Shown here: in pieces, positions 1 through 64,000 of the stretch
Layout: every line of letters starts with the position of its first letter
Numbering within the stretch: the stretch's first letter is position 1
Assembly (NCBI GenBank): GCA_947650285.1
Contig: CANTFL010001180.1
Span: forward strand, 1-64,000
DNA from: Hyaloperonospora brassicae
Lineage: Eukaryota > Oomycota > Peronosporomycetes > Peronosporales > Peronosporaceae
Direction of reading: 5' to 3'
DNA: 64,000 nt
Program-made: the position numbers and the translations under genes
Notes under the pieces: model-generated
What the model was told of the DNA's origin: nothing
The model's input: only the letters and a program-made list of their open reading frames with translations
The model's database searches: none

Positions 1-1869
1 AAAACCAGACGTAGACTCAGAGGTCCCGGCTAGTCGGGCTCCACATGTTGCTGCCAATCACGCACGTACCACTGCAGATGGTGCGTAAAAATCAGCATGT
101 CGGGATAGACGCTGCTTCACTGTCTGAACGGGTCAGCTTTATCCCACTCTCTGAACGGGTCAGCTCGGGCCAGTAGGGACGCACACGGAGACGCCCGAAC
201 AACAGAGAAAAAACGTGATGCCAGGTGGCGCTAGAGAACGTTCTTGTGCTGCGCAGAGCAGGCAGGCGCAGGGCTGTGGAGAACAGCTGATCCGAGTCAC
301 AGCGCATCGTACAAGTGCTGCGATCGTTGCGCATAGCCTGGTATTCTGAGCCGCGAAGTTTGATCGGGTGCGCTCAAGTCGATGTCCAATGACGACGCGC
401 AGTTGCAAACTGCAAATGATTCGTCCGGCTGTCTCACGGACACAAGTGTCGGGAGACCGATAATCCCCTCAGTTGATGGCTACAGCTGGTCGGATGACGC
501 CCTCGCAGCAACGTCTCGCCAAAGCCCGCGACATTGCTGCACAACGAACGTGCAGACGCTTGTGCACGTGTCGCGATCCCGCGGCACGCACGGGGACGAG
601 ACACACGACTTGTAATGAACACTGCAACACACCCTGCAACAACCCGTACGAAACCACAGCGACGATCGTTGAAGTCGACGTGGTAGCTGCGTGAACACAC
701 GTGTGATTCGTGTCAGTACGTACTGCATGCGCGGAGGAGAAGCGGCTGCCTCCACTGAGTCCTTCGTTCGTGTGTGGCGACACCAGAGACTGTGCGCAAG
801 CATCACTCTTACGTGGTCAGGTGGCTGTTGGGACCCGTCAGTGAACGAGCGAATACGGGCCGCACACCGATGACCGTGTGAGCGTCCCGTGCTGGAACTG
901 TCAGTGCAACACGTGAGAGTTGCACTGACAGGGTGGGAAGCTCCCAAAGAAGACAGAACACGCTCGCTTGACGTCAAAGAGTTCTACATGCACTGCTCAA
1001 AGTTAGCCTCCCTAGCTCTCGTTCATATACACGAATGATACGACTTCCAACCCATCTACTTGAGAAACCGCAACCCACTGTGTGCATCTTGTCAAGTGGT
1101 GGATTGGCGAATGGCGACGGCGTGTGTCCGGAATGACGTAAGCGCGACTCCATCCCGACGGGCGAGTTTGTTGTAAAAGTAGAGTGGAACCCCTCGAAGC
1201 TAATACAATCGGGCGGAGGAAAACAAATAGGTAGTAGAGGACATTCGGTAGCAGGGGTTGGGTAGTCGCGTAATCTGCATTCAATTGGACAGTATTATGG
1301 AGTGCATGGATGAATATGGTCACAACTCCGACAAACAAAACTACATTTGCCCTCGGCATGCGATGATGGACCAATAGGAGATTGCTATTTAGTTATAGCC
1401 AATCCATGATCCTTTATAGCAGTTTCAGCGAATCGGACTGTTAGGGTAGGGAAGTGGGTGCACTTGAGACCCGGTAGCTCTCGTTTTAGAGTCTACAGAC
1501 AGAACGTTTTGGGTCGCAACGACGAGCTTGCGGAGCGCTTTGCACGGTTTAGCGTGCGGTATTACAATTCGCTTCACATAAGTGCAATGCACAAAAACAC
1601 GATCTAATGTCGAGTTGCACCAGCCGTTTCATGCGACAATGCATCTGCGTCAAAAACGATCCTGCTCTATCACAACCGCAGCAGTTATTGCCCCCATTCG
1701 AGCAATTGCAACATAGCAACAGAGCACCAACAGACAGACACAAACACAAACACAGCCACAACCATAAACACAACTGCTTTCGTCTCCTCCCCCGCTCTAA
1801 CGCGCAAGTCCCTATTCCCGCCCCACCTCAGCTCGATCGCTCTGCTTGCGCTCTTCTCCTTCCCACGTG
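1..1869. other. Intergenic region left of the photolyase gene
   Basis: No gene is recognised here. Several short overlapping open frames exist on both strands, but none has a recognisable motif, signal or credible exon structure. The last 150 bases before the photolyase start are rich in C and A, with CACAAACACAAA-type runs near 1735-1775, as expected for a 5' leader. Confidence 0.6.
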
Positions 1870-3564
1870 ATGCGTGTGCTCCTGTGGTTCCGTCGCGACC
1901 TGCGCCTGCACGACAACTTGGCGCTCCACAAAGCACTGGCGCTGCTCAATGCGCCACCAAAGACGCAGTCGACTGCAGCCGTTGAGTTCCTCCCGCTGTA
2001 CATTGTGCGTCGGCCCCAAGTAATGCGCTGCGGCGCCACCCGCTTCCAGTTCATGCTCGAGAGCGTCTCGGACTTAAGCGAAGCAGTCGAAGCGCGCGGG
2101 GCCCGTCTGCTCGTGGCCACTGGCGACAGCGTCGAAGTGCTGCGGCGGCTGTTGCCCGCGTGGGGCGTCACGCACTTGTGCTTTGACGCGCGCGTTGAGC
2201 CGTTTGCAGTGGCGCGCGACCGCCTCGTCCTGTCATTGGCCAAACGTCTCGGCGTGCAGACGCACGTGACCAATGGGTACAACTTGTACGACCTCGACGC
2301 GGTGCTCGCGGCGAACGGCGGCGCTGCGCCGAAGACGTACCGCGCGTTCCGAAACGCAGTGGCGTCGCAGCCGTCGCCGTCGCTGCCGCTGGAGGCACCA
2401 GCGACATTGCCAGCTCCGAAGAGGACGCGTCGAGAACTGTATGGCCAAGTGGAGGAGTATCGGCAAAGCCACACACGAGACCAGGACACGAAGGAGCAGG
2501 ACGAACCGATGGCACCGTTGGATAGCATTGCCGGACCCGAGCGCGAGTTTACGTTACCGGACGCAAAAGCGTTTGGGTACACACTACCGGAGAAACACTC
2601 GTTTCTCTACGGAGGCGAGCGCAATGCTCGAAAGATTTTAGAGACCTATTGTCGTGAGGAAGGTCGTGTCGCTACGTTTGAGAAACCTAAGACGTCTCCG
2701 GCTCAGATATCGCCAAGTCCATCGACAACAACGCTGAGCCCGTACTTGGTTTTCGGATGCCTCAGTCCGCGGACGTTCTACCATCAAGTCCGATTGATTC
2801 AGAAGAAGCACAAGAAAGCGTCAGCACCCCCTGTGAGCTTGGACGGACAGCTCCTGTGGCGAGAATTCTACCATTGTCATGGCCACGCCAATCCGTATTT
2901 TGACAAGATGGAGGAGAGCTCTACTTGCTTGCAGATCAATTGGCGGTGGCATTCCATTCCGGAGACAGAAGACGATATGACTGACGACGACAAGCTTGCT
3001 CGCACCCATTTTGAGGCGTGGAAAAACGGGCAGACTGGGTTTCCATGGATTGATGCTATCATGATCCAGCTAAAGGAGGAGGGCTGGATCCATCACTTAG
3101 CGCGTCACTCCGTAGCTTGTTTCCTCACACGTGGTGACTTGTACATTTCGTGGGTACGTGGACTCGAGGTGTTCCAAGAAGAGCTCATTGATCACGACTG
3201 GAGCCTAAATGCCGGCAACTGGCTCTGGCTCAGTAGCAGCTACTTCTTTACGGCGTACTTCCGCGTGTACTCTCCCATATCTTTCGGGAAGAAATACGAT
3301 CCGGAAGGCCTCTATATCAAGAAGTATATCCCAGAGATCAGGAAGCTGCCAGCCAAGTATATATACGAGCCGTGGAAAGCTCCGCAAAGTGTGCAGGATA
3401 CGTCGGGGTGTCGCATCGGCACAGACTATCCTGCTCCTATTGTGAATCACAAAACCGCAATGAACAGGTGCTTGGACGGGATAAAGAGGTCGTTTGCCAA
3501 TAAGCAGTACGGTAGTCCACCACCTTCCTCACGAAAGCGGCAGCGCGAAGAATCAGCGAATTGA
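1870..3564 (+). CDS. (6-4) photolyase / animal-type cryptochrome
   Basis: Predicted FAD-dependent blue-light photolyase or cryptochrome of 564 residues, expected to repair (6-4) pyrimidine photoproducts or to sense blue light. The N-terminal alpha/beta photolyase domain starts with MRVLLWFRRDLRLHDN. The C-terminal FAD-binding domain has the hallmark LLWREFY, then GFPWIDAIMIQL, EGWIHHLARHSVACFLTRGD, NAGNWLWLS and YSPISFGKK. The two histidines of the WIHHLARH segment are those used by (6-4) enzymes, which argues for this class over CPD or DASH types. The C-terminus is a short basic tail rich in S, R and K. I chose the ATG at 1870 because homology begins there; an in-frame ATG-like start eight codons upstream adds nothing recognisable. 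A single uninterrupted exon. Whether it repairs DNA or signals cannot be told from sequence. Confidence 0.9.
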   Translation: MRVLLWFRRDLRLHDNLALHKALALLNAPPKTQSTAAVEFLPLYIVRRPQVMRCGATRFQFMLESVSDLSEAVEARGARLLVATGDSVEVLRRLLPAWGVTHLCFDARVEPFAVARDRLVLSLAKRLGVQTHVTNGYNLYDLDAVLAANGGAAPKTYRAFRNAVASQPSPSLPLEAPATLPAPKRTRRELYGQVEEYRQSHTRDQDTKEQDEPMAPLDSIAGPEREFTLPDAKAFGYTLPEKHSFLYGGERNARKILETYCREEGRVATFEKPKTSPAQISPSPSTTTLSPYLVFGCLSPRTFYHQVRLIQKKHKKASAPPVSLDGQLLWREFYHCHGHANPYFDKMEESSTCLQINWRWHSIPETEDDMTDDDKLARTHFEAWKNGQTGFPWIDAIMIQLKEEGWIHHLARHSVACFLTRGDLYISWVRGLEVFQEELIDHDWSLNAGNWLWLSSSYFFTAYFRVYSPISFGKKYDPEGLYIKKYIPEIRKLPAKYIYEPWKAPQSVQDTSGCRIGTDYPAPIVNHKTAMNRCLDGIKRSFANKQYGSPPPSSRKRQREESAN

Positions 3565-4716
3565 TCGGATCGACGACCCGTGAACGGAAGAACCGTGTAG
3601 GGAGTTGCTATCGGGACACGGGGCAACGGTGACCCCATGTTTGCAGCCTTCTCGGATTGCCATGAGCTGACAGTAGCGACGTCTTACCATTTACACGCAC
3701 TGCCTGCCTTTCGAATTCTCGTGTTTCATCAGGACGCGCTAGGATACAAAGTGGCGGTGGCCTTGTACGTTGTGGTGCATTTGTCGGAGGGTGATTGGAA
3801 TCACTACGGTCGTCAGCTATCGTGAGTTCGGATTGCGTCGTTCAGCGCGTTTTTGTCACTACTGTACCGTCCGACGGCAGCCTTTCTAGTGTCGCCGCAT
3901 GTCATTTGTTAGCGATAGAGTCAAAACACGGTAGCGCAAAGAAGGGAACAGAAGTAAGGGTCCGGAACTAAAAAGGCTTATGCTTCGTGAGTCGTGGGTG
4001 ACGAGCTAGTGCATCGCGATCACGCGCTCAGCGTTGTCGAACGAGCTCATCGTCGAGAACGCAGCTGGTGAAGAGACATGTTTCACTGGCTCTAGCCCAG
4101 ATCCGCCGCCAGCTTATGCGGCGGGATGTTTGCACCGACGCCCGGGCGGGCGATCCCGTTGCGTACTAATCCCAACGAGGCTTGTTACGCCACTTGGGTA
4201 AACTGTCCGAGCTATCTACGGGTCCACTTCAGACCAGGTTGATCGTATGCTTGCGAAGTTCGCGGGTGCAGCTGACTGTGCCGACCTAGCAGACAGCTGA
4301 AAACATACCTTTCTTTTCGTGAGTGCCATGTTTTCGTAAGTGTTCGAAACACAGGCGTCATGGCAAACACGCCGTTTCGCGTCGGCTTCGTGGTTGCCAG
4401 GTCAAGTCCGTTGCATGAGCACAATGGATGGGTTTCTACACGATCGGGAAGGTTTGTAAGTCAGTGGAAACGGTAACAAGCAAATTTCACAGAATCACGT
4501 GCAGTGAACTGATCTTGGTCTTTATTTGGAGCCCACTGCCATTCCGCCTCTATGTTCTCGTTGTTCAGCCCCGAGACGATGCGTGACGAGGAACAGACAT
4601 CGTGTGCCGTCATTCACACCATACCTTCCAAACGCGAAGTCCACACCCTCCCTACCAATCTCGGAGTCCGCACCCTTCCTGCCGAGCTCGAAGTCCACAT
4701 CCTAGTTGTTTGTACT
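3565..4716. other. Intergenic, photolyase to E1
   Basis: About 1.15 kb with no recognisable gene. Small open frames at 3637-3825 and 4212-4424 show no motif. It ends at the CAAA target site flanking the E1 left LTR. Confidence 0.6.
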
Positions 4717-4720
4717 CAAA
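4717..4720. repeat. E1 target-site duplication, left copy (CAAA)
   Basis: CAAA directly precedes the left LTR and recurs at 12545-12548 after the right LTR. A 4-bp duplication is slightly shorter than the 5 bp usual for Ty3/Gypsy elements. Confidence 0.7.
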
Positions 4721-5255
4721 TGTAGCGGAGCTACGCAGCTTCTTAAGTCAGAGGAAGACTTAACGCTCTTACGAGCAACTTAAGGTTCTACGAACCCGAC
4801 TCAAAGAGTCAACAGCTCCGAGAGCTAAAGGGTGGTTCAAGGAACCCGACTCAAAGAGTCACACAAGCTCAAAGAGCTTACGGTCCCTGTTCGAGGGGGA
4901 CCAAACGATTCAAAGAATCAAACGCACTAAGTGCACAAGGAGTAGCTGCCTTAACAAGGCGTTGCTTCTTCCTTACGATCGCAAGACGCCTCAGAGAGGC
5001 ACGTGTCTTTTGTTGATCGAAATGGGAACTTAATTTAATTTCTTCTTTTAACCTAAAAGAACACCTTCGAACAAAGTAGTTAACCTACTCACTTATGTCC
5101 AAAATAAACCTATCAAAAGATCTTGTACCAATTGTTGACAGACATCAGTCTTCAACAATTGATACTTGTGTTCTAATATTACTTTAAAGGTGATCCCATC
5201 CCTTGTGTGTACCACACCCATTGTCGACTACCAGTCGACGTGTAACGCCGTTACA
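4721..5255 (-). repeat. E1 3' LTR (left), hairpin-array LTR
   Basis: 535 bp, starting TGTAGCGGAG and ending CGTTACA in plus orientation. Much of it is a run of short perfect inverted repeats: 4743-4763 (TTAAGTC/GACTTAA), 4784-4796, 4798-4810, 4814-4826, 4834-4846, 4848-4860, 4865-4879, 4907-4919, 4924-4934 and 4948-4960. Four of them share the same five-base loop CAAAG. The outer ends are themselves a hairpin (GTGTAACG/CGTTACAC). Confidence 0.92.
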
Positions 5256-5267
5256 CCTTCCCCCACC
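5256..5267 (-). promoter_or_regulatory. E1 polypurine tract
   Basis: On the minus strand this reads GGTGGGGGAAGG and abuts the 3' LTR, the position where plus-strand DNA synthesis is primed. Confidence 0.75.
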
Positions 5268-5363
5268 AGACTGACGTTTCCACATAACGTCAATCAAATT
5301 CTTTCCTCGAAGAGGACTGTGTGTGTGCGCTTCATCCTAACGGTTGGCAAAACACAAAACACC

Positions 5364-6665
5364 ATGGCATCGCCACCCCATGATTCCTCGACTCTCTCGT
5401 CTTACCTCGGCATCGATGTGGAGATGGAATATGGTAGCGATACCAATATTCATGGTGACGAGAAGACAATGTCCGACTCACCAGTGCAAGAGGTAGCGCC
5501 TCATATTGCACCAAACCCATTTGCCGAGCGTGGCGAAGCCAACGCGCCAAGGGCGCCGCATCAAACACCTTTTGTGGGCGATGCCATCATCACTAATTTG
5601 CTCGATGTGCAACAAGAGTTGGCTATCCAACGAGAGGAGAGCGCTCATCGCCGTATGCAGCTTGCTGCAACCCTTGAGGGTCGTCGTGGCTATCTGTTCA
5701 CACCACTCAATGTGGAAGAGCGTATACGCCAAACGACAGGTCGTTATTTGGCAACGTGGGCCATTAGCGCTGAGCCTACATCTTTTGGTGAGGTGGCGAG
5801 TCGACAGGCACTTCGTGAGAGGTACCTGCAACCCCACTTGACGACTCAAATTCAATACAAGTTGCGACTTGACACGCAAGCACGGGGTGCACCGGTTTTA
5901 CAGATGAAGGGTATACCCATCCTCTTATTCGCAGGCGAATCTCAGGAGGAAGAAGACAACACTTTTATTCGACGGGTGCATCGGGAACGACACCTCATCA
6001 GCGTGTTATCTCTCAGAGCAAGTGCCGATGTGGAAGATGTTCTCCTAGAACGAAAGATTCGGTATGATTACGTCAATCTTAAGGCCAGAGACCAGTTGCG
6101 ATCTCGCACACGCTATGCCCCGGCTGTGCCGATTGATGTGGGTGTTGGTTAAGCGGTACCCAACTACCCACCTGCCTCCACCACTATTGGTGAGAAGCGC
6201 TCTCGGTCGAGGGATGACCCCTACCACGATGTTCAAAAGCATGACCGGCGTATGGGCAATCCTGCCGAAGGGGTGTCTCAAATTCCCACGAGTTCTCCGA
6301 CTCCGGGTCCCCACGCCACTTCACCGGATGCTGGTATTGACCCTGACGACTACGTCGTTTCAGGAGTCGCTCCACATGGAACTGGCGGTTCCATTGCTCA
6401 TCGAGAAGCGTCGGAGGTGGTCAGTTTACCGATGGAGGAGCATGAGAAGATGCTTCTCGAGCTGAGTGGTCTCCGTGAGATATTGGGTAAGACCCAGAGT
6501 GCGTTTGACGCAATGCGAGTCCGTGTCCAGGCGTTGGAGTTGGGCCAAGCCCGTATGGAGGCCCAGCTTGACCTCCTGGTACGAATTCAGCAACCGATGG
6601 CAAGGCCAACCTATGCGGCACAAGCGCCTCCAAGACCTCGTGGGACGGATCCCGATACGGCTTAG
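5364..6665 (+). pseudogene. E1 antisense ORF (aORF) opposed to pol, one in-frame stop
   Basis: A plus-strand frame inside E1, opposite to gag-pol. It starts at ATG 5364, 109 bp inside the LTR, and stays open for 433 codons to 6665 apart from one TAA at 6150-6152. The protein is hydrophilic: an acidic N-terminal third (DVEMEYGSD, EKTMSDSPV), a central Q/E/R-rich helical part (QQELAIQREESAHRRMQ), and a C-terminal stretch with coiled-coil character (HEKMLLELSGLREILGKTQ). The 3' part, about 6184-6665, lies opposite the integrase tail and chromodomain, so both strands are coding there. No membrane segment or known domain is seen. Its role is unknown; antisense accessory ORFs are known in some plant Ty3/Gypsy lineages, but I see no sequence match to infer homology. 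Confidence 0.6.
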
Positions 6666-7644
6666 GCAAGCCAACGTAGAACACGTGGTGTGTGCGCAGT
6701 TTGCGCGGAAGGTTGATCGTAAACGCAAGTCCCTTCTTGGCGACGACCGTGAATGGTCCAATGAAGCGCGCGCGCAACTTTGTCTTGAAGACAGCAGAGA
6801 CTACATTTGTAGGTAGGTTTTTAGCATTGAGTAAAAGTTGTTCTCCGACCTCATAACGTTTAATAAAACCTCTGCCTTTAGCATCAGTTTGTTCCTTCTG
6901 CTTTTCTTGGCTATCAGCCAGTGCGTCACGCACATGTCGTAATACATTCAATCGCGTTGCGAGAAGCTCGCTTACCTGTGATTGAACAGTAGCAGGTCTG
7001 ATATCAGCAAGCCGATCGGCAACTCCTCCCCCATTAAGCCCTGAATCACGCAGTGGTAGCGTTAACGGACTGCGAGGGTGTGTGAGACCATTCAAATAAA
7101 ACGGTGTGTAGCCGGCGGAGGCATGCACGGCGTTATTCAACGCAAACGCAACGACAGGGATCATCGAACTCCAACGATTAGGAGTTTTAGCGAAAACACT
7201 GCGCAAGATGTCACCAAAGATGCGATTCACTCGCTCGGTTTGACCATAAGTCTGCGGACGATCCGCTGTGGACATGTCCCAACGTGTGCCGAGCACCTTG
7301 AAGATGGACTTCCAAAACTTTCCAGTGAAGCGGGGACCTCAATCAGAGACATTTGCAAACGGCAAACCGTGTTGTCGAAACAGGCGATCGATTAAGAGCG
7401 TCGCTTTACCTTCACCATCAATGGTATCTGGCACCGCCGCTAAATGAGCCATATTGCTCAAACGGTCACCAAATACCACAATACCCGTATTTCCATACGA
7501 ATCCTTCGGTAATCCGAACAGGAAGTCCATACGGATGGACTCCCAACACCCCTTGGGTATAGGCAAACTATCCAGTGGCGCGGCCGCGTGATGTGATGGT
7601 TTCACCCGTTGACACGTTTCACACGTACGCACATATGTGCTCAC
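6184..7644 (-). pseudogene. E1 integrase and chromodomain (broken)
   Basis: Minus-strand integrase fragments in at least three frames. The zinc-binding end (CETCQRVKPSHHA) and start of the core (MDFLFGLPKDSYGN) lie at 7339-7644. The core with STADRPQTYGQTERVNRIF and the ALNNAVHASAGYTPFYLNG segment lies at 6421-7296, followed by a GPF-type C-terminal module (RFIGPFTVVAKKG). A chromodomain (VKWRGDPESENSWEF) follows in another frame at about 6240-6375. The integrase would insert the cDNA and the chromodomain would bias targeting through histone marks, but stops and shifts make this copy non-functional. Confidence 0.88.
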
Positions 7645-7755
7645 CCATTTGTATAGTTTGGGCCATCAATAGCATTGGCTCACGGAGCTATAGGTCTTCT
7701 CACGACCGAGATGTCCACTCAACGCAGTAATACGTGCCTCACAGAGGATCCGATT

Positions 7756-9522
7756 CTACAACTCCTCATCATGAGGGACAACGATACGAGGGGTATCCTC
7801 CACATCCGTGCTATAGCACAAGAGGCCTTGATCGATAGAATATAGATGTAACCTCGCATTTAACCGTGCCGACAATTCTATGTCCGAGTCATTAAACTCC
7901 TCGCTCCCTAGAGCACGTAGCAGAGCTACACAGTGTTCATCTTTGGTATATGTCGTACGGATTAGGTCAGTGACCGACGACGACAGAGTCGTAACATGCC
8001 CAAGCTCATAGTCAGGCCTGCGTGACAACGCATCAGTCAAAGCATTCTGCTTGCCCGGCTTATACTTCACCTCGAAGGTGTACTCGGCAAAGAAGGAAAG
8101 CCAACGAGCCATTCTCTGAGAGAGGTGAGGCGACTGGGTCGCAGTGCGTAGTGACGCATGATCTGTATAGATCACATTCGGCTTCGAGCCAAGAAGATGA
8201 ACCCTGAATTCGACGAGAGCATACTTCATTTCAAGTAGCTCTTTTTCATGAACAGGATAGTTCTTTTCTGCAGCCTTCAGCTGCCGGGACTCAAACGCAA
8301 TGACGCGTTCCCGGCCATCAGAATCTGTCTGTAACAGAGCGCTGCCTATGGCAAAGTCAGATGCGTTACAGACGACACTGAAAGATCTATCAGGATCAGG
8401 CAAAGCCAAGATTGGCGCATAAAGGAGACTTCTTTTTACTGCTTAAAACGCATCATGCTCAGTGCTAGTCCAGCACCATTCCACATCCTTTATAAGGAGC
8501 TTCGATAATGGCCGAGCCATATTTGCGTAATTCGCACTGTACTTGTGCAAATAATTGGCAAGGCCAAGCCACTTACGTAAGTCCTTTTGGATCTTTGGAA
8601 CCGGCCAATCAACTATGGCTTTTACCTTAGCGGGATCCAATCCAAGGCTTCGCTTACCAATAGCGCCCTAAAAAGGGAATCTCTTCTGCACCAAAGATGC
8701 ACTTCGACGCGTTGGCGTACAACTTATTCGTGCGCATGCACTCGAGCACCGCTTGTAAATGGTCAATGTGATTATCCACATCTGACCGACCGTTCATAGC
8801 ACGACTGTGGAAAAAGATGTCATCAAAGTACGTCTGTGCATAAGCTCGGTGATATCTGAACAATTGTGTCACAAGACGATTGAATGTATCCGGGGCATTT
8901 GATAACCCTTGCGGCATAACAAGCCACTCCCAGAGCATACCGCTTGGAGTGCTGACCGCTGTCAGCGAAATATCGCTTTCTCGCATGAGAAGCTGGTAAT
9001 AACCATCGACTAAGTCGAGCGCACTGTACATTGTACATCCCACCATGTTGTTCTGAAGAACATCCTTCCTCGGAATTGGTGTCTGAGCCGGGATGGTGGC
9101 CGCATTAAGCTTATTGTAAGCATGATCAATGCACCACTTCCCATTGGGCTTTTTGACACAGAAGGTCGGTGTGGAATGGGGAGATTTGCTCTCACGTACC
9201 ATTCCTGCCGCGTCCTTTGCACGAAAGAAGTCGTCAATGACGTCACACTGTTCCTCCGTTAAAGGCCACTGCCGTGTTACGCAGTATTTAGTTCCAGGAA
9301 CCAAGTCAATTTCATGACGTACACCTCTATCGGGGGGCAAGACGGACGGTGGGTTGTGACACAACACTTCCTGAAATTTCTTTTCCAAAGGATAGAAAGG
9401 ATCAATAAGTCCTTAAGGATCGAAGATTCACTACGGGCATCTAATGCCGCCTTTGTTTCCTCAAGGACAGACTCGTCCAATAACGAGGATGAGTTCAACT
9501 CAATATCCGACCGAATGACCAC
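7756..9522 (-). pseudogene. E1 reverse transcriptase-RNase H (broken)
   Basis: Minus strand. Reverse transcriptase at 8654-9388 shows SPHSTPTFCVKKPNGKWC, the LVDGYYQL and MPQGLSNAPDTF motifs and catalytic YFDD (in AQTYFDDIFFHSR). The connection piece at 8443-8640 has WPVPKIQKDLRKWLGLANYL. RNase H at 7756-8409 shows VCNASDFAIGSALLQTD, ELLEMKYALVEF and YTDHASL, then LSQRMARWLSFF and the DALSRRP end. Frame changes occur near 8645 and 8425 and upstream of 9388. The enzyme pair would copy element RNA into DNA; this copy cannot be translated intact. Confidence 0.92.
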
Positions 9523-9525
9523 AAA

Positions 9526-10365
9526 CTAGGATAATTCTCCTTCCTGTAAGGCTTGGCTAAATTCGCCGCCAGACATTCCTTCTGGTTCAAAAAGAGTATC
9601 CAAGGATTGTAGAGTCTCAAGACGAATATTGCCATCAATCTGGCCAGTCAACCCATCGACAAGTGTATATAGTGTATTATTACTATTACCACTCCTTAAC
9701 ATCTCGGACGTCTGGCGCTCGACAGTTGCTACCCTACGCTGAGATTGTTTCCTCAAAGAAATATTACGCCTCTTAAAGGCCGGGACAGTAGGGTCCCCGT
9801 AGGTGCTATTCATTTTAGCACGCTCTATACGAGAGCTCATGTCTTGATCGACATCTGGTGAAGTGTTACGTAACTCGAACACTTAACCCAGTAAATTTAC
9901 ATGTACTACTTCACGTACAGCATTCGGGCCTAGCCCTGAACACTCTGGCTTCTCGCCATCAATGTCATGACATACATTCAGTGAGGTGCCACCTCGGCCG
10001 CCCTCACTCGGTGGGATATCACGCGCCACTTCACGTACAGCATCCGCGCCTAGCCCTGAACACTCTGGCTTCTTACCATCAATGTCATCACCGACATTCA
10101 GTGAGATGCCACCTCGGCCGCTTTCACTCGGTGGCATTTTACTTGCCATCCCACTCACATCACAGGAATTACATTCTTGATGTCTCGGCCCTAGGATAAC
10201 CATGCCTGCAGCATGCAGTGACTCAGTATCACAACGAGTATCACTAAACGGAGTATAACTCCCCTCACATACGGTGAAAGAGCTCCGCTTAATATGGATG
10301 TCATTGACATTGGAGTTAATTAACTCTGACATAACAATCTCCAGCACATTGACATCTTCCGTCAA
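9526..10365 (-). pseudogene. E1 pol linker between protease and RT, with an internal repeat
   Basis: Two minus-strand open stretches (9883-10365 and 9526-9882) bridge protease and reverse transcriptase. No known domain is visible. The first contains two copies of a 40-residue unit (GGISLNVGDDIDGKKPECSG-like) from a 120-bp tandem duplication. Such low-conservation spacers are common before the RT domain. Confidence 0.6.
9908..10147 (-). repeat. 120-bp tandem duplication in E1 pol linker
   Basis: Two adjacent copies of 120 bp (about 9908-10027 and 10028-10147) match at most positions. Both contain TTCACGTACAGCAT, CCCTGAACACTCTGGCTTCT and CACCTCGGCCGC. 120 is a multiple of three, so the reading frame is kept. 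Confidence 0.85.
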
Positions 10366-10795
10366 TGGCTCGCGCCAATAGCGCTTTTGCTGCCCAGCGA
10401 AGCTGGGTCCATGACTCTTCTAACTTCACTCGAAACATTGCGCGTAGCGTCTAAGGTATTAGACCTCCAATCAATATGTGGTTCATGGCGTTCATGCCAA
10501 GCCTTGCCTAGGATGGGATCATATTTTAAATCCAAATCAAGGACACGGCAGAGTTCAATGCTTTCAAAGTCCAAAAATTCACACCTAAGTTTAACGGACC
10601 TTAAGGCACTGTGACGCGACTACCAGTCGCTAAACGAACGGTGATTGAATCACCCTCATGCGCTTTGAGCGCTTCAGCATATCGATGACTTCCCTCAAGG
10701 TAACGACGTCGAGAATAATTGCATGATGCTCCGGAGTCGATTAGGATCGACCAATGCTTCTCAAAGCCCTTAACTTTCGCCTCGAAGACTAACAA
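10362..10795 (-). pseudogene. E1 aspartic protease (broken)
   Basis: Minus strand 10601-10795 carries ILIDSGASCNYSRRRYLEGS with the catalytic D-S-G triad of retroviral-type proteases, followed by VRLATGSRVTVP. After an interruption, 10362-10574 continues with LDLDLKYDPILGKAWHERHE, which corresponds to the flap-to-ILG part of the fold. It would cleave Gag-Pol. The interruption makes it inactive. Confidence 0.85.
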
Positions 10796-10917
10796 GCTAG
10801 GCTTGTATCCACGCGCTGTGCTGGTGGGTACATAGCTCGGGTGGGCGAAGCCCTATTTCACTCTACCTCGTAGAGAAGCAACAGAACTCAGTTCTACCCC
10901 AGTAGGGCGCCCCGCGC

Positions 10918-11956
10918 CTACTGGGTGTCGACGTTTCCCCGTGCCATACCAGGTTTATGGTTATGGCTGGGGTTTCGACCCATAGGAGTCGGTTGTTGCT
11001 TCCGCAAAGGACAAGCGGGACGCAAGTGTTTAGTGCTTCCGCACATATAACAGCGTTTCACTTCCTGACGTTGCTCGGCAACATGAAGCTTCGATTCACC
11101 TTCATCTTCAGCATGGCTGAGATCCATCGGTTCTGGCTTACAGTAAGCCGAGGTGCTCGCAGAGGTCGCCCTCGCAAAGCTTGGGTTGTACCCATTCCAA
11201 CCAAGTCTGGCCGACTTGAAGTTGTGCTCAGCACTTTGAGCGATGCTAACAGCCTCCTCAAAAGTAGAGGGATGGACCCGAAACACCTCGGTCCTGGCAT
11301 CGCCAGTGCGAAGACCTTCCATGAAGATAGTCACACAGACTGTCTCAGGGAGAGGTCAGACTGCATAGCAGCCATAAGAGTTCTCAACTCCTGGACATAG
11401 TCCGTTAGCTCATTCTTACCCTGACGAGTATACAAGAAGCGTGAGCGCACGCGACAGGCCTGTTAGGCGGCGATAAAACTCGCAATAGGTCTAACTTGAG
11501 CGGGTCCCATGTGGGAAACGCCAAGTCGACCGACGTGCCGCACGTCAGAGCCCGTTCTCTAGCTCTTCCATCGAGCTTGGAGATAGCCAGCGATACTCGC
11601 TGATGCTCGACTGAGATCAAGCCAGATCTCATAGCCATCTCAATCTCACGGATCCAGAGGGTCAAGTTTTCCCCCTCCTTCCCGAAGTAATGTTTGACGT
11701 CCACCCAAAGGGGACGAGGCTTAGCCTCTTCTGGTGGCATCGCCACGTAGCGTGTTGGCATAGCCGACGCTACTTGGTTTTGAACCTGCTCTAAAAAGGC
11801 CGTTTCATACTGCATGAAGGCCTCGACTCGTGCATTGAGAACATCGGGACCTTGTGCAGCTAGAAACTCTACATACCCAAAGCCTACGACCGCGTTCAGC
11901 TTATCAAGCGCGACCTTTTGAGCCTCAGAGAGGGGTGTGGATTGCTCCATCCTCAC
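10918..11956 (-). pseudogene. E1 gag with CCHC zinc knuckle (frameshifted)
   Basis: The 5' part (11405-11956) begins MRMEQSTPLSEAQKVALDKL and includes the capsid-like DVKHYFGKEGENLTLWIREI segment. After a frameshift near 11450, frame 10918-11334 resumes with IFMEGLRTGDARTEVFRVHP and ends with a C-x2-C-x4-H-x4-C zinc knuckle (CYMCGSTKHLRPAC). Gag would form the particle and bind RNA. The order capsid-knuckle-protease fits Ty3/Gypsy. At least one frameshift disables it. Confidence 0.88.
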
Positions 11957-11992
11957 AGAGGAATATTCGTTACCGACTCAGGTGTAGATCGA

Positions 11993-12007
11993 CTACGAGT
12001 GCTACCA
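11993..12007 (-). promoter_or_regulatory. E1 primer-binding site
   Basis: Reads TGGTAGCACTCGTAG on the minus strand, 2 nt inside the 5' LTR. The TGGTAGC start is complementary to a tRNA 3' end GCUACCA, as in initiator-Met-primed elements; the exact tRNA is not established. Confidence 0.65.
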
Positions 12008-12009
12008 AA

Positions 12010-12544
12010 TGTAGCGGAGCTACACAGCTTCTTAAGTCAGAGGAAGACTTAACGCTCTTACGAGCAACTTAAGGTTCTTCGAACCCGACTCAAAGAGTCA
12101 ACAGCTCCGAGAGCTAAAGGGCGGTTCGAAGAACCCGACTCAAAGAGTCACACAAGCTCAAAGAGCTTACGGTCCCTGTTCGAGGGGGACCAAACGATTC
12201 AAAGAATCAAACGCACTGAGTGCACAAGGAGTAGCTGCCTTAACAAGGCGTTGCTTCTTCCTTACGATCGCAAGACGCCTCAGAGAGGCACGTTTCTTTT
12301 GTTGATCGAAATGGGAACTTAATTTAATTTCTTCTTTTAACCTAAAAGAACACCTTCGAACAACGTAGTTAACCTACTCACTTATGTCCAAAATAAACCT
12401 ATCAAAAGATCTTGTACCAATTGTTGACAGACATCAGTCTTCAACAATTGATACTTGTGTTCTAATATTACTTTAAAGGGGATGCTATCCCTTGTGTGTA
12501 CCACACCCATTGTCGACTACCAGTCGACGTGTAACGCCGTTACA
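12010..12544 (-). repeat. E1 5' LTR (right)
   Basis: 535 bp, about 98% alike to the left LTR by eye. Several differences fall in hairpin loops with stems intact: the loop of GGTTC/GAACC changes from AAG to GAA, and that of GCACT/AGTGC from A to G. Confidence 0.93.
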
Positions 12545-12548
12545 CAAA

Positions 12549-15500
12549 ACCTTTACGCAGGCTACTTATTCACGAAAGCTACTGTTACATGAACTTCACA
12601 CATGCACATTATCGAGCGACAGTACTACAAGGAAACCGAGCAATGTTCTTGATGAGCGGCAAACAGAGTGTGTTGTTTCAATGCCATCACACCTCGTGAA
12701 TGTAAGTACATCCTATGCTGTCAGTCCATCAAAAGGCGCAAGGTCGGTGTCTGTCCATGTTGCATGAACTTCTGTGCCTGTGCACGACAATTATACGCTT
12801 AGATAGTCTAGCGAAGAAGACCTGTCATCTACCTTTCAGGCACCTGGTAGACCTCCTCATGGAAAACCAGCCAAAACGCTAGTTTTAATAGATGTTGCCT
12901 GTTTGCCAGTAAATTCCCGGTAGGCTCTTTAGCCAGATGAACGAAGCGATGGGCGTGGTTTGGCGCTCTTCAGCACTTGTAGCTTGCTCACACGCTGCAA
13001 ATACAGATTCTAACTTCATAACAAAAGGCTCCCAGTCCTGCGTGGCTCGTCGGAAGCTGACGCGATGACCCAGCATCTTGCTCATTGCAATACTGGGATT
13101 ACAATAGCAGCATCGTCTGACGATGTTGAGAGACGATGTACATTGGCTGAAGACGAGACACAGTGGCATCCAGTCCAGCGACATTATCGAGGTGTGTATG
13201 GTACGTCAAATTCTAAACTGCAAAGATCGGATCAGACTACGAAAAGAGTGAGCTCTAGCACGTGAATCGGAAAAGAATATTCTACTTCGGTGCTTGTCAC
13301 CAATTGAGTAGCTCATTCTTCTTCTCGTCAAATCGATAAATTATAAGCAGACGTCCAATTGATCAACCTGCTTCGAAGCAATCCAAAGCGCCACGCACGC
13401 CCCAAGCGAACGACGCGGACGTAATACAAGCTTCAACAAGGTCGAAGCTAGTATAGGCTACTGAAAACGGATGGTAGAGAGATGAAGGGTGACATTGGAG
13501 ATCACCTCAACAGATTAGAATCGGGACAGGCTAAGAGTAAACTGTTGGTACCGAATCATCGTTTCGAGAAACCGGTATCGGTAGCTTTATCGGATATGCA
13601 TAAAGAAGATGTATAAATGGCTGGTTGTGAGAGCACCCGGAAAACTCAAGTAAGGTCATACATACATAATAACTTTTACTTCCTTTACTTTTCCATTTCC
13701 ATATAGCCTTACACGACCAAGACTCGGCAGTGTCTGCCCAATAACAGCATCCAGACTCACGCAAAGAGCTAGACGCTCACGCCGTCCGTTGTATGCTGCT
13801 ATCCTCTTTTTACAAAACAGGTGACACCATTTTTACTAGAACCGACCGCAGGACATGGGAAACGCAGGACAGAAACAGCGAGAGGGGGGTAGGAATATGT
13901 CTACAGACGCCCCGATCACCGACAAACAGACCGGCGCAAGCACCGATGTACATGGCTGCGCCTTACGTACCGCGAATAAGTTTTCATACGCTTGAGATTG
14001 ATTGCTTTGAAGGAAGGGAGAAGTGCACTGGATTTGCCGTTGGTTTCACTCCTTGGAGAAATAATCTCCTCGCCAAATTTAAACAGCAGAAGAACTCAGT
14101 GAGTGAATGCAGTCTAAGGACACGCAATAGAATGTTGGTTGTAGATACTTGACTGGCAGATCTGCCAACACTTCTGCGGCCATTTGGATACCTATTATCC
14201 CAAAATTCCTGAGTGTGCTACGCAAAGGGCCGGATAAACATGAGGTTTGGCCCCAAGAGATCAAGGTCACAGGCGTCTAAGCTTTTCAAGCCGATGAAGA
14301 ACAACTTAGTCGCATGTAATGATCACAAGACGTTTCTAATATCCCCAAGTGATGCTGTTGGCGGGACACCAGATTTAACTGTCTAGGAAACTACCAAGTA
14401 CGCCTGCTTGCCAAGTGCATTGCTAGGAGTCCTGCTAGCATGACTTTATAAGCATTGCGATATCTTTTTAAGGATAGAAGAAGAAGTGTCTCACTCTTTC
14501 CCGATATATGACCCTATACTTAGCATTGGATTCAAGTCGACGGAGCCGTGGTCAAGAAAGAATGGAGACAGGGAGCGTGAATGTAAAGCATGGCACGAAA
14601 GCAAAAAGCCTGATGTGTTCCGCTTGGAATGTGATTGCGCGCGCAAGCAAGGAGCAGAGGAACTGTACGTTGGACATTGTAGAGGGCTTGCGCCGCCGAA
14701 CCATTCATTGATTTCTCGCAGCGAGCGTAGTCGTCAATTATTGACAATAAAAGCGCTGCTTTATGGCACAGTGGAGAGTGCTTGCTTCCGATCGGACAGA
14801 GGATGTAGATGCGACTCAAAGGGAGCCATGGGTTTGCTAATTATGTCGGCGTAGAAGTCTGCCAAGTCAATGTGCGTGACGTATATGCATCATAAAGCCT
14901 CCCACATATTATTGTTCCGTATTGATCGATCAAGGGTATGAAGTCAGAGACATGCTACGACAGGCATAAACGTTGCGTGTTCTTTTGCAGCAATGAATGC
15001 TATGCTTTGATGTGCGCAATGGTACGGACAATGTACTGGCGAAAAGATTATCGAGGCTGATATGACGCAATCCAATCATTGCGTTGCTATTTCACTCGAA
15101 GAAGCAAGAAGTGTGGTGGAACCCGATGTCCAATTGCAGCCCACTACTTTTTCACCTACGCCCCACTCCTACGTGTACGATACGATTGAGCACGTGACAG
15201 GTAGCCCAGAGAGAGAAGGTATGATGTAATACCGGGAACGTGATCGGTCCACTGTATCCAGATTTTAGACACTCTTTGGCGATGTGTATTCGTGTAGCCC
15301 CTGCGCGGGTATCGATCCGCGTCTCTCCCGGTCTCGGTGCCAGAGCTTTTCCAATCGGCCACCGAGATCGGTCAGGCGGCTCATAGAGCATATCTTTCTT
15401 ACACATAAGGAAAGGAAGAGATGCATCACAAATGCTAACGTTAAAGAAAGACGCAACAGATACACATGGAGGGAAATGTGATGGGATGTGCCCGTCAGAA

Positions 15501-18500
15501 GAGTCGACACCGTCGTTAACACTGATTTGAAAAGGTCCACAACGCGGACCAATTTATCGAAGAATCGGTTTTTGATTAATTTATTGGTTTATTAAGCATG
15601 AACAACTATTGTTGCGTGTTCCTCGCGAAGACAAAGGACAAGGTGACGAAGCAGTTTGGGCTCTTTTCTCGTATTGATCGAGATATCTTGTCATTGCAAA
15701 ATGTACTGCACTTTCACGGATGGTGGGAGTGATCACAAACTGGTCGACTCGTTTTACAAGAAGGAGGGTTTTTGTCGACAGCCATATGAAGCCTACACCC
15801 AGCGTACAACGTAAGGCAGAGAGCATACACAAAGCGAAAATAAACGTAATGCACACCATGACTTTAGGGGAAGCTTTACCTCTGATCTTCTGCGGAGACG
15901 CGGCAGAATACGCCAGCGTACATTCAATATCGCGTCCCAATTCGAGGAATCTTTGCTCGCGTGTCACCAATAGAAGTGCTTTCAGGCAGAGATTGAATTG
16001 ATTGTTAGTCACATTTGGGATTGTTGTGTACCGCTATCCGAACGCCGAAGCATAGATCATTTGGCAGACATAAAGAAGAGAGTCTCGTTATCGTAAAGAA
16101 CGATGCAATCGAAGATATACCGTAGGCTGTAATTAGAGACCGGGTGGTACGTTATGCTCCCCAAGTCTATAATCATAAGTCCTTGAAAGAGAGAAAAAGC
16201 TAATGCGAAGCGCATCCGTAACGGTAATTACGTATTGCCGGAGAAAATTGATGACATGTAATGATCAGATGCGCCGCTATACACGAGATTGGCACTCAGA
16301 CAATACTAAATGCAGATGGTAATATGATGTGGAATCCTAAAAAAACTTATAATAACAAAGATTAGTATTGACACGCCGGTAGACGCATTATGTCCCCCGC
16401 CGGGGTCCATCGTCAGTACCTTTGTCAATTGAGATAGAGAATTTTACGCTACCCCACGCTATCTTCGGCTAAGGAACTCTCATATATGGTGATGAACACA
16501 TAACTCCCGCACCAGTACTATCACACCTGGCAGAGAGAGCGTCAAACAGGGCAGAGGTGTTCACTGTATTACCTCTATCTCCAACAAGGCACGCATATTA
16601 GCGTGCAGTAATGAGCAGTCTGACGAGGCAGTTTTACAATGACATTTGCTGCTGTCACTTACATTCCCACATGTAAAGTTATCTTGGATGTACTGAAAAC
16701 TTGAGATGTGCTAGCGAGACGTGGCGATAGACCAAGTGCATACGTCAAGTCGCCTTCGTAGACGATAATCTACATACATTGTGTGTTTTACGGGTATGAC
16801 AACAGAAAAGGAGGAACTTCGGCGACTTGATGTACGTCACATTAGACAGGTATTTCACCAACGTCGGCGCAGCCTATATGGCCGAAAAGACAGCTTCGGA
16901 AAACATTGCACACTAAAATGTTGCAATCAGGCTTTGTGCGATGTACCAAGGACGCATGTCTTTACTACAAATCTGACGGTGAGAGTCGAAAAAGTGTTGT
17001 GAAGGCTATGTCGATAATTTACTTGTGACGGGTTATTGAAGTAGCGAGTTGACGATGAGTTCGAGCTTTTAGTGACTTTGCAAAAAGACCTATAAGCTGT
17101 AAAAAGCTCCTAAAAACGATCTGTTCGATGGTGAACATCATCTGGATCACGAAACGTCTACCAATGAGACGCGAAGTTGGATCCCAGGTGTACATTTGTG
17201 AATACTCCTATCGGAGTCCATCACGACAACGATTGGTGCGAGATAGAGCCACATCTTTTTCGGTCAAAGCTCGAAATAGTCTGCATAGGTGTATCTACGT
17301 AGGTGTACATTTTATAGTGGGTTTCGAATGAACTACGATGGTAAACATTGTGTGAGTTCCCGGACATCGCTTCCGTGGCCACATCGAGCAAGTCGCCGAT
17401 TGCATGCATTCACTACTAGTGACTGGCAGCTATTTACGTGTATTGTGAAGTAAACAAAAATCGGAACAAGCACGTTAAGCTTCGGGCCGAGCAGGTGATG
17501 AATGAAAAAGCAGCTGGTTTAGGGCTGAAGCAAAGTGACGCTGTTTGCATTGTATAAAGGTGAACGCAAACCTCACAGCAAAAAGATACATTGCGTTAAC
17601 CGTTACAATCGTCGGCGACCCTAACCGCAATCAGACATACGTGGAATTCCACCTCGACTGTAGAGGTTGCTCTGGCTTCACAAGCAGAGCAATAATTATC
17701 GTGCTTGCGCAATCTGCTTTCTGTATTGAACAGTAAGGCAGTATTGCCGATGACGAAAAAGATGAATAATTTACTGGCAATATGTGATTAAAAAAACGAA
17801 GAAGCTTGACGTATGCAAAGCATATTGTCATCAAGCTTTTATGCGTATAATTACAATACGAAAGGTGCCGTGGCCTGTAATAATGACCGAAGTGATGGGG
17901 ATCTAGAATGCTGTCTAAAGCGTTCAGCGCTGTCCGGATGCGGGAATATGTAAACTGTGCTTGACGATGTTATGAATCGTGAAATAATAACGTGGAGGTG
18001 TTGAGGCGTGCGATCGAAGTCGTGAGATGGGAGCGTTTATAGAAGATTCAAATTTGCTAGGGGCGAGACACATCAGGTATCCAATCTAGCAAAATTGTTG
18101 CGGTGTGGCCGGTACGTCAAGAGCAGAACGACACATACCAGTTCAGACCACAGTATGAGAAAGCCCTGGTTGAGAAACCTGAGAAATATGCTTGTTTCAG
18201 TGTTTTCACCAACCAAGTAGCTGAATCTTTTCTCGTCGAAATGTAAAAAGACAAACGAGGTCACAATCTACGATCTCCATACTTGCATTCTTGTATCGCA
18301 AATCGCTGTGCAATGTAATTAGCTTCACCCGTCAAAAGATCGACAAATGAATGGTTCTAGCTTTCTTAGCTGGCATAACTATCGGCAAGTTTCGGGTGAC
18401 CCTGGTGTTGACTTCCATTCTATGATGTCGTCGTCCTTTCGTACCCTTCTAACAGCACTTAGCGTCGAGATCTTCACTCGGATTGGATCGAGGCATACGT

Positions 18501-21500
18501 GATGGAGTACATTCCATATTCCGAAATGCACGTTTACTGCAGTAAAGTGTGCAACTTGAAGATCACTCACATATCTAGAGACGTTATTGAGTGTAGGGGT
18601 TGTTAGGTCGTGTCTTCAATATTAAGTGCGTCAGTGAACCGCCACCTTTACGGAAGAGATATCTCATTGTAGTCGCCACGATTCCAACCCCTATAGTGTC
18701 GTACATATTTCAACTTGCGGTAAATATGTTCGGATTCTTATAATTTAACCTATTTTTCTTTTCCCCTCTGAAGTCACACCGCGAACACAGGTAAATTGGT
18801 ACCCTATACTTGATCACTAAAATTACTTAAATAAGTTTGGCGCTTATTTTAGTACTTGACTTGCCGTATCATGCGTCAAGAGCCATCTAATAGGGATTAA
18901 GCAAGCAGAACAAGGCTACTCACTCACTCACAAACAAACAACTTTTCGCTGGAGGGAAACCTTAGGTACGGGCCTCCACAACACATATCTTCATCGCGAA
19001 AAGAATCTCCTGCGAAGTACCATACAATACCATCTCAGCAAAAGGTATTGTCTACCAACCTATCAAGTTAATGGTACTGTCAATTACCCTTCTTCTCTGA
19101 ATGTTAAACGTCTCCATGCATTCCGTTTCCAATATCTCACGTCGTCAAAGTCCTTTGAATGCAATCTGTAGTAATATTGAGCACACGGCAATACATGCAG
19201 GGACAAAATCTGGATACACAAAAGCCAATAGAGAGCGCATATTCATCTGGCGTCTCGTCTTGCACGCGATATTCTTGCTTGATGTTATAAAAGGACTATA
19301 CGATCTTTTTTAGACTATCGACCTCCGATGTGGTACATCATTGTTTTCAGAAACCAAGTATAGGCTCTTTCTATATTTCACCAAACAAAATGGTGGTGAC
19401 TACGTTCAGTTGATAGACTGTCTATCCGAGAAGTCTCGCTACAGCGATCAACTTGCTAAAGCGTGACATATTTCATAACGTAGCCTAGCGTTTCCTTATA
19501 AGCAGCGCCGTACACTTGACAAAAATATTGGCGACAAGTCGAGCTCTTGCAATTGGACGTTGATCCGTCAGTGTCGTGCTAGATCGTATACACCCACATG
19601 GTGCATATTGCACCTTAATCAATTTCCAGTTTGGCAGGACACAAGACATCACACATTTGCTTCGACTTAATCTTGAATACGTATCACTTGGTCAGTGTAC
19701 TTAGTTCTATTAGCTCACAGATTCCTGAAAGTACGCAAGCTCGGACAAGCCTCACACTTCAACCATATTGGTACTCGCACGCCACATATGAATAGAATCA
19801 GTGCGTCGTCAACTCAGCGTCAGAACTAGTTAGCAAGCTCGGACAAGTCTTACACTTCAACTCGATGGGCATCTCACTACTGCCATGAAACGGACAGTGC
19901 GTCGGCAAGTCGGGCGTCGGTACCTATCATCGTCTTTGTAATCCCATCATTTGAGTCGGAAAGAGAGCTTTTTAATGAAACGAAGTGTGATGGCGCGAAA
20001 CAACTAGGGTAATTGTCAGCGCATTTAATGGCAAAAAGGTATAGCTGCCTCGATTATTCATGTCGTAGACCTCCGTGATAATGTCGACCAGTGTGGCTTC
20101 CCATTTGCTGATCAGAGTCATCTCGTAGACAGGTATGTCGAACTCAACATCCCGACTGCTTATAAACTGGTCTCACTCGATGACATACATCCCACAAGCC
20201 TCTGAAGTGTCTTCGCTACCCGTTATAATAAGTGGTCTAGATTTATGTCCGCCTTTTGACGTTTTCCAGTAGGAGTCAGAGTGTATCCTGGAAGCCGGAA
20301 CGCGCATTTGATTCACACTTGACTTGTGCATGTAAGATATTCAATATGACGCATTAAAATGCATTTATGGTGAAAAGGGGCGATATTTCATGTGGGGTGC
20401 ATTCATTCCAGCTTCGGCCGACAACGAATTTTTCAAACGCGCAGAGTGTAGCACACTGCAACCAAGCGTTACAGCAATTCGAGTTTCGCGCTCTGCCGTA
20501 CCGTTTTAATGGATGCTCGCATACGGTCACTCGGTGCTCGGTGTCTTGATTAGCGCAAAAATGTTTGATCAAGTTTATGATCATCAGTCAAATGGTTGAT
20601 CAGATTGAGTGCGAATTCCTTGGACTTGTCGTGACGAACAATTGTGACTAGCTTGAACCATCGGTCGTCGAAATCGAATGAAGAACGTTTTCAGTCCAGC
20701 TTAGACAGGACCTTTCTTTCATTCACTTTAGTCGATGGCCATCAAGATCAAGTACTTGCTACCGTTGGTGCTCGCAACTTCCATGGGAGAAAACATGTCG
20801 GAGTGGATTGGCTTAAAGGGCCGTAACACGCTCATCTTTATTTGTCGTCAATTTATTGGACCATTTACCAAGTCGACAGCTGGAGAAGCCTTCACCAATT
20901 GCAAGGGGACAGCAAATGATCGAACATCGTCAAGCATTTGTCGAGACGATGGCGTAGCACGAAAAAGGCGCATGGCCCAGACGCTTGTGTAGAACACGTC
21001 ATAAATCTGTATCGAGCAGCACTTAAGGCATACTTAGCTATCACGCTTGAAGGTAAGTGCAGCGAATAAAGCTCGTCAACAAAGCCATCAGTCGCCACTT
21101 CTTTTTGGGAGCATGCTTATACTGTGCAGTCGTATTTTGTCCATCCTACACGACTTGGCATTTGATCCTATCATGTTTTACGAAATCGGAAACATGTTGT
21201 TTTGTCACGCTTGGTATGTAGAGCACGTCGAGGACTCGGTAGTCGCGGACGCAAACGTTAGGAAGAGCGACAATTATATACACTATCCCAAAACTGCTGC
21301 TGGTGTTTCAGCCATTCGCGACATCTTCAACCACCGTCGTCACCTTCGCTCCATTCAACAAATTTGTACTTCTCGATGTGATACATCGCGGCACTATCGC
21401 TTGAACATTCCTTGTACATCGTCATTGAGGGCAGTAACTCCGCACTCTATCGACACTACAAAGGCAAGCATGCACCTTCGTCGTCGTCTTCGCAGTCATA

Positions 21501-23333
21501 TTGCAACCAACATAGTTCGACCGATCGCCCTTGTCTATCATATTTAACTTTCGTCGTTGCTGATTGTTTTTTATGCAGCAGCGGTCCTCCGTGTGACCAA
21601 TTTTGACCCAGAACAAGCAGACTCGAGGTTCACTTACAGCGCTAAACTCCTTGCAGGTTCAGTCTCTACATTATTCTCTCAGCCGTGCGCTTTGTCAAAT
21701 CTTTATCCAGGACCTCGATCATATTGTGGACCCTCAGGTCTGTATTGCTCATTTCTATATGCAGCACAACGTTTCCGCAGATCTTGGGTAAACTGCGCAG
21801 CAGACAGGTTGCCGCATTCTCCGACTTCGCATCGATGATGACATGCATAAATGTTGAGCATCTCTTTGCAGTGCTGCAAGAGGTTATTGCCTTCCGCAAG
21901 TTCTATGCCAACCACCTGACGCATGAGCTCAATGCGTCCAGTCTTCTCTGACCTCCGTGACGAGGCTTGAGAAGGTATACACAACACACGCTTCATCGCA
22001 TCCGTCGACGGTATGGTGGTATTCAGAGTCATTATGTAGGAACAGAAGAGCATAGACGATGTTATTCATGCGAACGTACTCTTCTGGGTGCCGGCAGCAG
22101 TAAAGATCGGCGCCGGGTCAAATATCGACGACCATGACGTTTTTATCAGAATGGCATCACGCATGCAGCGCGTCTGCACGTGCAATCATTGCCGTAAGAC
22201 CCATCGATAACCGTTGTGATCGCATTCATAATGGCACTAGCGGTATGTAAGCAATTCCTCTGACGACGGTCGAATGATTGCCGTACTTCATCGAATACAA
22301 AGGAGAACGTCTTGGTCATATTTGGGGGAGACCCTCTATAGTACATTTATATATTTTATCGGGACACCGTTTTCTTGGCCGAGTGCAACTTCTGTACCGC
22401 ATCCTGCATTTGATGCCGACCAAACAAATTCATTTTTTTGCAAGGAAGCATTTTTGCTGTGTGGTGATGGCGTGAACGAAGATGCATAAACAATTTGTCA
22501 GGAAGTGTGCAGATTTAAGGAATATTCGGCATCTTCTGATGGGGTGAGTTTTTTGTATGCATGACATGTGCATTTGTTCAACTGCCAATGCGAATGTTAT
22601 CCTAGCAAATGCTACAATATTGCTACAGAGGGCAATGCTGAGAAATTATCCTGCCACTGAGGACAGTTTCTCCGCAGCAGTTGGCGACACGCTGCTCAAT
22701 TACTGTGTCAGCCAGCAAAGCCACCAACCTGTGACAGACGCGCGCAATGAGCGGTTAGCAGGTGGTGAATATACATATTGTAGTCAGATACATTCAACGT
22801 AGACAAAAAACAGGTTATGTACGCAGTTCGAATCATACGATACACATCCCATCGACCATTCTACCAAGCGTTGTCATCTAGCTGTGTGCGCGGCGTCAAG
22901 AACGACATTGTCAACGTAACATTGCGGTGCGGATGTCTACACTGTTGTTAGTGCATATAGTTGATTCTTTTGTTAACGTGGAAGATTTATGCCGCGTAGT
23001 CCTTCAGATCACCCAGGGGTGGTCTACGAGTACAGTGACACTTTTATAACTCCTTAGAGGACCCACACCCCTCATTACGCTATATAATGTTCGGCCAGTA
23101 GGACCTATAGCTCACCCAACTATCACACACCTAAGACGCGGGCTGGCAGGGCGACCATTCAGTGGGTGTTTGCTCGTCTACATATTGACCTATCTTCGGC
23201 GCCTGTAACCGCACCTTTCGCCGCGGGTATTGATCCAATAGCTCCCGGTCCCAGTTCCAGTAACTTGTGTCAATGTGGGCGGAACGTGTTCCATGACAGA
23301 AGCCCTCTCACCACATGTTTAGGTCAAATGGTC
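12549..23333. other. Gene desert of 10.8 kb
   Basis: I recognise no gene, RNA or intact mobile element here. Open frames are short, lack motifs and overlap at random on both strands. Base composition looks AT-richer than the flanks. A weak two-copy repeat lies at about 19733-19890 (units beginning GCAAGCTCGGACAAG, period about 97 bp). The region probably contains mobile-element sequence decayed beyond recognition, but I cannot support a specific call. Confidence 0.55.
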
Positions 23334-23338
23334 GTCAT

Positions 23339-23475
23339 TGTAACGGGGCACCGACGACTACGTTCTGGTCAACCAGTACGGAGTTTACTATCACTGACTG
23401 TAGTGATAGTCAGTGCCCAGCTAGGTGTAGAACTACACAGAGGAAGATAGAACGACTAAGGTGAAAGACTTTAGT
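23339..23475 (-). repeat. E3 3' LTR, left fragment
   Basis: Matches 38597-38735 of the intact E3 LTR (GGGGCACCGACGACTACG, then TCACTGACTGTAGTGATAGT). It breaks at the TTAGT flank of E2 and continues at 31466. Confidence 0.9.
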
Positions 23476-23868
23476 TGTAACGGGGCAGCCCGTAACATTG
23501 AAATTTCCATTTGAGAGTTAATGACAACAAAGAATATTCTTTTGAATATTCTTTTGACAATATCACCAATAGTGGTGATATTGATGGGTCGACCAAAGAG
23601 TCTGCTCATTGGTTGATATCTTGTCGATATCAACCCACCAATCGCCGCAAGACGCGCGCAATGAGTGGTGACGAGACGTCACCATACACTCAGTTATATT
23701 AGCATAATTAAGTTAAGTCAAACATAGAGACAGTGGTTAAAGACTTAATTATATCAATATAATAGTTCTACTTTTACCTTATCTTCGCTTCCTCGTTTGC
23801 CTCGTGTACGTCTGTCGGGCGCACCGAAACACTTGCGTTAAGTTCACGCAAGGGTGTGCCCCGTTACA
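23476..23868 (+). repeat. E2 5' LTR
   Basis: 393 bp, TGTAACGGGG to CCCGTTACA. Contains several hairpins: GTAACGGGGCAGCCCGTAAC near its start, a CAATATCACCA/TGGTGATATTG pair and a GGTGACG/CGTCACC pair. Confidence 0.93.
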
Positions 23869-23870
23869 CC

Positions 23871-23885
23871 TGGTAGCACTTTGTA
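23871..23885 (+). promoter_or_regulatory. E2 primer-binding site
   Basis: TGGTAGCACTTTGTA begins 2 nt after the 5' LTR. The first nine bases are identical to the E1 and E3 sites, implying the same primer tRNA. Confidence 0.65.
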
Positions 23886-23912
23886 TTTCTTCCAAGGACC
23901 ACAACATCCAAC

Positions 23913-25066
23913 ATGAACATGTTGGATGGTGAAGACACCTTTCACGCCACGCGTGAAGGGTTTACCCATTTGAGTGACATCGAATTGGGTGCGGTAGAAC
24001 GAATGAGTTCTACCGTAGGCGAACTCGCCATCAGCGCCATGTTGGAGTCTCTAGACAGAGACCAACAACATGCCGCTATCGCCAAGTTCATTCAAAATGA
24101 ACTTGTCGCCGAAAGGGAGAAAGTAGCCTTGCTTCACCAGCAAGGCTCTCAACAGGCCGAGCAGTTGAAAGAACTCGGTGCTCAACAGACAGAGCTGTTG
24201 AGACAGCAGCAATTCCATGCTGCTGTGGGCGGGACGGCACATGCGCGTCGTCCCGAAGTCATGAAAGTTGACATCCCCAAATACAGTGGGGTCCTGGAAG
24301 ACTCCCTGTTACTATGATTTGTCGAACTCGACAGAGCCTTAAGGGCTCGTTGCGTCGAAGATGAGCAAATGAAACGCACATTTGCTCAAACCCACTTGGC
24401 AGGGCGTGCCAAAACTTGGTCCCTGGGGCTCGAGAGCAGTGATCCAAATGTGTTTAGGTCGCTAGATGACTTCAAGTCCCGGCTCAGACAAACGTTTGAG
24501 CCGCCACGGGCTGAGTTCAGGGCTCGTTAAGAGCTCCTGAAACTCAAGCAGGGTAAGCGTGATGTGCACGCTTACGCTCAACATATACGACTCCTCGCGA
24601 GTAGTATAACTGCTAACCCAGTACATGAACACACGTTGATTACGGTGTTCATGAAAGGGCTCGCAGAGGGGCCGTCAGGAGCCACCTGTTCCGCCTTGAG
24701 CTGAATACGCTGGAAGATGCGATATCAGCCGCGGAACAGGAAGACTTTAGCATGAGACAGGCTCATGCTAGCTCAAACTCTTATCGTCCACCGAGACGAC
24801 AAGAGATCGGAGGTCCAGAACCAATGGACCTCTGCTATGTTGAGAGCGAGAGACCTCGCTCTTCGAACAACAAGCGATTGCAGAGGTGCAATCGCTGTCA
24901 GAAGTTAGGGCACTACGCATACGAGTGTAGTGCTCCACGCCCAGTACCAAACAGTACTGAGCGAAATGGACGACCATTTGCCAGAAAGGGCAATGGGCGT
25001 GGGTCCAGCGCTGTTGCGAAGCCGCAACAGCGAGACGGACCATCAAAAAATGGTCGGGGTCAGTAG
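23913..25066 (+). pseudogene. E2 gag (stops and frameshift)
   Basis: Starts MNMLDGEDTFHATREGFTHL. A coiled, Q/E-rich capsid-proximal region runs to a TGA near 24315 that replaces a tryptophan codon still present in E3. After further breaks (TAA near 24528 and a shift near 24670), frame 24752-25066 carries GGPEPMDLCYVESERPR and a CCHC knuckle (CNRCQKLGHYAYEC). It would be the particle-forming, RNA-binding polyprotein. Many short inverted repeats lie within it, for example CAAGTTCATT/AATGAACTTG at about 24084-24106. Confidence 0.85.
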
Positions 25067-25116
25067 GGGCGGAGCGCCCTACTGATCCAGCAACCTCAAG
25101 AGAATTTGCAAATCTC

Positions 25117-26034
25117 TTGACGAAAGTTGCTCCAGATACACAATCATTGTGTGTCTCTGCACCTGGTGATGACGTTTCGCTCATCACCTTGAAGTTGGAA
25201 GCGACAAATGATTTGTCGCTTCGTGCCCTAGTAGACTGTGGGGCGTCGAACAACTTTGCTCGACGCCAGTCACTAGAGGGTCGTAGGCTCAAGTTCGTTG
25301 AGCGCGACATTCCCCTCACAAGGATGGCGGTGCGCCTTGCAACAGGCGCATCGATTACCGTTGAGAAACGTGTAGTAGGAATCCACTACACGTTAGAGGG
25401 CGAACAGTACGATGATGACTTCATCGTACTAGATCTGGATGACAAATTTGATGTCATCCTGGGATTACCTTGGCTCAGAAAGTACGAGCCAAGGGTGAGC
25501 TGGCAGCATCGATCCGTGAAGATGCCTGCCGCTTGTTCATCAGATGGCCATCTGATGAACATCTTGGAGCGTCCACAAGCGTGTGGATGTTCTGCGAGTG
25601 AGTGCGATGGCCTCACTTGCGGTACGGTCGTTAGCACGACTGCACAAGATCACAGTGTAGTTGATCACTACACTGTGGAGCAAGCTCCCGGCGGCTGTAC
25701 AGAAGTACAGGCTGCGCCGAAGGTCCACCACTCGAATAAGTCGAGTGGACCGGGACATGGATGCATGCCTAGCGGGCAGCATCTTAGAAGAAAGAAACCT
25801 GTTGCCCCCAAGGGGCAACATGAAAATCCTAGGTCGACTGGAGAGTCGACCGTAGAGGATCGGTGCCTGACTGTGGTTGCACAGCCACAGTCAGAAGACG
25901 TCGAGGGAATAAGTCCCCACGTACTTGAGGAAGAAATTCCTCAAGAGTCACTTGCTGAGGGATCAGGCCCTCAGCAACCTGTGGAAGCAAGTTTCCCAGG
26001 AAGAAATCGAGACGTTGAACGTCTTGGTCAATGA
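25117..26034 (+). pseudogene. E2 aspartic protease region
   Basis: A 305-codon frame with the protease active site ALVDCGASNNFARRQSLEG, where D-C-G replaces the usual D-S/T-G, then MAVRLATGASITV and DKFDVILGLPWLRKYEPRVSW. The rest is a low-conservation spacer. A frame change near 26000 separates it from RT, whose frame holds ETLNVLVNDGLSVGAYTLDL. E3 keeps the same D-C-G, so cysteine at the middle position is a family feature rather than a mutation of one copy. Twelve stems of 8 bp or more lie in 25331-25977. Confidence 0.85.
25331..25977. repeat. Dense run of perfect short inverted repeats inside coding sequence
   Basis: Stem pairs read directly (arm1/arm2): 25369-25376/25385-25392; 25406-25415/25421-25430; 25437-25444/25452-25459; 25468-25476/25486-25494; 25534-25547/25548-25561 (no loop); 25651-25661/25667-25677; 25728-25735/25741-25748; 25801-25808/25812-25819; 25832-25839/25844-25851; 25867-25876/25885-25894; 25924-25932/25937-25945; 25952-25961/25968-25977. 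Chance expectation for perfect stems of at least 8 bp with loops up to 10 nt is roughly 0.1 in this length. Confidence 0.9.
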
Positions 26035-28229
26035 TGGATTAAGCGTAGGCGCTTATACGCTTGATCTGATTGTGCCTCCGAAACTAACTTCGGAGATAAC
26101 TCAGTTGCCAACGCTAGAACCGAAACGGTTCTTGCGTGATCTGCGTAGTGGCAAAGTCAAGCAGATCTGCATACTCGTCACCGAGGACGAGTATGTGACC
26201 GATATTCGGTCGGCAACAGTTTTTGCTGAGACCGAACGGGTTCTCAGCAGCTCATCGATGGACGAAAGCGTCCTCGATGAGAAGACTCGGATTGAGCGAT
26301 ACATGTCTCAATCCTGGGAGTCACTTCAGGCAAATCCTTTGTATAAGGATTTGATCGAATTCAAGGGCGTATTCCCTGAATCCGTGCCATGCGAGTTGCC
26401 TAAGGACAAAGGCACTCAACACGAGATCGAGCTCAAGCCGGGCTCGAAGTACTGTGTCATGAAGCAGTGGCCACTGCCTCGTGAACAGGTGCTAGCGATC
26501 GACAAGCTCTTTGCCGATCGCTTAGCAGCGGTCCATGTGAGGGAATCAACATCCCCTCACAGCTCTTCGACCTTCTGTGTGCGAAAAGCCACAGGAGGAT
26601 GGCGGATAGTGCACGCATTCAGCAAGTTGAATGCTGCAACGGTACCGGTTCAGACGCCGATACCGAGAAAGGACGTAATCATAGATGGTATGTCAAAGAG
26701 TACCGTCTTCTCGTCCATGGATCTGGTGGACGGATTCTATCAGATCCTCATGCGTGAACGGGACATACCGTACATAGCAGTGAGTACCCCCAGCGGGATG
26801 CTGTGGGAGTGGCTAGTGATGCCACAGGGGCTGAGTAATGCCCCTGCAACATTCAACAGATATGTTACAAATCTGTTGAGACCGGTGCGAGACTTTGCAT
26901 CGAGTTACTTCGACGATGTGTTCGTCCATATCCGGGTTATGGACGGAAAGACGGACGTTGAAGTTCACAGCACTCACGTTCGTCAGGTTTTTCAACTTAT
27001 GCGCAAGCATAAGTTGTACGCCAACCTCAAGAAGTGTATATTCGCGGCTAGCGAAATACCACGTCTTGGGTGCATCGTGGGTAAACACGGCGTACGCCCT
27101 GATCCCGAAAAGATCAAGGCAATCACCGACTGGCCAGTGCCAGTCGATGTCAAGGGACTTTGTAAGATTTCTGGGGCTAGCGGCGTACTTTGCACAAGTA
27201 ACTCGCGCAACTACGCCGAGATGACTATGCATCTTTCTTCTTGCTCAAGAAAATGTGAAGTGGTCAAGGAACGCTGACCGTCAGCGCTCCTTTAACCGTA
27301 TTAAACAGAGCTTTATGCAATTGTCCATATTGGCGATTGCAGATCAGGACGGACCAGTTTATGTGGTCTGTGACGCCAGCAATTTTGCTATCGGCTGTGC
27401 GTTAATGCAGTATGACACAGATGGCGCAGAGCGCGTCGTCTATTATCAGTCGCGTCAGCTGCAAGCAGCTGAGCGTAATTACCCAGTGCATGACAAGGAA
27501 CTCCTTGCCATGAAGTACGCACTGGCTAAGTTCCGCGTCTATCTCTTGGGAGATAGACCGTTTATTGTCTACACGGACCATGCGTCATTACGCACGGCCG
27601 TAAACAGCCCACACCTCTCGCAAAGAATGGCGAGGTGGCTGTCTTTCTTCGCTGAGTATAACTTCTCCGTGGAGTATAAACCAGGACGACTAAACGTCGT
27701 CGCTGATGAGCTTTCGCGCCGGCCCGATTTCGAGCCGGACGCACAACCCAACATTGAGGATAAGCCCACTGTTGCGACACTGTCAGTCAGTGTCCCGTCG
27801 TCAAGTTTACTTGACGACGTACGAAAGGTATACGCAGAAGATAAGGATCTTCTCCGATTGATGAATCATCTGGTGAATCCATCCAGTAAATCAATGAGAG
27901 ATTTACCAGCTTTGTACCGATCCTCTTCGGATCGGTATAGTACACGCAACGGATTGCTGTACTATACAGCTGTTGCCGACGACACGCCTCGTGTCGTCGT
28001 ACCCGCTCATCATGATTTGCGTTTACGCATCATGTATGAGTGTCACGATGCCCCAACAGGCGGCCATCGTGGTAGAGAAAAGACTTACCTCACGGTAAGT
28101 CGTGACTTTTACTGGCCCCGCCAGTATCAGTTGGTACGCAAGTACATACGTGCTTGCGAGGTTTGTCGACGGGTGAAGCCTAGTCCTTCATCCCGTGCAC
28201 CATTGCAACCTCTGCCTGTTCCGACATAG
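25925..28229 (+). pseudogene. E2 reverse transcriptase-RNase H
   Basis: RT frame 25925-27277: SPHSSSTFCVRKATGGWRIV, LVDGFYQI, MPQGLSNAPATF and catalytic YFDD in SSYFDDVFVHIRV. It shifts frame near 27260 into RNase H (27255-28229) with VVCDASNFAIGCALMQYD, ELLAMKYAL, YTDHASL, LSQRMARWLSFFAEY and the ADELSRRPDF end. This is followed by the integrase zinc-binding HHCC-type segment (YECHDAPTGGHRGREKTYLT, CEVCRRVKPS). A TAG at 28227 replaces a GAG present in E3. The sequence from about 26285 to 27720 is almost identical to E3. Confidence 0.92.
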
Positions 28230-29143
28230 TGCTGGCAGTCCGTTTCTATGGACTTTGTCTTCGGATTCCCCGAAGACGCTCACAAGAATAATGGTATTCT
28301 TGTGTTTGTTGACCGATCTCAGCAAGATGGTCCATCTTGCTGCTGTACCCGAGTCGATCAAGGCTCAAGGTTGTGCTCGTGCCTTTCTCGACACGGTGTT
28401 TCGACTCCACGGGTTACCCCGTGAACTCGTATCCGACCGTGACCCTCGGTTCACGGCGGCATTTTGGCAAACCGTGTTCCGTACTCTCGGAACACGGTTG
28501 AAGATGTCCACTTCTGACCATCCCGAAACAGATGGTCAGACGGAACGTGCGAACCGTGTCCTCGAAGAGATCCTTCGAGGATATGTCGACTTCGTTTCCG
28601 AGTTGGATCAAATTCCTACCCACGGTGGAATTCGCCATCAATAATTTGGTGCATGCCTCAACACTGCACACCCCGTTTTACGTGAATGGCTTACGCCATC
28701 CACGTGTACCCGCCCTTCTAGAGTGTGACTCTTGGATAAGGGGGAGGGACTCGCTCGAGCAAAACCGTTTTGGCTCTTGCTCATCACGTGTCGACGCTAA
28801 CGTCGTCACGTATGATGCCGATGTCGATCAGGTCGACATCGATGAAGAAAATCACCTCAATAATAGCGGTGACGCTATTATTGACTCGGATAATGATGAC
28901 GATGCTGGGATGTTCATCATCGTCAACGATTATTCCAGCGAGGAAGTGGACAACCCCGCTGAAAAAGAGAACAATCTCTTAGCAGTGCGCACGAAGCGCA
29001 CTGAAAGACAAAACAAAGAGTCAGCAGAGAACTTCCTACTGACTCGAGAGGCGGTAGTCTGTTTCGTTCAGTACTCCATCGCAAATGCGGTGGACCGCCA
29101 GAAACGGAACGCAGACAAGAATGGAAGAGCAAATGTTCTTTAA
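28230..29143 (+). pseudogene. E2 integrase core with acidic insertion
   Basis: Core pieces in shifting frames: SMDFVFGFPEDAHKNNGILV, then LPRELVSDRDPRFTAAFW and MSTSDHPETDGQTERANRVL, then FAINNLVHASTLHTPFYVNG. Instead of running into the GPF module, a stretch of about 60 residues rich in D and E follows (DVDQVDIDEENHLNNSGD, DSDNDDDAGMF, SSEEVDNPAEKE), roughly 28810-28975. The frame ends at 29143 and the GPF region resumes around 29220-29255. E3 has the same insertion; E1 lacks it. Confidence 0.85.
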
Positions 29144-29254
29144 TTTAAGATTAATGACCTAGTACTACTGTCTACGGTAAACTTACCTGGACATGCAGTC
29201 ACTAGTGTCGGCAGTAGTAAACTACTGCCGAAGTACATTGGGCCATTTCGAGTA

Positions 29255-29962
29255 TTGTATCGCAAGGGCAATGCATACACGATCGAATTGCCACGTAAGA
29301 TGCGCACGCATCCTACGTTTTACGTGGGGAGGCTCAGGCCGTACTGTCAGTACGAGCCTTCTTCTTCCGATGAAGATAGCCCCCACGTTCAAGAACATCC
29401 ATCAAGTTCTTGCGTTCGCGCTCCAGACGATCCGTCTGGTCGCGCAGATAAGATACCTCGGATCTCAACCGAGATATCTCCCCGCGAGCTGTCGCCAGCT
29501 CGCCGAATAGGGAGCGGACATCCCGCTCGACCTGAAGCTGCGCTGTGGCATAATCGGCGCGGTCTCTCGTCCGATCAGCCTCGCGATCCTTGCGGTTCTT
29601 CCGCACGGTTTCGGTCAAAGCGTAGCGCCGGTCGCGCTCGTGCTTCAAGTCATCGCGCAATTCGTCGATTGCGCGATCCATCTCGTCAGGGTCGAGATGG
29701 TGGGCCTGGGTCTCTGGAGGAGGTCTTTCCTCCTCCATCACATCCTTTGGTGGGTGCTCACGGTGATCAACGCTTTCTAGTGGAGCGTATCTTGAACCAC
29801 CGTGACGATTCAGGATCAAGGACGAGCTACCTCGTCCAGTGGCGGGGGTATCCACCCTCTTGGAACAGCTGGGAGCCCCACTCCCAGCTGATGATGGATG
29901 TTGAAGGTCTCGTCCGCCAGTATGACGAGACCCATCCGATAGGTCCGAGGGCCCATCGGTAA
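29255..29962 (+). CDS. E2 pol C-terminus: GPF-type module, linker and chromodomain
   Basis: A 235-codon open frame: YRKGNAYTIELPRKMRTHPT, FYVGRLRPY, an R/S/P-rich linker of about 110 residues, then a chromodomain (FLVERILNHRDD, SYLVQWRGYPPSWNSWEP, ending VEGLVRQYDETHPI). The aromatic and tryptophan positions of the chromodomain core are present, so this part looks intact. The linker and chromodomain lie exactly opposite the coiled-coil half of the antisense ORF. The frame is the tail of an otherwise broken pol. Confidence 0.8.
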   Translation: MYRKGNAYTIELPRKMRTHPTFYVGRLRPYCQYEPSSSDEDSPHVQEHPSSSCVRAPDDPSGRADKIPRISTEISPRELSPARRIGSGHPARPEAALWHNRRGLSSDQPRDPCGSSARFRSKRSAGRARASSHRAIRRLRDPSRQGRDGGPGSLEEVFPPPSHPLVGAHGDQRFLVERILNHRDDSGSRTSYLVQWRGYPPSWNSWEPHSQLMMDVEGLVRQYDETHPIGPRAHR

Positions 29963-30940
29963 ACACGCACTTTTGGCGTTTGTAGACGGATTGCAAGTTT
30001 GCAATCGCGTCCCGCATCTCAGACGAGATGTGTGCTCTTCCCCAGGGAGAACTTAGGGAATACACGTCCCTATGTGCACGCTGCGAGTTGTCAACACAAC
30101 TCGCACAAGGGTCTCCCCATGTGAGGCAAGGAATGTCTGCCTCACTTGACCAACAGTGCGACCGGTACCTTGCACCGGTTGGTGTTCGCTTTTCAAACTT
30201 GAGGCGTACCGCCTCAAGTTTCTTAAGCCACCCTTCTCGTCCAAAATTCTGTACATTTTGGACGAACGCGTTCCACGCAGCCAAAAGCGATGCTTTGTCA
30301 CGCTTTAGGTTGCCATTGTAATATCGATGTCTAAGGAAGACATCGAGATAAATCTCTTCTTCAGCGCGAAAGTTTTTCTCGCTGGAACTCAAGCCGTGAA
30401 GCTCAGTCGCATCGAATAAAGGTATTCGATGGTGTCGGCTTGTCTCGTGGGACAAGCTATTGATGAGCCGTTCGGGCAAACACCCCCGCTTTAGCTCATC
30501 ACGCTTCGAAGTGGTACCTTTGTTGGTACCACGGCTCCCAGAATGACGACGGCTTGCACCATCGTCGCATCGTTCGTGCGAAGGTGCACGAGTTGATCGT
30601 GGTGATGAGTAGCCCGTCCTCATAACCGTACTTCATCATCACTGCCGAACAGACTGTGATGCATCTCAAGAGTCCGTTCGTTCGACAGTGGTCTTGGCGA
30701 ATACCGAGGCGTCGCCGGTGATCGAGACGCCTCTGGAACATTGCCCGAGTCAGACACGTCTGACTCGCCAGAGTAGATGACCTTAACGTCGAGGTCATCA
30801 TGCGCACGCGGTGTGGTACCGCGTGCACCTGCAGCACCTGTTGCTGCAGGCGGAGAAGGAGCAGCAGACGACGAATCGTATGCCGCAGAGGCTGGCACAG
30901 CAGCGAACTGTGCGGGTCTTGAGTCCATTTGCACAGACAT
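29334..30940 (-). pseudogene. E2 antisense ORF (aORF), one frameshift
   Basis: Minus-strand frame opposite to pol, starting at ATG 30940, 131 bp inside the 3' LTR. The first 106 codons (acidic, A/S-rich; IYSGESDVSDSG, HSLFGSDDE) end at a frameshift near 30620 and continue as a 429-codon frame to 29334. The middle part (HRIPLFDATELHGLSSSEKN, AAWNAFVQNVQNFGREGWLK) looks globular and is almost identical to E3. The last 120 residues are a strong heptad-type coiled coil (DELRDDLKHERDRRYALTET; LRSEVSYLRDQTDRLERER). No membrane segment, signal peptide or known domain is seen. It overlaps the sense chromodomain over its whole length. Function unknown. Confidence 0.65.
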
Positions 30941-31059
30941 GTTAACTATGCGAGGTCAAGTGGAAAGTGAATGGAACGGACCCAACAAGTGCTCCCTGTT
31001 CCAATGGTCCCCAACGGGTGTCCGCCATATTTTTAATAGTCACATGGTGCATATCAGTT

Positions 31060-31070
31060 AAGGGGGGTGA
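31060..31070 (+). promoter_or_regulatory. E2 polypurine tract
   Basis: AAGGGGGGTGA directly before the 3' LTR, the expected plus-strand priming site. Confidence 0.75.
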
Positions 31071-31465
31071 TGTAACGGGGCAGCCCGTAACATTGAAATT
31101 TCCATTTGAGAGATAAAGACAACAAAGAATATTCTTTTGAATATTCTTTTGACAATATCACCAATAGTGGTGATATTGATGGGTCGACCAAAGAGTTCTG
31201 CTCATTGGTTGATATCTTGATCGATATCAACCCACCAATCGCCGCAAGACGCGCGCAATGAGTGGTGACGAGACGTCACCATACACTCAGTTATATTAGC
31301 ATAATTAAGTTAAGTCAAACATAGAGACAGTGGTTAAAGACTTAATTATATCAATATAACAGTTCTACTTTTACCTTATCTTCGCTTCCTCGTTTGCCTC
31401 GTGTACGTCTGTCGGGCGCACCGAAACACTTGCGTTAAGTTCACGCAAGGGTGTGCCCCGTTACA
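31071..31465 (+). repeat. E2 3' LTR
   Basis: 395 bp, near-identical to 23476-23868 with about three substitutions and two 1-base insertions. Confidence 0.93.
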
Positions 31466-31776
31466 CTAGTCGTAGAAAAAGTAAAACTGTTATTAATATA
31501 ATTAAGTCCTATAACTCTTGTATCTCTGTTTGTCTTGACTTGATTATACTAATGTAACTATATGTATGATGACGTCTACTCACCACCCATTGCGCGCGTC
31601 TAGCAGCGATTGGTGGGTTGAAATTATCGCTATATCAACCAATGAGTAGACCCTTCGGTCATCTTCAAGCACTATCATCTGACTCTGTGATACTGTTGAA
31701 AGAATATTCAACGTAATATTCTCTATTGTCAATTTCTTCTTAAGACAATTTTTATGTAACGGGCTACCCCGTTACA
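31466..31776 (-). repeat. E3 3' LTR, right fragment
   Basis: Continues the LTR broken at 23475, matching 38731-39038. Starts with the duplicated CTAGT and ends CGGGCTACCCCGTTACA, a hairpin on its own. Confidence 0.9.
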
Positions 31777-31904
31777 TCAACCCTTCCTTAACTGATAGTC
31801 ACCATGTGACTATCGAAACATTATGGCCACCCGTTGGATGCCAACGGGATAGGAGTATTTGTTGGTCAGATTCATTCATTCTGACTTTGCCTCGCATAGA
31901 TAAC

Positions 31905-33113
31905 ATGTCTATGCGGGGTGAACCAACGACGACACAGCCTGTTGCTGCGCCCGCCTCTGCGGCAGACAACTCGTCGTATGCTGCTAGTTCTCAGTCTGCA
32001 GCAGTTGTTGCTGCAGGCGTATGTGGTATCGCACCTCATGCACACAGTGACCCCGAGTTAGGGGTCAGCTACTCTGGCGAGTCAGATTTGTCTGACTCGT
32101 AAAAGCCTTTAGAGTCATCGCGTTCACCTGCGGTGCCTCGTCCATCAAGAGACGTGCCTAAAGCACGGACTCGCGACATGCGTCACAGTCTGTTCGGTAG
32201 TGATGATGAATTAGGTTATGAGACGGGCTACTCATCACCACGATCAACTCGTGCACCTTCGCACGAACGATGCGACGATGGTGCAAGCCGTCGTCATTCT
32301 GGGAGCCGTGGTACCAACAAAGGTACCACTTCGAAGCGTGATGAGCTAAAGCGGGGGTGTTTGCCCGAACGGCTCATCAATAGCTTGTCCCACGAGACAA
32401 GCCGACACCATCGAATACCTTTATTCGATGCGACTGAGCTTCACGGCTTGAGTTCCAGCGAGAAAAACTTTCGCGCTGAAGAAGAGATTTATCTCGATGT
32501 CTTCCTTAGACATCGATATTACAATGGCAACCTAAAGCGTGACAAAGCATCGCTTTTGGCTGCGTGGAACGCGTTCGTCCAAAATGTACAGAATTTTGGA
32601 CGAGAAGGGTGGCTTAAGAAACTTGAGGCGGTACGCCTCAAGTTTGAAAAGCGAACACCAACCGGTGCAAGGTACCGGTCGCACTGTTGGTCAAGTGAGG
32701 CAGACATTCCTTGCCTCACATGGGGAGACCCTTGTGCGAGTTGTGTTGACAACTCGCAGCGTGCACATAGGGACGTGTATTCCCCAAGTTCTCCCTGGGG
32801 AAGAGCACACATCTCGTCTGAGATGCGGGACGCGATTGCAAACTTGCAATCCGTTTACAAGCGCCAAAAGCGCGTGTTTACCGATGGGCCCTCGGACCTA
32901 TCGGATGCGTCTCGGCATACTGGTGAACGAGATCTTCTACGTCAGCCATCAGCTGGAATCGAGGTTACCAGCTGTCATACGATGGTAATTAACCACGCCA
33001 GTGGACAAGGTGACTTGTCCGTTCCACATTCTTCACGCAGTGGCTCAATATACGCTTCACGTGAAATCGGTGACCACCGTGAGAATCCACCAGTGGTTCC
33101 GGTGGCGGTGTAA
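31905..33113 (+). pseudogene. E3 antisense ORF (aORF), one in-frame stop
   Basis: Plus-strand frame starting at ATG 31905, 129 bp inside the E3 3' LTR, opposite to E3 pol. It is open to 33113 except for one TAA at 32100-32102, 402 codons in all. Residues corresponding to 32215-32900 are nearly identical to the E2 aORF; the start and the C-terminus differ. A downstream piece at 33153-33341 (LTELRVEVDHEYDLRHDLLA, SEREKHRLRDELE) resembles the coiled-coil end of the E2 protein and is probably the displaced tail. It overlaps the broken chromodomain on the minus strand. Confidence 0.62.
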
Positions 33114-33560
33114 ATACAAGGTCCGGCTCAACCGCTGGGCCTGCAGGGGACTTTGGTTAACCATTGGCGTTACCTGACCGAGTTGAGGGTGGAAGTCGAT
33201 CACGAATACGATCTTCGGCACGACCTGCTGGCGACCGTACAGCTTCTCCGTACCTATCAGGAGAAAGACCGATCGGATTCCGCGTTCTTTCAACTCGAGA
33301 GTGAACGCGAGAAGCATCGTTTGCGCGACGAGCTAGAGTAGTCTCGTCGCAAGACCGCGTCGCTAAAGGACCAACTTGAGTGTTTGGTCCGTAATCACAA
33401 GAATCATTTGGGGATTCTGGAGCGTGCCGGCTGTCTCCGTTCTCGCGAGAGGCCCTATACTGAAAGTACGGGCGGAGACGACCAACATAGAACGTAGGAT
33501 GCGTGCGCATCCTGTGAGGCAACTCAATCGTGTATGCATTGCCCTTGCGGTGCAACACAA
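32900..33560 (-). pseudogene. E3 pol C-terminus and broken chromodomain
   Basis: Frame 33157-33558 carries RKGNAYTIELPHRMRTHPTF and YVGRLRPYF with a diverged linker. A chromodomain remnant follows in about 32930-33090 (RFHVKRILSHCV, LVHWRG, then a stop where E2 has tyrosine). Stops in the domain show it is not maintained in this copy, while the opposing aORF stays open across the same bases. Confidence 0.75.
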
Positions 33561-33666
33561 TAAAGGGACCAATGTATTTCGGTAGTAGTTTACTACTGCC
33601 AACATTAGTGGTTACATGTCCAGGTAAGTTTACCGTAGACAGTAGTACTAGGTCATTAATCTTAAA

Positions 33667-34616
33667 TTAAAGAACATTTGCTCTTCCATTCTTGTCTGCG
33701 TTCCGTTTCTGGCGGTCCACCGCATTTGCGATGGAGTACTGAACGAAACAGACTACCGCCTCTCGAGTCAGTAGGAAGTTCTCTGCTGACTCTTTGTTTT
33801 GTCTTCCAGTGCGCTTCGTGCGCACTGCTAAGAGATTGTTCTCTTTTTCAGCGGGGTTGTCCACTTCCTCGCTGGAATAATCGTTGACGATGATGAACAT
33901 CCCAGCATCGTCATCATTATCCGAGTCAATAATACCGTCACCGCTATTATTGAGGTGATTTTCTTCATCGATGTCGACCTGATCGACATCGACATCAAAC
34001 GTATCGGCATTTGAGATGATACGTGATGAGCAAAAGCATAAACGGTATTTGCTCGAGCGAGTCCCTCCCCCCCAACCCAGAGTCACTCTGTATAAGGGCG
34101 GGTACGCGTGGATGGCGTAAGACATTCACGTAAAAAGGGGTGTGCAGTGTTGAGGCATGCACCAATTTATGGATGGCAAATTCCACCGTGGGTAGGAATT
34201 TGATCCAACTCGAAAAGAAGTCGACGTATCCTCGGAGAATTTTTTCGAGGACACGATTTGCACGTTCCGTCTGACCATCTATTTCGGGATGGTCAGAAGT
34301 GGACATCGTCAACCGTGTTCCAAGAGAACGGAACACGGTTTGCCAAAATGCCGCCGTGAATCGAGGGTCACGGTCGGATACGAGTTCACGGGGTAATCCG
34401 TGAAGTCGAAACACTGTGTCGAGAAAGGCACGAGCACAACCTTGAGCTTTGATCGACTCGGGTACAGCAGCAAGATGGACCATCTTGCTGGGATCGGTCA
34501 ACAAACACAAGAATACCATTATTCTTGTGAACGTCTTCGGGGAATCCGAAGACAAAGTCCATAAAAACGGACCCCCAACACTCTACCGAGGCTTGGCAGA
34601 GGTTGTAATGGCGCAC
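33667..34616 (-). pseudogene. E3 integrase (broken)
   Basis: Minus-strand pieces: SVECWGSVFMDFVFGFPEDV, LPRELVSDRDPRFTAAFW, MSTSDHPEIDGQTERANRVL, then FYVNVLRHPRVPAL and the acidic insertion (DVDQVDIDEENHLNNSGDGI). The last portion (33667-33990) is almost identical to E2. Frame changes occur near 34560 and 34020. Confidence 0.85.
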
Positions 34617-34627
34617 GGGATGAAGGG

Positions 34628-35555
34628 CTAGGCTTCATTCGTTGACAGACTTTGCAAGAACGAATGTATTTGCGCACGAATTGATACTGGCGGGGCCAGC
34701 AAAAGTTGCGACTTAACGTAAGGTAGGTCTTTTTCTACCACGATGTCCGCCTGAGGGCGCATTGTGACATTCGAACATGGTGCGTAAACGCAAATCATCA
34801 TGATCGGGACCGACGACGCGACGTGTATCGTCAGCAACTGTTGTGTAGTACAGCAGGCCATTGCGAGTCGTATACCGATCAAACGAGGAACGGTATAGAG
34901 CCGGTAAATCCGACAAGAATTTCCGGAATGAGTTCGCAAGGTGACCCATCAAACGAAGGAGAATCATATCCCCTTCTTATGCCTTACGCACGTCATCGAC
35001 TAACGGCGATGACGGCACACTGACTAACAGTGCCGCAACAGTGGGTAAGGCCTCACTGTTGGCCCGAGTTGTCGGCTCGAAATCGGGCCGACGTGATAGC
35101 TCATCAGCGACGACGTTTAGTCGTCCTGGTTTATACTTCACGGAGAAGTTATACTCAGCGAAGAAAGACAGCCACCTCGCAATTCTTTGCGCGAGGTGGG
35201 GACTGTTTACGGCCGTGCGTAATGACGCATGGTCCGTGTATACGATGAACGGTCTATCTACGAGGAGATAGACGCGGAACTTAGCCAGTGCGTACTTCAT
35301 GGCAAGGAGTTCCTTGTCATGCACTGGGTAATTACGCTCAGCTGCTTGCAGCTGACGCGACTGATAATAGACGACGCGCTCTGCGCCATCTGTGTCATAC
35401 TGCATTAACGCACAGCCGATAGCAAAATTGCTGGCGTCACAGACCACATAAACTGGTCCGTCCTGATCTGCAATCGCCAATATGGACAATTGCATAAAGC
35501 TCTGTTTAATACGGTTAAAGGAGCGCTGACGGTCAGCGTTCCTTGACCACTTCAC
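34628..35555 (-). pseudogene. E3 RNase H and integrase zinc region (broken)
   Basis: Frame 34977-35555 shows VVCDASNFAIGCALMQYD, ELLAMKYALAKF and YTDHASL. Frames 34628-34967 hold the remains of the zinc-binding region, shifted several times. The segment right of about 35095 is nearly identical to E2, the part left of it clearly diverged. Confidence 0.85.
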
Positions 35556-35614
35556 ATTTTCTTGAGCAAGAAGAAAGATGCATAGTCATCTCGGCGTAGT
35601 TGCGCAGTTACTTG

Positions 35615-37462
35615 TTAAAGTACGCCGCTAGCCCCAGAAATCTTACAAAGTCCCTTGACATCGACTGGCACTGGCCAGTCGGTGATTGCCTTGATCTTTT
35701 CGGGATCAGGGCGTACGCCGTGTTTACCCACGATGCACCCAAGACGTGGTATTTCGCTAGCCGCGAATATACACTTCTTGAGGTTGGCGTACAACTTATG
35801 CTTGCGCATAAGTTGAAAAACCTGACGAACGTGAGTGCTATGAACTTCAACGTCCGTCTTTCCGTCCATAACCCGGATATGGACGAACACATCGTCGAAG
35901 TAACTCGATGCAAAGTCTCGCACCGGTCTCAACAGATTTGTAACATATCTGTTGAATGTTGCAGGGGCATTACTCAGCCCATGTGGCATCACTAGCCACT
36001 CCCACAGCATCCCGCTGGGGGTACTCACTGCTATGTACGGTATGTCCCGTTCACGCATGAGGATCTGATAGAATCCGTCCACCAGATCCATGGACGAGAA
36101 GACGGTACTCTTTGACATACCATCTATGATTACGTCCTTTCTCGGTATCGGCGTCTGAACCGGTACCGTTGCAGCATTTAACTTGCTGAATGCGTGCACT
36201 ATCCGCCATCCTCCTGTGGCTTTTCGCACACAGAAGGTCGAAGAGCTGTGAGGGGATGTTGATTCCCTCACATGGACCGCTGCTAAGCGGTCGGCAAAGA
36301 GCTTGTCGATCGCTAGCACCTGTTCACGAGGCAGTGGCCACTGCTTCATGACACAGTACTTCGAGCCCGGCTTGAGCTCGATCTCGTGTTGAGTGCCTTT
36401 GTCCTTAGGCAACTCGCATGGCACGGATTCAGGGAATACGCCCTTGAATTCGATCAAATCCTTATACAAAGGATTTGCCTGAAGTGACTCCCAGGATTGA
36501 GACATGTATCGCTCAATCCGAGTCTTCTCATCGATGACGCCTTCGTTCATAGATGAACTGCTGAGAACCCGTTCGGTCTCAGTAAAAAACGTTGCCGACC
36601 GAATATCGATGACGTACTGGTCCTGCGGTAATAGTGCACAGATCTGCTTGACTTTGCCAATGCACAGAGCACGCAAGAACCGTTTCGGTTCTAGCGTTGG
36701 CAATTGAGTTATCTACGAAGTTAGTTTTGGAGGCACAACCAGATCAAGCGTGTAAGCGCCTACGCTTAATCCATCATTGACCAAGACATGCAGTGTCTCG
36801 ATGACCTCCTGGGAACTCGCTTTCACAGGATCTGGGTTAGCTTTCTCCACAATGTAGTGATCATTTACATTGTGTTCTTGTACAGTCGTGCTAACGACCG
36901 TACCACAAGTGAGGCCATCGCACTCACTCGTAGTACACCCACGTGAGTGTGGGCGTTTCAAGATATTCGCCAGGTGGTTATCTGAGGAACAAGTGGCAGG
37001 CATCGTAACCGATCGATACTGCCAACTCACCCTTGGCTCGTATATCCTGAGCCAAGGCAACCCTAAGATGACGTCGAACTTGTCATCCAGGTCAAGCACG
37101 ATGAAATTATTATCGTACTGTTCCCCTTTTAACGTGTAGTGGATTCCGACTACACGTTTCTTCACATTGATCGATACGCCTGTCGCTAGGCGCGCCGTCA
37201 ATCGCGTTGGAGGGATCTCCTGCTCCATGAAGTTGAACCTTCCTGCCTCTATCGACTGGCGACGAGCAAAATTGTTCGACGCCCCACAGTCAACTAGGGC
37301 GCGAAGTGACAAGTCCTTTGTCACTTCCAATATCAAGAGGATGAGAGACACCTCATCACCAAGTGCAGAGACACACATGGACTGCGTGTCGGGAGCAACC
37401 TTCATCAAGAGATTTGCAAATTCTCTTGATGTTGCTGGATCAGTAGGGCGCTCCGCCCCCAC
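35615..37462 (-). pseudogene. E3 protease-reverse transcriptase, single nonsense codon
   Basis: Protease frame 36713-37462 (ALVDCGASNNFARRQSIEAG, DKFDVILGLPWLRIYEPRVS) and RT frame 35615-36703 (LVDGFYQI, MPHGLSNAPATF, SSYFDDVFVHIRV) are in one frame, separated only by a TAG where E2 has GAG. This shows protease and RT are one polyprotein in the family. The RT part right-bounded at about 36540 is nearly identical to E2; the protease part is about 80% alike by eye. Confidence 0.88.
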
Positions 37463-37541
37463 TGACCCCGACCATATTTTGATGGTTGGTCTCGCTGGTG
37501 CGACTTTGCAACAGCATCGGACCCTCGCCCTCCAGCTCTTC

Positions 37542-38546
37542 TTACTGGTGGATGATTACTGCGCTCAGCACCACGAGGTTCCGAGTGGGGATACTGCATT
37601 CATATGCGTGGTGTTCCAGTTTATGACAGCGATGGCATCTCACCGATCGCTTGTCATTCGCAGGGCGAGGTTTCTCGCCCTCGACATTACAGAGGTCCAT
37701 TGGCTCTGGACCTCCGACCGCTGATCGTATCTGCGGACGAAAGGGGGTCAGCGTAGTGTGAGCCTGTTTCATACTAAAGTCTTCCTGCTCCGCAGCGAAG
37801 ATTTCTTCGGAGAGCGTCTTTAGCTCTCCGCGGAACAGGTGGTCCCTGACGGGACCATCGGACAGTCCATGATTGAATATTGTGATCAACATAAATTCAC
37901 TTACAGGGCTCACTACCATGCAGCTTGCAAGGTAGTGTACATGCTGAGCGTAAGCGTGAACCTTACGTTTACCCTGTTTGATTCCGAGGAGTTCAGATAG
38001 TGTCCTGAACTCTGCCCTGATAGGCTCAAACGTCTCGCTGAGCAGGGTCTTGAAGATCCTCAACGACCCAAACACGTTTGGGTCGTGCAACTTGAGATTC
38101 AGGGCTCAATTCCTGGCGTCCCCTGACAAGTACGACTGAGCGAATGAAACTTGCATTCGCTCATCGTCGACTTCGACGAACCACCTTAACAGGGAGTCGT
38201 CCTCGACTCCGTGAATATTGGAGATCTCTAGCTTTAGAGACCCCGGTAGACGCTCCCGTGTCGACTGCGCGGACTGAGACTGCCTCAGTTCTTCGTTCCG
38301 CTGTTGATCTTGTTGTTGCAACAAGGTCACCTGCGCTCGCGACTCATCAAGTTCTCGTTGCAAGAGCTTGCTAATGACGGTATGCTGCTGGTCTCTACCC
38401 CCTGTGGATAGCATGGCCCAGATTGCTATTTCGCCAACAGTCGAACTCATTCGTTCGATCGCACTCCATTCGATATCGCTCAAATGGGAGTAGCTTTCAC
38501 GGGTTCCGTGAAATTTTTTGCCTTCGACTTCGTCCAACATGTTCAT
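37542..38546 (-). pseudogene. E3 gag (stops)
   Basis: Frames 38106-38546 and 37542-38090 are in the same frame, parted by a TGA that replaces TGG of a tryptophan. It begins MNMLDEVEGKKFHGTRESYS and contains HDPNVFGSLRIFKTLLSETF and GGPEPMDLCNVEGEKPRP with a knuckle lacking one ligand (CHRCHKLEHHAYEC: E replaces the usual G). Much more diverged from E2 gag than RT is from E2 RT. Confidence 0.82.
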
Positions 38547-38579
38547 GTTGGGCGATGCGAGTGTGGTCCTTGGACGGAC

Positions 38580-38594
38580 TACAAAGTGCTACCA
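38580..38594 (-). promoter_or_regulatory. E3 primer-binding site
   Basis: Minus strand TGGTAGCACTTTGTA starts 2 nt after the 5' LTR, identical to the E2 site. Confidence 0.65.
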
Positions 38595-38596
38595 GG

Positions 38597-39038
38597 TGTA
38601 ACGGGGCACCGACGACTACGTACTGGTCAACCAGTACGGAGTTTACTATCACTGACTGTAGTGATAGTCAGTGCCCAGCTAGGTGTAGAACTACACAGAG
38701 GAAGGTAGAACGACTAAGGTGAAAGACTCTAGTCGCAGGAAAAGTAAAACGGTTATTAATATAATAAAGTCCTATACATCTTCTATCTCTGTTTGTCCTG
38801 ACTTAATTATACTAATGTAACCAAATGTATGGTGACGTCTACTCACCACCCATTGCGCAGTTCTAGCAGCGATTGGTGGGTTGACATTATCACGATATCA
38901 ACCAATGAGTAGACCCTTCGGTCATCTTCAACAATATCATCATGCTCTGTGATACTGTTGAAAGAATATTCAACGTAATATTCTCTATTGTCATTTTATC
39001 CTTAGTGACAATATCATGTAACGGGCTACCCCGTTTCA
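38597..39038 (-). repeat. E3 5' LTR (right, intact)
   Basis: 442 bp with the hairpin end GTAACGGGCTACCCCGTTTC. The last T of the inverted terminal motif is mutated compared with 31771-31776. Uninterrupted homolog of the split left LTR. Confidence 0.9.
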
Positions 39039-39235
39039 GTTGGGATCCCATGGAATATAATTACAACGTCGTGTCTATTTAGGAAGATGATAAACAGATG
39101 AGATAAAGTGCTGCCCCGCACGTAAAGTCGCTCAAAATAGAACCAAGTTGTAGGAAATGACCGACGTCTGGGAAATCGAGCACGTTGTGCTTGCGTCGAT
39201 CTGTGTGGCTTATCATCGATCAAAGAAGGAAAAAA

Positions 39236-39238
<3 letters not shown>

Positions 39239-39310
<72 letters not shown>
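39239..39310. repeat. (AG)36 microsatellite
   Basis: 72 bp of perfect AG repeat, flanked by an A/G-rich start (AAAAAAGAAG) and GGGGAGAGGG end. It explains the E-R repeat open frames in this place, which are not genes. Confidence 0.97.
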
Positions 39311-39313
<3 letters not shown>

Positions 39314-39949
39314 AGAGGGTACAATTGCATGTCCCGGTGTTTCGTGCTCAAGAGTATCGGCAATAGACTATGAAGGCTCTGACGCATAGGAGGCAGCATC
39401 GTCGGTTCGTGTGTGAAGTGTCGACAGTGTCGCGCCGCAGTTGTGATACGTGACCATAAATACTGTTTCGAATCGATCGAGGAGGAACCTCAAGACAGAG
39501 CTGAGGCTTTACTATCGAATACCAAAGAGCAGATGTGGTCGGTGCAACGGGCGGGCCTAGCATTCGACAGGTCAGACAGAGCGATCGGATTTCTCTCGTC
39601 GACGCGTCATTTCGCACTCGCCGGTGTCACGAACATAAATGTACAGCCACAACAGCGGCATGACATTGCTAACGGGCGCAGTAGACTCAGTGGTTGTCAC
39701 CGGCCTCAGATGACAATGTCTGACCGGCCGCACTCGCTGACTGTACACAATTTGCAGCTATATCGTCCGCAGCATCAACAACAGTAAACGGCAGCAGCAC
39801 ATTCGCCTTTTCGTTTTTCCTGACCCTTACGAGCACGAGCTTCTACTTCCACGTCGCACGACTGACGAGACCAACATCCTGCGACAGCGACTGTTGCCGT
39901 CCTCTTCGTCAATCTGTTCTTCACAAAGTATCCCAACATCGTCGTTCTC
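39311..39949. other. Intergenic, E3 flank to cyclophilin
   Basis: No gene recognised. The last 100-150 bases are probably the 3' untranslated region of the cyclophilin gene. Confidence 0.55.
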
Positions 39950-40567
39950 TTACTTCTTGAGCTCGCCACAGTCCTGAATCACAACGTCAACACAAGTAGC
40001 GCCCGACTGGCTGCCTTGCTCTTCCATGGCCTTGAGCACGTCGTGGCCCTCCGTCACGCGCCCAAACACGACGTGCGCCTTGTCCAGCCACGGGCAGTCC
40101 ACTGTAGTCAAGAAAAACTGTGACCCGTTCGTATTAGGTCCAGCATTGGCCATCGAGAGCACGCCCGCGCCTTCGTGCGCGAGCTCAAACTTCTCATCGG
40201 GGAACTTGGCACCGTAGATGGACTCGCCGCCCGTGCCGTTCCCGTGCGTAAAGTCCCCGCCTTGACACATAAAGTTGGGGATGATACGGTGGAACTTGCT
40301 GCCTTTGTAGTGCAGCGCCTTGCCTGTTTCGCCCGTACCCGCTTCGCCCGTGCACAGCTGACGAAAGTTCTCGGCTGTCTTCGGTACCACGTCGGCGCGC
40401 AGCTCAAAGACCAGACGTCCACTGGACTTGCCATCGATTGAGATGTCAAAGAACACGTTGGGGTTCTGGTCGCGGGCAGAGCTAAAGAGCGCCAGCGAAA
40501 CGGGCGACAGCTGCTTGCGCGCCACGCATTGCGCAGGTCGCGCCAGCAGTACCTTCATAATTCCCAT
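39950..40567 (-). CDS. Cyclophilin-type peptidyl-prolyl isomerase, probably mitochondrial
   Basis: 205 residues in one exon. Residues 1-33 ([20 protein letters not shown], then SSARDQ) are basic, lack acidic residues and resemble a mitochondrial presequence. The cyclophilin domain follows: [52 protein letters not shown] (the catalytic FHR and the Q-GGDF motif), [23 protein letters not shown] and the C-terminal DCGELKK. All main active-site positions (R, F, M, Q, F, W, H) are visible, so it should be active and cyclosporin-sensitive. I chose the ATG at 40567 because upstream codons lack homology. It is divergent from the gene at 40984 with about 420 bp between starts. Confidence 0.93.
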
Positions 40568-40983
40568 GGTGTCCGCCGAAGAGCTGCGTGCGACACGACG
40601 AATGAATGAGTGGCGGGGGATCGGACCTCTCAAACGGCATGAGCGTTCCGTAAATAAATCTCTTCGAGATCGCTTGTCGTGTCTACGGTGACGAAAGCAG
40701 AAATTTCCTGGAAACCAGCTGAACAACCGACCGGCGACGACTTTTGTAGTCAACACCGAGAGATCATCGATCATTGACAAACTTCTAGCCTGCGTGCATG
40801 ACGCGAAAAAGTGAGCGTCCAACTAGCATTTCGCACAGCGCCTTGCACGTGCCGCGGCGTTTTCGTGAAGACGGGGTAACGAACTGGTTGGCAAACGAAT
40901 TTGACGATACGAAGCAGACTAAAACGAGACGACGCGCGAGCGGTGGTAAAAGTGGGCACAAGAAGACGCGAGTGTATTGCCAA

Positions 40984-42045
40984 ATGAGTCGAAGTCGAGC
41001 AGCAAAGGACGCTGGTGTGCACTTTTGGAGGTTTGAGCGGGTGGACAAGCCCCTGTGTGATGTCGATATCAGCAAGTATCCTTTCAAATTAGTTCGTGAC
41101 GGGTTGCTTCCTGCGAGTAAAATTCAAAGCCAAATGCAGCAGTATCAGCAGACGCTTTTCCAATACTGCCAGCAGCAATGGCAGCAAGATGGACATACTG
41201 AGGGTATGATGCCGTCACAAGGGCAACAACGACTGCCCGACTTTGTTAAGTGCTTCTTGGTGCCTTTTGATACGGACTACATTGTAACGGTAGCAGCAGC
41301 TCTGCAAGGAACAAAAGTCAGAGGTGATTTACGCGTGGCAGCGTGTTTTGGGCAGACTTTGTTCCACCTCCACAGTACGTCAGCCGGTCGAAAGTACTAC
41401 TTCAACGAGTTGCGCGATATCAGCTGTCCGCGCGACGTCCAGTCGAGCTGGTCAAATGTATGTGATGATGGATCACCGGCTATCAGTGGGCTACTCGATC
41501 AATTGCGTCGAAGCGATCCAGTCAAGACGCAGGTCTCTGCGCTGAAATTAACGGTACGCTGCTGCTGTTCGAAACCAGGCGGTGGACCAACGGTTGCCAA
41601 TATTGATTACTTTCGCAAAGGTGACCAGTGGGTACACGCAAGTTCCCGCGCGATGTCGGATGTGTTTGCTTACCACGACATTTCACTGGACAACGAGACG
41701 AGCTTCCGAGTAAAAGTCTACGCTGAACAACTAGGATCGACAAAGGCTTGGTGGGGTTCCGTTCATAACCTCGTGCTATTGGATGAGTCGAACGGGGATC
41801 CCTTTACGACCGAGGCTAGTCTCGTGTCTTGCGCTCAAAATGATGTCGTCATTGACTTTGTTACCATCAAAAGTGTCTCGGGTTTGTCAGAGTACGGCGG
41901 ACTATGCTTTCAGTTATCCAGGAAGCAGGGTTGTTCCTTCCTGAAAGCGTACCTTCCAAAAGGAAGGCTGGCAAAGAAGCAAGCAGACAAAGGCTTTGAG
42001 TTTATTGTCACAAGGTTGTTGGAGATCCTGGGCCGATCACTTTGA
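40984..42045 (+). CDS. Unrecognised protein, 353 aa
   Basis: I do not recognise this family. The frame is open from 40798, but the N-terminal extension is basic and low-complexity, so the ATG at 40984 (MSRSRAAKDAGVHFWRFERV) is preferred; the longer form of 415 residues cannot be excluded. Visible: a Q-rich region (QMQQYQQTLFQYCQQQWQQD), then LPDFVKCFLVPFDTDYIVTV, a pair of cysteines (VRCCCSKPGG), and a mixed alpha/beta-looking C-terminal half ending in FIVTRLLEILGRSL. No signal peptide or membrane segment. It shares an intergenic region with cyclophilin and may be an oomycete-specific cytosolic or nuclear protein. Confidence 0.7.
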   Translation: MSRSRAAKDAGVHFWRFERVDKPLCDVDISKYPFKLVRDGLLPASKIQSQMQQYQQTLFQYCQQQWQQDGHTEGMMPSQGQQRLPDFVKCFLVPFDTDYIVTVAAALQGTKVRGDLRVAACFGQTLFHLHSTSAGRKYYFNELRDISCPRDVQSSWSNVCDDGSPAISGLLDQLRRSDPVKTQVSALKLTVRCCCSKPGGGPTVANIDYFRKGDQWVHASSRAMSDVFAYHDISLDNETSFRVKVYAEQLGSTKAWWGSVHNLVLLDESNGDPFTTEASLVSCAQNDVVIDFVTIKSVSGLSEYGGLCFQLSRKQGCSFLKAYLPKGRLAKKQADKGFEFIVTRLLEILGRSL

Positions 42046-42930
42046 ATGAAGTGAACACGCTGCGAGACTTTCTGCACACTGAGGGCTTCGTAGGGCTCAC
42101 AATGCAACTTGCATGACTCAATTCGATAGGCCTTTTAGTGGCAGACCCATGATAACTAAGTTTGGCAGAAACATCTTCCTACGTGCTAGTTGTACTTTGT
42201 GCAAGTCTCTTTGCTTTTTAGTTCAGCTTTGGACATAGCGGCGATAAGAGATGGAGGTTGTGTCGAGCATTGTTGGCGTTCGTGTTCCATTTGCTATCGT
42301 CGCGGTTGAATGATGATAGGATGCGTCGCATGTTCAATCAAAGTATTGCGAGTGTCGCTCGTAGTAGCGCGAGAAGCATTACCATCAAATCAGCAGCGAC
42401 GACTGCTGCTGGGCGTACCAATGCCGCGAAGAAGGATAAAAGGCGTTTGTGTGGTGGCCAGAACGTTTGCTTCGTAGAAGTGCTCGCCGATTCCCGTGTT
42501 GGTTTCCTCAACCAGCTACTCGATCAGCGATCTTTTGGTCGTCCTCCTCTTGCTGAAGATGGCTGACTCTGATCGACTATACTGTATCGGCAGATCGTAG
42601 TGTGAAGTAGCCCTTGGCGAAGTCCAAAAGCGGTTCGTGTCCGCACTGACCGACTACTCGATCTGATAAAACAATATTGTCTGCGCTGTGCGGTCCATTT
42701 CCATGCCCTTGTGCGTGTTCTCAACATGTCTTTATTTTTATGCTGTTTTTGACAGACACCATATGCGAAAAATCTCTCCCGAGCTCCCGACAAGACGCCA
42801 TTGCAACCGCAATACATCGAATCAGACACCAACGTCCCTGTCAAAAGCGATACCTGACACTTCACTGTTGTCACCATCTCGTCGCTTCGGCCACAACAGC
42901 AGACAAGCGAGTGATCAGGTCGCGCACACA
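42046..42930. other. Intergenic with a possible small exon
   Basis: Mostly unassigned. The plus-strand frame at 42330-42566 begins MFNQSIASVARSSARSITIK, which looks like a mitochondrial presequence, and might be the first exon of an unmodelled gene, but no downstream exon is evident. The right end is the importin-alpha 5' leader. Confidence 0.3.
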
Positions 42931-45050
42931 ATGGCTACACACGTCTCGGAGCGCATGCGGACGTTCAAGAAAGGGATCGACGTGGACGAAAGCCGACGCC
43001 GACGTGACGACACAACGATCCAAATTCGTAAGAACCGACGGGAAGAGCGAGTGAATCAGCGGCGACGAATGATTGCGACGGTTCGAAGCAGCTGCTTTTT
43101 GTGTGGTTGGCTGCAAGATGGGGTGGCGGGTGTACCAAGTTGACGGTACCCTTGTGCTGTGTGGCTGTCTGGTGGGTTACTTGTGTGCATGGACTGAGAC
43201 AGGACCACAGCCATGTCCCGAGGATGGAGACTGCCGAGCAGATGCCCACCACGTGTTGCGACTTGTCGGCCACTGGCGTCAGTGTACGCGATTTCGTGCA
43301 GTACTATTGTGTTTCTGACCAATGTGTAGCAAAAGCACTCACACCTGCTCCATGACGACACGGGAATGTAATTCATTTTCGTGTTCGGGTAATGCGCTTG
43401 CACGTGGCAGGTCTCTGATCTGCCCAAGATTGCAGCAATGATTCAGTCACTGGACCCGATGGAGATTTCACACGCAGTGTCCAAGTTGCGACGGCTGTTG
43501 TCACTTGGTACGGAACGTGTCGGGTGGTAGTCGACACGAAAGAGACGGGATGAGGTTTGATGGGACTCTTTGTTGGGTGGTGTTTATGATGGTACACAAA
43601 GAGCACGATCCGCCGATTCAGCAGGTGATCAACTTGGGCGTCGTGCCACTGCTTGTGGACTTTTTGAGACAGCACGACCGACCAGAGATGCAGTTTGAGG
43701 CCGCGTGGGCGCTCACGAATATTGCCTCGGGCACGACAGAGCACACGGCGGAAGTGATTCGATGCGGCGCGGTTGAGCTGCTGTGTGGACTGCTTTTGTC
43801 GCCGAACGAAGACGTCTGCGAACAGGCCGTGTGGGCATTGGGGAATATTTCGGGTGACTCCCCGCATTGTCGCGACTTGGTGATTAATGCAGGTGCGATG
43901 ATGCCGTTACTGGCGGTATTGCGAAGGTCATCTGGAAAGCCGACAATTTTGCGAAATGCGGCGTGGACTTTGTCGAACTTTTGTCGGGGTAAGCCCCGAC
44001 CAGAGTTTGCCCTGATAAGTCCTGCGCTGCAGTTGCTTCCGCATTTGATTCATTCTCCGGACACAGAGGTCGTTGCGGATGCTTGCTGGACGCTGTCATA
44101 CTTCTCAGACGGCACGACCGAGACGATTCAGGCCGTTATTGACGCTGGTGTATGCCGTCGTGTAGTGGACCTGATGGGCCACACAAAGACTTCCATTCAG
44201 ACACCAGCACTACGCACAATCGGGAATATCGTGACAGGCAATGAACGACAGACGCAGTTGATGCTGGATATGGTCGTCTTGCCGCGTCTAGTACAGCTGC
44301 TAAAGCACGAAAAGAAGCTCATCCGCAAAGAAGCGTGCTGGGCAATATCAAATATCACTGCTGGATCGCCAAGTCAGATTCAGGAAGTGATTGATGCCAA
44401 CGTGATTCCACCGCTGTTGTTTCAGCTGACGTCCGTAGAGCTGGATGTCCGAAAAGAAGCCGCATGGGCTATTTCGAACGCCACATCTGGCGGGACGGCA
44501 AAGCAGATTCAATATTTAGTACAGCAAGGTACGACCACTGCAACTACTGGCAGACGTTGTAATGTACTCACTGTGATTCACACGTTTGATCTTAGGCTGT
44601 ATCCCGCCGTTAGTGAAGCTTCTGGGCGTGCAAGATCCGCGTGTGGTGAACGTGTCCTTGGACGCTCTGGAAAATATCCTTCGGGCAGGTGAGGCAGACA
44701 TGTCTGTGGCTGACACTGAAAACCGCATGGCCCGATACATTGAGGAAGCAGATGGCATCGAGTTGATCCAGAATCTGCAATTCCACCAAGAAGAAGGTGC
44801 GTTTGCTGTGGACGTTGGGTCGACTGAAAATCAGGTTGGCTAACGCGGTCATACGTGCGCTGTTTTGTGGGATGCAGACATTTACGAAAAGTCCGTGCGT
44901 ATCATTCGCGACTATTTCGATGGCGAAGATGAGGAAGATTTCGACATTGCGCCTGATTTGGATTATAGTTCCCACCGATATACGTTCGGAGTAAGTGGAG
45001 AAGCTGCAAGCACATCCGCAGATGGTGACAGCTTACGATTCAGCTTCTAG
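42931..45050 (+). CDS. Importin subunit alpha (karyopherin alpha), multi-exon
   Basis: Adaptor that binds classical nuclear localisation signals and importin-beta. Exon 1 from 42931 encodes an importin-beta-binding domain (MATHVSERMRTFKKGIDVDE, RRRRDDTT, RKNRREERVNQRRRM). Likely exons: 43203-43283, 43411-43507, 43602-44528, 44596-44796 and 44878-45050, all GT-AG and in phase; the exon 1 donor (about 43070-43105) is uncertain. The core has about ten armadillo repeats with NLS-binding W-x3-N pairs: AAWALTNIASGT, AVWALGNISGD, AAWTLSNFCRG, ACWTLSYFSDG, ACWAISNITAG, AAWAISNATSG. The C-terminus is acidic (DYFDGEDEEDFDIAPDLDYS) as in the family. A single intron-containing gene, convergent with the V-ATPase candidate. 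Confidence 0.93.
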
Positions 45051-45346
45051 ACTGTAAGTTTGAGTGCACGCGGAAGCGACTTCGGGTGTTCCGTGCCGGT
45101 CTGGGAGGCGCCACAAACGGTCACGCCAATAGGCGCCGCAGCCGCAGTACACTAGCAAAGAGCAAGCTCACCCACTATCGCCATTGCCCCGTATTTTAGA
45201 CACCACGATCAGACGTGAAAATGTAAATGGGACTTTGTATTCCGCGCCGACATTGCAAAGCCTCTGTTGCTTGACACCTACTTGCTCACTCGTTCTGGTT
45301 CCAGTGTGTGAGTATCTTCTTCGCCTTCAGCTCCATCGGATGCTCA

Positions 45347-45778
45347 CTATTCTGCGCCGTACGTGGGAACGACCAAAATGTGCCACTGGTGCAGCCAACA
45401 GCACGCCCTGTAGCGCAGCAAAAAAAGCACAAGATTCGAAAAAAGCGAATCAGAAAAAAATGAGTCGGACTCGTACTGTGCTTCGTGTAATGACATGTTC
45501 TTCGCTCGTACCAGAACATCCAGAGACAAAATCCAGTCATGAATGCCAGCAGCGTAAAAATCCTACAATAAAAACAGTGAGCATTAAGAGCGTCTTAGTA
45601 CTGATTCACGGTACGTCGAACGCAAGAAGGGGCTCCCATGAACAAAACGCGAAACGTACGACGAGTTCTCACGACTCATTTTGCCAGTAATGCCCATGGC
45701 AATCCCGGCAAAACAGGCCATCAATGTCAGCACCAGGTACGTCACGGAACCATTCAGTAGCGGAGCAGGGACTTCCAT
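45347..45778 (-). CDS. V-type ATPase subunit e (Vma9/ATP6V0E-like), three exons
   Basis: Model of 76 residues from exons 45660-45778, 45512-45562 and 45347-45407, with introns of 97 and 104 bp; donors GTACGT and GTACGA, acceptors TAG and CAG, all phases matching. Translation begins MEVPAPLLNGSVTYLVLTLM, and the protein has two hydrophobic segments (VTYLVLTLMACFAGIAMGI; FTLLAFMTGFCLWMFWACCW). It ends LHQWHILVVPTYGAE. Size, two-helix layout and the W-x-LHQW-x-x-LVVP end fit subunit e of the membrane Vo sector, which pumps protons into vacuoles and endosomes. Another small two-helix membrane protein is possible, since conservation is weak in this family. Confidence 0.6.
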
Positions 45779-48700
45779 CGTTTCTTAACGCGACGCACAG
45801 GAAGAGTGCCTGGTCCTAAGCTGAGATCGATTGTGGATTGTACTAAAACATTGCATTCGGGATGCGGGAGTTGGTGTGGTACACACCAAACAATGTGCCG
45901 GCTGGAGGTCCGATCGAAGGAACCATTGCATTCGCCTTCTCGTCGTCCCTTAATCATGACGCGCATAGGATATCGAGCGGTTACTGAGCTCTTCCAGCCC
46001 AATGATAAAGACCATTCGCTACGTGTGGATCAGTCGACACACAGACTAGCAAATACGTGCTACAAAAGGGGAGCTGCTAGTCGACCTGTGCACGCCACTC
46101 GATACAACAAAGTCGTCACCAGAAGCACATGGGGCTTCAACATTCGGCACACGATCAAAAAGGAGGCTGACGTCTCACTCGCTTGGCACTTTCGACACGT
46201 CAATGAGGTGGCGAAAGCGCTTACTTCTGACGTGTGTAGTACACGCTTTAGGGACTAAGGCGTCAGCGTTTTCATAGAGTGACAGAGCCTTGTGCAGACG
46301 TGTACGGCGCTGGTTTCGGCCACAAACATGAACGAAACAGTCACGAAGCGACAGAGAAATTCGTGACCAGTGACTTTGCCATCTTCGCTCGCACTCTGTA
46401 CGCGCCAATCATATCGTAGGCGAAGGAACCCCACGTAGCGTGTCTTTGCGTACGATTGATAGCTGCTTTAGGCAAGGGACGAGCCATGGAAACACGTTGC
46501 CTTGTGAGGTGACTTCGGGACGATCACAACGTTAGCTTAGGTCCAGCAAGCAGCTGTATCCTCCGGCAAACGTACTGCTTTCACGTCAACTGTTCTCTTG
46601 ACGTTATCCGCGCCGGCATATTGTCTTCGATGTATCCCGGTGATGCATCGATCGGGCAAGAGAGTGCTGTCGATAACCTTACGATACAACTGACATGTGC
46701 GATGCGGTGCTACTCATTCGTAGCCCGTGTCAGTTCAACTGGTCATTCAACGACTTGAGCGTTCTCGGTAGATACGCATCTCGGACACTGCCGCATCATT
46801 CGACCGGGTAGAAGCAGGACCGTAACAGCAGTAGCCGTGTCATCCGTTTGACAATTCGTACTCCCTATAAACGTTGGACTCCCCCTCACGACGAGCTGGT
46901 ACGTCTATGAAAGTCTGCTGATGGATATCGGCACTCCGGCTGCGTAGGAAACGTCGACTGATCCCATGCTGCTGCAATCGCTTCAGGATGTCCGGCCTCG
47001 TATACTCACCACACTTGTCATTCATCGCGCCAAAGTAGCCTACCGCGAACTAGAATTAGACGTTGCAGGCGGTGTAAGCACAGCGAAGTTACGGACAGTC
47101 TCAGCGTAAGTGTAGGCAGGGTGCTGATAGTCGACTCGTACCGAGGTGTCGCCACTGGTGGCTTTCTCTTTGGGTTGTTCTTACGTACATGTAGCGTACG
47201 CCATTAGACACCATGACGGCCACAATGTATCTTTTGTCGAGTGTATTTGCTTCATACCAATCCGCAGATCTTTTCTATCGCAAAGTACCACAACGCGCTG
47301 CCGATTCACATCGGTGGTCGATGATCTACTTCATCGTGCCAATGACGGAAATCTCTTGTGGCTACATCTGCGCGAACGAACAAAGTTCGTAGTACGTCTG
47401 ACTGACCTGTATGTCGTAATGGACATGCCACACTTCTCCTCGTTCGAAGCTGAACGCGATACTGAAGTTGCAGCCCTTGTATCCGGCCACTTGGTATGCA
47501 ATGAAGCTATGACAACACTTGCTGTGTGTCACACACTCCGCAGCCTTCGGTTGCACTGTCCATTACGAACACTCAAGACACAGATCGGCTCGGTTGGTCT
47601 CATCGTAGCCTCTAGGCCTCGCGTGTCACGCACTAAACCCAGACGAGATGTTTATACACTTACAAACGTCGCAGAATGATATCGCGGTGGAGTCTCTCTG
47701 CAGCTGCAATAACCATCGTAAGGCTTCCGCCGACCGATTCTTAGCATTGGTGTCCAAGGACGGACACTAGCGCCTTCAGGTGCTGACTGGACGTGGATAT
47801 CGATCAAGTTGAAAGCGCCAAGTCAAAAAGTAAACAAACAGAACACTTAGGACTCTTGGGGATGACCCTCCGAATATCGAGTCTGGCTGCAGTAAAACTA
47901 CGTTCAGACGGCGGCTTGCGTGAGGCAGAAGCCCAGGAATCGTCAGCCAGCCTTACGAGCGCGACTCTAGTGAGCATCCCACAAATAGGGTGCACGCGTA
48001 TCGACACGACCGTAGCCATCGACAAGCTGTTGTGATGACGCATGTCTTCGTTCAGCCTGCTGCGCGCTACCACATGTTGCAAGACTTCCTTGCGTCATGC
48101 GTGTCCTCATCAGGCTCTTGAATGCGCCGAACCATGACGTCGGAAGGCACTATGCATTGACACGTGACCCCAATCGAACCAACACGTTCACGACAAATGA
48201 TCCCCGAAATAGGGTCGTCCAGCCGAGTTCAGCGCGCGTAACGTCTCGCCGGCTTGTGTGGGTTCAATCTTGTGTTGACAAGATCGACAGAGAGCACCAC
48301 TTTTCTTATCACCGCGACGTGGCGGCAATGTGTGTGTACATCCTGTTCGTGCCCACGTGATTTGCTGTCAGCAGCGTGTTGCGGTCGCGCGTATGACGTC
48401 ACGTTCTAGTTTACCGCCACGCAACAAGCCGTGCAGCAACTGAGCCGGCACACTTACCCTGCAATTCGAGCCAAACAGCAGCTAAGACAGAAAGACACAA
48501 ACGCAGCACAACGGAGAAGAAGAAGAAGAAGAAGGAGAGAGAGATTGGAAAAAACAACACTACGCCACCAGTCGCGACCTTATCTGTTCTCGTCCAGCAC
48601 TCTCGTTCTTCGACCGTCTTTGCACGACAACGTCGCCTCGATCCCTCATCCATTGCCTACCCGAGAGTGTCAAAACGTGCCACACGTTGCAAAGCAGCAG

Positions 48701-48903
48701 CAGCAGCACAGACTGTATGGGAAACTCCCCTTGCCAAACGCACCTCGCAGCGCGATATCGCTTTTCACAGGGCCTGGACCCCACCGTCGGCTCCAACGGC
48801 TCACTTTCGAATCTGCGTCTCCGTCCGCACGTCCCGACGCGGCTTTCGCCTCTGCCCCAACTCTGCACACGCGCGCGCCCCCGTCCTCTGGGCCACGTTG
48901 ATC
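45779..48903. other. Intergenic with MIPS leader
   Basis: 3.1 kb between the V-ATPase candidate and MIPS. Open frames (for example 47146-47679) have no recognisable motif and atypical composition. The last 450 bases contain A/G-rich tracts near 48515-48550 and are probably the MIPS promoter and leader. Confidence 0.5.
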
Positions 48904-50460
48904 ATGGCGTCGTCGGACTTTCTCAGCGACCCGTTCACGGTGAACAGCAAGAACGTCGAGTACACGGACGACGAGATCACGTCGCACTACTCGTACACGA
49001 CCACGCGCGTCGAGGGGAACGTGGCCACGCCCCTGGACGTCAAGTACACGCTCAAGACGCAGCGCCGAGTGCCTCGTCTCGGGGTCATGATTGTCGGCCT
49101 CGGGGGCAACAATGGCTCGACGTTGGTGGCCAGCGTCCTCGCGAACAAGCACCACCTGACGTGGACCACGAAAGAAGGCGTGCAGGAGCCCAATTACTTT
49201 GGCTCGATCACGCAGGCGTCGACGGTCCGACTCGGGTCGAACGCCCAGGGCGAAGGCGTGTACATTCCGTTCCACAATCTCTTGCCCATGGTCGCGCCCA
49301 ATGATCTGGTCCTTGGCGGCTGGGACATTTCGTCGCTCAACTTGGCCGACGCGATGAAAAGAGCGCAAGTGCTCGACTTTGACTTGCAGCGCCAGTTGGT
49401 GCCGTACCTCGAATCCATGTCGCCCCTCCCGTCGATCTACTACCCGGACTTCATTGCCGCAAACCAGGCAGATCGGGCGGACAATGTATTGCCTGGTTCC
49501 AAGCAGGACCACTTGGACGCTGTGCGCCGCCACATTCGGGACTTTAAACAGAGCAACAACCTCGACAAGGTCATTGTGCTCTGGTCGGCCAACACGGAGC
49601 GCTTTTCGGACATTATCGACGGCGTGAACGACACGTCGGCGCATTTGCTGTCGGCCATTCAGGCCAACGAAGCGGAAGTGTCGCCGTCGACGATCTTTGC
49701 CGTCGCGTCCATTCTCGAAGGCTGTTCGTACATTAACGGCAGTCCTCAGAACACGTTTGTGCCTGGCGTGCTGGACCTGGCCGAGGAGAAGAAGGTGTTT
49801 ATAGGCGGCGACGACTTCAAGTCGGGGCAGACCAAGATCAAGTCGGTGCTCGTGGACTTCCTCGTGTCAGCTGGGATCAAGCCCACGTCGATCGTGAGCT
49901 ACAACCATCTCGGCAATAACGACGGCAAGAACCTCTCGGCCCCGCAGCAGTTTCGGTCCAAGGAGATTTCCAAGTCGAACGTCGTGGACGATATGGTCGC
50001 GTCCAATCGGCTGCTGTACAAGGAGCACGAGCACCCGGACCACGTTGTCGTGATCAAGTACGTGCCGTACGTGGGTGACAGCAAGCGCGCGTTGGACGAG
50101 TACACGTCCAAGATCTTTATGAACGGCACGAACACGATCTCCATGCACAATACGTGCGAAGACTCGTTGCTGGCGTCGCCGCTGATCCTCGACCTTGTGC
50201 TCATCTGTGAGCTCGCGGAGCGCATTACGCTCAAGAAGGACGACGCGTCGTCGGACTTTGAGCACTTGCACTCGGTGCTGTCTCTCCTCAGCTACATGCT
50301 CAAGGCCCCGCTCGTCCCGCGTGGCACGCCCGTGGTGAACGCGCTCTTTGCGCAGCGCGAGTGCATGATCAACCTCTTCCGCGCGTGCGTTGGGCTTGCC
50401 CCGGAGAACCACATGATGCTCGAGAACAAGTTGTTTAGCGAGCTTTGTGCGCGCCAGTGA
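48904..50460 (+). CDS. INO1: myo-Inositol-1-phosphate synthase
   Basis: Converts glucose 6-phosphate to inositol 3-phosphate with NAD, the first step of inositol synthesis and so of phosphoinositides and phytate. 518 residues in one exon, the normal family length. Signatures: the NAD-binding loop [10 protein letters not shown] near residue 70, [53 protein letters not shown], and [20 protein letters not shown] with [10 protein letters not shown]. The start [20 protein letters not shown] matches the family N-terminus; an in-frame upstream extension is rejected. Third positions are strongly G/C-biased compared with neighbours, suggesting high expression. The long antisense open frame opposite it is a codon-bias shadow. 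Confidence 0.97.
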
Positions 50461-50816
50461 GCACACGGACTGCACGCTGCGAACAATAAGTACCACGCGA
50501 CGGGATCCGACCGATTGCTAGGGTGATATTGTCTCGCGGTGATTGGCGGTATTGCAATACAACAGGGCGCGCCCGTGCGTCGACGACTGAACCGAGGCTA
50601 AAAATAGAACCGATCAACAAGGAACAACGCCGAGCGTGGTCCGTTTTGTCGAAATGTGCAGCCCACGGTTTTGTCGCGCCAAAGTCGGGGGTGGGTACAC
50701 GTGGCCGCCCCCCGCTCATTGGCTGAGCGCATCGACGGGGGCCCTAACGTTACTACTGTGCACGACTTTTGGCTCTGACACTTCGACATCTCGAGCAGCT
50801 CCGCGAGATCAGTGCC

Positions 50817-51092
50817 ATGGCGACCCCTGCGAAAATGCGCCTGCGCTCCGACAAGCACTTGGGCAACATCACGAAGCGCGGCCGCGTGGCGCAGCCAGCA
50901 AAGGTGCGGAGCGGCGTACCGCTCGTTTGTTGCAGTGTGCGCTCGGCGGTTGTCACCTCACTGTGAGTGCGTGTATGAATGCAGGAAGAAAAGGGCTACA
51001 GTGTGGGTCCGTTGCTGCTCGGCTTCCTCGTGTTTGTGCTCGTGGGGTCGTCGCTGGTGCAGATGCTGCAGATGGCTCGGGGCAGTGAGTAA
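50817..51092 (+). CDS. RAMP4/SERP-like ER membrane protein, two exons
   Basis: A 64-residue protein from exons 50817-50903 and 50985-51092 with an 81-bp intron (GTGCGG...TGCAG, phase 0). Exon 1 reads MATPAKMRLRSDKHLGNITK then RGRVAQPAK; exon 2 reads EEKGYSVGPLLLGFLVFVLV then GSSLVQMLQMARGSE. Size, the M-R-x-x-x-D/E-K-H-x-x-N-I-T-x-R-G motif, the GPxLL start of the single C-terminal membrane helix, and the tail match the RAMP4/SERP1/YSY6 family. These tail-anchored proteins sit at the Sec61 translocon and help during ER stress. The gene lies 357 bp downstream of MIPS and next to another ER-stress candidate. Confidence 0.85.
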
Positions 51093-51139
51093 AGGGGGTC
51101 TCGTCTCGGTGCATTTGCTCCGCGAGAGTGCGTAGAAGA

Positions 51140-51210
51140 AAGCGAGAAAGAGAGAGAGAGAGACGACGGCGACAATGAGAGAGAGAGACGACGGCGACAA
51201 TGAGAGATGG
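51140..51210. repeat. AG-rich tract with a duplicated unit
   Basis: Two tandem copies of AGAGAGAGACGACGGCGACAATG-like sequence (about 51154-51203) within GA-rich sequence after the RAMP4 stop codon. Confidence 0.8.
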
Positions 51211-51565
51211 TGTGTTGCTGGTGCTGCAGTGCGGACGGTCGTCGCGCTGACCTTTTCAGATCGGGTCAGTCAGTCACTTGTCGACGGCAAGCAGCACGAA
51301 CGCTCCCCAACTTAATCGTGAAAACCCTTTTTCCGTTTCTCTAGTAGAGCGTTTTTTCTCTCTCTCTCTCACTGCCGGTATGGAGTTCACAAGGACCTTC
51401 ACGATCGAGAAGATGTCGTTCGTTGGTCGCGCATGTAATGTATCATGTTGGGTGGTCGTGCACTAGCGATCGATGGTGGTCGAGCCGTTGCTGAATGAAT
51501 GCTACCGCCACAATGCTTGGCAACGGAACGCACAGTCCCGCAGTGCCCCACGTGTCGGCAGTTCT

Positions 51566-52414
51566 CTACAATTCCGAGTGCGTCGACTCGGTCTCTTTGA
51601 TCTTGGCGATAAAGTCGGCCTTCTCCACACATCCAACGCACTCGACGCCACGGTCGCCCAGGATCTTCCGCAGCTGCTTCACGCGCATCTTCGAGTAGTC
51701 GGTGTTGGCGTCCGTCTTGACCGCTGCACGACGCCATCCATATCACACCACACACACGCAACCAGCCAGTTACACTACCGACACATGATATACACGCGTG
51801 CAACTGTAGTCAGGCGCACAGTTGATGCATAGACGTACGGTATCGCATGGAGCAAAAGTCCGGGTTCTTGTGTTCGAGATACTTGCAGACCTTGAGCGAC
51901 TCCTTGTTCATCACGACTTGACGAGCCACGTCCGACTTCATCGGCTCTAGATTGTAGCACTGCAGCACCACCATCGTCGCATTCATCATAATGGCACGTA
52001 TACGACAATGCGACACACGACACAAGAGGAAACCAGTGAGTCTTTTGCCGACCAGATCGACCACTCCATCAGCGTCGTACCAGTTTGTTGTCTTTCCTGT
52101 TGAGCTTCTTGCCGCACTGCTTCGTGACGGCCAGTTCAGCCACCTCCTGCTCTTTCTTCCCTGGACTCTCCGACTTGAGCTGCTTGTACGTGCTCTTTAG
52201 GTCGTTGATCACCTTGACGCACACTGGATCAAAAGCACGCTTTTCAGTACACTCGAGCGCAAACAGTCTCCATAGGAACTTCACCACAAACACACAAACA
52301 CACATACACACACACACCTTCACATTCTTTTTCGTCCGTGCTTTGCACCGCTGAAGTCGAGCGAAACGCCAGCGCGACGAGTGCGACAAGTGCGAGACGC
52401 TTTGAGCTCCACAT
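51566..52414 (-). CDS. MANF/ARMET-like secreted or ER-resident protein, four exons
   Basis: Model of 172 residues from exons 52318-52414, 52081-52223, 51839-51959 and 51566-51723; all introns GT-AG (94, 121 and 115 bp) and in phase. It starts with a signal peptide (MWSSKRLALVALVALAFRST). An N-terminal saposin-like half has CEVCVKVINDL, KQCGKKLNRKDNKLC, ESLKVC and PDFC. The C-terminal half is SAP-like with MRVKQLRKILGDRGVECVGC and ADFIAKIKE. Eight cysteines, including the CxxC of the second domain, match animal MANF/CDNF in number and order. The last four residues HSEL resemble a KDEL-type ER-retention signal. In animals MANF is an ER-stress protein that binds the chaperone GRP78; a similar role here is inference. 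Confidence 0.82.
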
Positions 52415-52703
52415 GGTTTATGCACCCAAAACACTGCGGACGTGGTCGCGAATATTCAGAAATGACATTTGGTGGTCTGTTGGACGCGTGTCCGGGGAAC
52501 ATACATATGTTGTGTAAAGTACGCAACTGGTATCGCCTTCTAACAAATCAAAGAGGTATTAAGTTTCGATTCACGAACGCATACACACTCGTACGCAGCG
52601 ATAAACTCGACTCGATAGATTCGGGGATATCAACTGTGCACAGACAGACTGCCACGTGGACCTCGCGCCGCACAATGGCTACATCCGAGTATCGCTGTTT
52701 TGC

Positions 52704-54710
52704 CTACGAGTAGCGGGTTTGCAAGTCGTTGAAAAAGCCGCTTGTCATGTTTTTGAGCTTCTCGTGACAATGACGAGGACAGCATAAGGACAATGACAAT
52801 AAAACGCGACACAATGGTTAGCACGGCGGTGCACACAATGTAGCAACGCTTTCAACGTCCCCCACAAAAGTACCTTGGCCGCCTTGCTGGCCACGCTGTC
52901 CTTCATTAGCTGCAACTGATACGCCGCCTCATCGGTCACTACAATCGGGACCCACAGCACCATGTACAAGTAGTGAGTGAGCAACCGTTCCATACATACG
53001 CGTGATCATTCGTAACAAACGTACTCTCTCCGGAAGTTGATTGGCCTCTCGGGTCGTTTCCGTAGAAAGCATCGCTCGAAATTGACTGCGAGCCCTGGAA
53101 GCGTAAAAGCTGCGAGCTATCCACTTGCACCGCTTCGCCACTGAAAAAATTATCCGATGATATGGACTTGGCGTTCTTGTATTTGTCGAGCGTCTGCGTC
53201 TCGCCCGCATCCATATGATGCATTACCGATGCAGGTGCAGCTCTGGCTGCTAAGCGGTCACTGTGCAGCAACATACAATGACGAGTTAGATGTGCGCTGG
53301 CACACCCCATAGTCTAGTTGACGACACACTTACGCCTCAGCCTCCTGCAGCGCCCGTGCTAGTGCTTCGTCGTCCTCAATCTGCTTTTCTGCCGACAGTT
53401 CCTCGGCAGTGGGGGGAGGGGGCGGTGGGTTCTACGAACGACAACACAAGGGACGTGCAAGTACACCAGTGAGTATACGTCGCCCAGCGCACGATCGTTC
53501 GAGTTGACGCACTTCGAACGGGATGTCGTCAAAGTCAAAGTCGCCTGCGCCAGTCGACAATTTCGTAGCTCCTAGACGAGTCGCCTTGCCTCCTGTTGAA
53601 AGCTGCGTAGTGCCCGAGACAAGCAGCCGAAATGCCATTGTCAATACACATCGTTCGGCAAAGCGGAACATGTCAGCAACGTAGCTCGGTACCTTGCCGC
53701 GCGACTTCAGTCGTCCAGAACTAGTCGCAGCGGGCGTCATCGCGTCACCACTTTTCGCTCCTAGCAGTACGACAGGGCGGTTGACATGTAGCAGCCCCGA
53801 CTGCGACGCCCGAGGCACATCTGACGATGGCTTATTCGCAGCAGAAACGGTAGCCATCTCACGCTTCAGGTGTCCGTTCACAGTAGTTGCCGATCCGTTC
53901 TCACTTTTGATCTCCACGTGCTTTACTAGCGCATCAAGACCGTCCACTTCGTTGTCACGGAGATTCTATTCACGCAAAAAGACCCAGTTACGACATGAGC
54001 CTCCAGCTCTTTCGCCGCACACACGCACGAAACCACGAAACCACCACAACGTCACTGTCAGGCACCACATGTACACACCTTTTCCTCCACGACTGGCGCG
54101 ACGATCGGCAGCGTCGCTGCTTTGATCTTCTTTGCCAGCACCAACTTGTACATGTTGGCAGCTTTCGAGTTGTATTTGGCTTCAATCTGCACGCCCAAAA
54201 GAGCACAACCAACACACAGAGAGAACATACAAAAAAGTACACCCAAGCACGAAACAGCACCGAAACACCAGTGTAAGCAAACACATTGATGCAAAGAAGC
54301 AGAGGGAGAACGAGGCCCTCGTGACAAGGTCGTCGTCGTCATCATCATCATCATCATCATCGTCATCATCCTGCACATCGGCCAGCACCTACACTAGTCA
54401 TCTCTGCTGCCCCGTGCTGCCGAAAGAACTTGCGCGCCTCTGCGTTGCCGCCCTCGGACATAGACTTGAGCTGGTCTTCGGTCCACTCGTCCATGTCAAT
54501 GGACCGTACGAACGACAGGTGCACGCCCAGACGGCGGTGATAGCCCGAGCAGTCGAGACAGATAAAGACGCCGTAGGTGACCGTGGCCCACGTCGGGTGC
54601 CGCTTGTTGCAGTCGAAACATCCCTTGTTGGCCACGGACGAGCGCAGTTTGTGGAAGTACGCGTCGCGCACTGCCGTCGGGACGTACACGGGTTTGCTCG
54701 GAGAGCTCAT
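52704..54710 (-). CDS. ArfGAP of the Glo3/ArfGAP2-3 type, seven exons
   Basis: Activates GTP hydrolysis on Arf in COPI vesicle traffic. Model of 444 residues: exons 54393-54710, 54079-54186, 53513-53965, 53334-53431, 53025-53260, 52874-52938 and 52704-52760, all GT-AG and in phase. Exon 1 encodes the zinc-finger GAP domain with C-x2-C-x16-C-x2-C ([24 protein letters not shown]) and the catalytic arginine in [16 protein letters not shown]. Exon 2 has [20 protein letters not shown], typical of Glo3/ArfGAP2-3. The middle is low-complexity; exon 4 is P- and acid-rich with [13 protein letters not shown], similar to ubiquitin-interacting motifs. The C-terminus ([16 protein letters not shown]) fits the family's amphipathic end. 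Intron 1 contains an ATC repeat. Confidence 0.88.
54339..54370. repeat. ATC/GAT microsatellite in ArfGAP intron 1
   Basis: Short run of CAT repeats (TCATCATCATCATCATCATC, then CGTCATCATCC). On the minus strand it makes the poly-D/M open frames, which are not coding. Confidence 0.9.
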
Positions 54711-54886
54711 GACGCGACGAGTCGGTCGTCGATTTGGGTCGCGAGCGGCTAAATTCGGTTGAATCGGGCGCGAGCGATTTTGGGTTTGCCTCTGGGCTTA
54801 TTTTGGGAGATTACGCTCGAGTCGATGCTATTGAGTGGAGATTTCGTTGTCAAGCAAACAGTCGGTACATCTTGCATCGTTCTTGT

Positions 54887-55268
54887 GTATGTATGTATGT
54901 ATGTATGTATGTATGTATGTATGTATGTATGTATGTATGTATGTATGTATGTATGTATGTATGTATGTATGTATGTATGTATGTATGTATGTATGTATGT
55001 ATGTATGTATGTATGTATGTATGTATGTATGTATGTATGTATGTATGTATGTATGTATGTATGTATGTATGTATGTATGTATGTATGTATGTATGTATGT
55101 ATGTATGTATGTATGTATGTATGTATGTATGTATGTATGTATGTATGTATGTATGTATGTATGTATGTATGTATGTATGTATGTATGTATGTATGTATGT
55201 ATGTATGTATGTATGTATGTATGTATGTATGTATGTATGTATGTATGTATGTATGTATGTATGTATGT
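54887..55268. repeat. Perfect (GTAT)n array, about 95 units
   Basis: 382 bp of uninterrupted GTAT repeat. The four-base period shifts frame each turn and contains no stop codon on either strand, so all six frames stay open; the apparent 160-210-residue CMYV or HTYI repeat proteins are artefacts. Confidence 0.98.
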
Positions 55269-56420
55269 GCATACGAATAGGTCGAAGGAGACCAAATTGT
55301 TTAGCATGTCGTCGACCCGCATCGTGTCTTAATGGCGTGTTATCCGACTGGATGATTGATATGCGAAAGTCGTAGCTGTTTCCAAGCAGCTTTGGACCCT
55401 GCTGAGCTCCTGTGATTCGTTGCGAAGGGTCGATACTGCTTGCACGATCTAATGCTCTCAAGCCGTGCCTGTATCATTGTTCGTAGTACTAGTTGACCTT
55501 CTAATCTGGTTACAGAACAGCACAAAACGAACACACCGGCATGATACGAGCTCGTCCAAACGCCCTTCCGGTTGGTCTCACCAGCTGTGAATAGCCATGT
55601 CGGACCCATAGCGAAAAAGCAATACTGCATCGGCTTGCGTATGACAAGCACCGGCAAACGCGCTACATTTGTTCGCACAAGTCGATCTTGCTCTACACCA
55701 CCATCCTCGTCTTTCGGCTTTTATCGCGTAGAATCATAAAGGCCTTCATGCTTGCTACGTACATGGTGCACATCAAGAAGGAACAAGATTCGGTTCGCCA
55801 GAAAGTCGCATCTTGCAAGAGCTTACGTACTCACGCTTGGACACATCCGAACGCACAAGGTAAAGCGCTTTACTCGCACAAACAGTATTTATTCCACATC
55901 GAGAGTCCGAACAAGGGCAGCATCCTGTGTCTGCGCCATATGCACATCGGTGACACTCTGCATAGGCTCACTTTGACATTGCCGGTCGACATGCAAGGAC
56001 CGTGTGCGCGAACCTAAACTTTCGCTATTCCGATTACCGTGGACCACCAATCGACGAATTAAACCGGCCTTTAGAGAACCTTGACTCACGAAGAACCGCG
56101 CAATAAGTGGCGGCGACAGCTCGTCTGGATCTGAACACTCCCCGGATAGGCCTCTCCTCACGTCGGCTTAGCCAACGCTATACGGTCCTGTACCTACCCT
56201 TAGGGTTACCCCACCATGCGTGAAGGGTTTGAGACGCAACGATACCGAGCCTGGTTCGTTCGATGCAGAAACGTCACATGCCATGAGTCTGTAGCTTCGG
56301 TCAGCTTCGAACGCTCGACCTGTTGGGTCTCAGAGAGGACAGTCGAAGTAAGTCGTTCCACCCTTGCAGAATACGAGTCTTTACAGAATCAAGCGTAGAT
56401 AATCTACAAGTGCTACCAAG
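55269..56420. other. Intergenic with possible element interior
   Basis: No gene is recognised. The last about 60 bases before 56421 (AATACGAGTCTTTACAG...GTGCTACCAAG) resemble the primer-site region inside the E1 5' LTR, so part of a decayed element interior may lie here. Confidence 0.45.
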
Positions 56421-56978
56421 TGTAGCGGATATACCACTGCTCTTTGCCGGAGGAAGTCATAGACTCAAAGAGCCAATTTGTCCGTGATAAAGAACAACGA
56501 CTCCCAGAGTGCCCCACCAATGGGTTCTAGCAACTGAACCGAGTCAACCTTCTATTTAGCACTACGACACACGAGTAAACCCTGCTACAGAACAACTCGA
56601 CAAGTCTACTACCTTGACTAAGCTTTTATATCTGGTAAAAGGGATTCAATGACAGAAAATTTGCAGCATACAGTGCTCATGCGTGTATGCCTTGAGAAAG
56701 CTTTACATCTTTGCGATCTAAGACGCCTTGGCAAGGCACGTGCTTTCTAGTGATCAAAGTGTGATCTAATAATTATTTCATTTGCACGCGGAGTGGAACC
56801 CGTCTGAGGACCTTAATGCAAAGTTTCATCGCTACTAAGTAACAACCGAAACGCATTTTGTAGGCGGTATTAACGTCTCCAGAACCATGCATGGTACTAT
56901 CTGAGCAACATGAGTGGTACACTACAGGATGCACGAACCCATACCGAGGTCGTACTTCCACAGTGTACCGCCGTTACA
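56421..56978 (-). repeat. Degenerate E1-family LTR remnant
   Basis: About 558 bp starting TGTAGCGGAT and ending GTACCGCCGTTACA. Shared with the E1 LTR are the preceding GTGCTACCAA (primer site), ACTCAAAGAG, AAGACGCCTTGGCAAGGCACG and the terminal hairpin. It is highly diverged, and no partner LTR is visible downstream, so it is a solo LTR or fragment on the minus strand. Confidence 0.72.
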
Positions 56979-57382
56979 GTAATGCATAAGTCAGTGGAAG
57001 CTAAAGGAATTGACGTAGTGCGTTGAGCTTAACAATGGCACCCATCGAAAGCTCTCGAGAAAATTGACATACGAGCGGGATAAGATAGGCGCATCATCGA
57101 GGCGAAGATCGGGCAGTGGGTCATGCATGCAAATTTATATTGTCCAGTCCATACAAAGAGTTTGACGACGCTGCTGTAGTTGAATCCCTGCTGATAGATA
57201 TCTTACGGAATGCAAAACACCTGGTGAAATATTTCGCTTCGCTTCGCTTCCTTACTCCTCTGACATGCATGAAGATCGCTCTATCGTCATACGGAAAGCG
57301 CTGGGCGAAAATTGACTGTTAATGGGGTTATTCCTTTGTGGCGGAAACTACATAAATATACCCTCGCGGATTCTACCAAACG

Positions 57383-58300
57383 ATGTCCTTTGCGAAGGAT
57401 GGCGTGCTCACATCTGACGGCAAAAAAGCAGCGACGTGGACTGACGTCAAATACACGGTCATATGTTGCACAGACGATACTGACGAGTTCTATGGAGTAA
57501 GTGTACGTAGATGCTATTGCACACTTAATAGTCTGGCGGATTTCAGACAACCCGAGGAGCTGTTGAATTTGTTCACTTCGCTTCTGCCTGGATGGGAAAA
57601 GCGCGCTGACGGCTTCCAATCGATGCTCTACGATAGATTCCCGAAGATTCGAGCAAAACGAGCTGCAATATGGCTGAAGTCGGGCAAGACTCCTAAGGAA
57701 GTGTACGACTTGATGCCAATCAGCAGTTACATCAGCTTTCCTCTCCCCTCTTGTGACGAGGATGTGGATGTACTGACAAGTACATGGAGCACTCGATTAT
57801 TTTCTCCAACGGCTACTTGATGGATAGGCTGCAGCGTACAGCGATGACAAAAACAGAAATACGCATCCAGGGGGACAACGCTGTGACTGCACAGCAGAAG
57901 GAGGAGAACGTGAGCAGGTGATGAGTGACCACACCGTGGCTTTATTGCTGTGGGTCAATTCCCAATGGATTGCCATTGTCTGAAATGTCGTGGGAAAAAG
58001 CTTTAGGACGACTGCTGAAGGACGGGGCTCTGGCTAATCGGGTGAAGGACAGAGCTATTGCTAGGTTGCTGTGGGGAAACAGATAGTGCTGAAGTGGCGG
58101 GGGGGGGGTCATCGGTATTGAAGCACTGGCGAAATGATGTCTCGCGCTGACAGGATGCAGAAACAGCTCTTAACCGGACAATATAGTGGAGAGAGAAGGT
58201 AATTTTCAGGTTGTGGTTGAATTCAGGACTGACTCGTGAGCAAGTGTACCACATGATGCCATTCGCAATGGAGGAACGTTTTGGTCCATGTAAGTGAACA
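57383..58300 (+). pseudogene. Remnant of a W-Y-type secreted effector-like gene
   Basis: Two segments have the pattern seen in W-Y/LWY repeat modules of oomycete RXLR effectors: AIWLKSGKTPKEVYDLMP at 57662-57716 and LWLNSGLTREQVYHMMP at about 58207-58263. They are about 541 bp apart (close to two 90-residue modules) but in different frames. The first lies in a 145-codon open frame (57383-57820) with LFTSLLPGWEKRADGFQSML before it; stops break the rest. No signal peptide or RXLR is seen, so the 5' end is lost or upstream. Such proteins act inside host plant cells. This locus looks non-functional; assignment rests on short motifs. Confidence 0.45.
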
Positions 58301-60080
58301 GACACGCACAGACGTGGAAAGACTTTTGCACAGAATATTAGCAGTGGCTGAGTGAGATACGTCACTCTTTACTGCAATGGTGACAAGACCAAATTTGATG
58401 ACTGTGAAGTGGTTTGCGTGCTAAAGGAACACGTAAACAATATGAAAGAGCTGATGTTTTTGTCGAGCAATCTTCAGACGAAGCCTGATGGAAGAAGGAG
58501 CTTGCAGATCCACTACTACTGTGTCGGCATTGTTTAAACACAAGTAAACGTGTCTTCTGGTGAAGCGCTTACCACCATTTGTACTCAGAACTTTGTTTTG
58601 CACACACAACTTGTCGTGTCGTACCACGTACGTAAAGTCGGCAAGATCGCCAGCACACGTTGGACACGTTACCAGTCGACGAGCTTGGACCGTAGCGCTC
58701 AAGTCTTTCGTGCGCTCTTGTTCAATGTAGATGATATTTGGTCATTTTGCTTACCGCCATTTGTGTCGTTCACGAGCTCACGAAGGTATGAGTAAGATTG
58801 TAATGGAGGTGACCCGATGGATGATCCAAATGCGATTGTTCTGAGTGCCATCTCGGCACGGTCGACAATATCGCCATGACCCGGCACGAATTTTAACCAG
58901 GGTAAAGAGCCTCAATGCTTTTGCAGCGAATACGTACGTGTCTTGGTAAGCAAAGCGTGCTATTATTATGCCAGATGCAAGAGCCACGGCAGGAAACAAA
59001 GCATGCTCACGGTGCAAAAGGAGGTATCCCACGAAAATTCTGGTAAGCTGCTGGCTGAGCGATGTCTCGCCATGGGCGCAAACAAGCGAGTGGCTCTCGT
59101 ACAACTCGCACAGCAAATAGATCTCACGCCATTTGCTGACATGTAATCTCCGCGAAGAGTCGATGTCACTTTGACCTCTCAATTGCACTTCCAGCTACGA
59201 GCGTCATCGAAAGCACAACCTTGCACGCAAACACACACGTTGTGCTTGCCCGCACCGTCCTCAGCCTGAGTGCAAGGTCGCTGAAGCAAAAAAGACGAAC
59301 CGCAAAAAATGCGCTATGCGTTCTCTTGCTGCTCGTTCAGCGACACCTTCATCTGATGTGGTACATCTACCCTCTATGCGGGCAAGGACGTCACAGTCGA
59401 CGCTTCATTGCCTAGCATCGTCAATACCCATGTAGATGGACCGGACGCGTTTCCTCCAGACTTTTATACTATCGCATCTCCTGACCTGCCATCAAGAACA
59501 TACTCGGACGCCGCTGCTACTCCGGCCTTGCGTTTGCCTGCGGTTGTGAGCGTTACGTCACTTGCAGCTCGTGGCCATGTGGCCTTGATGCTGCCGCTCG
59601 GACAACGCGATCTGTAGGCGTTCCATGTCTTGTTCAAAAAACAAGTACGTCACTTGTTTGTAAACAAGTGCACCGCTTGTTTTTGTATGATATTGCTGTG
59701 CACCGCTTGTTTTTGAATGCTATTGCTCGGCAGACCACGTGTTAAACGCAGTACAGTCCACATCCTTCAGCGATAAAAGACTCAAAACTTGTGTGAAAAG
59801 CATGCATCCGTTGATAAACACGCTAGATCTACAGCCTCTGCAGCTTGTACCACAGCTGCGTCGCGTCGCGTGACTACCAAACACAACATCTTCTCTTGTC
59901 CGAGCGGCTCTGATCCGTCAACAACTGAATACACGAAACCACGACCAGTTAGAAAAAACGTTTCCTTCTCTATGTTCTGTACAAAAGGAGGATCACTTGA
60001 TCCCTTTCTAAACGCATCACACCTCCGTTCCATTCATTACCTGGATCTTGCATTTTGTATCGACCCGTGCGATTCCATGT
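58301..60080. other. Intergenic, no supported gene
   Basis: Open frames are short. The frame at 58352-58537 (KTKFDDCEVVCVLKEHVNN) may belong to the effector-like remnant. A short direct repeat TGCACCGCTTGTTTTTG occurs twice near 59670-59715 (second copy 30 bp on). Confidence 0.45.
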
Positions 60081-60302
60081 TTACGCTCCTGCTACAGACT
60101 CGCGTGTAGCCAAGTGGCCACGCGGTTTCTTCATCGAGTCAGGGATGATCGGACCGTCGTATTGGTCGGTCGGAAGGCCCAGCGACCGTCGAAGCGGTAC
60201 TACCACTAGCGGCAGCGACAAAGCCACGGCCCCGATGGCGCAGGAGACCACCACCATGGGCTCACGGTCCAAGTAATGACGGAGGAACTTGCCGACGACC
60301 AT
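60081..60302 (-). CDS. Complex I subunit NDUFA3/B9-like
   Basis: 73 residues, single exon. It begins MVVGKFLRHYLDREPMVVVS and has one membrane segment (MVVVSCAIGAVALSLPLVVV) followed by a short polar tail (LGLPTDQYDGP). Layout, length and the pattern F-L-x(4)-D-R/K-E-P-V/M-x-V-V-S before the helix resemble the mitochondrial NADH dehydrogenase supernumerary subunit NDUFA3. It would be an accessory membrane-arm protein. The family is short and variable, so confidence is moderate. Minus-strand neighbours run in tandem. Confidence 0.55.
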   Translation of the reverse strand: MVVGKFLRHYLDREPMVVVSCAIGAVALSLPLVVVPLRRSLGLPTDQYDGPIIPDSMKKPRGHLATRESVAGA

Positions 60303-60503
60303 ATCACTAGAGCAGTCCCGAATTGGGTTGAGCTTCGCAATCTGAACCTCTCGTTACAAGTTCAGGTGCACCACATCAATCACACGACGTAGCGACATTT
60401 CGTGGTGTCGCTCGCAGTGCCATTGATCGTGGAATCCCGTAATCTTTCGTGAGAAATCCGTTATTTACATGCTACGTATGACTTTCGCCAAGTCGCTGCA
60501 ATG

Positions 60504-61101
60504 CTACAGTGGCTCTTGCACAATGGCCGTCTCGTCCAACTTGATTCGTACTACCGAACTCATGTCCAGCTCTGTGTTATACTTTCTCGCAAGTAGTTCG
60601 TCGGAACTTCCTCATGTACTCACCGCCGCTCAATGTCGGTCCGATCTAGACGCGACTTGTCCATATACCATCCGATCTACGAGTTTGGCCCTCTGCACGA
60701 TGCGTTGCGTACGTACATCATCAGTCATGAGCTCTAGTAGAGCTTCTTGTACAACCCCTGGCTCAGTACTATCGCTGACGATGGCACAGCGCAACGAGTC
60801 GACGTGGCTCTTCATCACAAACGGTGGCTCCGTCCAATGGTGCCGATACGGTAGCTGCTGGTTAAGCTCATTTGAGCTCGCTCTGCCCGTCGCCCAGTTG
60901 ACGCATCGAGCCCTTGTAACCGGTCTTGTCCGTGCGTGTCGCACACGGAAAGGGTGGACTGGGATGGCAGCAGGTTCGTGAAGTGGCTATGACCCCGCGC
61001 GACCATTTTTCTCTAGCCGTCGCACCCTCGAACAAGTTGCTACGGCCAGTCTTCTGTGAATTTGCATTGGATTGCTGCTGTCTTGATATTCTACACGCCA
61101 T
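60504..61101 (-). CDS. Possible small multi-exon gene, unrecognised
   Basis: Minus-strand open pieces that look protein-like: MACRISRQQQSNANSQKTGR in 60868-61101; YRHHWTEPPFVMKSHVDSLR and GVVQEALLELMTDDVRTQRI in 60630-60944; and SSDELLARKYNTELDMSSVV ending VQEPL at the TAG 60504-60506. A GTATAT donor after codon M (about 60665) and an AAAG acceptor before YNTELD would join the last two with an intron near 87 bp. The join between the first two is unclear. I cannot name a family; exon limits are guesses. Confidence 0.3.
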
Positions 61102-61706
61102 CCAAAACCACCATAAACATGCCTGTTGCGAGCGCGGTCATCTGATGTCAACAAGGTATACCGCTCACGTTAACATGCCTGCTTACCATCGTCTCCATCC
61201 GGTCCATCGCAAGCTTACGTCCCGCAACAAACCGTCGTGCACTTGCCGTACATGATCCAGCACGTGTCAATTTGTTGCATGCTGCAACAAACAGTTGCAG
61301 CTCAAGTTTGTGCTCCGGATCGAATGCACTCGCTTGCTACGCTGGACAAATTGCAGACACGTACTCCTCATTAGTGAGTCAACCCGACGCATTCCATCCT
61401 TACGGCTAATGCTCCTCTGCACAAACGATTGTCGCTGCGAAGCGAGTCGCAGTGGCCGGCGGTGATAACCTCGAAGCCCAGCCATGGATGCCTGAAAACA
61501 CCGTTTCGACCACGTTCGGGTGGGGACTCTCTCTGGTCATATCACCCAGCTGCTCTTGCAAGGTCGAGTGAGACCTCGTCGAATAACACAGACACAGTTG
61601 TTAGTTACATTCACCCACCAACGCAAACGTACCATAGTGCGAGTTGGAGGTGCTAGCGGAGGAACTTTGAGCCCGACAATTTATTTATCCTACTTCACGT
61701 GTTGGG
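61102..61706. other. Intergenic, 3' of the large gene
   Basis: No gene recognised; includes the likely 3' untranslated region of the gene ending at 61707. Confidence 0.5.
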
Positions 61707-64000
61707 TCATATCAGTCTGCTTTTTTTCCGTATCATTCGACGCCCGTCGTTATCTAATGGCCTCTCTGGTTGCCTGAGCTGGCGAGTAAATGCCAAAATG
61801 TTCTGAGCTAGCACTTCCGACGCACGACTGCATGTAATTCGTTTCGCCTTGAAGGGAGCACTATCGGTAGCTGGTAGCGCCACTTTCACCATTGACCGCA
61901 ACTCGGATTGCAATCGCTCATTGCACACGAGATTCTCGTATCGCATCCAGTCAGCGTCAACACTCGAGTTCTCCGACGTCATTGCACGATGACGAACGGC
62001 CAACAAGCGGGTGCATAATGCCTTTATCAACTGCAGTTGGGTCAAGCGAATTGGGTCCAGACTCGTGGGTGCCAGCGGGCAAACTGCTAGCTGCATAGCT
62101 GGTAGAAGCATTCCACATCCAAGCTTACAGACAACGAGTTTCCTCAGTAGCAGCAGTAGAAACAGATTCATCCGTGTCTTTCCTGACGAGCACGAAGCGA
62201 GCTTCTGTTCCATATAACGCAGTACATCACGCACAAGGCATACCGGCAACGTGATCACCACCGCTTTCACGAGCTCCGCAAACGTGTCTGCTCTCCCATA
62301 ATAATTATCTGACGAAAAGTCGGCCTCGTCGCCGTTCATATCCTCACCGCGTCCACACCAAAGCTTCGTACACTGCTGGAGGACTGCCCACAACAAGGCT
62401 TGCATGCCGCTCGTGCAACGGCGAAAGAGATTCTGCAATACAGCGATCGCCTTCGTTGCCAACGTAGCTGGGCCCATATACGCGCAGCGCATAATCTCCT
62501 GAGTGACATTCAGGCGAGCCCAGTCGCGACTGCTTTTCGCTAGCGTGTCGCTCATGACCGCAGCATTCATAACGTCCAGAATTGTCTCCTGTCTCTGCCT
62601 TCGTCGACCCAAATTCAGCAGAGCTGCTAGCAAGCGCACCACACGGCCGCTCGATAACACCCGCCGGGCAAATTCTCCTGCATCACTTGTTGCCGAAGCC
62701 AGAGTTTTCAACATCGTCAGTAGGTGCATCGTCGTGGCTGATGTGTTGCGCGAGGTGGAGGAATCGGCACATCGGCCATGTTCCGCAAGTGGCTTGACTA
62801 CAGCGCTTCGCTTCACACTGATATTCGCGCCGCCGTCACCACAGCTTCCAAGGTACAAGGAAATGGCATTGCCAACGATAGTAGACGCATCAAGTGCGTA
62901 AGTTCCTTCTAGACTTGCAAAGGCTCCTAGAACCTCCTGCAGTAAAGCATCCGCGATATGATGCGTCGAAGGGAATAGCAAGTTTAGCGCCTCCGAAAAC
63001 TTCACGGCAACATCGTCGTGCGCATCGTCCTGGACGAAAACGCGACTCAGATGCCGGAAATGAGACTGACATACTTGGATCGTCAAGTTTTGCAGCTTCT
63101 GACCAAGTTCACTTTGACTCCCAGCGGTGTCTTGAATGGTCACGCACAGAAGCGCGTGGACGTACCCCCAAGAAAGTGCTGTCCGTTTATCCGTCCACGC
63201 TGTAGACCAAATGTCGAGGAATAATGCGCTCGTGCGGGCATCAACTGACACTAAGAGACCAATAGTGAGCTCCATCTTGCTTCTCGCGAGCTGCACTGAC
63301 TGGCTTCCCACTGCATCGAGGTCTTTAGTTGCCACGCAAGGAGTGGCGAGTGACCCACTAGAACCGCTATGCTTGCTCGTTTGTTCAAGCCACTGGGAGT
63401 CTACGCCGCCAAAGACGAAGGGCGTGTAGTCGCGAAGGATCGCACGCAAGGCCGGTTCCTGCTCTGCTGCGTGACATTGAGGGGACAGGACGAAGCTCAG
63501 AACGTGTTTGACAAACCATTCTGGCTTCTTCACACTCAACTTCATTGTGGAGCAAACTAAAAAGTCCACCAGCTCTTTAAATGACCCGTCCTTGCCTGCT
63601 TCATCCAGTTGCAGCTTTCGGCGTCGCTCTAACCACCCTGCCATGAGTGAAGAGCTCCAGTCTGTACCGGCATACTTGAAAGCCCGCTCAACACAGTCTC
63701 GTATGAGATACGATCGTGACTCCACGAGCAGCTCCTTCAAGCCGTTGTCGGCCAAGAGCAACTTCACAAACCCGCACGTGATCCGGCACACGCGCAGCTT
63801 GCCTTCTTCTGCCAGTAGTTCCACAAGCTGCTGCGCAGGATCTTGGATCCGCCACTCGACGGCATCTTCATCTCGCAACGCAATGTTCTCGGCAACAAGG
63901 TGGCTCCGTAGCAGTGCTCGCCACATGGTGTGCAAGACGCTGTCACTACACTCGATCGCGCATGCTGCGATCCACGGACTAAGGACGAACCTGTCCGCAT
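61707..64000 (-). CDS. Large unrecognised alpha-helical protein, 3' part
   Basis: A minus-strand frame open from the right edge (reading ADRFVLSPWIAACAIECSDS at 64000) to the stop at 61707, at least 763 residues; the 5' end lies outside. The sequence is rich in L, A, R and V in helical blocks (LVELLAEEGKLRVCRITCGF, LKELVDFLVCSTM, VLRYMEQKLASCSSGKTRMN, LFLLLLLRKLVVCKLGCGML), like HEAT/ARM-type solenoid proteins, with a polar linker around AEHGRCADSSTSRNTSATT. The tail is basic (RRMIRKKSRLI), consistent with a nuclear protein. I do not recognise the family; large DNA-repair or scaffold proteins look similar. No introns are needed in this part. Confidence 0.8.
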   Translation of the reverse strand, partial: ADRFVLSPWIAACAIECSDSVLHTMWRALLRSHLVAENIALRDEDAVEWRIQDPAQQLVELLAEEGKLRVCRITCGFVKLLLADNGLKELLVESRSYLIRDCVERAFKYAGTDWSSSLMAGWLERRRKLQLDEAGKDGSFKELVDFLVCSTMKLSVKKPEWFVKHVLSFVLSPQCHAAEQEPALRAILRDYTPFVFGGVDSQWLEQTSKHSGSSGSLATPCVATKDLDAVGSQSVQLARSKMELTIGLLVSVDARTSALFLDIWSTAWTDKRTALSWGYVHALLCVTIQDTAGSQSELGQKLQNLTIQVCQSHFRHLSRVFVQDDAHDDVAVKFSEALNLLFPSTHHIADALLQEVLGAFASLEGTYALDASTIVGNAISLYLGSCGDGGANISVKRSAVVKPLAEHGRCADSSTSRNTSATTMHLLTMLKTLASATSDAGEFARRVLSSGRVVRLLAALLNLGRRRQRQETILDVMNAAVMSDTLAKSSRDWARLNVTQEIMRCAYMGPATLATKAIAVLQNLFRRCTSGMQALLWAVLQQCTKLWCGRGEDMNGDEADFSSDNYYGRADTFAELVKAVVITLPVCLVRDVLRYMEQKLASCSSGKTRMNLFLLLLLRKLVVCKLGCGMLLPAMQLAVCPLAPTSLDPIRLTQLQLIKALCTRLLAVRHRAMTSENSSVDADWMRYENLVCNERLQSELRSMVKVALPATDSAPFKAKRITCSRASEVLAQNILAFTRQLRQPERPLDNDGRRMIRKKSRLI

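What the first reader, a model, noticed from the sequence alone, without database searches (positions are those of the whole stretch)
24084..28883. Retrotransposon coding sequence saturated with perfect short hairpins
In E2 (and E3) gag-pol, perfect inverted repeats recur every 30-50 bases. In 25331-25977 alone I count twelve stems of 8-14 bp with loops of 0-8 or 9 nt, where about 0.1 is expected by chance (about 11 loop sizes times 4 to the minus 8 per position). More occur in the integrase: 28257-28264/28270-28277, 28281-28290/28295-28304, 28320-28330/28332-28342 (11 bp, 1-nt loop), 28470-28481/28488-28499 (12 bp), 28513-28522/28531-28540, 28858-28868/28873-28883. They lie inside codons for conserved motifs. 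E1 encodes the same integrase motif (GQTERxNR, near 7240) without a hairpin, and MIPS and importin-alpha lack such a pattern, so protein constraint does not explain it. I know of no described element with this design. Possible causes: selection on genomic RNA folding (packaging, protection from Dicer, translation control), or a mutational process that perfects imperfect palindromes during reverse transcription or repair.
Basis: partly seen in the sequence, partly recalled or inferred. Interest (0 to 1): 0.88.

Follow-up and report, generated by a model that had tools for sequence, protein, structure and literature searches.

The report
Retrotransposons packed with perfect short hairpins
A group of jumping genes in a downy-mildew genome has its whole sequence, genes included, filled with short perfect hairpins whose size differs by family and which tend to stay paired as the sequence changes, a design that I met in none of the papers my searches listed.

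Summary
E2 (23476-31466) holds 81 perfect stems of 8 bp or more with loops of 0-10 nt, against 1.15 in shuffles; E3 holds 55 against 0.75. Codon-preserving shuffles do not explain it. LTRs, gag, pol and 3' region are all affected. The 41 E2-family loci measured the same way carry 7.6-13.3 stems/kb; 30 other RT loci carry 0-0.8.

E2, L039 and L040 use spans of about 21-23 nt. Distant gypsy families, other RT loci and host DNA show no such saturation.

In the one family tested, shared variants at silent sites are about 3 times rarer in stems than outside, while private mutations hit both alike. Between E2 and E3, pairs change on both sides and stay paired. G-U is not favoured over A-C. One-arm overwriting was not detected. 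Best reading: selection for Watson-Crick hairpins that fold on both strands. The benefit is unproven; hindering duplex formation and small-RNA silencing is my first guess.

The parts
23476..31466 (+). E2, Ty3/gypsy-type LTR element saturated with perfect hairpins (81 stems of 8 bp or more; mean span about 23 nt)
23476..23869 (+). E2 5' LTR, 98.7% identical to the 3' LTR; 4 stems of 8 bp or more
31071..31466 (+). E2 3' LTR; 4 stems of 8 bp or more
25117..26034 (+). aspartic protease frame (RVP_2), the densest hairpin stretch (16 stems/kb in 25101-25912)
25925..27277 (+). reverse transcriptase frame (RVT_1)
27255..28229 (+). RNase H and integrase zinc-binding frame
25534..25561 (.). longest stem: 14 bp, no loop
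28513..28540 (.). hairpin over the HPETDGQ codons of the integrase; the same axis is a perfect hairpin of other sequence in families L039 and L040
28320..28342 (.). hairpin over the SKMVHLA codons; same axis in L039
29334..30623 (-). antisense open frame (429 aa) between pol and the 3' LTR, with 25 homologues in the protein database
31467..39038 (-). E3, older relative in opposite orientation (LTRs about 31463-31776 and 38726-39038, 89.5% identical); 55 stems of 8 bp or more
4717..12545 (-). E1, gypsy element of a related family with 13-nt hairpins (5 bp + 3 nt); the supposed control
23339..23475 (+). fragment 98% identical to 38597-38733 of E3; holds two further overlapping stems

Best explanation
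E2, E3, E1 and their relatives belong to one clade of Ty3/gypsy elements whose whole sequence is under natural selection to contain many short, local, perfectly Watson-Crick hairpins of a family-specific size: 13 nt in the E1/L041 family, about 21-24 nt in the E2, L039 and L040 families. SHOWN here: the arrays exist in all four families of this clade that I read, and no comparable saturation exists in the other families read; in the one family with enough copies, stem sites are constrained in shared variants, silent sites included, but not in private ones; between E2 and E3 pairs are kept by compensatory change; positions mostly turn over between families while the design stays. INFERRED: because pairing is strictly Watson-Crick, what counts is folding of both polarities (sense RNA together with antisense RNA or minus-strand cDNA), since a G-U pair folds on one strand only. 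INFERRED and least certain: the benefit is that single strands which fold on themselves do not readily form intermolecular duplexes. They are thus poor substrates, guides and targets for small-RNA silencing, while the stems (14 bp at most in E2) stay too short to be diced.
For: Excess over dinucleotide and codon-preserving shuffles. Shared variants: stems 8/518 = 1.5%, loops 12/147 = 8.2%, outside 155/3018 = 5.1% with stems defined in E2 and variants counted in the other 29 copies (p = 9e-5); private variants 12.2% in stems against 11.1% outside (p = 0.5). Four-fold sites with stems from L062: 4.1% against 14.7%, p = 0.001. Eight slid versions give 3.1-5.9% instead of 1.5%. E2-E3 divergent blocks: stems 17.9%, loops 28.5%, outside 28.3% diverged; 35 of 46 axes keep all but at most two pairs. 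Pairs changed on both sides are Watson-Crick in 21 of 37, against 39 of 139 in six slid controls. Clade restriction and two size classes. G-U: in L041 and E1 perfect 5-pair palindromes number 110 and 137 against 15.9 and 22.8 expected, while versions with one G-U stay at 23 (24.8 expected) and 38 (34.5). Fold energy is equally in excess on both strands: E2 -10.5 and -10.2 kcal/mol per 100 nt. An antisense frame with homologues lies in the 3' region. Phytophthora transposon small RNAs are mainly 25/26 nt (passages of PMC3804510); 68 of 81 E2 spans are 26 nt or less.
Against: E2 stems show no preference for stable (G+C-rich) pairs, although pure stability selection might leave one. A length-GC trade-off appears only in old copies (E2, E3, E1), not in young ones, so I do not count it. 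The constraint test rests on one family. At first and second codon positions stems and outside do not differ for any of four reference copies, and at four-fold sites E2 as reference gives p = 0.09. Other pairs are mixed: L041 against L046 no difference; L039 stems against L080 even reversed (5/228 against 24/2091); L045 stems against L044 no difference, though L044 stems against L045 give 1.3% against 4.5%; L041 stems against E1 p = 0.051, E1 stems against L041 p = 0.0009. L040's stems are no more conserved in L039 than the rest (33.4% each). In E2-type families stems with one G-U are in excess too, like those with one A-C (E2: 47 and 71 against about 5), and L039 has G-U 11 to A-C 8. Among transmitted changes A-C is somewhat commoner than G-U, which hints at the minus strand (p = 0.04, post hoc). 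Nothing here tests silencing.
Confidence: 0.48

Rival explanations
1. Templated mutation: a polymerase (the element's reverse transcriptase, or host replication) copies a nascent strand onto itself and so creates and re-perfects hairpins; no function is needed.
For: All-or-none Watson-Crick pairing without G-U preference and, in E2, with background base composition is what copying gives. Such events are described to create and maintain perfect stems (PMC8794818; abstract and first part of the Results read). Positions turn over between families. Of 11 L062 stems with two or more changes in E2, 7 have them in one arm only, one of these with 5 changes.
Against: No significant arm asymmetry in 12 family comparisons (lowest permutation P 0.051, lowest P against pseudo-hairpins 0.14). 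Haplotypes at one stem form a graded series, although recombination between copies could also give this. Compensations are 24 transitions to 6 transversions, against 489:410 outside and 80:53 for one-sided stem changes. E2, which looks recently transposed (LTRs 98.7% alike), has 28 stems where L062 has 46, so passage through reverse transcription did not re-perfect them.
Confidence: 0.17
2. Sense-strand RNA structure for packaging: the hairpins are dispersed signals for the family's own Gag, which would explain why each family has its own size.
For: Family-specific geometry. The E1/L041 hairpins prefer outer G-C and inner pyrimidine-purine pairs. Dispersed packaging signals are known in RNA viruses (PMC6281560, search listing only).
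Against: G-U is not favoured over A-C in E2, E3, L062 or L040. E2 hairpins show no loop motif beyond a first-base A/T preference. The LTR and antisense-frame regions carry as many stems.
Confidence: 0.15
3. Reverse-transcription architecture: the hairpins act in minus-strand cDNA, with a size set by the element's reverse transcriptase.
For: Transmitted A-C (a G.T pair on the minus strand) exceeds G-U relative to private changes (47:28 against 27:35, p = 0.04). The ~13 bp between the polymerase and RNase H sites of Ty3 RT (PMC5371799 passage) equals the 13-nt span of the E1 family.
Against: The match in size may be chance and leaves 21-24 nt unexplained. The A-C signal is post hoc, includes decay of E3, and is not significant for shared variants alone (11:6 against 27:35, p = 0.17).
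Confidence: 0.12
4. Protein sequence, codon usage or chance produces the palindromes.
For: The three axes that the E2 family shares with L039 or L040 sit on conserved codons, two of them (SKMVHLA, HPETDGQ) near-palindromic also in L041.
Against: Codon-preserving and dinucleotide shuffles; the same density in LTRs and 3' region; no such saturation in L042, L043, L047, seven other RT loci or four host stretches.
Confidence: 0.01

Closest known systems
Genome-scale ordered RNA structure (GORS) of RNA viruses
   Same: pervasive folding-energy excess along a whole coding genome
   Different: here discrete hairpins of one size class per family, strictly Watson-Crick and equal on both strands, in an LTR retrotransposon. 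GORS is described from recall; (GORS with retrotransposon) listed five papers, none of which I opened
Template-switch mutation and quasi-palindrome correction (PMC8794818)
   Same: gives perfect short hairpins and compensatory changes
   Different: significant one-armed change was not found; here constraint at silent sites and a graded haplotype series
Dispersed packaging signals of RNA viruses (PMC6281560, listing only)
   Same: many stem-loops of similar geometry over a coding genome
   Different: no shared loop motif in E2 and no G-U preference
Sirevirus palindromic repeated motifs (PMC2829016, passages)
   Same: palindromic units in an LTR retrotransposon
   Different: those are repeats of a motif with a CGG-CCG core in the LTR and at the env gene; here the stems differ in sequence and lie also inside gag and pol
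miRNA-like structures in maize transposable elements (PMC10760457, abstract)
   Same: local secondary structure common in transposable elements and tied to small RNAs
   Different: those resemble pre-miRNA loci; here stems are perfect and at most 14 bp in E2

Membership tests
Ty3/gypsy LTR retrotransposon | long terminal repeats | tested here: met
   23476-23869 and 31071-31466, 98.7% identical
Ty3/gypsy LTR retrotransposon | order protease, RT, RNase H, integrase | tested here: met
   RVP_2, RVT_1, RT_RNaseH and Integrase_H2C2 in this order; the integrase core was not scanned as a Pfam domain, but that stretch matches the related families by tblastn
Ty3/gypsy LTR retrotransposon | 5-bp target-site duplication | not tested
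   insertion borders were not resolved
Genome-scale ordered RNA structure | folding-energy excess over shuffles along the genome | tested here: met
   -10.5 kcal/mol per 100 nt in E2, about 0 in four host stretches
Genome-scale ordered RNA structure | RNA-type pairing in which G-U counts as a pair | tested here: not met
   G-U no commoner than A-C in E2, L062 and L040, and at background in E1 and L041; L039 has G-U 11 to A-C 8
Template-switch hairpins | multi-base change confined to one arm | tested here: not met
   no significant arm asymmetry in 12 comparisons; among 11 stems with two or more changes in E2, 7 have them in one arm and 4 in both
Dispersed packaging signals | shared loop motif | tested here: inconclusive
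   E2 shows only a first-loop-base preference; E1/L041 show closing- and outer-pair preferences
Dispersed packaging signals | binding by the capsid protein | not testable with these tools
   needs protein and RNA
Sirevirus-type palindromic motifs | repeats of one conserved sequence | tested here: not met
   stems differ in sequence

The most novel reading that the evidence does not exclude
A clade of oomycete gypsy elements has evolved a both-strand hairpin code: its entire sequence is selected to fold, in sense RNA, antisense RNA and cDNA alike, into perfect hairpins whose size is set by the family. This would be a cis-acting defence against duplex-based silencing written over the protein code, in elements of which at least the E2 family also carries an antisense gene.
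Probability: 0.25. Interest if true: 0.92.

Novelty: new variant of a known kind. Interest (0 to 1): 0.78.

Why it matters
A transposon would carry a second, structural message over its whole length, with clear constraint at silent sites. If it hinders silencing, it gives a directly testable case of escape from RNA interference by folding rather than by a suppressor protein. If it is a copying artefact of reverse transcription, it would be a very clear footprint of that process. The family-specific hairpin size (13 against 21-24 nt) is a ready handle for finding the molecule that reads it.

Tried and rejected
Stability set-point: stem length and G+C are anticorrelated in E2, E3 and E1 (rho -0.44, -0.33, -0.31) but not in young copies or other families (L062 -0.09, L045 -0.10, L041 -0.16, L039 -0.24, L040 +0.14, all p of 0.1 or more), so decay may explain it. 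The null used for energy spread is biased: chance hairpins give RNA SD ratios of 0.85-0.91. I do not use this as evidence.

RNA versus DNA energies do not discriminate, because chance hairpins show a difference in the same direction.

Even spacing: only L040 is more regular than random (gap CV 0.58 against 0.96); the six other rows are not.

Relatives elsewhere: two scans each of viral and of prokaryote contigs found none. I had no DNA of other oomycetes, so spread beyond this genome is known for proteins only (best 120 of 1151 hits seen).

Papers: ten searches, of which some aimed at mechanisms. Judged by titles and abstract starts, none of the listed papers describes such arrays in retrotransposons. 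Lists were cut at 8-20 papers, and most subscription papers are not in the library.

Structure prediction of the antisense protein: machine busy twice.
Full report
WHAT IS THERE. The window lies in a contig of a 100.6-Mb genome. A host protein (inositol-3-phosphate synthase) is 93% identical to those of Hyaloperonospora arabidopsidis and Peronospora matthiolae, so the host is probably a downy mildew close to these. E2 (23476-31466, + strand) is a Ty3/gypsy-type element with LTRs 98.7% alike and frames for protease, RT, RNase H and integrase zinc domain. E3 (31467-39038, - strand) is an older relative with LTRs 89.5% alike. E1 (4717-12545, - strand) belongs to another family.

THE COUNT. Perfect stems of 8 bp or more with loops of 0-10 nt: E2 81 (shuffles 1.15), E3 55 (0.75), E1 5 (1.15), two flanks 1 and 1 (1.5 and 3.0). 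The twelve stems of 25331-25977 and the integrase stems are at the stated places. In E2 the excess fades at loops of 10-14 nt and is near chance beyond. Density is similar in LTRs (10.2 and 10.1/kb), leader and gag (11.4), protease (16.0), RT (8.4), RNase H-integrase (7.5) and 3' region (10.5). Codon-preserving shuffles give 0.04-0.50 stems per E2 stop-free segment where 2-18 are seen.

SPREAD. Other copies of the family: L001-L008 10.8-13.3/kb, L044, L045 and L048 9.0-12.8, L049-L078 7.6-12.5. These 41 loci partly overlap, and L001 and L049 are E2 itself. L079 is a further copy. 30 loci fetched by the RVT_1 family have 0-0.8/kb; two reach 0.8, L017 and L034, and L034 contains an E2-like LTR piece. 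Gypsy families L040 (65-68% identical in aligned nucleotides) and L039 have 5.2 and 3.0/kb. The search for the RNase H-integrase piece listed 150 places, its limit, all 94% or more identical, many with open frames over 1,300 aa, so the family looks young.

TWO SIZE CLASSES. The expected control is not clean. L041, L046 and E1 have few long stems but a large excess of 5-6 bp stems: L041 126 of 5 bp or more against 33.8; E1 51 hairpins of 5 bp with a 3-nt loop against 5.2. Their spans peak at exactly 13 nt (29 of 113, 31 of 108, 58 of 187), whereas E2, L040 and L039 average 23.4, 21.4 and 23.1 nt. In L040 and L039 stem and loop lengths compensate each other (rho -0.61 and -0.76), in E2 weakly (-0.23), in E1 and L041 not significantly. 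Distant gypsy families L042 and L043, L047, seven other RT loci and four host stretches show no such saturation; L042 has a mild excess at spans of 11 and 13 nt. On the RT tree E1, L041 and L046 form one clade (support 95/100), L039, L040 and L080 another (99/100) and the E2 family a third (83/65); all three carry arrays, the two distant rows do not. E1 is about 91% identical to L041, so the 13-nt class is one family.

CONSTRAINT. In 30 copies of one 3.7-kb stretch, variants seen in one copy only fall about equally on stems, loops and other sites. Variants shared by copies avoid stems. The result holds with stems defined in a single copy left out of the count: with E2 as reference, 8/518 in stems, 155/3018 outside, 12/147 in loops; the other three references give p = 1e-7 to 7e-6. 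At four-fold sites it holds for three of four reference copies (4.1-4.9% against 13-15%, p = 0.001-0.02); for E2 as reference p = 0.09. In the last part of the stretch, beyond the first frame (not split by codon position, and partly coding), it holds for three of four (p = 0.014-0.03); for L050 p = 0.49. At first and second codon positions stems and outside do not differ (p = 0.13-0.85). Eight slid controls give 3.1-5.9% in place of 1.5%. Three diverged copies (E2, L050, L056) have private changes in stems almost as often as outside (0.026 against 0.031 per site), in line with decay. Pairwise tests in other families are few and mixed (see evidence against).

PAIRS ARE KEPT. E2 and E3 are mosaics: some 400-column blocks are 98-100% alike, others 56-78%. 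In the divergent 100-nt blocks stems differ at 17.9% of sites and loops and other sites at 28%, and 35 of 46 axes keep all but at most two pairs. Pairs changed on both sides are Watson-Crick in 21 of 37, against 39 of 139 in six slid controls, p = 0.0017. 24 of 30 compensations (stems of 7 bp or more in either element) are transitions, against 489 of 899 changes outside, p = 0.005, and 80 of 133 one-sided changes in stems. Across families the places mostly turn over: L039 and L040 share 5 axes (0.05 expected), while the E2 family shares 2 with each (0.09-0.17 expected), three different axes in all, on conserved codons. L040's stems are as diverged in L039 as the rest of the sequence.

WHICH STRAND. 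In E1 and L041 perfect 5-pair palindromes are 6-7 times in excess while versions with one G-U or one A-C stay near background (0.7-1.3 times); other single mismatches range from 0.3 to 1.8 times. In E2 single-mismatch stems hold A-C 11 and G-U 4. Counted over nested registers, both are in excess in E2 (A-C 71, G-U 47 against about 5), L062 and E3, are equal in L045 (35 and 36), and in L039 G-U leads (11 to 8). Among shared stem variants with L062 as reference there are G-U 6, A-C 11, other 10 and Watson-Crick 1, against private 35, 27, 43 and 8. A structure needed only in sense RNA should tolerate G-U better than A-C. The folding excess is alike on both strands. I conclude that both polarities matter or that the acting molecule is DNA; a slight A-C excess hints at the minus strand (p = 0.04, post hoc).

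NOT TEMPLATED COPYING. If one arm were copied from the other, one arm should carry most changes relative to other families. In 12 comparisons the asymmetry is not significantly larger than in permutations (lowest P 0.051) or pseudo-hairpins (lowest P 0.14). Between L062 and E2, 24 stems differ; of 11 with two or more changes, 7 have them in one arm and 4 in both, and one has 5 in one arm. At that stem, the 24-nt palindrome L062 718-741, the haplotypes form a graded series from five differences to none; recombination could contribute to this. E2 itself, apparently recently transposed, has 28 stems where L062 has 46.

FUNCTION. What selects for the arrays is inferred. The 3' region holds an antisense frame of 429 aa with 25 homologues, for example 50% identity over 96% of its length; antisense transcripts are therefore plausible but not shown. 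In Phytophthora 25/26-nt small RNAs come mainly from transposable elements (PMC3804510). Self-folding of both strands would slow duplex formation between sense and antisense RNA and mask targets and guides. Against stability as the only criterion, E2 stems have the base composition of the element, which fits a threshold that 8-10 bp already pass. The E1/L041 hairpins favour an outer G-C and an inner pyrimidine-purine pair, L040 an outer G-C and an inner purine; this is unexplained.

LIMITS. One genome, one family with enough copies for the constraint test, no expression data, and no DNA of other oomycetes. The statement that no description was found rests on ten searches of open papers, of which I saw the listings.

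Noticed in passing
29334-30623 (-) and 32133-33113 (+): Antisense protein frame in the 3' region of E2 and E3: conserved central domain and a basic coiled-coil-like tail, no Pfam family over its cut-off; homologues in Peronospora matthiolae, Hyaloperonospora brassicae and unnamed ENA contigs.
   Followed up: partly
4717-12545 and L041: The 13-nt hairpins have a weak palindromic consensus G N N T Y - NNN - R A N N C; no reason known.
   Followed up: partly
L040 (G000:C42:989100-993099): Hairpins are spaced more evenly than random (gap CV 0.58 against 0.96, none of 3,000 simulations as low).
   Followed up: no
25978-29352 and 33458-36829: E2 and E3 are mosaics of nearly identical and strongly diverged blocks, as after recombination between lineages.
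   Followed up: partly
from 54774 to beyond 55196: Tandem array of an 8-base unit (52 registered copies counted).
   Followed up: no
9908-10148: Tandem pair of a 120-base unit inside E1.
   Followed up: no
898-931: Isolated 13-bp perfect stem with an 8-nt loop outside the elements.
   Followed up: no
1846-3564 (+) and 48667-50460 (+): DNA photolyase-like gene and inositol-3-phosphate synthase gene.
   Followed up: partly
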